IMG/VR virus record: IMGVR_UViG_3300025117_000146
Span: 1 to 38,344 of that record
Length of the DNA: 38,344 nucleotides
Source of the DNA: a virus
Reading direction: 5' to 3' (one strand)
Shown: positions 1 through 38,344 of the stretch, in pieces
Layout: each line of letters starts with the position of its first letter
Position numbering within the stretch: the first letter of the stretch is position 1
Notes under the pieces: generated by a model
Databases searched by the model: none
What the model saw: the letters and a program-made list of their open reading frames with translations, nothing else
What the model was told of the DNA's origin: nothing
Program-made: the position numbers and the translations under genes

Positions 1-32
1 ACCGGAAATCTGGATGCCCACGGGAACAGCAT

Positions 33-159
33 GGAAAGTTTGAAAGAGGCTGAAGGGGGCTGAAACCGGCTGAGGATACGGAGGTTACGCGGGCGTGGAG
101 GGTGAAAAGAAAGTTTGAAAAAGGTGGGGAGTTTGTGAAGGCGGACGGAAAGTTTGAAA
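33..159. repeat. Left-end direct repeats, candidate transposase-binding sites
   Basis: The 12-mer GAAAGTTTGAAA occurs three times in the same direction at 34-45, 109-120 and 148-159, each followed by an A/G-rich run (GAGG, AAGG, AAGGG). A looser copy (GGGGAGTTTGTGAAGG) lies near 127-142. Mu-type phages carry several transposase-binding sites at each end, so this is a plausible left-end array. The window starts only 33 bases away, which would fit a contig that stops at the phage end. The function is inferred; the repeats themselves are seen directly. Confidence 0.5.
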
Positions 160-361
160 AGGGTTGGATTTACTCCCTGGTCTGAGCCTGCAAACCGAGC
201 AGGCCAAGCCATAAATCCTCATACACCGGCAGCTTCTCGGATTGGCCTGGGGTGCCGGAGATCGCTTGCTTGAAATTTGGGTAATTTATGGTGGCCGTGA
301 GCGCGGCAAAAATTCGGTCGAGATCGCCCTGACCAAATTTTCAATATCACGGCGTTATGCG
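160..361. other. Non-coding left flank
   Basis: I see no convincing gene here. Short frames on both strands lack ribosome sites and protein-like composition. This is the downstream end of the leftward operon; I see no clear hairpin-plus-T terminator. Confidence 0.4.
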
Positions 362-577
362 CTATCTGACTTTTCGCCACACGACCACGCCATCGTCGCG
401 CATTCCGATTTGGAGGGTCAAGTTGGTTTCGGTCGCTGGCATGGTCACGTAGCCGCCTTTCCACTCAGGTCTTCCCCAGTCCACGGACGCCTTGCCCGCC
501 TCGAAGCCCGCGCATAACAAGATCACTCCAGCGAACAGCAGCCCCGGTATTCCGATTCGTTGCATTGTCTTTTTCAT
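362..577 (-). CDS. Small exported or membrane-anchored protein, hypothetical
   Basis: A 71-residue protein, last gene of the leftward operon. Residues 1-5 are basic (MKKTM), residues 8-24 form a hydrophobic stretch (IGIPGLLFAGVILLCAGF), and the rest is a short polar domain rich in beta-forming residues that ends in WRKVR. This looks like a signal peptide or signal anchor with a small periplasmic domain. AGAAAGA lies just upstream of the ATG at 577. The family is not recognised. At the end of an early phage operon such proteins are often accessory, for example superinfection exclusion, but nothing in the sequence proves that. Confidence 0.5.
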   Translation of the reverse strand: MKKTMQRIGIPGLLFAGVILLCAGFEAGKASVDWGRPEWKGGYVTMPATETNLTLQIGMRDDGVVVWRKVR

Positions 578-595
578 AGAGTCTTTCTGCCGTCG

Positions 596-706
596 TCAGC
601 ACAGCCCGGCTGCTGTCGCTGAGTTCCGGCGCTGGCGGGCGCGGACATGCCAGCCGTCCTGCTTTTTGACGATGCTGAAGAAACCGAGTGTGGAGGCGAT
701 CCACAT
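596..706 (-). CDS. 36-residue ORF resembling the N-terminus of a small conserved protein, probably truncated
   Basis: The ATG at 706 lies just after the stop of the 113-residue gene upstream, with GGAG before it, so coupled translation is plausible. The start MWIASTLGFFSIVKKQDGWH resembles, from memory, a small conserved bacterial protein family (pattern W-[IV]-[AS]-x(2)-G-[FW]-[FY]-S-[IV]-V) that is normally about twice as long. Here the frame ends after HVRARQRRNSATAAGLC, so the gene may be cut by a frameshift. The family match is recall only. Confidence 0.35.
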   Translation of the reverse strand: MWIASTLGFFSIVKKQDGWHVRARQRRNSATAAGLC

Positions 707-707
707 A

Positions 708-1049
708 TCAAAGCTCCATGCCTGCAGCGGCTTGGCCGGACGCCTGCAATGTGGCGAATTTCCGGGCTGCAGCCAAAACGCGTGGGTTCGTGGTGAGATA
801 TTCCAACTGTTCCGGGAATGGGCTGTCATCCCGCTGCACGATGACTGCCATGGGCCAGTCACGCCACGGCTCTCCATCGATAGGCTGGCAAAAAGCCAGC
901 CCGGCTGCCAGCAGGGCTGGCTTTGTTTCGATCATACAGACACGTCTGTCTACCAAGGCAAAAGGCGTTAGGACCCCAACACTCTCCTCTGCGATCCAAG
1001 CCCGTTTGAGAATTAGGTCTGGATCAGTCAAATCTTCGATAATTTTCAT
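708..1049 (-). CDS. Hypothetical protein, translationally coupled to the gpF-kinase fusion
   Basis: 113 residues starting MKIIEDLTDPDLILKRAWIA. The ATG at 1049 overlaps the stop of the 901-residue gene (ATGA), and GGAGG lies about five bases upstream, so this start is better than the longer MGGS start three codons earlier. Composition is that of a soluble mixed alpha/beta protein. The C-terminal third (EQLEYLTTNPRVLAAARKFA) should be helical. No known domain is recognised. Tight coupling to the minor head fusion suggests a functional link, perhaps as a partner or control protein, but this is inference from position alone. Confidence 0.6.
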   Translation of the reverse strand: MKIIEDLTDPDLILKRAWIAEESVGVLTPFALVDRRVCMIETKPALLAAGLAFCQPIDGEPWRDWPMAVIVQRDDSPFPEQLEYLTTNPRVLAAARKFATLQASGQAAAGMEL

Positions 1050-3751
1050 TGAACCTCCCACTTGGTATGATCGGTGCCGGGAGAGAGATTGACGTCCGCG
1101 CTTGTGCTGCCCAGATTTTTGGTTTTGAGCCCGTGCGGCATGTACGTAAACTCGTTCTCGTTGTCACCGTAAAAAAAGCTCTTTCCAGTGCCGGGGGTAC
1201 GCTCCATGAAATAGAGACCAGTGACGTGAGTGTGCGGAACAGCCGTAACGGTGCGCGTGCCGCTAAATACCGGTGCAAAAACTGACCCAGACTCATTAAC
1301 ACCCCGTTTGTAGACACCGCTTTGACCTTTCCGGAATGGGATAGCACCAGCATCTGTCTCAGTCCGTAAGACCCGGACCAAGCGCGCCTGCTGATCATTC
1401 CCTGAGAAGGACATGTTGGCCAATGTCTCTTGGACAAAGGCATGATAGATCTCCAAGCTCCGATCCAATTTCTCGCCCCATTTGTTGCGTAAATTATGAA
1501 GAGCTGCCACGGGCGGAGTCTCATAGAAATCGTCTGGCTTGGCGTACGCCAGGCGATCCATGAGCCAGTGTTTCACAGCTTTAGATACAGCAGACTTGCT
1601 GCTTGAAGACTGCTCATTGGCCCAATCTTCAATGATGGCCCAGTCACCACCGTTCTTGGACATATAATCCGCAACCTGAGAGACCAAGCTTTTAGCCGGA
1701 CCGGCGGTCGATGACGGTAGATGGTGTTTGGTGATCGTCGGCACGGTCTTGCTCACATCCCCCTGGACAGACTGCATCTGATTCAGCGTGGTGAGATAGT
1801 GCGCAGCCATGGCCTTCTCTTCATCCGTGCCGTCTGCAAGGAGTTTTTGCAGGGCCGGCTTTTGCGCCAAGGCCTTTTCGATCTTCGCCGCGTTATAATT
1901 GTGATCGCCTTGGCCGTGATGGTAGTTGATCGTCTTGGCCGCCTCGATGATTTGGTCGAAAAATACCTGGCTGGGATCGACAGTCACTCTTGCTTTGGGA
2001 GTGCGCAGCCGGTCGAAGACGTTGCCGTCGGCATCGACGGGACGGACATCGCCTGGGTGAGCCTGCTTGATTTCTGGCGCCATGCCGGCGAGGGCATCGG
2101 CTTTGCGCAGTCCTACAGTGTGCTTAGTGACTTGGTCCGCATAGCTGGGGTGGAAAGCGGTAGCCTCGTAATCGAGCGCCTTTTGGCCGACGCGCTTCAG
2201 GCTACTGATGCGTGCGGCGAGTGTATCGCGGATCTGCGGTGGCGCGGCGGCGAGGAGCTTGGCATCGTCGATTGCGGCGATTTGGCGGCCGATATCGTAG
2301 ATGTTCAGTTTCCCGAAAATTGCCGCGCGCTTGGCATTCAGACCGGGGTCCCGCATAGACCACAGCTCTACGGGGTGCACATTCCACTCGTCCGCGGTTT
2401 TTGCTGCACCTTGGGCGCGGAAGCGGAGGCCGCCGCCGTTATCAATGCGCCAAGGGGTGCCACTCTTATCGACCAGGATATTATCGAGATCGAGGCCGGC
2501 GACATCCCAATTACCGAGCAGGGCATCGGCGGCAAAATGCTGGCGCACTTTGCCCAGGATTGCCTCTTTCTCAGCCGCGCTCCCGGTGCGCAGGACTTCA
2601 GTCAGCGGGCGTCCGTCAATGAATCGAGCGAGCTTGGCGGGCTTGACCCCCTCGAATAATCGCGCCTCGGGGACGGGCACGCCCATGGCACGATACAGCT
2701 CGTCTGTGGTATGCTCATTGACAATATGCGACGGGCTATTTCCGCGCTTGAGCACGTATTGCGCGCCGGTGCGCGGGTCGCGAACTAACGTTGCGCCAGT
2801 GGTGCCGCCAAGGTCGCGGATGGTCTCAAGACTGGTCAATGAGCTTGGGAATTCTGGCTCTGTGGGAGGCTGCGCCGGTTTGGGCGTGCGCGGTTTTGGC
2901 GGGACGGCCAGCGCTTTGCCCTGGCGGTCACCCTTCCACCACGCGGCATCTTTGTCGATCTTGACCTGAGCACCCAAGCTATCCTTGAGATGCTGGATCA
3001 TATCCGGATCCAATCCACGGACGCTGGCTTGGAGGTCTCGGTTGAATGGCTGCTCGATCGGCTGGGCGCGCTCTCCAGGCTTGATGAGGCCGAGCCGCTC
3101 GGCTTCCGCGCGGTCCACATCCTCGACATCGTGTCCGCAGCCCCATCCCCATGGCCCCCATGGGACACCGAAATCCTGATTCACGGCGCGCCAAAAGTCG
3201 ATATCTGACTTCAGGTGCACCTCTCCCTCAAACCGTGTGTGCCAATCCCGCGGCTCCTTGACTGCGACCTCACGAATGAAACGCTGGGCAGGAAACTCGT
3301 CGAGGACATCCGGATCTTGGCCTTGCTGCCACCAGCCGTAGTCTTGGGCCTGGCGGGTCTGTGTGTCAAAGATAAGCTCTAGGCGTTGCTGGGTGCGAAT
3401 ATCCTTGATGGTGTCGGCATCATCCGGATCGAGCGGTGCCATGCCCTCGGCCACAGCGAACCGCTGCAGGTCGCGCACGAATTGCGCGCGGCTACCGGTC
3501 TTGAGCGCAGTCGTCTTGGTGGCGTCTGGCAACTCGATCTCCTCGCGGGCGGATGTGAGGTGATCGCGGATCGCATCGCGAGCCCGCTGGAGAAACCTAG
3601 CAGATTCGATCTCTGAGCTGAAAAATGCGCGCTCGCGCAGCGCCAGCGGCAACCGGCTCCACGCTTCAGCGTCGAGCTTGCTGGTGACGATAGTCTTTTG
3701 GTCCAGCTTCTCGAGGGCTTCCTTGAACGGCGTTGGTTTGATGAATTGCAT
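1046..3751 (-). CDS. gpF-like minor head protein fused to a HipA/PI3K-like kinase and a possible ADP-ribosyltransferase-like tail
   Basis: A 901-residue multidomain protein. Residues about 1-240 look like a Mu gpF/SPP1 gp7-type head morphogenesis protein (AFFSSEIESARFLQRARD at 42-59, W-rich QDYGWWQQGQD near 136-146, FWRAVNQDFGVPWGPWGWGCGHD at 186-208). A proline-rich linker (282-300) follows. Residues about 305-500 resemble the atypical kinase fold of HipA/actin-fragmin kinase/PI3K: glycine loop GGTTGATL (315-322), K335 in YVLKRG, E351 after it, GNWDVAGLDLDNIL (413-426, D416 and N424) and IDNGG (D437). The last ~110 residues (LVRVLRTE, YKRGVNESGS, GDNENEFTYMP) have the spacing of an R-S-ExE ADP-ribosyltransferase, which is tentative. 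The ATG at 3751 overlaps the upstream stop (TGATG). Known gpF proteins are minor virion parts; the added enzymes suggest delivery into the host (inference). In Mu this gene lies after the portal gene on the late strand; here it is in the early operon. Confidence 0.8.
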   Translation of the reverse strand: MQFIKPTPFKEALEKLDQKTIVTSKLDAEAWSRLPLALRERAFFSSEIESARFLQRARDAIRDHLTSAREEIELPDATKTTALKTGSRAQFVRDLQRFAVAEGMAPLDPDDADTIKDIRTQQRLELIFDTQTRQAQDYGWWQQGQDPDVLDEFPAQRFIREVAVKEPRDWHTRFEGEVHLKSDIDFWRAVNQDFGVPWGPWGWGCGHDVEDVDRAEAERLGLIKPGERAQPIEQPFNRDLQASVRGLDPDMIQHLKDSLGAQVKIDKDAAWWKGDRQGKALAVPPKPRTPKPAQPPTEPEFPSSLTSLETIRDLGGTTGATLVRDPRTGAQYVLKRGNSPSHIVNEHTTDELYRAMGVPVPEARLFEGVKPAKLARFIDGRPLTEVLRTGSAAEKEAILGKVRQHFAADALLGNWDVAGLDLDNILVDKSGTPWRIDNGGGLRFRAQGAAKTADEWNVHPVELWSMRDPGLNAKRAAIFGKLNIYDIGRQIAAIDDAKLLAAAPPQIRDTLAARISSLKRVGQKALDYEATAFHPSYADQVTKHTVGLRKADALAGMAPEIKQAHPGDVRPVDADGNVFDRLRTPKARVTVDPSQVFFDQIIEAAKTINYHHGQGDHNYNAAKIEKALAQKPALQKLLADGTDEEKAMAAHYLTTLNQMQSVQGDVSKTVPTITKHHLPSSTAGPAKSLVSQVADYMSKNGGDWAIIEDWANEQSSSSKSAVSKAVKHWLMDRLAYAKPDDFYETPPVAALHNLRNKWGEKLDRSLEIYHAFVQETLANMSFSGNDQQARLVRVLRTETDAGAIPFRKGQSGVYKRGVNESGSVFAPVFSGTRTVTAVPHTHVTGLYFMERTPGTGKSFFYGDNENEFTYMPHGLKTKNLGSTSADVNLSPGTDHTKWEVQ

Positions 3752-4089
3752 CAGCCAAAAATTTTATGGGCGTTGCGTCTCAGACGCTCGCTTCGGTCTA
3801 TCATGACGCGACCCTGGCTGGCGAGCCAATTGCAGGCGTGATCAATCTCTTCCGCGGTCGCATGCTCGATATGCTTGTAGCCTTTTTGGCCACTGATTAT
3901 CCACGCGCTGGCGCTCGCCAGGGTGCGAATCTGGCGGCGTCCATCCTCCGTATCCTCTTTGCCGCAGAGCTGCAGCAGCTCCGCCGCGCGGCGCCAGCCG
4001 GCGCGGCGCCTCAGCTCCTCTTCCAGCCAGCGGACATCGGCATCCGCAGCGGGAGCGGGCAGGAGGCTGAGTTGGACGGTGGTGGTCAT
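3751..4089 (-). CDS. Small winged-helix-like protein, hypothetical
   Basis: 112 residues starting MTTTVQLSLLPAPAADADVR. GAGAGAG lies just before the ATG at 4089, so the longer frame starting at 4167 is rejected. After a short N-terminal tail, residues 20-110 are helix-rich and end in a segment (AWIISGQKGYKHIEHATAEE and IDHACNWLASQGRVMIDRSE) that reads like the winged-helix unit of several phage DNA-binding proteins. It follows the GemA-position gene and so occupies the slot of Mor, the Mu middle activator, but I see no Mor sequence signature. DNA binding is a fair inference; the exact role is unknown. Confidence 0.6.
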   Translation of the reverse strand: MTTTVQLSLLPAPAADADVRWLEEELRRRAGWRRAAELLQLCGKEDTEDGRRQIRTLASASAWIISGQKGYKHIEHATAEEIDHACNWLASQGRVMIDRSERLRRNAHKIFG

Positions 4090-4102
4090 CTCTCTCGCTT
4101 TG

Positions 4103-4690
4103 TCAGAAGGGTGCGTTGTCGGATGGGACCAAAGCGACAGACGGCGCCAACGGCACGGATGGCTCACGCTGGCCGCGGGCGCGATTCTTGATGGTCATGT
4201 GCAGCTGGCCCAGGCGGCGGTCATCCAGGCCGCGCCAGTTGTCGGTGCCGAATTTGTGGCGGCACACAGCCACGAGGTAACTCTCCACACATCGGTTGGA
4301 CAGGTACCACATCACGCGCTTGCGTCGCTCTGCAGCCGGGTTGTGCCAGGCCATGGCCGCCGCCAGGGAATCCGGGTGAGCGAGGATGCGGAAGAGGGCG
4401 ACGATGCGGTCGGTCTCGGCATTCGTAAGATCGGAGGATGACTTGTCGTGGCCGATGGCGACGATGTGGCAGGCGTGGCGGAAGTCATCTGGGCTGAGCG
4501 CGCGGATCTCGGCGGTGGCGCGGGCGGCGGCCAGGACCCAAATGCGCTGGTAGATCTCATTGCTCTGCGGGTTGGCCCAGCACTCGAGTCGGTGGCTGGC
4601 GCAGCGTCCGCTTGCCATGCGCCAGCCGTGCGCGCGCGCGGCGGCGGTCCAGGCAGGGAAGTAGAAGCGGCGTTGCTGGGCGGGGGTCAT
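4103..4690 (-). CDS. GemA/gp16-position protein, hypothetical
   Basis: 195 residues from MTPAQQRRFYFPAWTAAARA; the ATG at 4690 overlaps the DUF551 stop (ATGA), so the 231-residue version is rejected. The opening MTPAQ..RFY plus an alpha-helical body (ETDRIVALFRILAHPDSLAA near 128-147, then a C-terminal part around KRVMWYLSNRCVESYLVAVC and KFGTDNWRGLDDRRLGQLHM) resembles the general plan of DUF1018/Gp16 (GemA) regulators of Mu-like phages. These also begin MTPxQ and sit near the end of the early operon. The match is loose, and a phage-specific family is equally possible. Mu GemA alters host DNA supercoiling and gene expression; that role is not shown here. Confidence 0.55.
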   Translation of the reverse strand: MTPAQQRRFYFPAWTAAARAHGWRMASGRCASHRLECWANPQSNEIYQRIWVLAAARATAEIRALSPDDFRHACHIVAIGHDKSSSDLTNAETDRIVALFRILAHPDSLAAAMAWHNPAAERRKRVMWYLSNRCVESYLVAVCRHKFGTDNWRGLDDRRLGQLHMTIKNRARGQREPSVPLAPSVALVPSDNAPF

Positions 4691-4941
4691 GGGACCAATA
4701 CGGAGTGCGGAGTGCGGAGTGCGGAGATGGGAGGTTTGGGTAGGTCCATCCAGTGCGAGACACCGCTGAGTTGGTACAGAAGGCTGGCATCCCACCACTG
4801 ACCACCGGAACGGTAAGCGAGGCCATGTTCGCGCAGTGAGCCGCAGACCAGCACGGTGATATCGTCATCGGGCAGATGATCCCCGACCGAAACCCAATAG
4901 AGGTCGCGGCGTTGTAGGGCGGATGCCATGGGGAGCTTCAT
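4687..4941 (-). CDS. DUF551-domain protein
   Basis: 84 residues starting MKLPMASALQ; the ATG at 4941 overlaps the stop of the DnaA-like gene (ATGA). Residues 12-66 fit the DUF551 pattern well: a W-[IV]-S-V-x-D-x-L-P-[DE] opening (YWVSVGDHLPDDDITVLVCG), a middle W (GGQWWD), and a closing S-H-W-M-x-L-P-x-P-P (SHWMDLPKPP). DUF551 is a small domain common in phage genomes, of unknown function. The last ~14 residues (SALRTPHSVLVP) are encoded by the GGAGTGC tandem repeat at 4701-4728 and fall outside the domain, so the repeat has supplied the C-terminal tail. The stop overlaps the next ATG. Confidence 0.75.
   Translation of the reverse strand: MKLPMASALQRRDLYWVSVGDHLPDDDITVLVCGSLREHGLAYRSGGQWWDASLLYQLSGVSHWMDLPKPPISALRTPHSVLVP
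4701..4728. repeat. GGAGTGC 7-mer tandem repeat
   Basis: About four units of CGGAGTG in a row on the plus strand. It lies in the 3' end of the DUF551 gene and just upstream of the next ATG. It belongs to the same style of junction minisatellite seen elsewhere in the window. Confidence 0.85.
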
Positions 4942-5414
4942 CGCGCAGAGCCTGGATGAAATTGAGAAAGACGGGATTCTATAGCCGCGCAGCGGGCGCA
5001 GACGTAATCCCCATGGCGATGTGCGATGGCGATCCGGCCGCACAGGCAGAGATGCTGGCTGGCTCTGGCTGGCAGCTTGGCTGGCAGGAGGGAAACTCTC
5101 CGTCCAGCAATGCAGGCGTGAATATAGTCGGGATCTGTATGAGCAAGAGCGTTGCTCACGGCCCTCCGATGACGCCCGAATATTCGTGCTGTGGCGGGCA
5201 CGCTGAGGAGGATGTCATACACCAGCACCATCGCGACTTTGCGGGCTGTGGCTAAAGGTTCGGAGCGCGATCGAGTGCGAAGGATTTGATCGCGTGTGAC
5301 GCCAAAACAGGCGGCGGCCCGGTCCACCGCAGTAGCGATGCTTTCAGGCGTGATGGGCATTGCGGGGCGGTCCACGGCGTCTTCGCAGGCGGTTTGCCAG
5401 AGCGATGTTTTCAT
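4938..5414 (-). CDS. Orphan DnaA domain IV-like DNA-binding protein with zinc-binding tail
   Basis: 158 residues. Residues 24-92 resemble the C-terminal DnaA domain (domain IV, Bac_DnaA_C): a V..FGVT..QIL..(S)RS segment (AACFGVTRDQILRTRSRSEP), then ATARKVAMVLVYDIL and an HTH around SVPATARIFGRHRRAVSNAL, where DnaA has the signature GR(D)HTTV. Residues 121-142 hold four cysteines (C123, C125, C139, C142), likely one zinc site. There is no AAA+ ATPase domain, so it cannot act as a full initiator. It could bind DnaA-box-like sites to help replication or to regulate genes. ATGA overlaps occur at both ends (5414 with Gam, 4941 with DUF551). Confidence 0.7.
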   Translation of the reverse strand: MKTSLWQTACEDAVDRPAMPITPESIATAVDRAAACFGVTRDQILRTRSRSEPLATARKVAMVLVYDILLSVPATARIFGRHRRAVSNALAHTDPDYIHACIAGRRVSLLPAKLPARASQHLCLCGRIAIAHRHGDYVCARCAAIESRLSQFHPGSAR

Positions 5415-5974
5415 GGGACGTCCGCAGGCTCAACTTCCATTTCTTCGAGGGTGTCTTCGAGGATTTTGGACACGAATTTTTCGAGCTCGCTATCAGTCGC
5501 TTTTATGACGATTGAGTCGCTGGATTCGGTGAGGGTGCAGCCGATGCGCTTGAGGTCATTGACGGGGAGTTGCTCGATGGCTTTTGCGTTGGGTGTTTCT
5601 GTGGTCCGGATTAGTACGTCGGCCTGGTCGGGGAGATGTTTACGGATGAGCTTCACGACTTGGTCCGTGTCTTCCCAATCGAGGGTTCCCTTGGATTTGC
5701 GGAAGCCGAATTGTACTCCGTGCATGGTGATCGTGCGCGGCTTGACGAAGAGATGACGCGCGGATGTGATGAGTGCCGCCAGCGCGGACTGGCGATCGGC
5801 GGTCTTATTGAGGGAGCGCTTGAGCATGCTGTAGCGGGCGCGTTTGATGGCTTGGATGGCGTCCTCGAGGTCGCGGACGATGGACCGGAGTTCATCGTGC
5901 GCCTCGGAGTATTGGCGGGCGGACTTTTCGAGGTCGGATAGGGTTATTTCTTGGGCATAGGTTGGGTCTGACAT
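5411..5974 (-). CDS. Gam-like host-nuclease inhibitor
   Basis: 187 residues starting MSDPTYAQEI; GGAGGAAAT sits right before the ATG at 5974, which decides the start against longer in-frame options. The N-terminal half is a long helical coiled-coil region (LEKSARQYSEAHDELRSIVR and following). A short hairpin with HLFVKPRTITMHGVQFGFRK then leads into a second alpha/beta part. This is the plan of the Mu Gam family: a coiled-coil dimer that binds double-stranded DNA ends and blocks host exonucleases. Its place downstream of transposase and ATPase matches the Mu early order. The C-terminus (EDTLEEMEVEPADVP) is acidic and overlaps the next gene by ATGA. Confidence 0.7.
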   Translation of the reverse strand: MSDPTYAQEITLSDLEKSARQYSEAHDELRSIVRDLEDAIQAIKRARYSMLKRSLNKTADRQSALAALITSARHLFVKPRTITMHGVQFGFRKSKGTLDWEDTDQVVKLIRKHLPDQADVLIRTTETPNAKAIEQLPVNDLKRIGCTLTESSDSIVIKATDSELEKFVSKILEDTLEEMEVEPADVP

Positions 5975-6222
5975 ATTTCCTCCTGTTGTGTTAATGTTGA
6001 TGGGACTGATGGGACTGATGGGACAAATGGGACGGAGATGGGAGCATCCGACGGGGGTGCGTTCCCGAGCTGCGGGCGCGTGCGGGCGCGGTCTTGCTCG
6101 GCCCACCATCGGGCTGTGACATCCTCTTCCCCTTGGATGGCCCATAATAGACCGCCGAGGAAGGTGAGTGTGGTCAAGCCGAGGAAGGCGATGGCGAGCA
6201 GATCGATCAGGATTGAGTGCAT
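5944..6222 (-). CDS. Small membrane protein with repeat-encoded tail
   Basis: 92 residues. Residues 4-28 are strongly hydrophobic (ILIDLLAIAFLGLTTLTFLG), giving one transmembrane helix close to the N-terminus; the rest is polar. The C-terminal part (ISVPFVPSVPSVPSTLTQ) is encoded by the TGATGGGAC tandem repeat, and the frame runs 31 bases into the Gam gene, so the native C-terminus may once have been shorter. The ATG at 6222 follows the stop of the 47-residue gene by ten bases. Family unknown. Confidence 0.5.
   Translation of the reverse strand: MHSILIDLLAIAFLGLTTLTFLGGLLWAIQGEEDVTARWWAEQDRARTRPQLGNAPPSDAPISVPFVPSVPSVPSTLTQQEEICQTQPMPKK
5998..6033. repeat. TGATGGGAC 9-mer tandem repeat
   Basis: Four units (TGATGGGAC three times, then AAATGGGAC), followed by a decayed unit. 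It lies between the body of the small membrane gene and the ribosome site of the Gam gene, another junction minisatellite. Confidence 0.85.
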
Positions 6223-6232
6223 AATAGGTTAC

Positions 6233-6376
6233 TCATTGGACATCCATTTCTTGCAGGGTGGATTGGAGCTCGGCCTTGGCGGCGCGGCGCTCCAGATGGT
6301 GGGTCCGGCGCTTGTCGCGATGGGTCTTGGGGTGTTTTTGTGGCTTCATGGGGACGAATGTGAGGTATAAGGACAT
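6233..6376 (-). CDS. 47-residue basic protein
   Basis: ATG at 6376, preceded by GGAGGAAT (which overlaps the end of the MuB-like gene), stop TGA at 6233-6235. The product begins MSLYLTFVPMKPQKHPKTHR and continues with many Lys, Arg and His, ending LQSTLQEMDVQ. A second possible start is the internal M at residue 10. The strong ribosome site and tight packing between two coupled genes argue that it is real. It could bind nucleic acid because of its charge, but no family is recognised. Confidence 0.55.
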   Translation of the reverse strand: MSLYLTFVPMKPQKHPKTHRDKRRTHHLERRAAKAELQSTLQEMDVQ

Positions 6377-6380
6377 ACGG

Positions 6381-7442
6381 TTATTCCTCCTCTCCACGCG
6401 CGGCGCGGACGTAGTCGATGGACAGGTCCTTGCCGTCTGCGGCAGCCACCACCTTGCCCTGCTGGAGGTCCTCGAATAAGATGCGGATCCGGCCTGGTTC
6501 GCGCGCCATAGCGGCGAGGTATTTCAGGTGACGCGAGGGTTCGCGCAGCTTGAAGGCGCGCGCGATGGCGAGGACATCTTCGTCCGGCGGGTATTCGTCG
6601 AGGCGCAGAAAATTTCTGCGCCCGCCGGCGCGGCCCTCGAATTGCTCGAAGTAGCCCTTGGTCATCCCTTGGGTGAGGATTTTCGCTCCCTCGAAAGTGA
6701 ATGTGAGGATGACGCAACACCCCGTGTCCTCCTGCAGTTTCTGCAGATACGAGAACACCGGCTGATCCTCATGATCACGGCGGCAGAGGCGCTGGGTGTT
6801 CTCGACAATGATGGTGCGGGTCTCATCCAGGGAATCGCGGATGCGCTGGCGTCGTCGCTCGCTGCTGAGTGTAGCCGATCCGCCGTAGGCCGCGCAGAGG
6901 TCGATATGGAACTGGGTAATACTTGGACGCTCTGGCGCCTCGATCCGCACTACGCTGCAGTGGTTGTGGCGACGTTGGTACTCGCGGCAGCATGCTGTCT
7001 TTTGGGTGCCCGTGTATCCGTAGATCACACCGAACCGGTTGACCCGCTGTGGGGCGCGCTTCTCATCGATGAACCCCTCGATCCTCTGCCAGGTGCTGGT
7101 CTCCACAAACGGCACCTTGCCGCGCAGCTCCTCGACCCGGACCTGCTGCCGCAGCGCGGTGACGCTCTCCAGGAACTTCTCTTGGCTGAGGATGGGGTGT
7201 GGGAGCAGCTCACCGTCTTTGCCCTTCTGCCAGCGGTCCGAGAAGATGCGTGTCCATGTGGTCACGTCGTGGTAGACGCCCACCTTGCGGAATGCCTCGA
7301 CCGCGATATTGCAATCACGCGAGCAATGCTCACGCACGAAACAACCGAGCCACAAGAAGGGCTCGCGCATCGGCTCGGGCAATGTCCCCGCGATGGTGTC
7401 CAGCCGTGGGACATCCAAACGGATTGTGTGGTCTTCTCTCAA
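6381..7442 (-). CDS. MuB-like AAA+ ATPase, transposition target protein
   Basis: 353 residues. The start is a TTG at 7442, 4-5 bases after a perfect AGGAGGAG. Residues 1-110 are an N-terminal region; residues 135-300 are an AAA+ core in the MuB/TnsC style with the P-loop at 142-149 (GYTGTQKT), a Walker B strand at 210-215 (TIIVEN) and a sensor strand GCCVILTFTF (241-250). MuB proteins form ATP-dependent filaments on DNA, choose target sites and activate the transposase; the gene sits directly downstream of the transposase, as in Mu. Oddities: the usual GxGK[ST] glycine is Q147, and the Walker B DE pair reads EN. Hydrolysis may therefore be weak, or this lineage may use variant motifs. Confidence 0.8.
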   Translation of the reverse strand: MREDHTIRLDVPRLDTIAGTLPEPMREPFLWLGCFVREHCSRDCNIAVEAFRKVGVYHDVTTWTRIFSDRWQKGKDGELLPHPILSQEKFLESVTALRQQVRVEELRGKVPFVETSTWQRIEGFIDEKRAPQRVNRFGVIYGYTGTQKTACCREYQRRHNHCSVVRIEAPERPSITQFHIDLCAAYGGSATLSSERRRQRIRDSLDETRTIIVENTQRLCRRDHEDQPVFSYLQKLQEDTGCCVILTFTFEGAKILTQGMTKGYFEQFEGRAGGRRNFLRLDEYPPDEDVLAIARAFKLREPSRHLKYLAAMAREPGRIRILFEDLQQGKVVAAADGKDLSIDYVRAARGEEE

Positions 7443-7468
7443 TTTCTCCTCCTGATGGGTTAATGTGC

Positions 7469-9583
7469 TTAATGGTTATGGGACAGATCTGACATGGATT
7501 GCTGATCCAGAGCCGCGCGGGCGCGGGCCAGACGATCGAGACGGATGCTCAGCGTGGACCGTGCCGGCGCATGCTGCTCGATGGGCGACACGACTGATGG
7601 TCGCGCCATTGTTTCTGTGTTCGGAATGCCGCTTTCCGTGCGGACACGCGCGGCGCGCCCGCGGCCATCGCGCAGGTCGCTCACGCTGTGGGTGACCCTG
7701 CCCGTGGGTGAGTACGTGCGCAGCTCGCGGCGGAGCGCAGCCAGCGCGCTCTTGCGCACGCCGCCCGCATCCGGCGCCGTGTGCTGCCCCAGCCCGAGCT
7801 GCGCGCGCGCGTAGGCGGGCAGACCGGTATCGAGGATGGTAGCGCGGCAGATGACATCCCCCGGCTTGTGGTCACCGAATGTATTGACGCAGACGATGGT
7901 GGCTGAGCAGTCCTGCGCGAGCGGGTCAAAATAGAGCCGCACGAGACGGCCATTCCAGCGCCACAAAACTTCGTGCTCGAAATAGTAGGGGACACTCGAG
8001 TCACTGAAGAGCGACACCTTCCCTCCCACCGTCGCGCCGCGTACGGTCCACTCGCGGACGAGCGGGGCGCAGAGGTACTCGAGCTCGTCGGGCAGCGGTC
8101 GCCAGAGGCCGTCGGCATGCGTCTGTTGGAGCCGCTCGCCTGGGACCCACGAGCCGTATCGGCTCTTGATGGTGTCCGAATTATGCAGCCCGATCGCGGC
8201 GTCGATAGCGTTGAGGGTCTCGGTGAGCGAGGGGAAAAAATTGCGCGGATCTTTGTGCCCAGCCTGGCAGGCCTGGTACAGGATACCCTCGCGCTCCATC
8301 TCGCCTCGGTACCTGCCGACCTGGCCCGGAGCGAGCGAGAGGTAAGTCCAGAGCTTGGCGAACCCGCCCTCGACATAAGGCTTACCGCTGGGCTGGTAGA
8401 CCGTGGTGAGCTCGACGCCCAGGCGGGTCAAGAGCTCGGTGACGTGCTGCGATTCCCATGTCCCGCGCTCGAACCGGAATGTGTGCGGCAGCCCATGTCC
8501 CTGCCCGACACTCCAGATGACTTGCCGCACATCCTCGTTATTGTAGCTGCCGCGCTGCCGGCAGATGAGAGCCGAAGATAAATACGCCTGGCTCCACCCG
8601 CACTCGATCGCGGGCAGAAATTGGGCGCGCATGAGCTTGACTCCATACTTATCGCTGCACTTGTCTCCCCCCATCTCCCACGGTATCCAGCAGCCGAAAT
8701 TGAGCGTACCGTCGTCGCTCTCGACCACGAGCCGGCGCTGGATCTTATCGTCCGCAAACGCCCCGTATGTGCCGGCGAAATTCTCGTGCGCCGCCATGGC
8801 GGGCCGGCGGGCGGCGGCGAAATGTGTGGGGGTGATGCGCTGGAGGATGCGCTTGATCTGGGGGTGGATGCGGCTCGCGTCCACCCATGTCACCAGCACA
8901 GCGCGCAGCTCCTCGCGCGTATCGGGATCCAGGGTGAACAGTTTTTGCGCTGCCAGCATGCTGCCGGCGTCTGCGGCACGGTTGCTCTGGAGGTAGAGCC
9001 GGCGGAGCCGCTCCACCTCGGCCGGGTGGAGCCGGAATGTTGGCGTGCGACCGCAGAGGTGGTAATCATCCCGGAGGCCATCGAGGCCGGCGGTCGAGAC
9101 GGCGGTCTCGATGCGGCTGAGGGTGGCGATGCTGACCTCGAGGACTCGAGCGGCGTGATCGAGTGTGACGGGGTGCTGGAGCGGGTGGGGCCAGGGGACG
9201 GAGCCAGCACGCGCCTGTGGCGCGGTCCAGCCGCGGAGGGCGGCCAGGCGCTGCCAGAGGTGGAGTCTGGCCGCGAAGCGGAGGGCTTGCGATTGGGTAA
9301 GGGACGTGGCGCTCGACGCTCGTTCCTCGACGCTCGATTCTGCCGCGCTGGCGCACGGTATTTCCTCCTTGGGAGATGTGTCAAAACTACGTGTTTTAGA
9401 ATTAGCCAGCACCGTACGCGGATAGGGAGCGACGGCGGAATCGAGGGGCGAGGGACGATGGGGGGAGAAAGCAGGAGCAGGGGGGAAAGTGGGAAGGGGG
9501 GAAGAGGGGACTTCCGGCAAGGTGCTGGAAGCACGGTCGGCGGTCGCAACCGGCAGAGAAGGGGGGGCAGGTGAGAGTGTCAT
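7469..9583 (-). CDS. Mu A-like DDE transposase
   Basis: 704 residues from MTLSPAPPSLPV; the ATG at 9583 overlaps the upstream stop (ATGA), so the longer 758-residue frame is rejected. Residues 1-95 are a Ser/Pro-rich tail. Residues 97-260 hold helical DNA-binding parts (LDHAARVLEVSIATLSRIET at 141-160 is HTH-like). The catalytic rve/RNase H-like core spans about 285-480: VVESDDG (D290/D291), GLPHTFRFERGTW (E372 where the second acid of the triad is expected) and PYVEGGFAKLW (E405). A beta-rich Mu-transpos_C-type domain (about 495-570) follows, then a basic tail. It should cut and join phage ends during integration and replicative transposition. If my alignment is right the second catalytic residue is Glu, not Asp. 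Confidence 0.85.
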   Translation of the reverse strand: MTLSPAPPSLPVATADRASSTLPEVPSSPLPTFPPAPAFSPHRPSPLDSAVAPYPRTVLANSKTRSFDTSPKEEIPCASAAESSVEERASSATSLTQSQALRFAARLHLWQRLAALRGWTAPQARAGSVPWPHPLQHPVTLDHAARVLEVSIATLSRIETAVSTAGLDGLRDDYHLCGRTPTFRLHPAEVERLRRLYLQSNRAADAGSMLAAQKLFTLDPDTREELRAVLVTWVDASRIHPQIKRILQRITPTHFAAARRPAMAAHENFAGTYGAFADDKIQRRLVVESDDGTLNFGCWIPWEMGGDKCSDKYGVKLMRAQFLPAIECGWSQAYLSSALICRQRGSYNNEDVRQVIWSVGQGHGLPHTFRFERGTWESQHVTELLTRLGVELTTVYQPSGKPYVEGGFAKLWTYLSLAPGQVGRYRGEMEREGILYQACQAGHKDPRNFFPSLTETLNAIDAAIGLHNSDTIKSRYGSWVPGERLQQTHADGLWRPLPDELEYLCAPLVREWTVRGATVGGKVSLFSDSSVPYYFEHEVLWRWNGRLVRLYFDPLAQDCSATIVCVNTFGDHKPGDVICRATILDTGLPAYARAQLGLGQHTAPDAGGVRKSALAALRRELRTYSPTGRVTHSVSDLRDGRGRAARVRTESGIPNTETMARPSVVSPIEQHAPARSTLSIRLDRLARARAALDQQSMSDLSHNH

Positions 9584-9801
9584 GGTTTGCCTGGGAGTTT
9601 GGTGCCGGCCAGATCGAGTAAACGGCGGATGGCGGCGGGGCGGGTGATGTAATCGCCGTGAGCGAGAGCTTCCTTGACCTCCTGTGGAGCTGCTTGATAA
9701 CAGAACCGGCAGACGATCTGGCACCGGTCTTTGGGCTGGCCGCAACGGCAGACTTCGGCGCGGTCCTGGGCGAAAGCCATTTTGAGCTGCTTAGCCTTCA
9801 T
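9580..9801 (-). CDS. Small zinc-finger-like protein
   Basis: 73 residues. A cysteine cluster (VCRCGQPKDRCQIVCRFCY, residues 17-35) could hold one zinc ion; the rest is helical (VKEALAHGDYITRPAAIRRL). A start at the internal M (residue 8) is also possible. The stop overlaps the transposase ATG (ATGA), so the two are translated together. This points to a role in transposition or its control, but no family is recognised. Confidence 0.6.
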   Translation of the reverse strand: MKAKQLKMAFAQDRAEVCRCGQPKDRCQIVCRFCYQAAPQEVKEALAHGDYITRPAAIRRLLDLAGTKLPGKP

Positions 9802-9841
9802 CTTCCTGCGCCCATTCGCTGAAGGTGTTTTGTTCGCTCAT
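9791..9841 (-). CDS. 16-codon leader-type ORF
   Basis: ATG at 9841 overlaps the ParB-like stop (ATGA) and the frame ends TAA at 9791-9793, just inside the next gene's start region. Product MSEQNTFSEWAQEDEG. It may only carry ribosomes from the ParB gene to the zinc-finger gene (translational relay), since GGAAG lies in it just ahead of the next ATG. A spurious frame is also possible. Confidence 0.3.
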   Translation of the reverse strand: MSEQNTFSEWAQEDEG

Positions 9842-10815
9842 ATTCTTTCGTGTGTTTCGCGGGTGGCTATTTTCTGGCGCCGAGCGGTTTCTTTCCGGAT
9901 CAACCGGGTGATCCTCCCCAGCAAATCCTCGGGGAGTTTCTCGAGTACGGGGCGTACCGACTCGAGCGCTTCGAGCCGTGTTTCGTCATTCCACCCCCCC
10001 CAATATTTGGCGCGCGTCGAGAAGTCGCGGAACACGCGGGCGAAGAGCCGCACTTGCTCCTCGGTTTTGGCGGGCTTACCGCCTCCGTGCTTCTGCCCTC
10101 CCGCCTCCTTGCGCTCCTGGTCGAGGATCTGCTTGATCCCGGCCAGTGCCGCGCCCAGGGAATAAGGTCGTGACCCCGTCGCGTCCTCGGGATCTTCGAC
10201 CATGAGGATGCGCGGCTCAAAAAACTCACGCAGTGTGACGTCCTCCGAGGTGTGTCCGGAGCGGTCCGTGATGGGCCGTTTGGTGGGATCGCGGAAAAAT
10301 TCGTGCAATTCGTGCGACTGCTGCAGAACCCTATGCGAGACACCTATTTGCGTCGCTAAATCAGACAAGGATTCCCCGCTGCGCACTGAGTGCGCATCGG
10401 GAGGTTTCGCCCCCCGTTTGAGGTTAGCGAGCCGCCGCGATTCCGCCTCGCAGAAGGCATCCTGCAGGAGCGGCTCGGCCAGGTATGCCAGCTGCGATTT
10501 CGTTAGGTTGCGGCGCAAGGCGAGCTCCCGGAGGATGATTGTCGCGATTTCGTCATCGCCGATAACCTGGCATGGGACGGTGGGCAGCCCGAGAGCTTTG
10601 GCGGCGAGGCGACGAGTCTCACCGTCCACGATGAGATCATCCGCAGTGATGAGAAGCGGGTGACGGATACCATGCTCCTGTACATCTCGCTTGAATCCGG
10701 CCCATTCCGGCGAGTCGGGGCTCCACCGAGGCATGGGCTTGACGAGTGGGTGTGGGCGCAGCTGCGCGGGGTCGCGTGTTTCAATGCTGGTAGTCGTCAT
10801 GGGGGGAGTAATCAT
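9838..10815 (-). CDS. ParB/Srx-fold nuclease-like DNA-binding protein
   Basis: 325 residues; the ATG at 10815 overlaps the upstream stop (ATGA). Residues 13-90 fit the ParB N-terminal fold: PAQLRPHPL, then HGIRHPLLITADDLIVDGET (including the characteristic V-D-G-x-x-R-x-x-A) and KALGLPTVPCQVI. Residues 95-165 contain helices and an HTH-like part (LSDLATQIGVSHRVLQQSHE). The C-terminal half is helical and has no partner ParA nearby, so a plasmid-type partition role is not supported. In transposable phages such proteins may bind DNA or regulate genes. The last residues (TRETHERI) are encoded by the TTTCGCGGG/TTTCGTGTG repeat at 9846-9863. Confidence 0.75.
   Translation of the reverse strand: MITPPMTTTSIETRDPAQLRPHPLVKPMPRWSPDSPEWAGFKRDVQEHGIRHPLLITADDLIVDGETRRLAAKALGLPTVPCQVIGDDEIATIILRELALRRNLTKSQLAYLAEPLLQDAFCEAESRRLANLKRGAKPPDAHSVRSGESLSDLATQIGVSHRVLQQSHELHEFFRDPTKRPITDRSGHTSEDVTLREFFEPRILMVEDPEDATGSRPYSLGAALAGIKQILDQERKEAGGQKHGGGKPAKTEEQVRLFARVFRDFSTRAKYWGGWNDETRLEALESVRPVLEKLPEDLLGRITRLIRKETARRQKIATRETHERI
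9846..9863. repeat. TTTCGCGKG repeat, ParB 3' end copy
   Basis: Two 9-mers, TTTCGTGTG and TTTCGCGGG, back to back. On the minus strand they encode the C-terminal residues of the ParB-like protein. The same unit recurs at 16474, 20214, 20866, 22508, 24757 and 30037. Confidence 0.8.
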
Positions 10816-11282
10816 GTGATCCTGCGGTATGTGAGGAAATTCTCGATGCTATCCCGTGTTACGCGGGCGTAACCGCCGGGGGCGCGTCGTCCGGCGGTGA
10901 TGGCTGTGATGCATCCCCCGGCGATCAGCGTATAGACATGGTACTGAGAGCAGCAGAACATCCGCTGCAGCTCGGTCGATTTGATCTCTGCCAGCGAGTG
11001 CGGGAAGAGCGCGGAGATAGCACACTCTGGCTGGCCCGCACCGGTCCGATCGCTGAGCCATCCCAGCAGGCTCTCCCGCCAAATGCGGATCTCGCGCCGT
11101 TCCGCGCTCGGTGCGCGGATGTCCCACGCCCAGGCGATCTGCCCGCTCTGGACCAGCTCCAGAGCGTCATCCTCGTGGAGATCCCCGAGCGTCATCAGCA
11201 CCTCTACCGGCACCAGCGGTCGCGCCGCCGGGATGAGCAGGCCGCACTGGCCAAAAGTGAGCTGAGCGGTCATGGTGGTCAT
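10812..11282 (-). CDS. Excisionase-type HTH DNA-binding protein
   Basis: 156 residues from MTTMTAQLTFGQCG; the ATG at 11282 overlaps the upstream stop (ATGA), so the 13 extra N-terminal residues of the longer frame are rejected. The C-terminal ~50 residues (LQRMFCCSQYHVYTLIAGGC followed by ITAITAGRRAPGGYARVTRD) fit an HTH_17/MerR-like wing pattern of excisionases and helper DNA-binding proteins. The N-terminal part (VEVLMTLGDLHEDDALELVQ...) is a second small domain not recognised. It lies between the regulator genes and the ParB-like gene, so a role in controlling early expression or transposition is likely but unproven. Confidence 0.6.
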   Translation of the reverse strand: MTTMTAQLTFGQCGLLIPAARPLVPVEVLMTLGDLHEDDALELVQSGQIAWAWDIRAPSAERREIRIWRESLLGWLSDRTGAGQPECAISALFPHSLAEIKSTELQRMFCCSQYHVYTLIAGGCITAITAGRRAPGGYARVTRDSIENFLTYRRIT

Positions 11283-11509
11283 GGTTGATGCGTGGGAAGA
11301 GAGCCGCCGCCTGTGGCGCATTGGATGCGCGTTTCCTCTTCAGCCTCCTGGCAGCGCTGCAGGAGGGCTATGACATGGTCCACCCATCGGGCTTTGGACC
11401 TGTGCGCCTCGGCATCCATGGCGCCCACGAAACGTGCGAAGAGCGAAGCCATATTCCGCTCGGCTTGGGCGCGAGCGAAGATCGCCTCTAGTCGGGCTCG
11501 ATTGCTCAT
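11279..11509 (-). CDS. Small helical protein, hypothetical
   Basis: 76 residues from MSNRARLEAIFARAQAERNM. The ATG at 11509 overlaps the upstream stop (TGATG). Nearly the whole length is predicted helix (FARFVGAMDAEAHRSKARWV, then VIALLQRCQEAEEETR), which could form a coiled coil. Family unknown. Coupled on both sides. Confidence 0.55.
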   Translation of the reverse strand: MSNRARLEAIFARAQAERNMASLFARFVGAMDAEAHRSKARWVDHVIALLQRCQEAEEETRIQCATGGGSLPTHQP

Positions 11510-11829
11510 CACGCCATCCCCTCTCTGCGCGCGCCCGCGCGGACACCGGTGGGCCGGCGCATCTGCAGATCCTCGCCCCCCATCGTGAGCCAGAGCGCGC
11601 AGCCCATGGCCACCAACAGGGTGATACCCTTGCGCCGCCGCCGCGCCTCGATGATGGCCTTGGCTAATTCCGGACGATCCAACGCCAGCCCGCGCACGAA
11701 ATAATGGCGAATAAATCCGCCCACAGATTGATCCGACTCGAATGCGGCCCGCCCGAGCAGCCGCCGCTCCTCCTCCGACATGTTGACCGGGAAATTGATC
11801 ATCCCCGGCAAAAGACAATTACTTGGCAT
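11509..11829 (-). CDS. Ribbon-helix-helix-like protein with a membrane segment
   Basis: 106 residues. GGAGGAGAAAC directly precedes the ATG at 11829, a very strong start that overlaps the end of the upstream RHH gene by eleven bases. Residues 10-48 look like a ribbon-helix-helix unit (MINFPVNMSEEERRLLGRAA then SVGGFIRHYFVRGL), with the N-terminal strand INFPVNM as the DNA-contacting ribbon. Residues 69-84 (GITLLVAMGCALWLTM) are hydrophobic enough for one membrane helix. A membrane-linked RHH regulator is unusual; it could also be a small membrane protein with a chance RHH-like helix pair. Confidence 0.55.
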   Translation of the reverse strand: MPSNCLLPGMINFPVNMSEEERRLLGRAAFESDQSVGGFIRHYFVRGLALDRPELAKAIIEARRRRKGITLLVAMGCALWLTMGGEDLQMRRPTGVRAGARREGMA

Positions 11830-11971
11830 GTTTCTCCTCCCGTTCTGCTAACCACATTCGGACCGCGTCTTCGGCTACCTGCCACAACTTGCGTTGCTGG
11901 CGCGCCGCGGCTGCTTTGAGCCGGGCGTGCAGCCGACTGTCCTTGATGACCAGCAAATTTTGTTTACTCAT
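11819..11971 (-). CDS. Short RHH/CopG-like regulator, first gene of the leftward operon
   Basis: 50 residues from MSKQNLLVIKDSRLHARLKA. A CopG/Arc-type plan: a short strand (NLLVIKDS) then two helices (RLHARLKAAAARQQRKLWQV and AEDAVRMWLAE). The ATG at 11971 lies about 20 bases after the promoter -10 box at 11991-11996; upstream ATGs fall in or before that box and cannot be used from this promoter. The inverted repeat TTAAC-ACTAA-GTTAA (11971-11985) covers the start region, suggesting autoregulation. It holds the position of Mu ner, the early-operon repressor. Confidence 0.6.
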   Translation of the reverse strand: MSKQNLLVIKDSRLHARLKAAAARQQRKLWQVAEDAVRMWLAEREEKHAK

Positions 11972-11988
11972 TAACACTAAGTTAACCG
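11971..11988. promoter_or_regulatory. Candidate operator over the early start
   Basis: TTAAC-ACTAA-GTTAA (11971-11985) is a perfect inverted repeat with 5-base arms, and CTAAG-TTAACCG (11977-11988) matches CTAAGG-TTTAACCG at 12057-12070 on the other side of the control region. It lies between the -10 box and the first codon, where a repressor could block the leftward promoter. Confidence 0.45.
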
Positions 11989-11990
11989 CA

Positions 11991-12018
11991 ATCATAGTGA
12001 GTCTTACTAAGGCGTCAA
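11991..12018 (-). promoter_or_regulatory. Leftward early promoter
   Basis: On the minus strand TTGACG (12018-12013), a 16-base spacer and TATGAT (11996-11991) form a good sigma70-type promoter pointing to the RHH gene at 11971. The leader would be about a dozen bases. It likely drives the whole leftward operon. Confidence 0.65.
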
Positions 12019-12019
12019 C

Positions 12020-12070
12020 ACGAAAATAAAAAAATATATTTTCAGGGAGAAATTTGCTAAGGTTTAACCG
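12020..12070 (+). promoter_or_regulatory. AT-rich control region and possible rightward promoter
   Basis: An A/T block (12021-12042) holds a TATATT box at 12035-12040 with no good -35 partner, then CTAAGG-TTTAACCG (12057-12070) directly abutting the ATG at 12071. The second box could be both ribosome site (AAGG) and operator. A rightward promoter needing an activator would fit. Confidence 0.35.
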
Positions 12071-12517
12071 ATGGGAAGAATTGGCGGCAAAACTGAAAAT
12101 CTGACACTGAACCGGCTCCGCGATGAGGTGGAGGTGATTCGGGAAATTGTCCGTGGCAAAAAAACTGTCAGCACATTCGTGTGGGAAACGTTTATGGCGG
12201 GACTCCGGTTTACCCACCCCGAAGCTGTGCAGAGGATCGAGCGGTACCGTATCGAGTATGACCTTGAAAAACGGCACGAGAGGATCCGTATGCAGGCTGA
12301 AAAGAAGGGCGCTTCATATGCCAGCCCTAACTTAGGGGCGGCTTTTCCGGGTGGTACAGCGGGGGAGGGCAGTCAGATTTCTCCAATCGAAGAAAGAGCG
12401 AGGACAGCCGCAGCTGCTTTGCCCATTGCTCAAAAATACAGGCCAAAAGCTCCCGCTCATCCGCATTCATCGGGGCAGCGACCGACTCCAAAGCAGCATC
12501 AAAAACGATCTTCATAA
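12071..12517 (+). CDS. RHH-like regulator candidate, divergent from the early operon
   Basis: 148 residues. Residues 5-75 look like a structured, charged alpha-helical domain (LTLNRLRDEVEVIREIVRGK, KTVSTFVWETFMAGLRFTHP, EAVQRIERYRIEYDLEKRHE), in line with an Arc/MetJ-type or other small DNA-binding fold. The last ~65 residues are low-complexity, rich in Ala, Pro, Gln and basic residues. It is transcribed away from the early operon across a control region with shared boxes, the usual place of a lysogeny repressor. The assignment is from position and composition only. An opposite-strand ORF (12327-12515) overlaps the low-complexity tail. Confidence 0.5.
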   Translation: MGRIGGKTENLTLNRLRDEVEVIREIVRGKKTVSTFVWETFMAGLRFTHPEAVQRIERYRIEYDLEKRHERIRMQAEKKGASYASPNLGAAFPGGTAGEGSQISPIEERARTAAAALPIAQKYRPKAPAHPHSSGQRPTPKQHQKRSS

Positions 12518-12587
12518 AGCAAGAACACTTGAATATCAAAGGATTGCATTTAAGCACTTTGACCTGCGTCAAGCATAGGAAAACCTC

Positions 12588-13286
12588 ATGGACAAACGGC
12601 GAAGATTATTAACGATCATCGCATCGCTAAGCGCGATCATCTGCTCGTTTGGGGGGCAATTATTTTGGACCGCCCCCGATCCCCGGATTGGCCTAACACA
12701 CATGATCATTTCCCATCCGCCAGGCAACAAACCCGACTTGGTTTTTGCCCGCGCCAGCCCCCCAAGCAATTTTGTGGGCGTGGCTCGTTGGCAATTCACG
12801 ACGAATTTCAACCGATGGATTGATGCCGATCATCGGGTGATCTTTGCCGCGAAAGCCAATGCAACGGTCTCTCTGCGATTGCCGAACTCATCCGTACCGA
12901 CCACTCTCTTCGCCAATGAATTTTTTCGGGTCATTTGGGATCGTCGCACGCTTGCCATGGCAACAAACTGGAACATTATTGGTGTCGCTGGAAATCGGAT
13001 ATGGGAATGCACTCCACAGGTGTTTGTGATAGGAGATGACGTTGCCGCACTGCTCAAGGTGCGGGTAGTTGTGAAGCCAGTGCAGTTGGCTGATAATCCT
13101 CCCACATTTGAGGACACGAATGGGCGATTGGCTATCGAAATCGATAACAGTCAGGTAAAAACTGAGCGGATGCATCTCGGCGCACCGGGATATCTTATTG
13201 AAAGAAATTACGAATTTGTTTTGGCACCCTCATATCACAAAACCCAATTCATTGTGGTGCGTGCTGAATTTTACGAGGATTTATGA
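12588..13286 (+). CDS. Secreted protein of unknown function, moron candidate
   Basis: 232 residues. The N-terminus is a classic signal peptide (MDKRR, then LLTIIASLSAIICSFGGQLF). The mature part is beta-rich with many aromatic residues (FTTNFNRWIDADHRVIFAA; LIERNYEFVLAPSYHKTQFI). AGGAAAACCTC precedes the ATG. The gene is visibly less GC-rich than its neighbours, suggesting recent arrival. Lying between the divergent control region and a terminator, and exported, it could be a lysogenic-conversion or exclusion protein; no family is recognised and this role is inference. The last codons overlap the next gene (ATGA). Confidence 0.6.
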   Translation: MDKRRRLLTIIASLSAIICSFGGQLFWTAPDPRIGLTHMIISHPPGNKPDLVFARASPPSNFVGVARWQFTTNFNRWIDADHRVIFAAKANATVSLRLPNSSVPTTLFANEFFRVIWDRRTLAMATNWNIIGVAGNRIWECTPQVFVIGDDVAALLKVRVVVKPVQLADNPPTFEDTNGRLAIEIDNSQVKTERMHLGAPGYLIERNYEFVLAPSYHKTQFIVVRAEFYEDL

Positions 13287-13753
13287 AATGCCGATGCAAC
13301 AATTGTCCGGCGGAGATTGAGTTCGAGCAGGGGCGGGCGGGTGAGACCGTAGCTTGCCCCGAGTGTGGTATGGACACCGTTCTTTATGTGCCATCCGGCG
13401 TCGGGGGTGGTGTTGTGCGTCGAAACCAATCGACATCGGTTCCACCGGTAGTGCTGCCAGAGGTCCTTTCTCCCGCACCCGTCGCGTCGGCGCGCACACT
13501 CGTCCTGGAGGTGATCCAGCCCGGAGGCTCAGCGCGGATCGAGCGCGCTCGGCGTACGAACCTGGGCGGCCTGGCCATCGAAGTGCTCGGGCTGTGTCTG
13601 CTGCTGTTCTGGCCGCTGGGCACGCTCGTCGGACTGATCCTCTTGGTTGCCGGGCACCAGGCGAGCAAAGCCTGGCGCTGCGGCGCCTGCCGTAATTTTG
13701 TGGCGGACAGCAAGGTGCGGATCTGCGCATCCTGCCGCGCCCACTTGCGCTGA
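13283..13753 (+). CDS. Zinc-ribbon membrane protein
   Basis: 156 residues; the ATG at 13283 overlaps the upstream stop. Residues 3-31 hold a CxC/CxxC pair cluster (KCRCNNCPAEIEFEQ... ACPECG), a zinc ribbon of a type often seen at the N-terminus of hypothetical proteins in Verrucomicrobiota and Planctomycetota (recall). Residues about 95-125 are hydrophobic (LGGLAIEVLGLCLLLFWPLG then TLVGLILLVAG), one or two membrane passes. The end (WRCGACRNFVADSKVRICAS) has a second CxxC...CxxC zinc ribbon. It may work with the secreted protein encoded just before it. More bacterial than phage in style, which supports the moron reading. Confidence 0.6.
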   Translation: MKCRCNNCPAEIEFEQGRAGETVACPECGMDTVLYVPSGVGGGVVRRNQSTSVPPVVLPEVLSPAPVASARTLVLEVIQPGGSARIERARRTNLGGLAIEVLGLCLLLFWPLGTLVGLILLVAGHQASKAWRCGACRNFVADSKVRICASCRAHLR

Positions 13754-13862
13754 TGTCCGATTGAGGATGGATGCGGATCAGGCGCGGTTGTTCTGCGGGC
13801 AATGGCCCGACGGGCCGCAGCCGGACTGATCGTCGAGATCAGCCCCTTACAAATGCGTTTCA

Positions 13863-13886
13863 CCCCGCCTAACCGCGGGGTTTTTT
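13863..13886 (+). terminator. Rho-independent terminator of the 12071-13753 cassette
   Basis: Perfect 6-bp GC stem CCCCGC / GCGGGG (13863-13868 and 13875-13880), 6-base loop CTAACC, then TTTTTT at 13881-13886. It lies about 110 bases after the zinc-ribbon gene and cuts this cassette off from the late genes. Confidence 0.85.
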
Positions 13887-14154
13887 GTTGCCCTTCGGTC
13901 TTAGTCTCAGCCCATGTTTTTCTTCGTGCGGCGTATTTTGCGGGCCACTGCGATTTCTCCCGCGGCGGGCTATTCACAGCCGGGGGGGCGCGCATACTGC
14001 GCGCGTGATGCGGACAGTAATATTCATCTTAGATCGTGCCGGCGGCTCGCGTCCGCCTTCGGTGCCTGGAGCCTCCTCCTGCTCCAGAAGTGTCCAAATC
14101 ACACGGCCCGAGTCCGCCGGCTTCCTTTCCGAACCAAAAGCTCGAAACAAAAAC
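13887..14154 (+). promoter_or_regulatory. Late leader region with inverted repeats
   Basis: No gene is supported here. It contains CGCGCA-TAC-TGCGCG (13989-14003), a possible -10 TAATAT at 14018-14023 whose -35 would fall inside that inverted repeat, and a hairpin CTGGAGC/GCTCCAG (14066-14072 and 14081-14087, 8-base loop) with no T run. It is placed right for an activator-dependent late promoter. Nothing is proven. Confidence 0.35.
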
Positions 14155-14520
14155 ATGAAATATCTCCGCGCAATACTCTTTCTCACGCTGTGCTGCCTGC
14201 CGGCTCTCGCTGCCGGCACGAACGATGTGGTCAGCCCTGGCGCGGCTACCCCGCCCGCTGCGGGGCAACTGAGCCTCTGGCAGATGGCGATTGTGGTTTT
14301 GGTGCCGGCCATTATCGCCGGGGTGAAGCTACTCTTGCCGCGTCTGCCGCGATGGGTGCTGCCGCTCCTGGCGCCGCTCATCGGTGTGGCGCTGGACCAA
14401 CTGGGCAGGATGACGCTCGGGACCGACAGTAATGGGTGGCTGGCGATGGTGTTGGGTGGAGCGGGAACGGGGTTGCGGGAGATTGGTGACCAGCTCAAGA
14501 AAATAAAACCGGCGCCCTAA
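14155..14520 (+). CDS. Small membrane protein, holin candidate
   Basis: 121 residues from MKYLRAILFLTLCCLPALAA. A signal peptide or first membrane helix (1-20) is followed by two hydrophobic segments (MAIVVLVPAIIAGVKLLLPR near 45-64, WVLPLLAPLIGVALDQLG near 69-86) and a short basic tail (IGDQLKKIKPAP). This is the size and shape of many holins, and the spanin-like pair follows at once. There is no clear ribosome site, and earlier in-frame starts give an unlikely N-terminus. Holin role inferred from position and topology. Confidence 0.5.
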   Translation: MKYLRAILFLTLCCLPALAAGTNDVVSPGAATPPAAGQLSLWQMAIVVLVPAIIAGVKLLLPRLPRWVLPLLAPLIGVALDQLGRMTLGTDSNGWLAMVLGGAGTGLREIGDQLKKIKPAP

Positions 14521-14529
14521 CATGAAAAT

Positions 14530-14841
14530 ATGGCCACAACAATCCTCGCCGTCCTGGCCGCATTGCTCGGGCTCCTCGGCTGGTGGCTCAAGCGACAATA
14601 TAGCCCGACTGCCACCGAGCGCGCACGGGATGCGGATGCGCGGCTGGAGCGTGACCTTGTATCGCTCATTCACGAAATTGCTGAGCGGCGCAGGCGCGCC
14701 GATCATGCTGGCGCCGATGCTCTGCGTCGGCGGCTGCTCGATCATCAGACCGGACGGCCCGGCGCCCTCGGTCCACCAGGGGCCAATGGGCAACGCGATC
14801 CTCGCGACTCTCCCGGCGGGAACAATGATTCGGCTCGATGA
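14530..14841 (+). CDS. Inner-membrane spanin-like protein
   Basis: 103 residues. One N-terminal membrane helix (ATTILAVLAALLGLLGWWLK) is followed by a long charged helix (ATERARDADARLERDLVSLI, HEIAERRRRADHAGADALRR). This is the i-spanin plan: membrane anchor plus periplasmic coiled coil. The second half overlaps, in another frame, the lipoprotein gene that starts at 14651, the nested layout typical of Rz/Rz1. The C-terminal part (residues ~72-103) is Gly/Pro-rich and probably shaped by the other frame. There is no ribosome site; translation is likely coupled to the upstream gene. Confidence 0.5.
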   Translation: MATTILAVLAALLGLLGWWLKRQYSPTATERARDADARLERDLVSLIHEIAERRRRADHAGADALRRRLLDHQTGRPGALGPPGANGQRDPRDSPGGNNDSAR

Positions 14842-15145
14842 TCCGGCCAGGCAGGCCCAGATGCGAGCATTGTTCGTGAACGAGGTTGCACAGCAGGCAG
14901 ACAGCGGCAATGGCGAGATGACACTTCGGGTCGAACTCCTGATTTGCACTCCGGCTTACATCGCGGAGCGGGACGCAGCGGAGTTGCGACTCTGGCATCA
15001 GATCCAGCGCCTCAGCCCCAGCGGCACGAATGACATGACCATTCCGCAATCGGAACTCCGCAGTCCACAATCATACGACTGGCGCCCGCCACCGGGTTGG
15101 CCCAAGCCCGGAGAATTGCCCGCGGCTGAATTACTGATCCACTGA
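14651..15145 (+). CDS. Lipoprotein in alternate frame, outer-membrane spanin candidate
   Basis: Start GTG at 14651 with GGAGC just before it gives 164 residues. The N-terminus (TLYRSFTKLLSGAGAPIMLA then PMLCVGGC) is a lipoprotein signal with lipobox VGG-C at about residue 30. The mature part is a mixed domain (MGNAILATLPAGTMIRLDDP; ELLICTPAYIAERDAAELRL) with a proline-rich end (DWRPPPGWPKPGELP). Its start lies inside the i-spanin-like gene in a different frame. It is longer than most o-spanins, so a different lipoprotein is possible. The frame stays open upstream to 14522, but that N-terminus has no signal. Confidence 0.5.
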   Translation: MTLYRSFTKLLSGAGAPIMLAPMLCVGGCSIIRPDGPAPSVHQGPMGNAILATLPAGTMIRLDDPARQAQMRALFVNEVAQQADSGNGEMTLRVELLICTPAYIAERDAAELRLWHQIQRLSPSGTNDMTIPQSELRSPQSYDWRPPPGWPKPGELPAAELLIH

Positions 15146-15147
15146 CT

Positions 15148-15294
15148 ATGCTCTGGCTCTCCTTACTCACCATCCTCACTCACCTGGTCGCGCTCGGGAT
15201 CGGGGTGCTGTTTGGTGTGCGGATAACGAACAAATCGTGGCAGGAGGAGACAGCCACCAGGCCGAGCAGTGTGATTCCATTTCCAAAACAATGA
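15148..15294 (+). CDS. 48-residue single-pass membrane protein
   Basis: ATG at 15148 two bases after the previous stop; stop TGA 15292-15294 overlaps the next ATG (ATGA). Product starts MLWLSLLTILTHLVALGIGV and ends RPSSVIPFPKQ: one N-terminal membrane helix with a short polar tail. Tight coupling on both sides supports it. Lysis-related or DUF2730-type accessory; unknown. Confidence 0.5.
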   Translation: MLWLSLLTILTHLVALGIGVLFGVRITNKSWQEETATRPSSVIPFPKQ

Positions 15295-15572
15295 ATCCAG
15301 ATCCTGTCATCAGTTGGAACGTCGTTTTGACGATCGGGCTGCTGCTCAACATCACGCTGGCGGGCGTGAGTCTGATAAGATCGAAACAGAGCCAGAGGCG
15401 GGAAGTATCTTTCGCGGACACGTACGCGTCGCGCGAGGAAATGTCCGAGATCAAAACGGAGGTCAGGAATCTCCGGATGGAATTCAAGGGGGATGTCAGA
15501 GGTGTCCACTGCCGGATTGACGAGGTGCTGGCCGCCGTGTCGCGGCTGGAAGGGGAGATCAAACATATATGA
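15291..15572 (+). CDS. Mu gp25-like (DUF2730-type) membrane/coiled-coil protein
   Basis: 93 residues from MNPDPVISWN; the ATG at 15291 overlaps the previous stop, so the longer frame from 15237 is rejected. Residues 8-27 (SWNVVLTIGLLLNITLAGVS) are a membrane helix; residues 45-92 form a coiled coil (EEMSEIKTEVRNLRMEFKGD, then VLAAVSRLEGEIK). This is the plan of Mu gp25/DUF2730, and the next genes look like gp26, gp27 and gp28, so synteny supports it. A hemolysin XhlA-like protein has the same plan. Function unknown even in Mu. Confidence 0.5.
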   Translation: MNPDPVISWNVVLTIGLLLNITLAGVSLIRSKQSQRREVSFADTYASREEMSEIKTEVRNLRMEFKGDVRGVHCRIDEVLAAVSRLEGEIKHI

Positions 15573-15582
15573 ACACTGAAAT

Positions 15583-15638
15583 GCATTCCGCATTCCGCAT
15601 TGCGCATTCCGCATTCCGCATTGCGCATTCCGCATTGG
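15583..15638. repeat. GCATTCC/GCATTGC 7-mer tandem array
   Basis: Eight 7-base units in a row (GCATTCC, GCATTCC, GCATTGC, and so on), ending two bases before the ATG at 15640. It fills the gap between two genes and takes the place of a ribosome site. The reverse complement unit GGAATGC recurs at 25583-25612. Confidence 0.9.
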
Positions 15639-15639
15639 C

Positions 15640-15885
15640 ATGAACCTCGACCCCGCCAAACGCCTGGCACTCCGCGCGCTCTCGCGCATGGGGGATCAGC
15701 CAATGCCCGCGGATGCGCTCCGCGATTCCATCCGGATCATACATCCGCAACTCACCGCTGGGGATGCGGATCGAGCCGTGCGCGACCTGGAGGCGGATGG
15801 CTACATCGCCGGCACCCATGTGGACCTGGTGGGCATCCTCTGGAGTCTCACGCCCAAGGGCGCGAGCAAAGCCAATCAATTATGA
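15640..15885 (+). CDS. Mu gp26-like small winged-helix protein
   Basis: 81 residues. The pattern RLALRALSRMGDQPMPADAL ... ADRAVRDLEADGYI ... LVGILWSLTPKGASKA is a compact winged helix: three helices, then a wing ending in T-x-x-G-x-x-x-A. It is like the Mu gp26/VpaChn25_0724-type family that precedes the small terminase in Mu-like phages. The ATG lies directly after the 7-mer array, with no Shine-Dalgarno, so it may be translated by coupling or poorly. DNA binding for packaging or regulation is inferred. Confidence 0.55.
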   Translation: MNLDPAKRLALRALSRMGDQPMPADALRDSIRIIHPQLTAGDADRAVRDLEADGYIAGTHVDLVGILWSLTPKGASKANQL

Positions 15886-15905
15886 GGATCTGCACTCCCA
15901 AATGA

Positions 15906-16469
15906 ATGAAGACACGGCCCAGCAAGCTCGATCAATTCACCGACCGAATCGAGGAATGGTTTGGGGCGGAAAAGATCACGATCGCCGCTGCGCGCGATCG
16001 GCTAGCGGGCTTGGGCTGTCACGTCTCCTCGGGTCGGCTCTCGCAGTGGTGGTCTGCGCGGCAGCAACGAGCGATGGAGGATCAATTGCTGGCGCGAGTG
16101 GCCAGTGGCGCGCAACTGAGCCGCGAGATCGAGTCCAGGTTCGCACGCAATGCGCCGCCGGAAGTCAGCACGATCATCCAGCTGCTCCAGACCATCATCC
16201 TCCAGCTTGGGGTCCAGGGCACAAGCGACGAGCGGCTATTGCTCATCGCAAGCAATCTTCTCAGGCCCGTCATGGAGTGGCAAAAGCTGGAGCAGAGCAA
16301 AGCCGAATTTGGTTTGGCCAAGGAACGGTTCCAGCGCGAGACATGCGAGCTGTTCGTCCAATGGGCCGAGGATCAGCAGGCCAAAGATATTTTGAGCGCG
16401 GGCAACAAATCGAACGAGGAAAAGATCGCGGCGGTCTACCAGCTCATGTTTGGGGGACAGAAGAAATGA
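15906..16469 (+). CDS. Mu gp27-like small terminase (DUF3486-type)
   Basis: 187 residues. It begins MKTRPSKLDQFTDRIEEWFG, close to the R-x-R/K-P-S-K-x-D-x-L start of the DUF3486 family (Mu gp27), followed by an HTH-like part (ITIAAARDRLAGLGCHVSSG, RLSQWW). The second half is helical (STIIQLLQTIILQLG; LEQSKAEFGLAKERFQRETC). Small terminases bind phage DNA and help start packaging. The stop overlaps the large terminase ATG (ATGA). An ATG four bases upstream (15902) is out of frame. The upstream gap holds no repeat. Confidence 0.7.
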   Translation: MKTRPSKLDQFTDRIEEWFGAEKITIAAARDRLAGLGCHVSSGRLSQWWSARQQRAMEDQLLARVASGAQLSREIESRFARNAPPEVSTIIQLLQTIILQLGVQGTSDERLLLIASNLLRPVMEWQKLEQSKAEFGLAKERFQRETCELFVQWAEDQQAKDILSAGNKSNEEKIAAVYQLMFGGQKK

Positions 16470-18358
16470 GCAGCCCGCGAAATACACGAAAGAATCTGTC
16501 CAATGCGCAACCCCAGAAGAAAAGGGGCCGCAGCAACGCGGCAGTGCAAGCAAGGCCAAGTGCTGGCTCGGTAGCCAATGCCTCGACCGGTCTGTCCGGT
16601 GAATCCGCCTCTGACGAGCGCGAACTGCAGAGTAAGCCGGAGTGTGTGGCTGCTCCTGAATCCGCGCCCCAGGCTGGCAGGCAGACTACGGAGTTCGCGA
16701 AAAGCACTCCACTGGCTGGACGTGAGACATCGCGGTCCGGCGGTGAATCCAGCAGCAACCTTGCTTCTGCCGCGCCGAGTGCGGCCCCACCTTTTGGCAT
16801 CCGGGCCGGCCAGCGCGAGCTCGAGCGCGGCATCGACGAGCACCGCATTGTGGGGTTCCTCACCCGCCGACAGTACGGCAAGACCACCGAGGCCGCGCGC
16901 ATCGCGCTCAAGAAAATGATGCGCATCGCCGGGCATGACGTCGTATTCGGCTCGGTCAAACTGGACCTCGGCCGCGAGATGGTGCGAAAGGAAGCGGCCC
17001 AGATGCAGCGGGCCTTCGCTCTTCTGGCCGCCCAGGCCGCGGCGGCGCAGACCCTGCTCGATGTCGTGGACCCGCTCAAGCATCGGTCCGTGGCGGGCAT
17101 CCATGTGGATGACTGGAGCGAGCTCTACGAGCAATCCCGGCTCGAGTTCCGGCTCTACCACAGCCGCACGATCTACAGCCGCACCAAGGTGGTCGCTCTC
17201 ACCCCGGATGCGGTCGGTGAGACGGGCGACCTGATCCTGGACGAGGTTGGGCGCGTCAAGCATTTCCGGGCGGTGTGGGAAGCCGTCAAACCTATCATAT
17301 CGAGCAATCCTCAATTCCGTTGCCTGCTCACCACCACGCCGCCGCCGGATGACTCGCATTATTCGTTCGAGCTGCTCGCGCCGCCGGTGGGCGAGGAGTG
17401 CCCGGTCCGGCCCGAGGGCAACTGGTACCGCAGCGAGCTCGGGGTCTGGGTCCTGCGCGTCACGGCCTGGGATGCGTATGCGGACGGCATCCCGCTCTAC
17501 GACGATGACACCGGCGAGCCGCTGGATCCGGATGCCAGCCGCGCTCGGGATCACGACAAAGAAGCGTGGGACCGCAATTACGGTGTGAAATTCATTTTCG
17601 GCGGTACATCGGCCTGCAGCTTCATCGCGCTCGACACGGCCCAGAAGCGGGGGGTTGGGCAGTGTGGATATTTCAATATCCAGAGCGACTCGGATTTTGG
17701 TCCCGCACTCGTGTGGCTCGGACACCATCTCGGTAATGGACCCATCGGCCTGGGCTGGGATCTGGCCACCACCACCAAAGCCACCAGCAACCCGAGCGCG
17801 TTGTGTGTCATGGAACGGCAAGGGGCGGAGTACATTCACCGCGCGATTGTCACGTGGAAAACTGCTGACCCGGACATCGCCATCGAGCGCGCGATGCGTA
17901 TCGCGCGGGTGGTCCGCAGCCGTCCCGCAGGCCCGGCGCGGCGGCTCTGCATCGACGCCACGAACGAGCGCTACTTCGCGCAGAGTGCGCGCAAGGAGCT
18001 GGGCAGCGAGGTCCCGGTCGAGCTGGTGGTGGGTAGTGAGACGACGCAACGGCCGGGCATGGAGGAGCCGCTGACGATGAAGCAATATTTAGGAGGCCTG
18101 CTCGTGGGTGAGCTGGACGATAATCATCTCCTGCTGCCGCCGGAGCGCTACGTGCGCGAGGATTGGCGTCTGGTGCGCAAGGAGCGCGGCCAATTCGTGT
18201 GCGAGCCGGACGTGGATGGCAAGCATGGGGACACGTTTGATGCGGCCAAGCTCGCACTCCATGCGCTCACGGGCAGCGGCCCGTTTTTCTGCCAGCAGGT
18301 CAAACCACGGAAACAAGACCATCGGCGAATCGAGCGGACGAAGGGGGTGCTGGTATGA
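16466..18358 (+). CDS. Terminase large subunit (Mu gp28-like)
   Basis: 630 residues; the ATG at 16466 overlaps the gp27-like stop, so the 881-residue open frame is rejected. Residues 1-110 are a low-complexity Ser/Ala/Gln-rich tail whose start (SSPRNTRKN) is encoded by the CCCGCGAAA/TACACGAAA repeat. The ATPase core follows: Walker A RRQYGKTT (134-141), Walker B LILDE (256-260), motif III LLTTTPPP. The nuclease domain has an RNase H-like set of acids: D432 (GLGWDLATTTKA), D497 (RLCIDATN) and D589/D592 (KHGDTFDAA). It pumps DNA into the prohead and cuts it; in Mu-like phages packaging runs from the phage end into host DNA. Confidence 0.85.
   Translation: MSSPRNTRKNLSNAQPQKKRGRSNAAVQARPSAGSVANASTGLSGESASDERELQSKPECVAAPESAPQAGRQTTEFAKSTPLAGRETSRSGGESSSNLASAAPSAAPPFGIRAGQRELERGIDEHRIVGFLTRRQYGKTTEAARIALKKMMRIAGHDVVFGSVKLDLGREMVRKEAAQMQRAFALLAAQAAAAQTLLDVVDPLKHRSVAGIHVDDWSELYEQSRLEFRLYHSRTIYSRTKVVALTPDAVGETGDLILDEVGRVKHFRAVWEAVKPIISSNPQFRCLLTTTPPPDDSHYSFELLAPPVGEECPVRPEGNWYRSELGVWVLRVTAWDAYADGIPLYDDDTGEPLDPDASRARDHDKEAWDRNYGVKFIFGGTSACSFIALDTAQKRGVGQCGYFNIQSDSDFGPALVWLGHHLGNGPIGLGWDLATTTKATSNPSALCVMERQGAEYIHRAIVTWKTADPDIAIERAMRIARVVRSRPAGPARRLCIDATNERYFAQSARKELGSEVPVELVVGSETTQRPGMEEPLTMKQYLGGLLVGELDDNHLLLPPERYVREDWRLVRKERGQFVCEPDVDGKHGDTFDAAKLALHALTGSGPFFCQQVKPRKQDHRRIERTKGVLV
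16474..16491. repeat. TTTCGCGKG repeat (inverted), inside the terminase N-terminus
   Basis: CCCGCGAAA-TACACGAAA is the reverse complement of TTTCGTGTA-TTTCGCGGG. It begins six bases after the terminase ATG and is translated as part of its N-terminal tail. Confidence 0.75.
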
Positions 18359-18621
18359 ACGGTCGCAAATGGCAGATGGCAGATGGCAAATGGCAAATGG
18401 CAAATGGCAAATGGCCTCGGTTGGCAACCCTTTTTCCGCCGTTGGTTCGTGAAATTTCGTTTGTAAGGCTGCGTATAGGCGTTTGGGCACATTCCTACCG
18501 GGTGGGTGCAAAAACCTCCTATTGTACCAATGCAGGCTATTGCAGCCATCGTAGTGCGGGACCTGACTCCCCGATCAGCCAAAGTATGAGTCCGGGCTCA
18601 GCAACCCTTTTCCGCGCGTGA
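18355..18621 (+). other. Composite repeat region between terminase and portal, open as an 88-codon frame
   Basis: This 260-base gap holds seven GCAAATG/GCAGATG units (18365-18413), then a stretch with two direct copies of GCAACCCTTTT(T)CCGC (18424-18439 and 18601-18615). The frame is open throughout: its ATG overlaps the terminase stop (ATGA) and its TGA overlaps the portal GTG (GTGA). The product (MNGRKWQMADGKWQMANGKW...) is not protein-like, so I read it as repeat DNA kept open for translational coupling rather than a functional gene. Confidence 0.5.
18365..18413. repeat. GCAAATG 7-mer tandem array
   Basis: Seven units in a row: GCAAATG, GCAGATG twice, then GCAAATG four times. Confidence 0.9.
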
Positions 18622-20198
18622 ACACCACTTCCCAAGTCACTCCAGAGCTTGTCCGGCGCTCGATCCAGGGCCGGTTCAATCCGCTCCGTGGGCTGACACC
18701 GGAGACATTGAGCCAGCAACTGGATTGGTTCCGCGCCGGCTACCTGCGCCAACTGGCCCTGACCATGGAAGCGATCGAGGAGCGGGATGACATCATTGCG
18801 GGAGTGGCGCCCAAAAGGCGAAAAGCGGTGGCTCGCCACGGCTTCGAGATACTCACACTACCGAATCTTTCGGACGCGGACAAGACCCGAGCGGACCGGC
18901 ACGCCGCCGCGCTCCAGTATTTCTACGATCATTGCGAGTGTACTAATGCACTCGATCTGGACGAGCGCGGATCCTTCAAGCTGCTCGTCCGACAAATGAT
19001 GGATGCGCCCGGCAAGCGTTGGGCCGCCCATGAGATCCTCTGGCAGCCATCGCCCGGCGGGCTGACCGCTGAGTTCCGGTTTGTGCCGCTCTGGTTCTTC
19101 GAGCGCATCACGGGCCAGCTGCGGTTCCTCGACATCAATAAGAGTGTCGAGGGACAGCCACTCGAGGCTGGCGCCTGGATGATCACTCGAGGAGACGGTA
19201 TCATGATCGCTTGTGCCGTGGCATGGATGTTCAAGAGCATCGGCCTCAAGGACTGGCTCATTTATAGCGAAAAACATGGGATGCCCGCGCTCCAGGGCAA
19301 GACGGATGCCGCCAAGGATAGCCCCGAGTGGACCGCGATGGTGGATGCGGTCGTGGCTATCGCATCAGATTTTTCGTGTGTGACGTCCAAAGGGGATCTG
19401 ATCGAGAAGATCGATCTCTCGACTGAGGGGCAACTACCTTATCCGCCTCTAGTGGAGCGTATGGATCGCGCGCTAGCCATCCTCTGGCGCGGTGGTGACC
19501 TAAGCACGTTGTCGAAGGGCGGCGAGGCCGTGGGGTCACAATCGCAGCAGGGCGAGAGCGAGATGCTCGAAGAGGATGATGCCGGGATGATCGGCGAGAC
19601 TCTCAATACTTGGATAGATCCATGGGTCATCCGGTACACGGTGGGAGATGATCGGCCGTTGGCGTATGTCAAGATCCGGACACAAAACCGGCAAGACACG
19701 AAGCTCGAGATCGAGGTGGATAAATTCCTGCTCCAGTCCGGAGCGCCACTCTCGGTCGAGAGTACGCTCGAACGCTACAACCGGCCACAGCCTGAGCCGG
19801 ACGCGCTGTTACTCACGCCGCCTGCCGCCGGTTTCCCTGGCCAAACGCCCTACCCGGCCCTCGAAAATGAGGCGGTCAATCAACAGCTCCTCAATAATGT
19901 CCTCGAAGGCCTCACCGGCGTGAAGGCCCAGTGGCTCGGTGGTGTGAAACCGTTCTTTCGCCGCCTTCTTGATGCCGCGCGCGCTCACACACTCTCGGAT
20001 GCCGATTTCGTGCAGACACTCGACCACGCACAAAGGGAGATACCAGAACTATTCTCCAAGCTCGACAAGCAAGCCCTGGCTAACGCGCTCGAGGCGGCCA
20101 TGGGCGCGGGCGCACTTAACGGCGCGCTCCGAGGCTATATGACGCGGCCCACGAATGTGGAAAACCAAAAGCGGAAAGCAGAGGCAATCGATGTTTGA
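18618..20198 (+). CDS. Portal protein, DUF935/Mu gp29-like
   Basis: 526 residues, start GTG at 18618 overlapping the stop of the preceding open frame. DUF935 hallmarks are visible: PLRGLTPETLSQQLDWFRAG near the start, DDIIAGVAPKRRKAVARHGF (55-75), then FDHC-like FYDHCECTNALD, WAAHEILWQ, PLWFFERITG, and GDGIMIACAVAWMFKSIGLK-D-W (~195-215), GMPALQGK and the acidic SQSQQGESEMLEEDD loop. The portal forms the ring in one head vertex through which DNA passes. In Mu the gpF minor head gene follows at once; here it is missing and a palindromic repeat fills the gap before the gpG-like gene. Confidence 0.85.
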   Translation: MNTTSQVTPELVRRSIQGRFNPLRGLTPETLSQQLDWFRAGYLRQLALTMEAIEERDDIIAGVAPKRRKAVARHGFEILTLPNLSDADKTRADRHAAALQYFYDHCECTNALDLDERGSFKLLVRQMMDAPGKRWAAHEILWQPSPGGLTAEFRFVPLWFFERITGQLRFLDINKSVEGQPLEAGAWMITRGDGIMIACAVAWMFKSIGLKDWLIYSEKHGMPALQGKTDAAKDSPEWTAMVDAVVAIASDFSCVTSKGDLIEKIDLSTEGQLPYPPLVERMDRALAILWRGGDLSTLSKGGEAVGSQSQQGESEMLEEDDAGMIGETLNTWIDPWVIRYTVGDDRPLAYVKIRTQNRQDTKLEIEVDKFLLQSGAPLSVESTLERYNRPQPEPDALLLTPPAAGFPGQTPYPALENEAVNQQLLNNVLEGLTGVKAQWLGGVKPFFRRLLDAARAHTLSDADFVQTLDHAQREIPELFSKLDKQALANALEAAMGAGALNGALRGYMTRPTNVENQKRKAEAIDV

Positions 20199-20217
20199 CA
20201 CTCAGCCTCAATCTTTC

Positions 20218-20249
20218 GCGCCTGCCTGCGCAGGCAGGTGTTTCGCGGG
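20218..20249. repeat. Left copy of 32-bp inverted repeat with nested palindrome
   Basis: Contains the perfect 18-base palindrome CCTGCCTGCGCAGGCAGG (20221-20238) followed by TGTTTCGCGGG. With the preceding TTTCGCG it reads as a TTTCGCGTGTTTCGCGGG repeat split by the palindrome. The identical 32 bases occur inverted at 20866-20897. Confidence 0.9.
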
Positions 20250-20258
20250 TCAACAGGT

Positions 20259-20864
20259 ATGATCACCGTCTCTGTCATAGACCAAGCCAGCCCGGAGCTG
20301 CGCGCACTCAGTGCGCGAGTCAGCAATCCCATCCCTGGGCTCAAGGTCGCGGGCCGCGCGGTGGCTAACCTCCTGCGCGCACACTACCGCCGCAAAGATC
20401 AGACCGAGCCCAATAAACTCGGCGGACGCCGCACCCACTATTGGAGAGCGGTTGCGCACAGCGTGCACAACCCGGTCCAGAGCGGCGCCCAGCAAGTGAC
20501 CGTGAGCATCAACGATCCTACCATTGGCCACAAAATCATGGGGGGACGCATCACAGCCAAACGCGCCAAAATGCTCACTATACCCGTGCGGGCCGAGGCG
20601 CATGGCAGATATGCCGCAGTCCTGGAGCGCGCCCTGGGGATCAATCTGTTCCTGGTCAAAAAAGGCAGCAAAGCGTTCCTCGCCGGACGGACACAGAACA
20701 AGGGCAAGACAGGCGCGCTCAGAATATTTTACGTGCTTAAGCGCTGGGTCGATCAGCGGGCGGATCCCACGGCGCTCGTGCCCGAACCGCAGATGCGGGC
20801 CACGGCCACCGCTTATTTCGGGCGCTGGGTCATGCGCAACACGCGCAGCACTGGGACAACATAG
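20259..20864 (+). CDS. gpG-like virion morphogenesis protein
   Basis: 201 residues from MITVSVIDQASPELRALSAR. A GTG at 20238 would add seven residues encoded by the flanking repeat and is less likely. Family-like features: a V-A-x-x-L-R-x-H-[FY]-R segment (VANLLRAHYRRKDQTEPNKL), GGRRTHYWRAVAHSV, a VTVSINDPTIGHKIMGGRIT loop, and LTIPVRAEAHGR. These fit the phage virion morphogenesis (Mu gpG/gp31) family that links heads and tails. The gene is bracketed exactly by the two arms of the 32-bp inverted repeat, so it could in principle invert as a unit. Confidence 0.7.
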   Translation: MITVSVIDQASPELRALSARVSNPIPGLKVAGRAVANLLRAHYRRKDQTEPNKLGGRRTHYWRAVAHSVHNPVQSGAQQVTVSINDPTIGHKIMGGRITAKRAKMLTIPVRAEAHGRYAAVLERALGINLFLVKKGSKAFLAGRTQNKGKTGALRIFYVLKRWVDQRADPTALVPEPQMRATATAYFGRWVMRNTRSTGTT

Positions 20865-20865
20865 G

Positions 20866-20897
20866 CCCGCGAAACACCTGCCTGCGCAGGCAGGCGC
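20866..20897. repeat. Right copy of 32-bp inverted repeat with nested palindrome
   Basis: Begins CCCGCGAAACACC and carries the same 18-base palindrome (20878-20895). It is the exact reverse complement of 20218-20249, so the two arms lie 616 bases apart around the gpG-like gene. Confidence 0.9.
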
Positions 20898-20908
20898 AAA
20901 AAGAAAAT

Positions 20909-22189
20909 ATGATGCCAGAACCTAAATCCGACGAGACAGAGCAAGAGTTTACCGCACGATTCATGGGCGATCCAGATATGATGCAGGAATACCCAGATGC
21001 AGCGCAGCGCATGGCCATGTGCAAAAAGCAGTGGCAGAAAAGCAGGGAGATCATGCCCGCCGACAACACACTCGCTACCGGCCTGGCCAATGAATATAGC
21101 GTGGGGGCTGATGGATGGGTGCGGATCGCTCCTTATGGGGATCATGTTAAAGAGCGGACGATTCGCGATACTATCGGCACTCGGCAGGAGACATTGCTGC
21201 AGCGGCTGGACCGCGCCTCTGCGCAGGCGATGGTCGATAAATTCCATTCCTTTTTGGGCCGGATCAAACGGTTCATCGTGGGTGTGCCCATTTTCCGTCG
21301 CCACCCGGATCTGGCTGAGCACGCCCCCGACACGGTCGCAGCCATGTCCAATGATACCAATACTTACGGCATGTTTGCCGCGCTGGAAGCCCGCGAGGAT
21401 GGGTTCTACGGACGGCCCGTCGTCAGCAAAGACGGCCAGGCCGCAATCGAACACGAGGGGTTGAAATACCTGTCACCATTTTGGTGGGTGAAGCGCATTG
21501 GGGAAAACAATGGGGTTCCTATTGTTTCTCCCACTGAGCTTATCTCCGCCGGACTCACCAACTCACCTAACATCCCCGGCGGGGAAGCTTTGGCCAACGC
21601 CAAAGACAAAATCATGAATCAGACGACGCTCATCGCACTACTCGCAAAGTTTGGCATCGCGTTGGCCAATGAAGCCACCGACGACCAGATCTCAGCCGAG
21701 ATAACCAAGCTCGGCCAAAAAGCGCAGGCGGCTGCCGCGCTGGAAAATGAAAAGACCACCACGGTCACAGAAATCAACAAGCTCAAAGACCAGGTCAACA
21801 GCAAAGAGACGGAGATATCAGCCGGCAAAGTCGCTCTTATGAATGAGCGAAATGCCCGGATCGAGCTCTTGGTCGATGCCGCGATCCGAGGAGCACGCAT
21901 CCTGGCCGGCGACCGCCAATCCCGCATCAACGCGCTCAAGTCGGATTTCGAAGGCGGCAAGACAGCGCTTGAGAATGAGAAGCCGAAAATGAACACCCAC
22001 TCTCAGGTCGGCGCACTGGGTGCGCGCCTCGGGGAAGGACAACGCAGCACCACGGCTCTGAGCGCCATCACCGCTCTCGCCAATGAGCGCCGCGGAAAGA
22101 ATGGCGGGGATTGGGATGAAGCCTGGGCCTATGCGCTCGAGCAGAAACCTGAGCTCGCCGAGCAACTCCACAAACCGGGCGTGAAGTAA
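20909..22189 (+). CDS. Mu gpI-like prohead protease/scaffold
   Basis: 426 residues. The start region (EQEFTARFMGDPDMMQEYPD, AAQRMAMCKKQW) is the small motif often found at the N-terminus of prohead proteases. Residues 50-230 carry the protease-like domain of Mu gpI: ANEYSVGADGWVRIAPYGDH, then VGVPIFRRHPD and LKYLSPFWWVKR. Residues 245-350 are a long coiled coil rich in Glu, Lys and Asn (ENEKTTTVTEINKLKDQVNS), the scaffold part. The C-terminus ends EQLHKPGVK. In Mu, the protease matures the head and the scaffold part is removed. Translation of a shorter scaffold-only product is possible from the M at about residue 237. Confidence 0.75.
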   Translation: MMPEPKSDETEQEFTARFMGDPDMMQEYPDAAQRMAMCKKQWQKSREIMPADNTLATGLANEYSVGADGWVRIAPYGDHVKERTIRDTIGTRQETLLQRLDRASAQAMVDKFHSFLGRIKRFIVGVPIFRRHPDLAEHAPDTVAAMSNDTNTYGMFAALEAREDGFYGRPVVSKDGQAAIEHEGLKYLSPFWWVKRIGENNGVPIVSPTELISAGLTNSPNIPGGEALANAKDKIMNQTTLIALLAKFGIALANEATDDQISAEITKLGQKAQAAAALENEKTTTVTEINKLKDQVNSKETEISAGKVALMNERNARIELLVDAAIRGARILAGDRQSRINALKSDFEGGKTALENEKPKMNTHSQVGALGARLGEGQRSTTALSAITALANERRGKNGGDWDEAWAYALEQKPELAEQLHKPGVK

Positions 22190-22223
22190 TCGCCTCAACA
22201 GACGCAACACACAGAAAACTCTT

Positions 22224-22424
22224 ATGACAAAAAATTCACTCGAACAACTGCAGGCGGAGAATGACAAACTGCGCGCGGAACTCAAGGACGCCGGGTTGGA
22301 CCCGGACGCGATCCGCGCCAAGGTCGCCGCCGGCCTCACCAAGGACCAAGCCATCGAGGTGCTCAAGGCTCAAGCAGCCTGGGACATCGAGCTGGCCAAA
22401 CTTAACCAACCCAAAACCAACTGA
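22224..22424 (+). CDS. Small coiled-coil protein
   Basis: 66 residues: MTKNSLEQLQAENDKLRAEL, then LDPDAIRAKVAAGLTKDQAI and a helical end. It looks like a short coiled coil followed by a helical hairpin. It lies between scaffold and decoration genes, so a head-assembly helper is plausible. No family recognised. Confidence 0.6.
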   Translation: MTKNSLEQLQAENDKLRAELKDAGLDPDAIRAKVAAGLTKDQAIEVLKAQAAWDIELAKLNQPKTN

Positions 22425-22465
22425 CCACTGACAACGACGATTAACTACTGACCAAGGACAAAACC

Positions 22466-23233
22466 ATGTTCACATTCCTCATAATCCTCCTCACCGTTTT
22501 AGCGCTCTTTAGCGTGTTTCGCGGGCCAAATCGGATCGCGCTCGCGAACATTTCCGAGGGCACGCACCAAGGCACCACCACCAAAAAGGCGGATGGTGTC
22601 ATCAACCGCAACATCCTCCTCAAGCTCGGCTCCGACGCCAAGCATGTGACCATCTGCACCGCCGCCGATATCCCCATTGGCATCTCCGAGGATGAGGCCG
22701 ACGAAGCTGAGGACCTGCTCCACGTCCATTTCCTTGGGGCGAGCGATCGCACCAAGGTCATGACCGCATCCGAAGCCATCACAGCGGGCGAGGATGTTTA
22801 CACGGCCGCCGCCGGCAAGGCCCAGGATCTGCCAGTGGCCGCCGGCACCTACTACCATGTGGGGCGGGCGCTCACCGCCGCCACCGGCGACGGCGTCGAG
22901 ATCGAAGTCGAGACGTGTGTGCCCGAGAAGCTCGTGGTCATTGCCGCGCTCACCAGTGCCGACACCGACCTGGGTTCACTCACACTCACTGCCCCGGATG
23001 CGCTGACTGTCGGAGCTGATATCGGAGTCTTCACCGATCCGCCGAGCGCGGCGGAAATGGCACTGTTGCGCACCTTCGTGAATGCGTTGAAGGCCGACGT
23101 GACCGCCCTCCGCGCCACCGTCAACACGCATAAGACCGAGGGCGAGGCCATAGCGGACGCCGCCGAGGTGCTGGCGGATGATGTGCGCGAGATCGCCGTG
23201 GCTGCCACCGGCGGCAACGTCAAAATCCTGTAA
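22466..23233 (+). CDS. Head decoration-like protein with repeat-derived hydrophobic N-terminus
   Basis: 255 residues. AAGGACAAAACC before the ATG at 22466 is a good ribosome site. Residues 27-150 (ALANISEGTHQGTTTKKADG, ... VTICTAADIPIGISEDEADE, ... AAGTYYHVGRALTA) resemble capsid decoration/DUF2190-type proteins placed just before the major capsid gene. Residues 1-25 (MFTFLIILLTVLALFSVFRG) are hydrophobic, and their end is encoded by the TTTAGCGTG-TTTCGCGGG repeat (22508-22525). So a repeat inserted after the start codon appears to have lengthened the protein. The C-terminal third is helical and ends AATGGNVKIL. Confidence 0.65.
   Translation: MFTFLIILLTVLALFSVFRGPNRIALANISEGTHQGTTTKKADGVINRNILLKLGSDAKHVTICTAADIPIGISEDEADEAEDLLHVHFLGASDRTKVMTASEAITAGEDVYTAAAGKAQDLPVAAGTYYHVGRALTAATGDGVEIEVETCVPEKLVVIAALTSADTDLGSLTLTAPDALTVGADIGVFTDPPSAAEMALLRTFVNALKADVTALRATVNTHKTEGEAIADAAEVLADDVREIAVAATGGNVKIL
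22508..22525. repeat. TTTCGCGKG repeat inside the decoration gene start
   Basis: TTTAGCGTG-TTTCGCGGG, preceded by a decayed TTTAGCGCTC (22498-22507). Translated as SVFRG in the N-terminal extension. Confidence 0.8.
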
Positions 23234-23257
23234 TAACATAATCCACACGAATCAATT

Positions 23258-24271
23258 ATGAAGCCAACTCAATTCGCACTTTTGAACGAACAAGCCATTC
23301 TCGCCGCCGAGGGGATTCTCCCGATGCTGCCGGCCCATCTCGATCACGGTCAAGTCGCCCTGGCTAACGACACGATGTTAGCCGAAGCTTACTGGAGCGA
23401 GGAACTCACCGGGTACTCTGTCGGCTGGAAAGACCAGCGCAACATCGAAGAGACGCTCGATTTTTGTGCGCCTCCCGTGCCGGTGAACCGGCTCTTCCGC
23501 TATACGGAGTTCACGCACGCGGAAGCGTTTCTCGAGGAGCCGAACGATGAAGATATCCGCGCCATGAACGCGGATTTCAAAACGGTCAAACCTTACACGG
23601 AGACCAAGACGAATGCCGAGACCGAGAACAAAGGGCTCACCATTATCCTGGATCTCGACCGCGTGCTGCAGAAGCCGAACTGGCGGCAGCGCTACACCGG
23701 CAAGCTCACCGAACGCTTGCTCCGCACGGAGCTGCGCCGCGCCGTGGCGCTCATCTCGGCGGCGGCCACAAACACCGCTGTGACGTGGGACACCACGGCC
23801 GGCAAGGACCCGGATCAGGACATCAAGACCGGTCTGCTCGCGGGCGAGACAGCCTCGGGCATTTACCCCAACCGCGTCTGCTACGGCGCCACGGCGTGGA
23901 ACAAGCGTGGCCTGAGCCATCGGGCACAGAACCTCGCCGGTGGCTATGCCAGCGCCGGGCAAACGCCGGCGCAAGTCGCTGCCTTCCTCGGCGTGGACGC
24001 TGTCCACGTGAGTTCCCAACGATACCGGACATCAGCATCAGCCCTGGCCGAGCTTGTAAACAACCTGGTCTTCGGTTGCTACTGCACGACAGGTGTGGAC
24101 GAAGATGATCCCGCGAACTGCAAGCGGTTCTTCACCCCGACCGAAGGCGGGACGAAATACCGTGTCTACGAGCAGCAGCTCAGCGCCAAGCTCTACGCGA
24201 TCACCGTCGAGCATTACAGCCTGGTGAAGATCACCAGCACACTCGGCCTGCGCAAGTGGACCGTCTCGTAA
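23258..24271 (+). CDS. Major capsid protein
   Basis: 337 residues, starting MKPTQFALLNEQAILAAEGI. It follows protease/scaffold and decoration genes and precedes the gp36-like gene, exactly where Mu gpT lies. Visible features: YWSEELTGYSVGWKDQRNIE near 48-67, DFCAPPVPVNRLFRYTEF, a long helix (RYTGKLTERLLRTELRRAVA, the spine-helix position of HK97-like capsids), and a C-terminal beta end (AKLYAITVEHYSLVKITSTL). No cleavage site can be fixed by eye. Identity rests on position, size and general features. Confidence 0.75.
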   Translation: MKPTQFALLNEQAILAAEGILPMLPAHLDHGQVALANDTMLAEAYWSEELTGYSVGWKDQRNIEETLDFCAPPVPVNRLFRYTEFTHAEAFLEEPNDEDIRAMNADFKTVKPYTETKTNAETENKGLTIILDLDRVLQKPNWRQRYTGKLTERLLRTELRRAVALISAAATNTAVTWDTTAGKDPDQDIKTGLLAGETASGIYPNRVCYGATAWNKRGLSHRAQNLAGGYASAGQTPAQVAAFLGVDAVHVSSQRYRTSASALAELVNNLVFGCYCTTGVDEDDPANCKRFFTPTEGGTKYRVYEQQLSAKLYAITVEHYSLVKITSTLGLRKWTVS

Positions 24272-24289
24272 CCGCCACACACACCCGCG

Positions 24290-24706
24290 ATGGACTGGAT
24301 CACACTCACGGAATCGGACCTGCTGACGGTCGTCTCTGACGCTGAGCTCACCGCCTGGCGCCAGACCGCTCTGGCCGCCGGGCAGGCGGATCCCGTGAGT
24401 GCAGTCATGGCTACGGTCGCGCTCCTGGTGCGTGGTTACGCCGCGCACCAGGTCACCCCCGGAGCGACCGGGACAATCCCGGACACGCTCACCAGCACCG
24501 CCTTGGATCTCGTCGCATACAGACTGCCGCTCCGGGTGGGAGACAAACCAACCGAAGCGCGCAAGAACGCATACGATGCGGCCATGGAGCTGCTCCGGTC
24601 GTGCGCCAAAGGTGAGTTCAAGCTCGCCGGCGGCGGGCCGGCCCGCGCCGAGATCGTGACCAGCAGCGACCGGCAGACGAGCCGCGAAAAACTCGAAGGG
24701 CTATGA
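24290..24706 (+). CDS. gp36-like head-tail connector (DUF1320-type)
   Basis: 138 residues. The plan fits DUF1320 (Mu gp36): WITLTESDLLTVVSDAELTA at the start, a middle helix VMATVALLVRGYAAH, and ALDLVAYRLPLRVGDKPTEA followed by AYDAAMELLRSCAKGEFKLA. These small helical proteins attach to the portal and begin the neck. It follows the capsid gene as in Mu. Confidence 0.75.
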   Translation: MDWITLTESDLLTVVSDAELTAWRQTALAAGQADPVSAVMATVALLVRGYAAHQVTPGATGTIPDTLTSTALDLVAYRLPLRVGDKPTEARKNAYDAAMELLRSCAKGEFKLAGGGPARAEIVTSSDRQTSREKLEGL

Positions 24707-24716
24707 AGTCTCCCAA

Positions 24717-24783
24717 CGCGACAAACGCGAAAAAAGCGAAAGTGAACCAGTTTCCTTTTAGCGTGTTTCGCGTGTTTAGCGGG
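24717..24783. repeat. Inverted pair of TTTCGCGKG-type repeats upstream of the beta-domain gene
   Basis: TTTAGCGTG-TTTCGCGTG-TTTAGCGGG (24757-24783) lies after a decayed copy in the opposite direction (ACGCGACAAACGCGAAAAAAGCG, around 24719-24741, given here as a broken run of CGCGAAA-type units). Together they fill the gap before the ATG at 24795. Confidence 0.7.
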
Positions 24784-24794
24784 CTCTTGATTGT

Positions 24795-25058
24795 ATGGCA
24801 ACCGTGACTGGTACAATTAAGACACCCGAGGATGCGCCCTACACCGGCCATGTGCGTTTCCGGGCGCTTAGCACACCGCTCGCGGATGCGCCGGACCTGA
24901 TCGTGGGCAGCGATGTGGTGGTCCAGTGCGATGCGCTCGGACAGTTCAGCACCACACTCCGGAACGGGCGGTACCAGGTCACCGCGGGCCGGGAGACGGA
25001 GACAATCCTGGTGCCGGACGATGCGCTCTCGCATGACATCCTTACGCTAATCGAGTGA
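24795..25058 (+). CDS. Small beta-sandwich virion protein, first of a duplicated pair
   Basis: 87 residues. An all-beta domain: MATVTGTIKTPEDAPYTGHV, RFRALSTPLADAPDLIVGSD, then TTLRNGRYQVTAGR and ILVPDDALSHDILTLIE. It matches the N-terminal half of the next protein closely, with the same order and many identical residues, so one arose by duplication. Ig-like or fibre-attachment type; likely a tail-tip or fibre base domain. No ribosome site is clear because the upstream gap is repeat. Confidence 0.65.
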   Translation: MATVTGTIKTPEDAPYTGHVRFRALSTPLADAPDLIVGSDVVVQCDALGQFSTTLRNGRYQVTAGRETETILVPDDALSHDILTLIE

Positions 25059-25065
25059 CCATGAC

Positions 25066-25578
25066 ATGTCAGTTATCACAGGCACAATCAAGACGCCGGA
25101 CAATCACCCCTACACCGGGGAGTTGCGGTTCCGGGCGCTCTCGACTCCCGTGGCTGATGCGCCGGATCTCATCGTGGCTGAAGACGAGGTTGTCTCATGC
25201 ACGGCAGCCGGGACATTCACAGTCACTTTGCGCACCGGTCAGTACCGCGTGTGGGTGGGGCGCGAGTCACTCACCATTGCCGTCCCGGATGATAACGCGA
25301 GCTATGATATTCTGGAGCTCATCGACGGGGATATCAGCTTTACCGCATCCCCGTCCACCAGCGGTTTTTACCGCGCCGATACACTCACCGCGCTCCGGAC
25401 CGTCGCCAGCGCGGCTGGGAACAAGATCGCTTGGTTGCTCGGAGAAACTGCTGCTTGGGATATTGCCCCACCGCGCGTCTACGCCTGGGATGCCGCCAGC
25501 ATGGATGCCGACGACGGATTGCTCTACGTGCGGCCATCGGACTTCACCACCGCAGGACTCTGGAGACAAATATTATGA
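25066..25578 (+). CDS. Beta-sandwich plus tail-fibre adaptor protein, second of the pair
   Basis: 170 residues. Residues 1-87 repeat the plan of the previous protein (GTIKTPDNHPYTGELRFRAL, STPVADAPDLIVAEDEVVSC). Residues 90-170 are added: SFTASPSTSGFYRADTLTAL, then AAWDIAPPRVYAWDAASMDA, DDGLLYVRPSDFTTAGLW, which resembles the D-D-G-...-[IV]-x-P...GxW pattern at the head-binding end of tail spikes. The stop overlaps the next ATG. Confidence 0.6.
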   Translation: MSVITGTIKTPDNHPYTGELRFRALSTPVADAPDLIVAEDEVVSCTAAGTFTVTLRTGQYRVWVGRESLTIAVPDDNASYDILELIDGDISFTASPSTSGFYRADTLTALRTVASAAGNKIAWLLGETAAWDIAPPRVYAWDAASMDADDGLLYVRPSDFTTAGLWRQIL

Positions 25579-26222
25579 GAACGCGGAATGGGGAATGGGG
25601 AATGCGGAATGCAAAGCGTCTCTCTCTGCGCTGGGTTGTTTTTGCCGCCGTCGTTTTTCCGCTCTCGCTTGTCGCGGATTTCACGCTAGAAAAATCAACC
25701 GCCGCGGATCTGGCATCGACCGCTCCCGGTCTGCACCGGACCTGCATCTTGAAGGGCTGGTCCACATTGGGCGATGGGCTGGGCGGCGTGCTGTATTACG
25801 ATCCCGCATCGGATGCGGGGACCAACAGCTATTCAGTCCTCAAGCCCAACTCATACTCGGGGCGCTGGCTGCGGCTGACCGTTCCATCGATGCCCTTGGT
25901 GCTGTCTGTCACAGCCACCAACACCACTCTCACAGCCGGGCAATCAGGGGCCTGGGTGCACAACCAGGGCGCCACCAACCTTGTGCAGGTCACGCTCCCG
26001 AGCGCCGCAGCCGGGCTGCGGTTCCTCTGCATCAATCTGACGTCGGAGGGGATGCGGATCGTTCCGGCGGACACCAATACGACCTTGCGGATCAGTGGCA
26101 CACTCAGCAGTGCCGGTGGATCGATCACCAGCATGCACATGGGAGACGACGCAATGTGCCAGGCGATCAATACCACCAATTGGATCATCACACCGAATCT
26201 TAGTTTATGGACGATCGAGTGA
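25575..26222 (+). CDS. Exported tail-fibre-like protein with repeat-encoded start
   Basis: 215 residues; the ATG at 25575 overlaps the upstream stop. Residues 1-14 (MRTRNGEWGMRNAK) are encoded by the GGAATGC/GGAATGG tandem repeat. Residues 18-34 (SLRWVVFAAVVFPLSLVA) form a signal peptide or membrane segment. The remainder has tail-spike style: YYDPASDAGTNSYSVLKPNS then YSGRWLRL, and a beta-rich C-terminal part with VTLPSAAAGLRFLCINLTSE. A signal peptide on a phage fibre is unusual. It might be an exported moron, or the hydrophobic end may dock in the tail. Confidence 0.6.
   Translation: MRTRNGEWGMRNAKRLSLRWVVFAAVVFPLSLVADFTLEKSTAADLASTAPGLHRTCILKGWSTLGDGLGGVLYYDPASDAGTNSYSVLKPNSYSGRWLRLTVPSMPLVLSVTATNTTLTAGQSGAWVHNQGATNLVQVTLPSAAAGLRFLCINLTSEGMRIVPADTNTTLRISGTLSSAGGSITSMHMGDDAMCQAINTTNWIITPNLSLWTIE
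25583..25612. repeat. GGAATGC/GGAATGG 7-mer tandem repeat in coding frame
   Basis: Four units of the reverse complement of the 15583-15638 array. It begins eight bases after the ATG at 25575 and is translated. Confidence 0.85.
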
Positions 26223-28663
26223 CGAGGTATTCCCAAATTGCAATCGCCTGTTGTCTGCTGCCGCTGGCAGCCATGGCCGCCGACATCCGGCCAATCGGCG
26301 GCGGTCACATTCAATCGCTGCTCCAGAGCCAGACCAAGCTGGTGGCGCGTCAAGCCGTCGGAGTTGAAGCCGGCACCTCAACTCAAGTCCTACACGGAAA
26401 TGCCGGCGGTGACCCAACATGGAGCAGCTTGAGTTTGTCATCCGATATCACCGGAACGCTGGGAGCTGCCAACGGCGGAATAGGAACAAACAGCAGCGCT
26501 TGGACTGGTTTCCCGCAGATCTCAGCCGGTGTCTGGGCTCAATACGACCTGTTTGCCAGCGCGAATATCTGGGGTGGACTGAATACCTGGAATGCTCTTT
26601 CCACGATGGCCGGGATTATCCCAGTCAATAGCACGGACGATTTGGGAGCGATTAATTATCCTTTCGACACTGTGTTTGCTGACAGCCTAGATTCGACTGG
26701 TGCTGCTGCTGGCGGTGGTGTCATCTCGACGAAGGTATCCGGAGCAGAAGCTTACCATTTTTTTCTTTTGTATAACAACGGGGAAATGGCATGGGGTCCA
26801 GGCACTGGGACGCAAGATACCACTTTGTCACGCACTGGAGTCAGCACGCTCTCGCTTGGAAGTGGTGATAGCTTGACCGTTCCGGGGACGATGACAATCG
26901 GCACATTAGCCGGCTATCTCAAGGGCACGGCTGGTGTTGTATCCGCCGTGACTGCAATTCCTGTTAGCGATATATCCGGGAACCCGGTTACAGGCACTGG
27001 AACGCAAAATAAATTGGCTAAATTTCTTAGCAGCTCAAGTGTTGGAGATTCCTCGATCACGGAAACGAATGGTAACGTCGGCATCGGGACGACGGGACCG
27101 GGGGCAGAATTGCACGTAAATAATTCTAGTGGACAAGTTGACTTGTGGGTTCAGGGCACGAGTAGTGCGATGGTTAATTTGATTTCCGCAGGTGCTGGAA
27201 ATTCTTATATCAATTTTGGAACTGCTGGAGAAGATTCTAACCTCTACTTTAGGGGAGACAATGGTGCAAGTGATTTGGTTACTATTTTAGATAGCGGCAA
27301 CGTCGGCATTAATGATACGACTCCTGATGCGCTGCTGGATATAGCAGGCACATTGATGGTGGATTCTACTACTCAATTGGGAGGCACCCTTACCGTCAAC
27401 GCGGAAACCGATCACAATGGCACTGTTACTATGGGATCAGGTTATCAAATCGCAGCAACCACTGGCACAGTTGGTTCTCCAGGCGTTGCTTTCAATGGGG
27501 ATCTAAATACTGGGATGTGGGCGCCATCTGCTGATGTAATCGCATTTAGCACCTCCGGCGCAGAGCGAATGCGGATTTCGCAGGGTGTCGGAATCGGGAC
27601 AAATGAACCCATCGGGATGCTCGACATCCGAAGTGAGGATGACTCGACCGTTGTCACTGTGGGAATTCGAGCTGTGCAGTCAGAAATTACTGCTTTAGAT
27701 ACTTTCGTCGATTTCCGATCAAATACAGGTTCCGAAGGCTCGATTGCCGGGACCGCCAGCGCCGGCGTGATCTCATATAATACTTTCACAGCGTCTCATT
27801 ATTCTCAGATTGTTGATATTGATACTATTCCGGCAGCCGCGCGGATTGGTGCGTTGATCGAGATTGTTCCCGGAAATCCGTCCTGGCCGAAACGTCTTCG
27901 GACGCCAGCTACAACCAACGTCGTTGAAGCCTATGAGAGCTACAAGACCAATCGGATTCTCGTAACCAATATGATTTCTAGTGTGGTTACCAATTTCACA
28001 CCGGTCACCAATTCTTTCCCTGTGGTTGACGGCGCTGGGAATCCGGTTCTGGAGACGATCCATACCTATCAGTCAGATGAGCAAATTAGCACGAATAGCG
28101 TTGTCGTTTATATACGGGATGGAGACCAGTTCCGGCAGCAGACCAATACTGTTTACGCGACGAATATCGTCAAAACCGTCTCCGGAACGTCTTTCGAACA
28201 AATGATCCATTCCGAGATTGTTCAGCAACCCGATGTCGTGACCAATTGGATGCAAAACACGGAATGGGAAACCTCCGTTAGCACCAACTATTTCCCAACC
28301 ACCACAAATGTCGTTGCAGCCACGTATTTCGAGTCATCCGGTAAATCGCACCTATGGAAATCTCGCTTGGCCCGCGCAATCCCTGCCAACAAGCTCGCCA
28401 TCGGAGTTTACCTCGGGACCGATAAAGAAGGCCGGGACATGGTCGCGAGCATCGGGACGTGCGTGATGTGGGTTTCCGATGATGGTGGGGACATCGAGGC
28501 TGGCGATTTTCTGATGAGCTCAAGCTCACTCGGGTGCGCCCAACGCCAAGCAGATGATTTCCAACACAATTACACTGTCGGAAAAGCAACGGAAAACTTG
28601 ATTTGGGCCGATGAGGGCGGGAAGAAGCGCAAGCGGATCAAGTGCTTGCTGGTGGGAGATTGA
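26207..28663 (+). CDS. Long tail fibre with signal peptide and shared N-terminal module
   Basis: 818 residues from the ATG; a GTG at 26219 that overlaps the previous stop (GTGA) is an equally good start. A signal peptide (YSQIAIACCLLPLAAMA) is followed by DIRPIGGGHIQSLLQSQ and GTSTQVLHGNAGGDPTWSSL, both shared with the next fibre. The middle has fibre repeats of the form GNVGIGTTGPGAELHV, GNVGINDTTPDALLDI and GVGIGTNEPIGMLDI. The C-terminal domain (KLAIGVYLGTDKEGRDMVAS, GDIEAGDFLMSSSSLG, VGKATENL) is common at fibre ends. The coding sequence is clearly poorer in GC than the head genes, typical of host-range modules exchanged between phages. Confidence 0.75.
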   Translation: MDDRVTRYSQIAIACCLLPLAAMAADIRPIGGGHIQSLLQSQTKLVARQAVGVEAGTSTQVLHGNAGGDPTWSSLSLSSDITGTLGAANGGIGTNSSAWTGFPQISAGVWAQYDLFASANIWGGLNTWNALSTMAGIIPVNSTDDLGAINYPFDTVFADSLDSTGAAAGGGVISTKVSGAEAYHFFLLYNNGEMAWGPGTGTQDTTLSRTGVSTLSLGSGDSLTVPGTMTIGTLAGYLKGTAGVVSAVTAIPVSDISGNPVTGTGTQNKLAKFLSSSSVGDSSITETNGNVGIGTTGPGAELHVNNSSGQVDLWVQGTSSAMVNLISAGAGNSYINFGTAGEDSNLYFRGDNGASDLVTILDSGNVGINDTTPDALLDIAGTLMVDSTTQLGGTLTVNAETDHNGTVTMGSGYQIAATTGTVGSPGVAFNGDLNTGMWAPSADVIAFSTSGAERMRISQGVGIGTNEPIGMLDIRSEDDSTVVTVGIRAVQSEITALDTFVDFRSNTGSEGSIAGTASAGVISYNTFTASHYSQIVDIDTIPAAARIGALIEIVPGNPSWPKRLRTPATTNVVEAYESYKTNRILVTNMISSVVTNFTPVTNSFPVVDGAGNPVLETIHTYQSDEQISTNSVVVYIRDGDQFRQQTNTVYATNIVKTVSGTSFEQMIHSEIVQQPDVVTNWMQNTEWETSVSTNYFPTTTNVVAATYFESSGKSHLWKSRLARAIPANKLAIGVYLGTDKEGRDMVASIGTCVMWVSDDGGDIEAGDFLMSSSSLGCAQRQADDFQHNYTVGKATENLIWADEGGKKRKRIKCLLVGD

Positions 28664-28686
28664 TCGCAAAATTTAACATTAAACCT

Positions 28687-30012
28687 ATGAAGATGAACAA
28701 TTCAGATCGAAAACCTCGAATTCTCCTCAGTATCGCACTTGGCCTGCTCCTCGGGAGCGGCCTCATCGCCACTATCGCCACAAGCCGACCTCTCGGCGGA
28801 TCGCACATTCGCACATTCCTCGAGTCCGAGGATGCCGCCGCAGCCAGAGCCGCTATCGGGGCTGGCTCGGGAAGCGGAGGCAATTTCACCAACATCAACA
28901 TCGTAGGCGGCACCCAAACGCTGTTGACCAACTCCGATCTGACTGCCAGCCGTGTGGCAGTTTCGGCGGCTGATAAGACATTAGCATCACTCGCCGCGGG
29001 CACATCGGCCCAAGTGCTGCATGGCAATGCCAGCGGCCTGCCCACCTGGTCAGCTCTGAGCCTGACCGCAGACGTCACCGGAACGCTCCCGGTCGAAAAT
29101 GGAGGCACGGAAGCGACCACGCTGACAGGGATGCTCAAGGGCAACGGGACGAGCGCATTCACCGGAATTACCGGGACCCAATATGGTATAGGTTATTGGT
29201 CCGATGCGAATACGATCGGAACGAGCGCCGCCGCGGGAAACACCAACAAATTCCTCCGCGGCGCTCCCTCTGGAGCTCCCACCTGGGAGCCAGTCAACCT
29301 AGGCAATGCCGATGTGAGCGGGACGTTGCTAGCCACATCGCTGCCGACATCCGGAGTAACGCCGGCAACTTATGGTGGAGACGCACAGACGACCGTGACG
29401 GTCACGGTGGATACGTATGGACGCGTCACGAGCGCTACCGAGAGTGCGATAGACGGCCTGGATGCCTCGGCGATTGATACCGGCACCTTAGGTGTCGCCC
29501 GTGGTGGCTCTGGTGCGGGGACATTTACTGCTGGTTATCTTAAAGCCAGCGGCACGAGTGCGTTTACTACTGTTGCCAGTGTTCCGAATACAGACGTGAC
29601 TGGTCTTGGAACTATGTCAACACAGGCTGCTTCAGCCGTTGCTATTACCGGTGGAACAATTGCCGGAACCGCAATCACTGTCCGGATTTATAACAATGAT
29701 GGATCGGCAACCAATACACTTGTCTCGGCAGATAGCGCCACGCTCTGTGTTAATGACGCTGCGACTGCGCTGGCAGTTTATAACTTACCTAATGCGACTG
29801 CAGGACAGGTGTTTTCTTTTCGGGTAACAGATGATGATGGCATCCAAATCAATGCTTTTACTGGTGAGACAATTTCTGTTGGTAACGCAACAACCTCTGC
29901 CGCAGGTTATTTGAATTCCACAAGCATTGGAGACCGTGTTACATTGGTTGCTACGACCTCGACTAAATGGGTGGACGTGGCTAGTTACGGTCAATGGACC
30001 GTCAGCCCATAA
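28687..30012 (+). CDS. Second tail fibre with signal peptide and shared N-terminal module
   Basis: 441 residues from MKMNNSDRKPRILLSIALGL; the frame extends to 28642 but the added residues overlap the previous gene. Signal peptide/hydrophobic segment 11-32, then TSRPLGGSHIRTFLESEDAA and GTSAQVLHGNASGLPTWSAL, matching the first fibre. Glycine/threonine-rich fibre repeats follow (GYLKASGTSAFTTVASV, GGTIAGTAITV), and the end (VTLVATTSTKWVDVASYGQW) is a small beta tip of the type used for receptor binding. GC drops in the last 500 bases. Confidence 0.7.
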   Translation: MKMNNSDRKPRILLSIALGLLLGSGLIATIATSRPLGGSHIRTFLESEDAAAARAAIGAGSGSGGNFTNINIVGGTQTLLTNSDLTASRVAVSAADKTLASLAAGTSAQVLHGNASGLPTWSALSLTADVTGTLPVENGGTEATTLTGMLKGNGTSAFTGITGTQYGIGYWSDANTIGTSAAAGNTNKFLRGAPSGAPTWEPVNLGNADVSGTLLATSLPTSGVTPATYGGDAQTTVTVTVDTYGRVTSATESAIDGLDASAIDTGTLGVARGGSGAGTFTAGYLKASGTSAFTTVASVPNTDVTGLGTMSTQAASAVAITGGTIAGTAITVRIYNNDGSATNTLVSADSATLCVNDAATALAVYNLPNATAGQVFSFRVTDDDGIQINAFTGETISVGNATTSAAGYLNSTSIGDRVTLVATTSTKWVDVASYGQWTVSP

Positions 30013-30036
30013 CGGCCATGACTCACAGACAAAACC

Positions 30037-30063
30037 TTTCGCATGTTTCGCGTGTTTCGCGGG
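30037..30063. repeat. TTTCGCGKG repeat, three perfect units
   Basis: TTTCGCATG-TTTCGCGTG-TTTCGCGGG directly upstream of CCTCCTT and the ATG at 30071. This array (TTTCGCG-TGTTTCGCGGG) is the empty-site version of the palindrome-bearing element at 20214-20249. Confidence 0.9.
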
Positions 30064-30070
30064 CCTCCTT

Positions 30071-30532
30071 ATGCTGACAGCCCTGCGCGATTCCATAGCC
30101 ACCCGCCTCACCGGTGATACCTACTACTCGACACCGATCGAGATCCCCGTCCTCACGGAAAGCCATGGGGATATCGAGACTGCCATACGCAAACGCCTCC
30201 AGACGGCCGGCATCCTCATTTTTATTTTCATCCCGCGCGTCCAGCCCTCGCCGGATCTGCGCTACAGCCTGGATGTGCATCTGGTGCTCGATATCATCGA
30301 GCGGCCCCGCCTCAACACATCCGCGCATGGGACTGGCAAGCCCGGCATCGACATCGGCATGCATACCTATGCGTCACTGGCCGAGTGGGCGCCCAGCGAG
30401 GTGTGGACCCCACTGGAAATCCAGGACCTCCAGCAACTCGATGTCGATCAGCCGGAGGACGAGCGCGAGGACCTGACCTTCGTCTTCCGCCTCATCGCCA
30501 AGACTCACACCGTCCTTACCGTCACACCATGA
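30071..30532 (+). CDS. Tail terminator/completion-like protein (gp37 position)
   Basis: 153 residues from MLTALRDSIATRLTGDTYYS; the longer frame from 29927 overlaps the fibre gene and is rejected. The plan (N-terminal helix, LRYSLDVHLVLDIIERPRLN, then the end EREDLTFVFRLIAKTHTVLT) fits small tail-terminator proteins, which cap the tail tube at the head side. It precedes the tube-like gene. In Mu the gp37 gene follows gp36 directly; here five genes are inserted between. There is no obvious ribosome site other than the repeat end. Confidence 0.5.
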   Translation: MLTALRDSIATRLTGDTYYSTPIEIPVLTESHGDIETAIRKRLQTAGILIFIFIPRVQPSPDLRYSLDVHLVLDIIERPRLNTSAHGTGKPGIDIGMHTYASLAEWAPSEVWTPLEIQDLQQLDVDQPEDEREDLTFVFRLIAKTHTVLTVTP

Positions 30533-30560
30533 CAGCCCAACACTTCCATCTCAAAATCAT

Positions 30561-31007
30561 ATGACATACACAGGATCAGCCACAGTCAAAGGGGTCGATG
30601 GCACCGTCTCATTCGCCGGGGTCGCCGTCGCCGCCATTCCGGATTCCGTCGAGGGCGAGCACACCGCTGAACTGGAAGAGTTCAAGAATGGACTCAATCA
30701 GCTCATCGGATTTTCCAAATCGGACGAGCGCTATAGCGTCGATATCGTCCTTTTCCCCAAGGCCGCCGGCACTGCGGCGGCTCGGGGCGCGCTCACCTAT
30801 CCGGATGTCCCGAGCAAGGTGACCCTAGCCGGGCTCCCCGAGAGCGCCGCGCCGGACACAGTCCTCCTCAACGGCGACTACATCTACACCGGCGGCGCCG
30901 CGCGCAGCGTGGTGCGCGGCCAAAATGCGCTCCGCCTGCGTTGCTTCCGCCCGCTCGACCTGCCGGCCGGCGTGACAATTACCACACTCATTGCAGCCGC
31001 GGCCTAA
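30561..31007 (+). CDS. Tail tube-like protein
   Basis: 148 residues. A beta-rich protein: TYTGSATVKGVDGTVSFAGV, then AELEEFKNGLNQLIGFSKSD with SVDIVLFPKAA, and a late strand pair (VLLNGDYIYTGGAARSV). Position before the chaperone-like and tape measure genes is that of the major tail protein in siphoviruses. The hexameric tube forms the tail shaft. Size is on the small side but acceptable. Confidence 0.55.
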   Translation: MTYTGSATVKGVDGTVSFAGVAVAAIPDSVEGEHTAELEEFKNGLNQLIGFSKSDERYSVDIVLFPKAAGTAAARGALTYPDVPSKVTLAGLPESAAPDTVLLNGDYIYTGGAARSVVRGQNALRLRCFRPLDLPAGVTITTLIAAAA

Positions 31008-31008
31008 A

Positions 31009-31042
31009 ACGTGAGCACGTGAGAATGTGAGAGCCTGAGATG
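31009..31042. repeat. ACGTGAGN 8-mer imperfect tandem repeat
   Basis: ACGTGAGC-ACGTGAGA-ATGTGAGA-GCCTGAGA fills the gap between two tail genes and runs into the ATG at 31040. Confidence 0.7.
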
Positions 31043-31651
31043 AGCAGCTACAGCCAGCGTTATGCCGCCGTGCTATTCCCGGATCGATGGCGCATCCTGG
31101 GTGTGCCTCTCCTGCCGCTCACCCTCGGTCACGCGCTGCTGCTGGATCGGCTGGAGCTGGGCTCGGCAGGCGCGCCGCGGGAGCAAGGACGGAGCCTCCC
31201 CGCGACAACGATGCCGGATATCGGTGATCTGCTCCTCTGCCTGTGGGTATGCAGCCGTGCATGGGATCGTGCTGCAGCGCATCTGCAGCGCCGGCGCACT
31301 CGGTGCGCGCTTAAGCTGTGGGCCTGGCAAATGCGCCTCACATCTCGCGCTCGCCTCGACGCCGGCCTAACCGCGGCCTGGGCACAATGGCAGGCCTATC
31401 TGGCTGCGGCATGGGACGCCCCCAGCGTCTGGGAGCGCGATAAATCCGCGGCCTCGAGCGCGCCTCTCCTCCAGGTGCTGAAGGTCACACTCATGTCGCG
31501 GCTCGGCCACAGCGCGCAGAGCGCACTCGATACACCACTGACGGTCGCTTTGTGGGATATCTGTTGTTTTTGGGAGACCAAGGGACACATCGAATGGGTC
31601 AGCCCGGATATCGATGCCGCGCTGGATAACATCCCCACACCACTACCATAA
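31040..31651 (+). CDS. Tail assembly chaperone-position protein
   Basis: 203 residues, helical and rich in Ala, Leu and Trp (LPLTLGHALLLDRLELGSAG; WQMRLTSRARLDAGLTAAWA; LLQVLKVTLMSRLGHSAQSA). It lies between the tube-like gene and the tape measure gene, where tail chaperones are found. I see no slippery sequence with a second overlapping frame, so no classic frameshifted pair. Role inferred from position only. Confidence 0.5.
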   Translation: MSSYSQRYAAVLFPDRWRILGVPLLPLTLGHALLLDRLELGSAGAPREQGRSLPATTMPDIGDLLLCLWVCSRAWDRAAAHLQRRRTRCALKLWAWQMRLTSRARLDAGLTAAWAQWQAYLAAAWDAPSVWERDKSAASSAPLLQVLKVTLMSRLGHSAQSALDTPLTVALWDICCFWETKGHIEWVSPDIDAALDNIPTPLP

Positions 31652-31653
31652 CC

Positions 31654-32802
31654 ATGGGGGCACCATTCACCATCGATCTGCGGGCCAGTGGGGCCACACA
31701 GACGGCTAGCGCGGTCAATCAACTGCGGGGAGCACTCAACCAGACCGCATCGAGCACCAGCCGGCTGGGAAGCATCTTCAGTAGATATCTAGGGCCAACA
31801 GCTGTCGGATTTGCGCTGCTGGCCAAGACGCGGTCACTGATCGCTTTCGCCTCTCGCATCCAGGACACATCAGAACGTGTAAACGTGGGCACAGAGGCGC
31901 TTCAGGAGTTCGATTATGCCGCCAGCCTGACAGGCGCGTCACTCGATGATGTGGGTAATGCACTCAAGCATCTCCAGGTCTCGATGTTAGGTGCGCTCGG
32001 CGGCAACAAACCGGATCTCAAAAGCTTCGCGAGATTGGGCATCTCACTTGACGAATTACGGCAGAAATCGCCGGAGCGCATTTTCCGCGAAATTGCCGAT
32101 CGTGTCAGCAAGACAAATCCCAGCGTGCAGCAATTGGCTGACATTGTTAATCTACTCGGTCGGAGCGCGGATCGATTAGTCCCGGCATTTCGCGGAGGTT
32201 TCGGGCGCGCAGCAGCGGATGCACAGCGTCTCGGGATCGTCATCGAGGATAGCGTGATCAAGAAGGTCGATGCGCTCGGTGACCACTTCGGCCAGCTCGG
32301 GCGGCAGTTGCAAAGCGGGTTAGCCGGCCCGCTGACATGGCTCATGGACAGGTTCACTGACCTGAGGGCTGGCGTGGCCTTCGTTAGTTCGTTCGTCGGA
32401 GCCGAAACGGCCAAACAAGGCGCGCTCCGACGCTATGCAGGCGGGTTGCTCTCGCCATTTGGGCCAGGTATTGGTACAGCTATGGCCGCAGCTCGAGCTC
32501 AACTTGAAAAATTCTCCGCGCTCGAAATCGCCAATAAGGCGATGGAAGATGTCTTTGCGGAGCAGCTATTGGTCGGCAGCCGGCGAGGGGTGGTTGGTGG
32601 CGATACAGACCGAGCTGTGAGCCCAGCAGCGCGGAAGCTCTCTAGCCAGAGTGCTACATCCGCCACCACCGCAGACGCGCTCACACGCATTGGCCTTTTC
32701 CGCGGCGGCGATACCGCCACCAAGCTCAACAAACAAATTGCGCTCTTGGAGCGCGTAGATCGCTCCATCCAGAGCCTGCGCAGGGACTTGACTGAGGTAT
32801 GA
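31654..32802 (+). CDS. Tail tape measure protein (short)
   Basis: 382 residues. The N-terminal half has the typical tape-measure start: FTIDLRASGATQTASAVNQL, RSLIAFASRIQDTSERVNVG, TEALQEFDYAASLTGASLDD, then SLDELRQKSPERIFREIADR and FRGGFGRAAADAQRLGIVIE. A helix-rich middle (SGLAGPLTWLMDRFTDLRAG) and coiled-coil end (NKQIALLERVDRSIQSLRRD) follow. Tape-measure length sets tail length at roughly 0.15 nm per residue, so the tail would be near 57 nm, short for a siphovirus. It overlaps the next gene (ATGA). Confidence 0.75.
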   Translation: MGAPFTIDLRASGATQTASAVNQLRGALNQTASSTSRLGSIFSRYLGPTAVGFALLAKTRSLIAFASRIQDTSERVNVGTEALQEFDYAASLTGASLDDVGNALKHLQVSMLGALGGNKPDLKSFARLGISLDELRQKSPERIFREIADRVSKTNPSVQQLADIVNLLGRSADRLVPAFRGGFGRAAADAQRLGIVIEDSVIKKVDALGDHFGQLGRQLQSGLAGPLTWLMDRFTDLRAGVAFVSSFVGAETAKQGALRRYAGGLLSPFGPGIGTAMAAARAQLEKFSALEIANKAMEDVFAEQLLVGSRRGVVGGDTDRAVSPAARKLSSQSATSATTADALTRIGLFRGGDTATKLNKQIALLERVDRSIQSLRRDLTEV

Positions 32803-33620
32803 GCTATTACGGATCATCTGGTGTTGTCGAGCTCACTCCCATCCGCACATGGGATCCGCGCACAGGCTGGTCTCTCACGCGCCGATGGCGCGGCACTCCC
32901 GCAGCGGTGGACGCCAAACAGAGCGAGGTGAAAGCGGCAGGACTGCGCTTCCAGCGCGAGGAGGAATCTCTCGGTGGCTATCAGCTTATCAGCGTCATTT
33001 ACGGCGCGGAGGAGACTCAGGACCCGAACACCCCTGTAGGCGAGAAGTGGGAGCTAGTCGGCAACGACATGGAAAAATCAATCTGGGAGCTGCCTGCTGT
33101 CCAGAACCAGTTTGCGCGGCTCACATCACTGGGCATGAGCACAGCCAATCAGATCACATTTATCGCCCGGTTCCGCGCTGACGTCGAGGCGCTCATCCGC
33201 GGCGAGAGTATCACGGTCGATGTTAACGGCACCGAGGTAGCGCTCAACACGGATTACATTCTCGACTTTGTCGTAAGGCAGCTCAGGCTAAGTCAGTCTG
33301 TCTTTGCAGGCCTGATATTGAGCCTGGCCAAAGGGGTCGAATCCTACACAGTCTCGCAGTATGTGCTGCGCCACACACGCGTCGTGGTTAGGCGGAGCAA
33401 CCTCAAGCCCAGCACCACCAATATCGGGAAAATTTTCGCCACCACCGCGGATCTGCGCTCGAAGGAAAGTATTCCCACGCTTCTGTTCGATCTGCCCGAG
33501 GGGGTCTGGCTCAAGCGCACTCCCACACAGGAGCAAAGCTCAGCCGATAAGTACGACATCACCCAGGAATACTGGCACGCGGACTCATACGACACCTTTG
33601 TTCACGAGCAGGCCACATGA
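32799..33620 (+). CDS. Tail protein after the tape measure, hypothetical
   Basis: 273 residues; ATG overlaps the tape measure stop. Begins with SGVVELTPIRTWDPRTGWSL, followed by a body of mixed alpha/beta (YQLISVIYGAEETQDPNTPV; TANQITFIARFRADVEALIR) and an end of strands (RVVVRRSNLKPSTTNIGKIF). In this position many siphoviruses have the distal tail or hub protein. No family recognised. Confidence 0.6.
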   Translation: MSYYGSSGVVELTPIRTWDPRTGWSLTRRWRGTPAAVDAKQSEVKAAGLRFQREEESLGGYQLISVIYGAEETQDPNTPVGEKWELVGNDMEKSIWELPAVQNQFARLTSLGMSTANQITFIARFRADVEALIRGESITVDVNGTEVALNTDYILDFVVRQLRLSQSVFAGLILSLAKGVESYTVSQYVLRHTRVVVRRSNLKPSTTNIGKIFATTADLRSKESIPTLLFDLPEGVWLKRTPTQEQSSADKYDITQEYWHADSYDTFVHEQAT

Positions 33621-33632
33621 TCCAATGTCAAT

Positions 33633-33809
33633 ATGATCGCCAAACTTAAATCCCGGATCGACCGCCTGGAGCGCGCCCTGGCGCGGCTGCGCCCGTCCAG
33701 CTCTCCCAATCTCTTGACATCGCACACCACGCGCGGTGTGGTGCGCCGACCGACCAAGTCCGCGAACCACACTGCCTCCAGCACGGACATCGTGCCGCGC
33801 TGGGGCTGA
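33633..33809 (+). CDS. 58-residue basic protein
   Basis: ATG at 33633 (MIAKLKSRIDRLERALARLR), stop TGA at 33807-33809. The first 20 residues make a basic amphipathic helix; the rest is a flexible, Ser/Thr/Arg-rich tail (TTRGVVRRPTKSANHT) that ends PRWG. It lies between two tail genes in a gap otherwise too long for this operon. No family recognised. Confidence 0.5.
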   Translation: MIAKLKSRIDRLERALARLRPSSSPNLLTSHTTRGVVRRPTKSANHTASSTDIVPRWG

Positions 33810-33837
33810 TATCACAGCAACCTAAAAGCTAAAAACT

Positions 33838-34203
33838 ATGGCCTCTGAAAAATCATTCTCGATCTCACTCTCCGTGAGCAAAGGGGGAGCCGCCATCAAC
33901 ACCGGCACCCTCAGCAAATCCATCGACATGACCGGCAATGACATGACGGCCACCACCCAAGCCGTCGGCACAGCCGCCGAGGTCCTGGACATGCCGGCGG
34001 ATGTCGGCACACCGTTCGATCTGGTGGTCAAAAACAACGACGCCACCAATTACGTCGAGCTCTTCCGCGAGGTCGGCTGCACGAATCTGTTGTCCAAGCT
34101 CAAGCCCGGCCAGAGCTGCTGTCTCACCGCGCTCGATGTGGTGCCGTATGCGCGGGCGAACACCGCCGCATGCCAAATACAGTTCTGGGCCGCGGAAGAT
34201 TGA
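33838..34203 (+). CDS. Small beta-rich tail protein, hypothetical
   Basis: 121 residues. Strand-rich: KSFSISLSVSKGGAAINTGT, SKSIDMTGNDMTATTQAVGT, PFDLVVKNNDATNYVELFRE, then LLSKLKPGQSCCLTALD. The form fits a jelly-roll or Ig-like decoration protein. It is close to the big tip gene, so it may be a tip or fibre accessory. No family recognised. Confidence 0.6.
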   Translation: MASEKSFSISLSVSKGGAAINTGTLSKSIDMTGNDMTATTQAVGTAAEVLDMPADVGTPFDLVVKNNDATNYVELFREVGCTNLLSKLKPGQSCCLTALDVVPYARANTAACQIQFWAAED

Positions 34204-34246
34204 TTGACCTGTCTCACGGTCTCGCCGTCTTGCAGACTGACAATCT

Positions 34247-37200
34247 ATGGCTGTCACCTTCACCCGCGCCCCCACCGTCGTCGCTGGTGATCGGATTACC
34301 AGCACGCAGCTCGCTACGCTGTCGCGAGCCTTCAATTCCCGGCTGCGGTCCGGTCTCGGTGACGGCACGTTCCGGATCTTCTACTACATCCTTTCGCTTT
34401 TCACTCAGGTGCGTAATCCGGATTCATCAGGTTTTCTTTGGCCCAGCAAGTCCGAGTTCCTCGAATTTTACGCGCATCTCGACCCTGCGGATGCGCAATG
34501 GCCGGCCAGCGGCCCAGGCGACCCGGAGGGTGCGAATCTCACCAACCCCATCAATGCATTCGTGTTTGGAAACGATGCTATGGGGCTGTATGACGAGGAG
34601 ACACGCCTCACAGATCCGCTCTTTGGCGGCATCCCGCTCTATATCGATGGCCATGCGCCGGCCACGGCGGCGGAAGTATGGCAGGTCGCGAAGATGCAGC
34701 GCGGCGCCTATGACCCGGCTAATGGCGCGCTCGGCTCGCCGGCATTCGACGCCGCACGGAGTTTCAGCGCCATCCGGTACTCGAACTATTCGCCTCACGG
34801 TCGCAGCTATGGGGACTGGATGCCATCGCCGGAGATCCTGCCCGATGCGTGTGAGGACCCCAACCCAGCCGACGAGATGCCGGCCCCGGTCAACTGGGAG
34901 ATAAAGTTCACGCCCACCACCGCAGGATCGGCGAAGGGCTTGACGACGATCATTTACGACGGCACATGCCAGCCGGCCGACATCGAGCAATACCCAACAC
35001 ACATTGCCGGTGTCGTTTACACGCCTTGGGCTTATTACGTGTTTCTGAATGCCGGCACGCTGCAGGTGTTGCCCACCGCCGATTATATCGAGGGTCCTTA
35101 CACGGGCGCCCCGCGCCTGCGTAAGACAGATGGCCAGCAACTCTTCCGCGTCCTAAATTGGTTCATCCGGGAGTTCCGCGGCTCAACCGAGCAACGTGCC
35201 CAGCCCCGGTATCATTTGCAGGACGCGTTTGATTTTCAGGCTTTTCTCGCCACACAATATTTCCTGGCGCCGGCCCGTGGGACGGCCACGGCAGACCTCA
35301 CCGCACTCACTGCGCACTACCCGCTTTTTCGCTTTCACAGCCCACAGCCGCAGGGGACGCGCGCATCCACGCCCGGAGGCAGCAGCTATCAGTATGCGAG
35401 CGGTTTTGCGCTGACTCACGCATGGGTGAGCGGTGCGCTGCTCAATGGCCCTGTCACTATCGAGATCCTCAATGGCAGCACAGTGATCGACATCATCGAT
35501 ATCGTGCCGGAAGCCGATGGCACAGTCGATCTGGTCACGCCATTGCCCGTCACGACGGCGCCCTTGGTCTCAGTCCGGCTGCAGACAGATCTGCGCATGC
35601 AATCTTCGGACGGGAGTCTCGAGATCGAGCTCACTGAGCTCCTTGATTACAAGCCCGAGACACAAGACGCCTATTTGCTGCTCCGTTGCGCTGCCGCTAT
35701 CCTGAGCGCACCGGACGGCCATGGCAGCCAGGAATCGGGATCTCGCAGCATCTGGGAGAGCTATCGCGATACCGGCGCTGTGCTCAATCGGCACGGTCTC
35801 GCCGGATTGGCCAGCCATCCTGTCACTGTCAATGACAATGCTGTATTTGAGGCCGCGCGGCAGATGTCCCATTTGGTGCGGTGCATACCGCGCCGCCAAT
35901 TCGCCGGCTACGCCGTGGTGGGTGGGAAGAGTATCCTCTGGTTTCGGCGCTATGCCATGGGCATGTCGCACACCGTCCCGCTGGATTCCTTCCACGGCAT
36001 CGCGCCGTCGCGCGCGGATATTCCATCGGGCGAGCTGGTGCCGGGACGCACGTATATCGTCCAGGCCGGCGGCATGGTCACGTATGACGGACGGGATTAT
36101 CGCGCCGGCCAGACATTCACGTCGCTCGCCGGCAAGACCGAATATGCCGGCGGCGGGACCGTCCGCGAGTATGATGGTATCCGCCACACCGCCGATCATG
36201 CCGGACAAACCAACGAGTGGCTGGTCGGATTCCAATTCAAGCCATATCACACATCCGACTCGTCGATCTGGAAGCCAGACTCCTATTCCGACTATTGGCC
36301 GCTCGTCAACCGATGCCATTTTTACAGCCCCGAGATCGCCAATGACGCGCCGCTTCTCTGGCACACCAGCTACGGCCAGCGTGTCTCCGGCACATTTGGC
36401 GGGGTGCTGAGCCCTGAGTCACCCAGTGGGTACAATTATGCGCGCCTAAACAGCGCATGGCTCGGACGCCAATCCGTCAACCAGATCGAATGCGCACCAG
36501 GTGATACGGCATGCGAGCAAACACGGCTCAACTTTTACCGCTCCTGTCGCGTCTACGAGCCGGACCCGGAGATCGAGTCTGCCGTCGAAGAGACGGAGGC
36601 TGACGGCACTGAGCTAGTAAAACTCACCTTGACCGGACGTGTCCACCATTGTGCCACCGCGCCAGCATCCATCGCGCAGGATATCAGCTCGTGGGACTTG
36701 CCCGCGCTCACAGCCGAGCCGTACCGCTCGGTGGAGAACGCCCTGCGGGACTATTTGGTCCAGCAGGCCAACGGGACGACTTGCCCAGTCCGCAATGGGG
36801 ACAACGCGGCCAACAGCACCGTCCAGAGCAATCCGGACAATCCAGCCGGGTCATGTTTCCCGCACTGCCTGCTGACCAAGCTCGTGCCGCTACCCTACGA
36901 CGACGCTAACGACCGCCAGAACAGCCATGACACACCGATTCGTCATGATGTCATGTCGCAGATGGAGCTCTATCTGCGCGCAATGTGCGAGGGTTACGTG
37001 GACGGGGTCACATCTGCGGATTACGCCTGCGCCTACGGCAGCTACGGGCTGTATGCGTTCTCGTACGAGAATCTTTGCATGCAGGCTTTGAGCTCACCAT
37101 GGTTCAAGACTCTACCCTCATCCATCCGCGCGGACGCCCCGCGCGGCTTCGGCCCGCTGCCAAACACCATTTGCTATGCGGAGGTGTTCAACCAATTTTC

Positions 37201-37930
37201 ATCGGCCATCAATCTGCTGACCCGCTGCCGCGTCATGTTGCCATTCACCATCGAATGTCGAACCGCCTCAGGCAGCGCCACGCGCGATGCCACCGGCGCG
37301 CTTTGGCCTGCCGGCGTCGAATGTGTCGGCACTGGTGACATAGACGTAGTGTGGAAGGGTCAACCTCCAGATGCTCCCGTCGGCGCATATAGTGCCTGGT
37401 CGGATTGCGGGGCCGAGATCAATGTTGTGTCATCCGCCCGAATTCTCGACACGTGCAATGGGACCGCATTCCAAATCAGCACAGACCGGGAGATCGCCCA
37501 ATACCAAGTCACGCTGGTCGGGGACGCCGTGCAGGCTGTGCCGGAGAGCTGGCGCGACCAGATTGCCAGCATTGGGGGATTCTTGGTGCAGCTCAGCACC
37601 TATCGCGACCGCGCATGCCTCACGCCCGCCACCGACGCCAGCGACGCTCTGGAGTGCAGGCTCCCCGGCGATCCGCCCGACACCAACCCACTCTGGGATT
37701 ATGGAGCAAACAACGGCTGGAAGCTTTGCACCGATGGGTTTATCCTGCAGAACACCACCGAGTGCCTCCTTCTTGACGCCGGAGCGATCGATCCCGGCAC
37801 ACCCGCAGCCGGAGCCTTCCACATGATGCGCCACTCAGGGGGCCGCGAGAACCACGGCATCAGTCTGAGCCAGATCATCGTCACCATTCAATCGGACCCC
37901 GGCTTCTACGTCTCGATCCCATTGGTATGA
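34247..37930 (+). CDS. Giant tail tip/host-contact protein
   Basis: 1227 residues, the largest gene. Starts MAVTFTRAPTVVAGDRITST with a head of about 300 residues holding SLFTQVRNPDSSGFLWPSKS, DPLFGGIPLYIDGHAPATAA and a W/Y-rich body. The middle is beta-rich (ALLNGPVTIEILNGSTVIDI; VDLVTPLPVTTAPLVSVRLQ). From about residue 740 on, cysteines are frequent (e.g. CAPGDTACEQTRLNFYRSC; NGTTCPVRNGD...CFPHC), suggesting disulfides or metal sites in an exposed virion tip. Position at the end of the tail genes fits a central tip or host-specificity protein. No catalytic motif recognised. The stop overlaps the next ATG. Confidence 0.65.
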   Translation: MAVTFTRAPTVVAGDRITSTQLATLSRAFNSRLRSGLGDGTFRIFYYILSLFTQVRNPDSSGFLWPSKSEFLEFYAHLDPADAQWPASGPGDPEGANLTNPINAFVFGNDAMGLYDEETRLTDPLFGGIPLYIDGHAPATAAEVWQVAKMQRGAYDPANGALGSPAFDAARSFSAIRYSNYSPHGRSYGDWMPSPEILPDACEDPNPADEMPAPVNWEIKFTPTTAGSAKGLTTIIYDGTCQPADIEQYPTHIAGVVYTPWAYYVFLNAGTLQVLPTADYIEGPYTGAPRLRKTDGQQLFRVLNWFIREFRGSTEQRAQPRYHLQDAFDFQAFLATQYFLAPARGTATADLTALTAHYPLFRFHSPQPQGTRASTPGGSSYQYASGFALTHAWVSGALLNGPVTIEILNGSTVIDIIDIVPEADGTVDLVTPLPVTTAPLVSVRLQTDLRMQSSDGSLEIELTELLDYKPETQDAYLLLRCAAAILSAPDGHGSQESGSRSIWESYRDTGAVLNRHGLAGLASHPVTVNDNAVFEAARQMSHLVRCIPRRQFAGYAVVGGKSILWFRRYAMGMSHTVPLDSFHGIAPSRADIPSGELVPGRTYIVQAGGMVTYDGRDYRAGQTFTSLAGKTEYAGGGTVREYDGIRHTADHAGQTNEWLVGFQFKPYHTSDSSIWKPDSYSDYWPLVNRCHFYSPEIANDAPLLWHTSYGQRVSGTFGGVLSPESPSGYNYARLNSAWLGRQSVNQIECAPGDTACEQTRLNFYRSCRVYEPDPEIESAVEETEADGTELVKLTLTGRVHHCATAPASIAQDISSWDLPALTAEPYRSVENALRDYLVQQANGTTCPVRNGDNAANSTVQSNPDNPAGSCFPHCLLTKLVPLPYDDANDRQNSHDTPIRHDVMSQMELYLRAMCEGYVDGVTSADYACAYGSYGLYAFSYENLCMQALSSPWFKTLPSSIRADAPRGFGPLPNTICYAEVFNQFSSAINLLTRCRVMLPFTIECRTASGSATRDATGALWPAGVECVGTGDIDVVWKGQPPDAPVGAYSAWSDCGAEINVVSSARILDTCNGTAFQISTDREIAQYQVTLVGDAVQAVPESWRDQIASIGGFLVQLSTYRDRACLTPATDASDALECRLPGDPPDTNPLWDYGANNGWKLCTDGFILQNTTECLLLDAGAIDPGTPAAGAFHMMRHSGGRENHGISLSQIIVTIQSDPGFYVSIPLV

Positions 37931-38229
37931 TATTTCACGTCACGGCCAGATTTGTGCCCCCGCGCGGCGCGGCAGAACCTCCGCTACCATCCGTTGCACG
38001 CCAAGCGCGCAACGCCGTGGGGGCCATCCTACGCGCAGCGCGGGCCGTATCAGTAGGTGATCAGCTATGGCAGACGCCAGCCAAGCGCGATGCGCATCGG
38101 GACATTTGTCGCAGGTGCGCTCATTACCGCGCATCGGATGCGCGCTGCGCTCACCCGGACTGTGGTTGCTTCACCCGCCTCAAGACTCACATCGCCACCG
38201 AGCGTTGTCCTGCTGGGCTCTGGGGATGA
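37927..38229 (+). CDS. Zinc-binding late protein
   Basis: 100 residues; ATG at 37927 overlaps the tip-gene stop (ATGA). A cysteine pattern near the end, C61-x2-C64, C74, C79-x-C81 and C94 (ICRRCAHYRASDARCAHPDC, GCFTRLKTHIATERCP), closely resembles a small phage zinc domain with C-G-C-F and T-E-x-C-P-x-G-x-W (recall). The N-terminal half is unrecognised. It is often found near tail-tip or lysis genes; role unknown. Confidence 0.6.
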   Translation: MIFHVTARFVPPRGAAEPPLPSVARQARNAVGAILRAARAVSVGDQLWQTPAKRDAHRDICRRCAHYRASDARCAHPDCGCFTRLKTHIATERCPAGLWG

Positions 38230-38344
38230 GTTGCGCCGGTCCCGCGTCGCTGCTGCAGCGGGTATGCAGCGCTGCTGCCAACCCTTTTTTTTGAGCTTGT
38301 TTCGGTTACTCCCTTACCCTTTTCCCCCCTTTTCGGAACCCTTT
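38230..38344. other. Right end, non-coding, possible transposase sites
   Basis: After the last gene comes a run of GC-rich hairpin-like sequence (CGCTGC...GCAGCG, about 38248-38270), a T8 tract (38285-38292) and a C/T-rich end. On the minus strand the terminal bases read AAAGGGTTCCGAAAAGG then GGAAAAGGGTAAGG, with YCGAAAAGG-type units loosely like the left-end GTTTGAAAAGG sites. CAACCCTTTT(T) here and its reverse at 155-168 near the left end are shared. Right-end function is inferred. Confidence 0.4.

What the first reader, a model, noticed from the sequence alone, without database searches (positions are those of the whole stretch)
1046..3751. Minor head protein fused to an atypical kinase and a possible ADP-ribosyltransferase
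Seen: a gpF-like start, a kinase-like core with a glycine loop, K335, D416/N424 and D437, and a C-terminal block with R, S and E-N-E-F elements. Known: gpF/gp7 minor head proteins are part of the virion, phage T4 Alt is an ADP-ribosyltransferase carried in the head and injected, and HipA-type kinases phosphorylate host translation targets. Inference: a single virion-borne polyprotein could deliver two host-modifying enzymes.
Basis: partly seen in the sequence, partly recalled or inferred. Interest (0 to 1): 0.82.

Follow-up and report, generated by a model that had tools for sequence, protein, structure and literature searches.

The report
Phage head protein carrying two enzymes
A Mu-like virus of Verrucomicrobiota bacteria fuses its only minor head protein to a compact protein-kinase domain and a likely ADP-ribosylating domain, so each particle probably injects two host-modifying enzymes, and two small neighbouring genes that track with it are candidate antidotes.

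Summary
Residues 1-265 are a MuF/gpF-type minor head domain, the only one found in this 38-kb Mu-like phage. Residues 305-500 adopt a protein-kinase fold (AlphaFold pLDDT 95; Rio2 Z 11.7, actin-fragmin kinase Z 10.3) with catalytic residues invariant or nearly so in 63 relatives. Residues ~700-901 carry an invariant R796...S821...E865-x-E867 motif with the spacing of phage R-S-E ADP-ribosyltransferases; fold support there is weak but points to the same family. Full-length orthologues (47-54% identical) lie in Verrucomicrobiota genomes. Related phages keep the MuF part and swap the C-terminus (apparent HExxH peptidases, other tails), as in MuF polymorphic toxins. New here: two small genes. gA overlaps the effector stop codon and was seen only with kinase-ART genes. 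gB follows the kinase widely: 8 of 8 gB phage records carry it, about 54 of 70 gB viral contigs do, and 0 of 35 kinase-free MuF contigs have gB. I read gA and gB as candidate immunity partners, by analogy with the MuF-ART toxin Bxa. Activity, targets and virion location are inferred.

The parts
1046..3751 (-). MuF-kinase-ART effector gene, 901 aa
   Evidence: intact ORF; orthologues of 876-917 aa, 47-54% identical, in Verrucomicrobiota genomes
2957..3751 (-). residues 1-265: MuF/gpF-type minor head domain
   Evidence: PHROG 220 at 4.5e-10; Akkermansia phage 'head morphogenesis' protein 2e-28; 71 relatives in IMG/VR
2840..2956 (-). residues 266-304: proline-rich linker
   Evidence: sequence
2252..2839 (-). 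residues 305-500: compact atypical kinase domain
   Evidence: AF2 pLDDT 95.4; PDB matches are kinases or APH; invariant catalytic residues
1412..2236 (-). residues 506-780: helical region; its last part is probably the helical start of the ART domain
   Evidence: AF2 model, pLDDT 89 for 506-901; conserved K727, G701
1049..1411 (-). residues 781-901: ART core with R796, S821, E865-x-E867
   Evidence: invariant motif in 23 relatives; spacing as in Pfam-recognised phage ARTs; weak fold matches to C3, Plx2a, VIP2
708..1049 (-). gA, 113 aa, ATGA overlap with the effector stop: candidate immunity partner of the ART part
   Evidence: homologues directly downstream of the same gene in L016, L017, L168-L171, L173; none in 75 MuF-only loci
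596..706 (-). N-terminal piece (36 codons) of gB, the kinase-linked partner gene; the gene is interrupted in this window
   Evidence: intact homologues in L016, L168, L170, L173
173..340 (-). C-terminal piece of the interrupted gB
3751..4167 (-). conserved small upstream gene, one-base overlap with the effector start
   Evidence: homologues at the same place in L016, L096-L099, L101, L104, L105, L107, L135
5411..9745 (-). Mu-type transposition module (Gam, MuB, MuA) upstream on the same strand
15713..24706 (+). late head genes: terminase, portal, protease, scaffold, major head protein, head-tail adaptor

Best explanation
The gene encodes a MuF-family phage effector. Its N-terminus takes part in head assembly (known for MuF proteins; inferred here), so a few copies travel in the particle and enter the next cell with the DNA. 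There the kinase domain (ATP; K335, D416, D437) phosphorylates, and the ART domain (NAD; R796, S821, E865/E867) ADP-ribosylates, host molecules to restrain the host or favour lysogeny or takeover. The cell that makes the particles is protected by small partner proteins: gA for the ART part and gB for the kinase part. Shown here: the architecture, kinase fold, motif conservation, purifying selection, exchange of C-termini on a constant MuF part, and linkage of gA and gB. Inferred: enzyme activity, packaging, injection, targets, and the immunity role of gA and gB.
For: MuF part. Only MuF-like gene in the record. Kinase. ART. Recurrent fusion of this kinase to head proteins: of 60 N-termini, 16 match Pfam Phage_Mu_F, 5 Phage_portal, 5 Phage_portal_2 and 3 Phage_min_cap2 (PHROG head families). 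One orthologue, L173, lies between portal and the next head gene. Yersinia phage fHe-Yen8-01 has this kinase plus a Pfam ADPrib_exo_Tox domain in one protein annotated 'phage particle associated'. C-terminal exchange. gB: 8 of 8 phage records with gB carry the kinase; of about 70 gB viral contigs with full flanks 35 have the kinase within 9 kb and 19 more elsewhere on the contig; 0 of 35 kinase-free MuF contigs have gB; all 8 distinct MuF-fused kinase loci have gB, Fisher p about 7e-9 (relatedness ignored). In fHe-Yen8-01 gB (gp132) is not among the gene products annotated as particle-associated, whereas gp129, 130, 131, 133, 134 and 135 are. Precedent: Bxa, a prophage MuF-ART with two immunity proteins (PMC11699363).
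Against: No biochemistry or virion proteomics for this phage. No Pfam match to the ART part; Foldseek finds no significant match; the ART fold matches have Z below 5; profile comparison with phage ARTs is only marginal (4 of 200 shuffles score as high). gB also occurs without the kinase in Verrucomicrobiota chromosomes (27 of 388 genomes have gB, 7 the kinase, 4 both), so it is not a dedicated phage gene. gB is interrupted in this very window. The effector gene sits at the end of the transposition-gene strand, opposite to the late genes, so late expression is not obvious.
Confidence: 0.62

Rival explanations
1. Alt-like takeover factor: the virion-borne protein modifies host enzymes early in infection for the phage's benefit and is not toxic to the producer. 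gA and gB are then chaperones, packaging aids or activators, not antidotes.
For: Phage T4 Alt is a head-packaged ART (PMC5512222; T4 annotation). Kinase relatives occur in large phages whose ART protein is annotated as particle-associated. gB often lies 1.4 kb away, or tens of kb away, from the kinase, which is unlike most toxin-immunity pairs.
Against: gA overlaps the effector stop codon and C-termini are exchanged on one MuF part, as in MuF polymorphic toxins. The similar arrangement Bxa/Bsi/BAH is toxin plus immunity.
Confidence: 0.27
2. Only one of the two domains is an enzyme: the C-terminal part is not an ART but a structural or binding domain that happens to conserve R, S and E-x-E.
For: No Pfam or Foldseek match for 506-901; VIA Z only 4.5-4.9.
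Against: The nine invariant positions across 23 divergent sequences include the ART catalytic set; S-to-E distance is 44 as in phage ARTs and R-to-S 25 against 27. Among the VIA matches the rows aligning about 150 residues across helical and strand parts are ARTs. hhalign puts R on Alt's R, and S and E-x-E on those of phage ARTs. Distant relatives of the kinase carry Pfam-recognised ARTs at their C-terminus.
Confidence: 0.15
3. The fusion is a plain structural minor head protein with degenerate, inactive enzyme domains, kept only for assembly.
For: Phage Mu's own F protein carries an inactive C-terminal domain according to PMC5512222.
Against: Catalytic residues of both domains are invariant or nearly so and selection on both is as strong as on the MuF part. 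Related phages do with other C-termini.
Confidence: 0.06

Closest known systems
MuF polymorphic toxins (Jamet et al. 2017, PMC5576092)
   Same: MuF head domain at the N-terminus, exchangeable C-terminal toxin domain, small gene directly downstream, temperate (here transposable) phage
   Different: Two enzyme domains in series; the paper's main text does not mention kinases; the gene lies on the transposition-gene strand instead of the packaging module
Bxa of a Bacteroides stercoris prophage (PMC11699363)
   Same: MuF-ART protein with two small partner genes; there shown to be toxin plus two immunity proteins
   Different: No kinase reported; Bxa's partners are an ADP-ribosyl hydrolase (BAH) and the binder Bsi; whether gA or gB are related to them was not tested
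Polyvalent proteins and their kinase group (Iyer et al. 2017, PMC5512222)
   Same: Several effector domains fused in one phage protein, a reduced kinase reported mainly from Verrucomicrobia/Chlamydia and Bacteroidetes (pro)phages, ARTs, MuF
   Different: Their kinases are described with a conserved histidine before the catalytic aspartate, with an insert between the two; here the loop reads N-W-D without histidine. Their alignment could not be consulted, so identity of the two groups is open
HipA-like kinases (Pfam HipA_C, HipA_2)
   Same: N-x-D...N loop and later D; sub-threshold HMM matches in a minority of relatives
   Different: No HipA N-terminal domain matched, below curated cut-off, shorter C-lobe
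Phage T4 Alt
   Same: Head-carried R-S-E type ART in phage; R796 block aligns with Alt's catalytic R block (weak)
   Different: No significant overall similarity; Alt has no MuF or kinase part

Membership tests
MuF polymorphic toxin | N-terminal MuF-type head domain | tested here: met
   PHROG 220 at 4.5e-10 and head-morphogenesis relatives; Pfam Phage_Mu_F itself is not matched by this sequence but by 16 of 60 N-termini of kinase relatives
MuF polymorphic toxin | Variable C-terminal effector on a constant N-terminus | tested here: met
   Relatives of this MuF part carry two classes of tails with an HExxH motif, kinase-ART, kinase plus another tail, and a JAB-like tail (tail classes named by eye from motifs)
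MuF polymorphic toxin | Small downstream gene | tested here: met
   gA, 113 aa, ATGA overlap, conserved
MuF polymorphic toxin | Toxicity and neutralisation by the downstream gene | not testable with these tools
   needs expression in a laboratory strain
R-S-E ADP-ribosyltransferase | R, S(TS), E-x-E catalytic residues in order and spacing | tested here: met
   R796, S821, E865-x-E867 invariant in 23; spacing 25/44 against 27/44 in Pfam-recognised phage ARTs
R-S-E ADP-ribosyltransferase | ART fold | tested here: inconclusive
   C3bot1 Z 4.9 over 156, Plx2a Z 4.7 over 158, VIP2 Z 4.5 over 149 residues; no significant Foldseek hit
Protein kinase-like fold | Two-lobed kinase fold with K, E, D, N, D | tested here: met
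   1063 PDB matches at E up to 1e-3, the listed ones all kinases, kinase-homology domains or APH; Rio2 Z 11.7 over 170, AFK Z 10.3 over 182 residues
HipA | Pfam HipA_C at its curated cut-off, HipA N-terminal domain | tested here: not met
   14.4 bits against 30.5; no Couple_hipA match
Polyvalent-protein kinase group (Iyer 2017) | Reduced C-lobe, histidine and insert before the catalytic aspartate, conserved glutamine in the last N-lobe strand | tested here: inconclusive
   C-lobe is short and the hosts fit, but the loop lacks the histidine; their alignment was not available
Virion protein | Present in purified particles | not testable with these tools
   indirect only: fHe-Yen8-01 relative annotated as particle-associated

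The most novel reading that the evidence does not exclude
A widespread, so far undescribed class of phage-delivered kinases works with a dedicated partner, gB (W, S, R-x-R, DY..R, Y-x-N-F-K signature), that protects the producing cell or switches the kinase; in Verrucomicrobiota Mu-like phages it is combined with an ART and its own partner gA into a double-warhead particle. Solo gB genes in bacterial chromosomes would then be orphan immunity genes.
Probability: 0.4. Interest if true: 0.78.

Novelty: new variant of a known kind. Interest (0 to 1): 0.62.

Why it matters
It would give a concrete, testable case of a phage particle that delivers two different protein-modifying enzymes in one polypeptide, extend MuF toxins to kinases, and name a small gene (gB) whose tight co-occurrence with the kinase across diverse phages offers an entry to its target and antidote. 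Relatives exist in cultivable phages (Pseudomonas phages Jeremy and Dolphis, Aeromonas phage ST4), so the kinase-gB link can be tested at once.

Tried and rejected
Direct relatives by single-sequence scan of IMG/VR: none, solved by profile searches. Pfam on the whole protein: nothing useful. PDB sequence searches: nothing. Foldseek of 506-901 against PDB and viral models: no convincing hit; the top viral hit, a 'DEDDh domain containing protein', spans about 240 columns at TM 0.28 and was not pursued. Idea that gB is exclusive to kinase phages: rejected, since many Verrucomicrobiota chromosomes hold gB without a kinase in assorted contexts. Idea that the opposite-strand position is a misassembly: unlikely, since the same layout recurs in at least six other contigs. 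An early Fisher table used a wrong count; the corrected one is.

Full report
What is there. The stretch 1046-3751 is a single intact 901-codon ORF on the minus strand. The record is a 38,344-bp IMG/VR virus contig of a Mu-like phage: Gam, MuB, a MuA-like transposase and a ParB-like gene lie upstream on the minus strand; terminase, portal, protease, scaffold, major head protein, adaptor and tape measure lie on the plus strand. The ORF is the only match to itself in the record.

Domain 1, residues 1-265, is a minor head protein of the MuF/gpF kind. It matches PHROG 220 at 4.5e-10 and the 'head morphogenesis' protein of Akkermansia phages at 2e-28. 71 IMG/VR contigs encode relatives. In several related Mu-like phages the relative sits in the same order after MuA, MuB, Gam and the two small genes g4103 and g3751.

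Domain 2, residues 305-500, is a kinase. The AlphaFold model has mean pLDDT 95.4 and pTM 0.90. Foldseek gives 1063 PDB chains at E up to 1e-3; those listed are protein kinases, kinase-homology domains and APH enzymes. VIA-align ranks Rio2 first (Z 11.7, 170 aligned, rmsd 3.1) and gives actin-fragmin kinase Z 10.3 over 182 residues; rows within one Z unit are tied. In 63 relatives G316, E346, D409, D416, D423, N424, R435 and D437 are invariant and K335 is at least 90% conserved. HipA_C and HipA_2 are matched below threshold by a minority of relatives. So it is an atypical kinase of HipA/AFK/Rio-like appearance, not a HipA by membership.

Domain 3, residues about 700-901, is most likely an ART. 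No HMM library names it. Nine positions are invariant in 23 divergent relatives, among them R796, S821, E865 and E867. In phage proteins where Pfam does recognise ADPrib_exo_Tox, R-to-STS is 27 and S-to-E 44 residues in most; here 25 and 44. hhalign, though weak (4 of 200 column shuffles score as high), places S and E-x-E on the right columns of those ARTs and the R block on T4 Alt's R block. VIA-align's matches to C3bot1, Plx2a and VIP2 are weak (Z 4.5-4.9) but align about 150 residues across helices and strands. I put the ART assignment at about 80%.

Is it a virion effector? The kinase family is mostly a phage affair: 19 of 50,697 phage records against 2 of 72,556 plasmid records. Of 60 N-termini attached to this kinase, 16 match Phage_Mu_F, 5 Phage_portal, 5 Phage_portal_2 and 3 Phage_min_cap2, and PHROG head families dominate. 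In L173, a Verrucomicrobiota genome, the full-length orthologue lies between portal and the next head gene. In Yersinia phage fHe-Yen8-01 the kinase and a Pfam ART share a 2146-aa protein annotated as particle-associated. Homology there covers the kinase only. None of this is proof for the window's phage.

Polymorphism. On the same MuF part related phages carry other tails: 22 and 16 loci with two different HExxH-bearing tail classes, one kinase with a different tail (L100), one JAB-like tail (L103) and the kinase-ART tail. Tail classes other than kinase-ART were read by eye from one representative each.

Partner genes. gA (708-1049, 113 aa) overlaps the effector stop as ATGA; homologues follow the same gene in L016, L017, L168-L171 and L173 and were not seen in 75 MuF-only loci, nor in the phage collection. 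gB, about 112 aa, follows. Sampled without regard to the kinase, 35 of 71 gB viral loci with full 9-kb flanks have the kinase within the flank, usually upstream on the same strand, and 19 of 35 further contigs have it elsewhere. In the annotated phages 8 of 8 gB records carry the kinase; several of these phages are probably related, so the eight are not independent. None of 35 kinase-free MuF contigs carries gB. Seen from the kinase side, 34 of 104 distinct kinase loci with at least 3 kb downstream have gB, so the coupling is not obligatory at close range. gB also lives in chromosomes without the kinase. In the window gB is interrupted: a 36-codon N-terminal piece (596-706) and a C-terminal piece (173-340) flank about 255 bp of other sequence.

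Host. Full-length orthologues are in Verrucomicrobiota metagenome-assembled genomes, 47-54% identical, so a Verrucomicrobiota host is likely; the window itself is unlabelled.

Layout. In the window the effector is at the contig end on the strand opposite to the late genes. The same layout recurs in contigs G394-G397, G402 and G404, while G398-G401 and G405 are co-directional. Timing of expression is therefore an open question.

Comparison with what is known. MuF polymorphic toxins with ART tails are known (PMC5576092; PMC9503650), Bxa being a tested case with two immunity proteins (PMC11699363). Kinases in multi-domain phage proteins, especially of Verrucomicrobia, were reported (PMC5512222), with features that only partly fit this family. 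I found no description of this kinase on MuF, of the MuF-kinase-ART order, or of the gA and gB links in the papers read; the library is incomplete. Hence 'new variant of a known kind'.

Noticed in passing
window 173-706 (-): gB, the kinase-linked gene, is split by about 255 bp containing a roughly 71-codon ORF with a hydrophobic start (about 361-577); intact homologues exist in related loci.
   Followed up: partly
L243-L262 (Verrucomicrobiota chromosomes): gB homologues occur in 27 of 388 genomes, mostly in assorted, non-phage-looking neighbourhoods without the kinase; function unknown.
   Followed up: partly
L156, L097, L112: The same MuF part carries tails with HELIH/HEFGH motifs, probably two kinds of zinc peptidase, in some 38 loci.
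   Followed up: no
L103:9638-11392: MuF protein with a SHNHPGG..FS..DL tail that looks like a JAB/MPN domain; head genes there are divergent from it.
   Followed up: no
L003, L010, L012, L013: In several large phages the kinase-ART gene is followed by a ~165-aa gene, then a Nudix/nucleotide phosphatase gene, then gB: a possible ADP-ribose or nucleotide clean-up module.
   Followed up: no
window 1-15 kb against 15-38 kb; G394-G397, G402, G404: Two genome layouts in this phage group: transposition genes plus MuF on the strand opposite to the late genes with MuF at the end, or all co-directional.
   Followed up: partly
L004, L009 (Gordonia phages Sixama, Mareelih): Portal gene followed by a stand-alone kinase-domain protein and then a separate ADP-ribosyltransferase gene: the two enzymes as neighbours in place of a fusion.
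   Followed up: partly
window 9838-10815 (-): ParB-like protein upstream of the MuA-like transposase, conserved in related phages.
   Followed up: no
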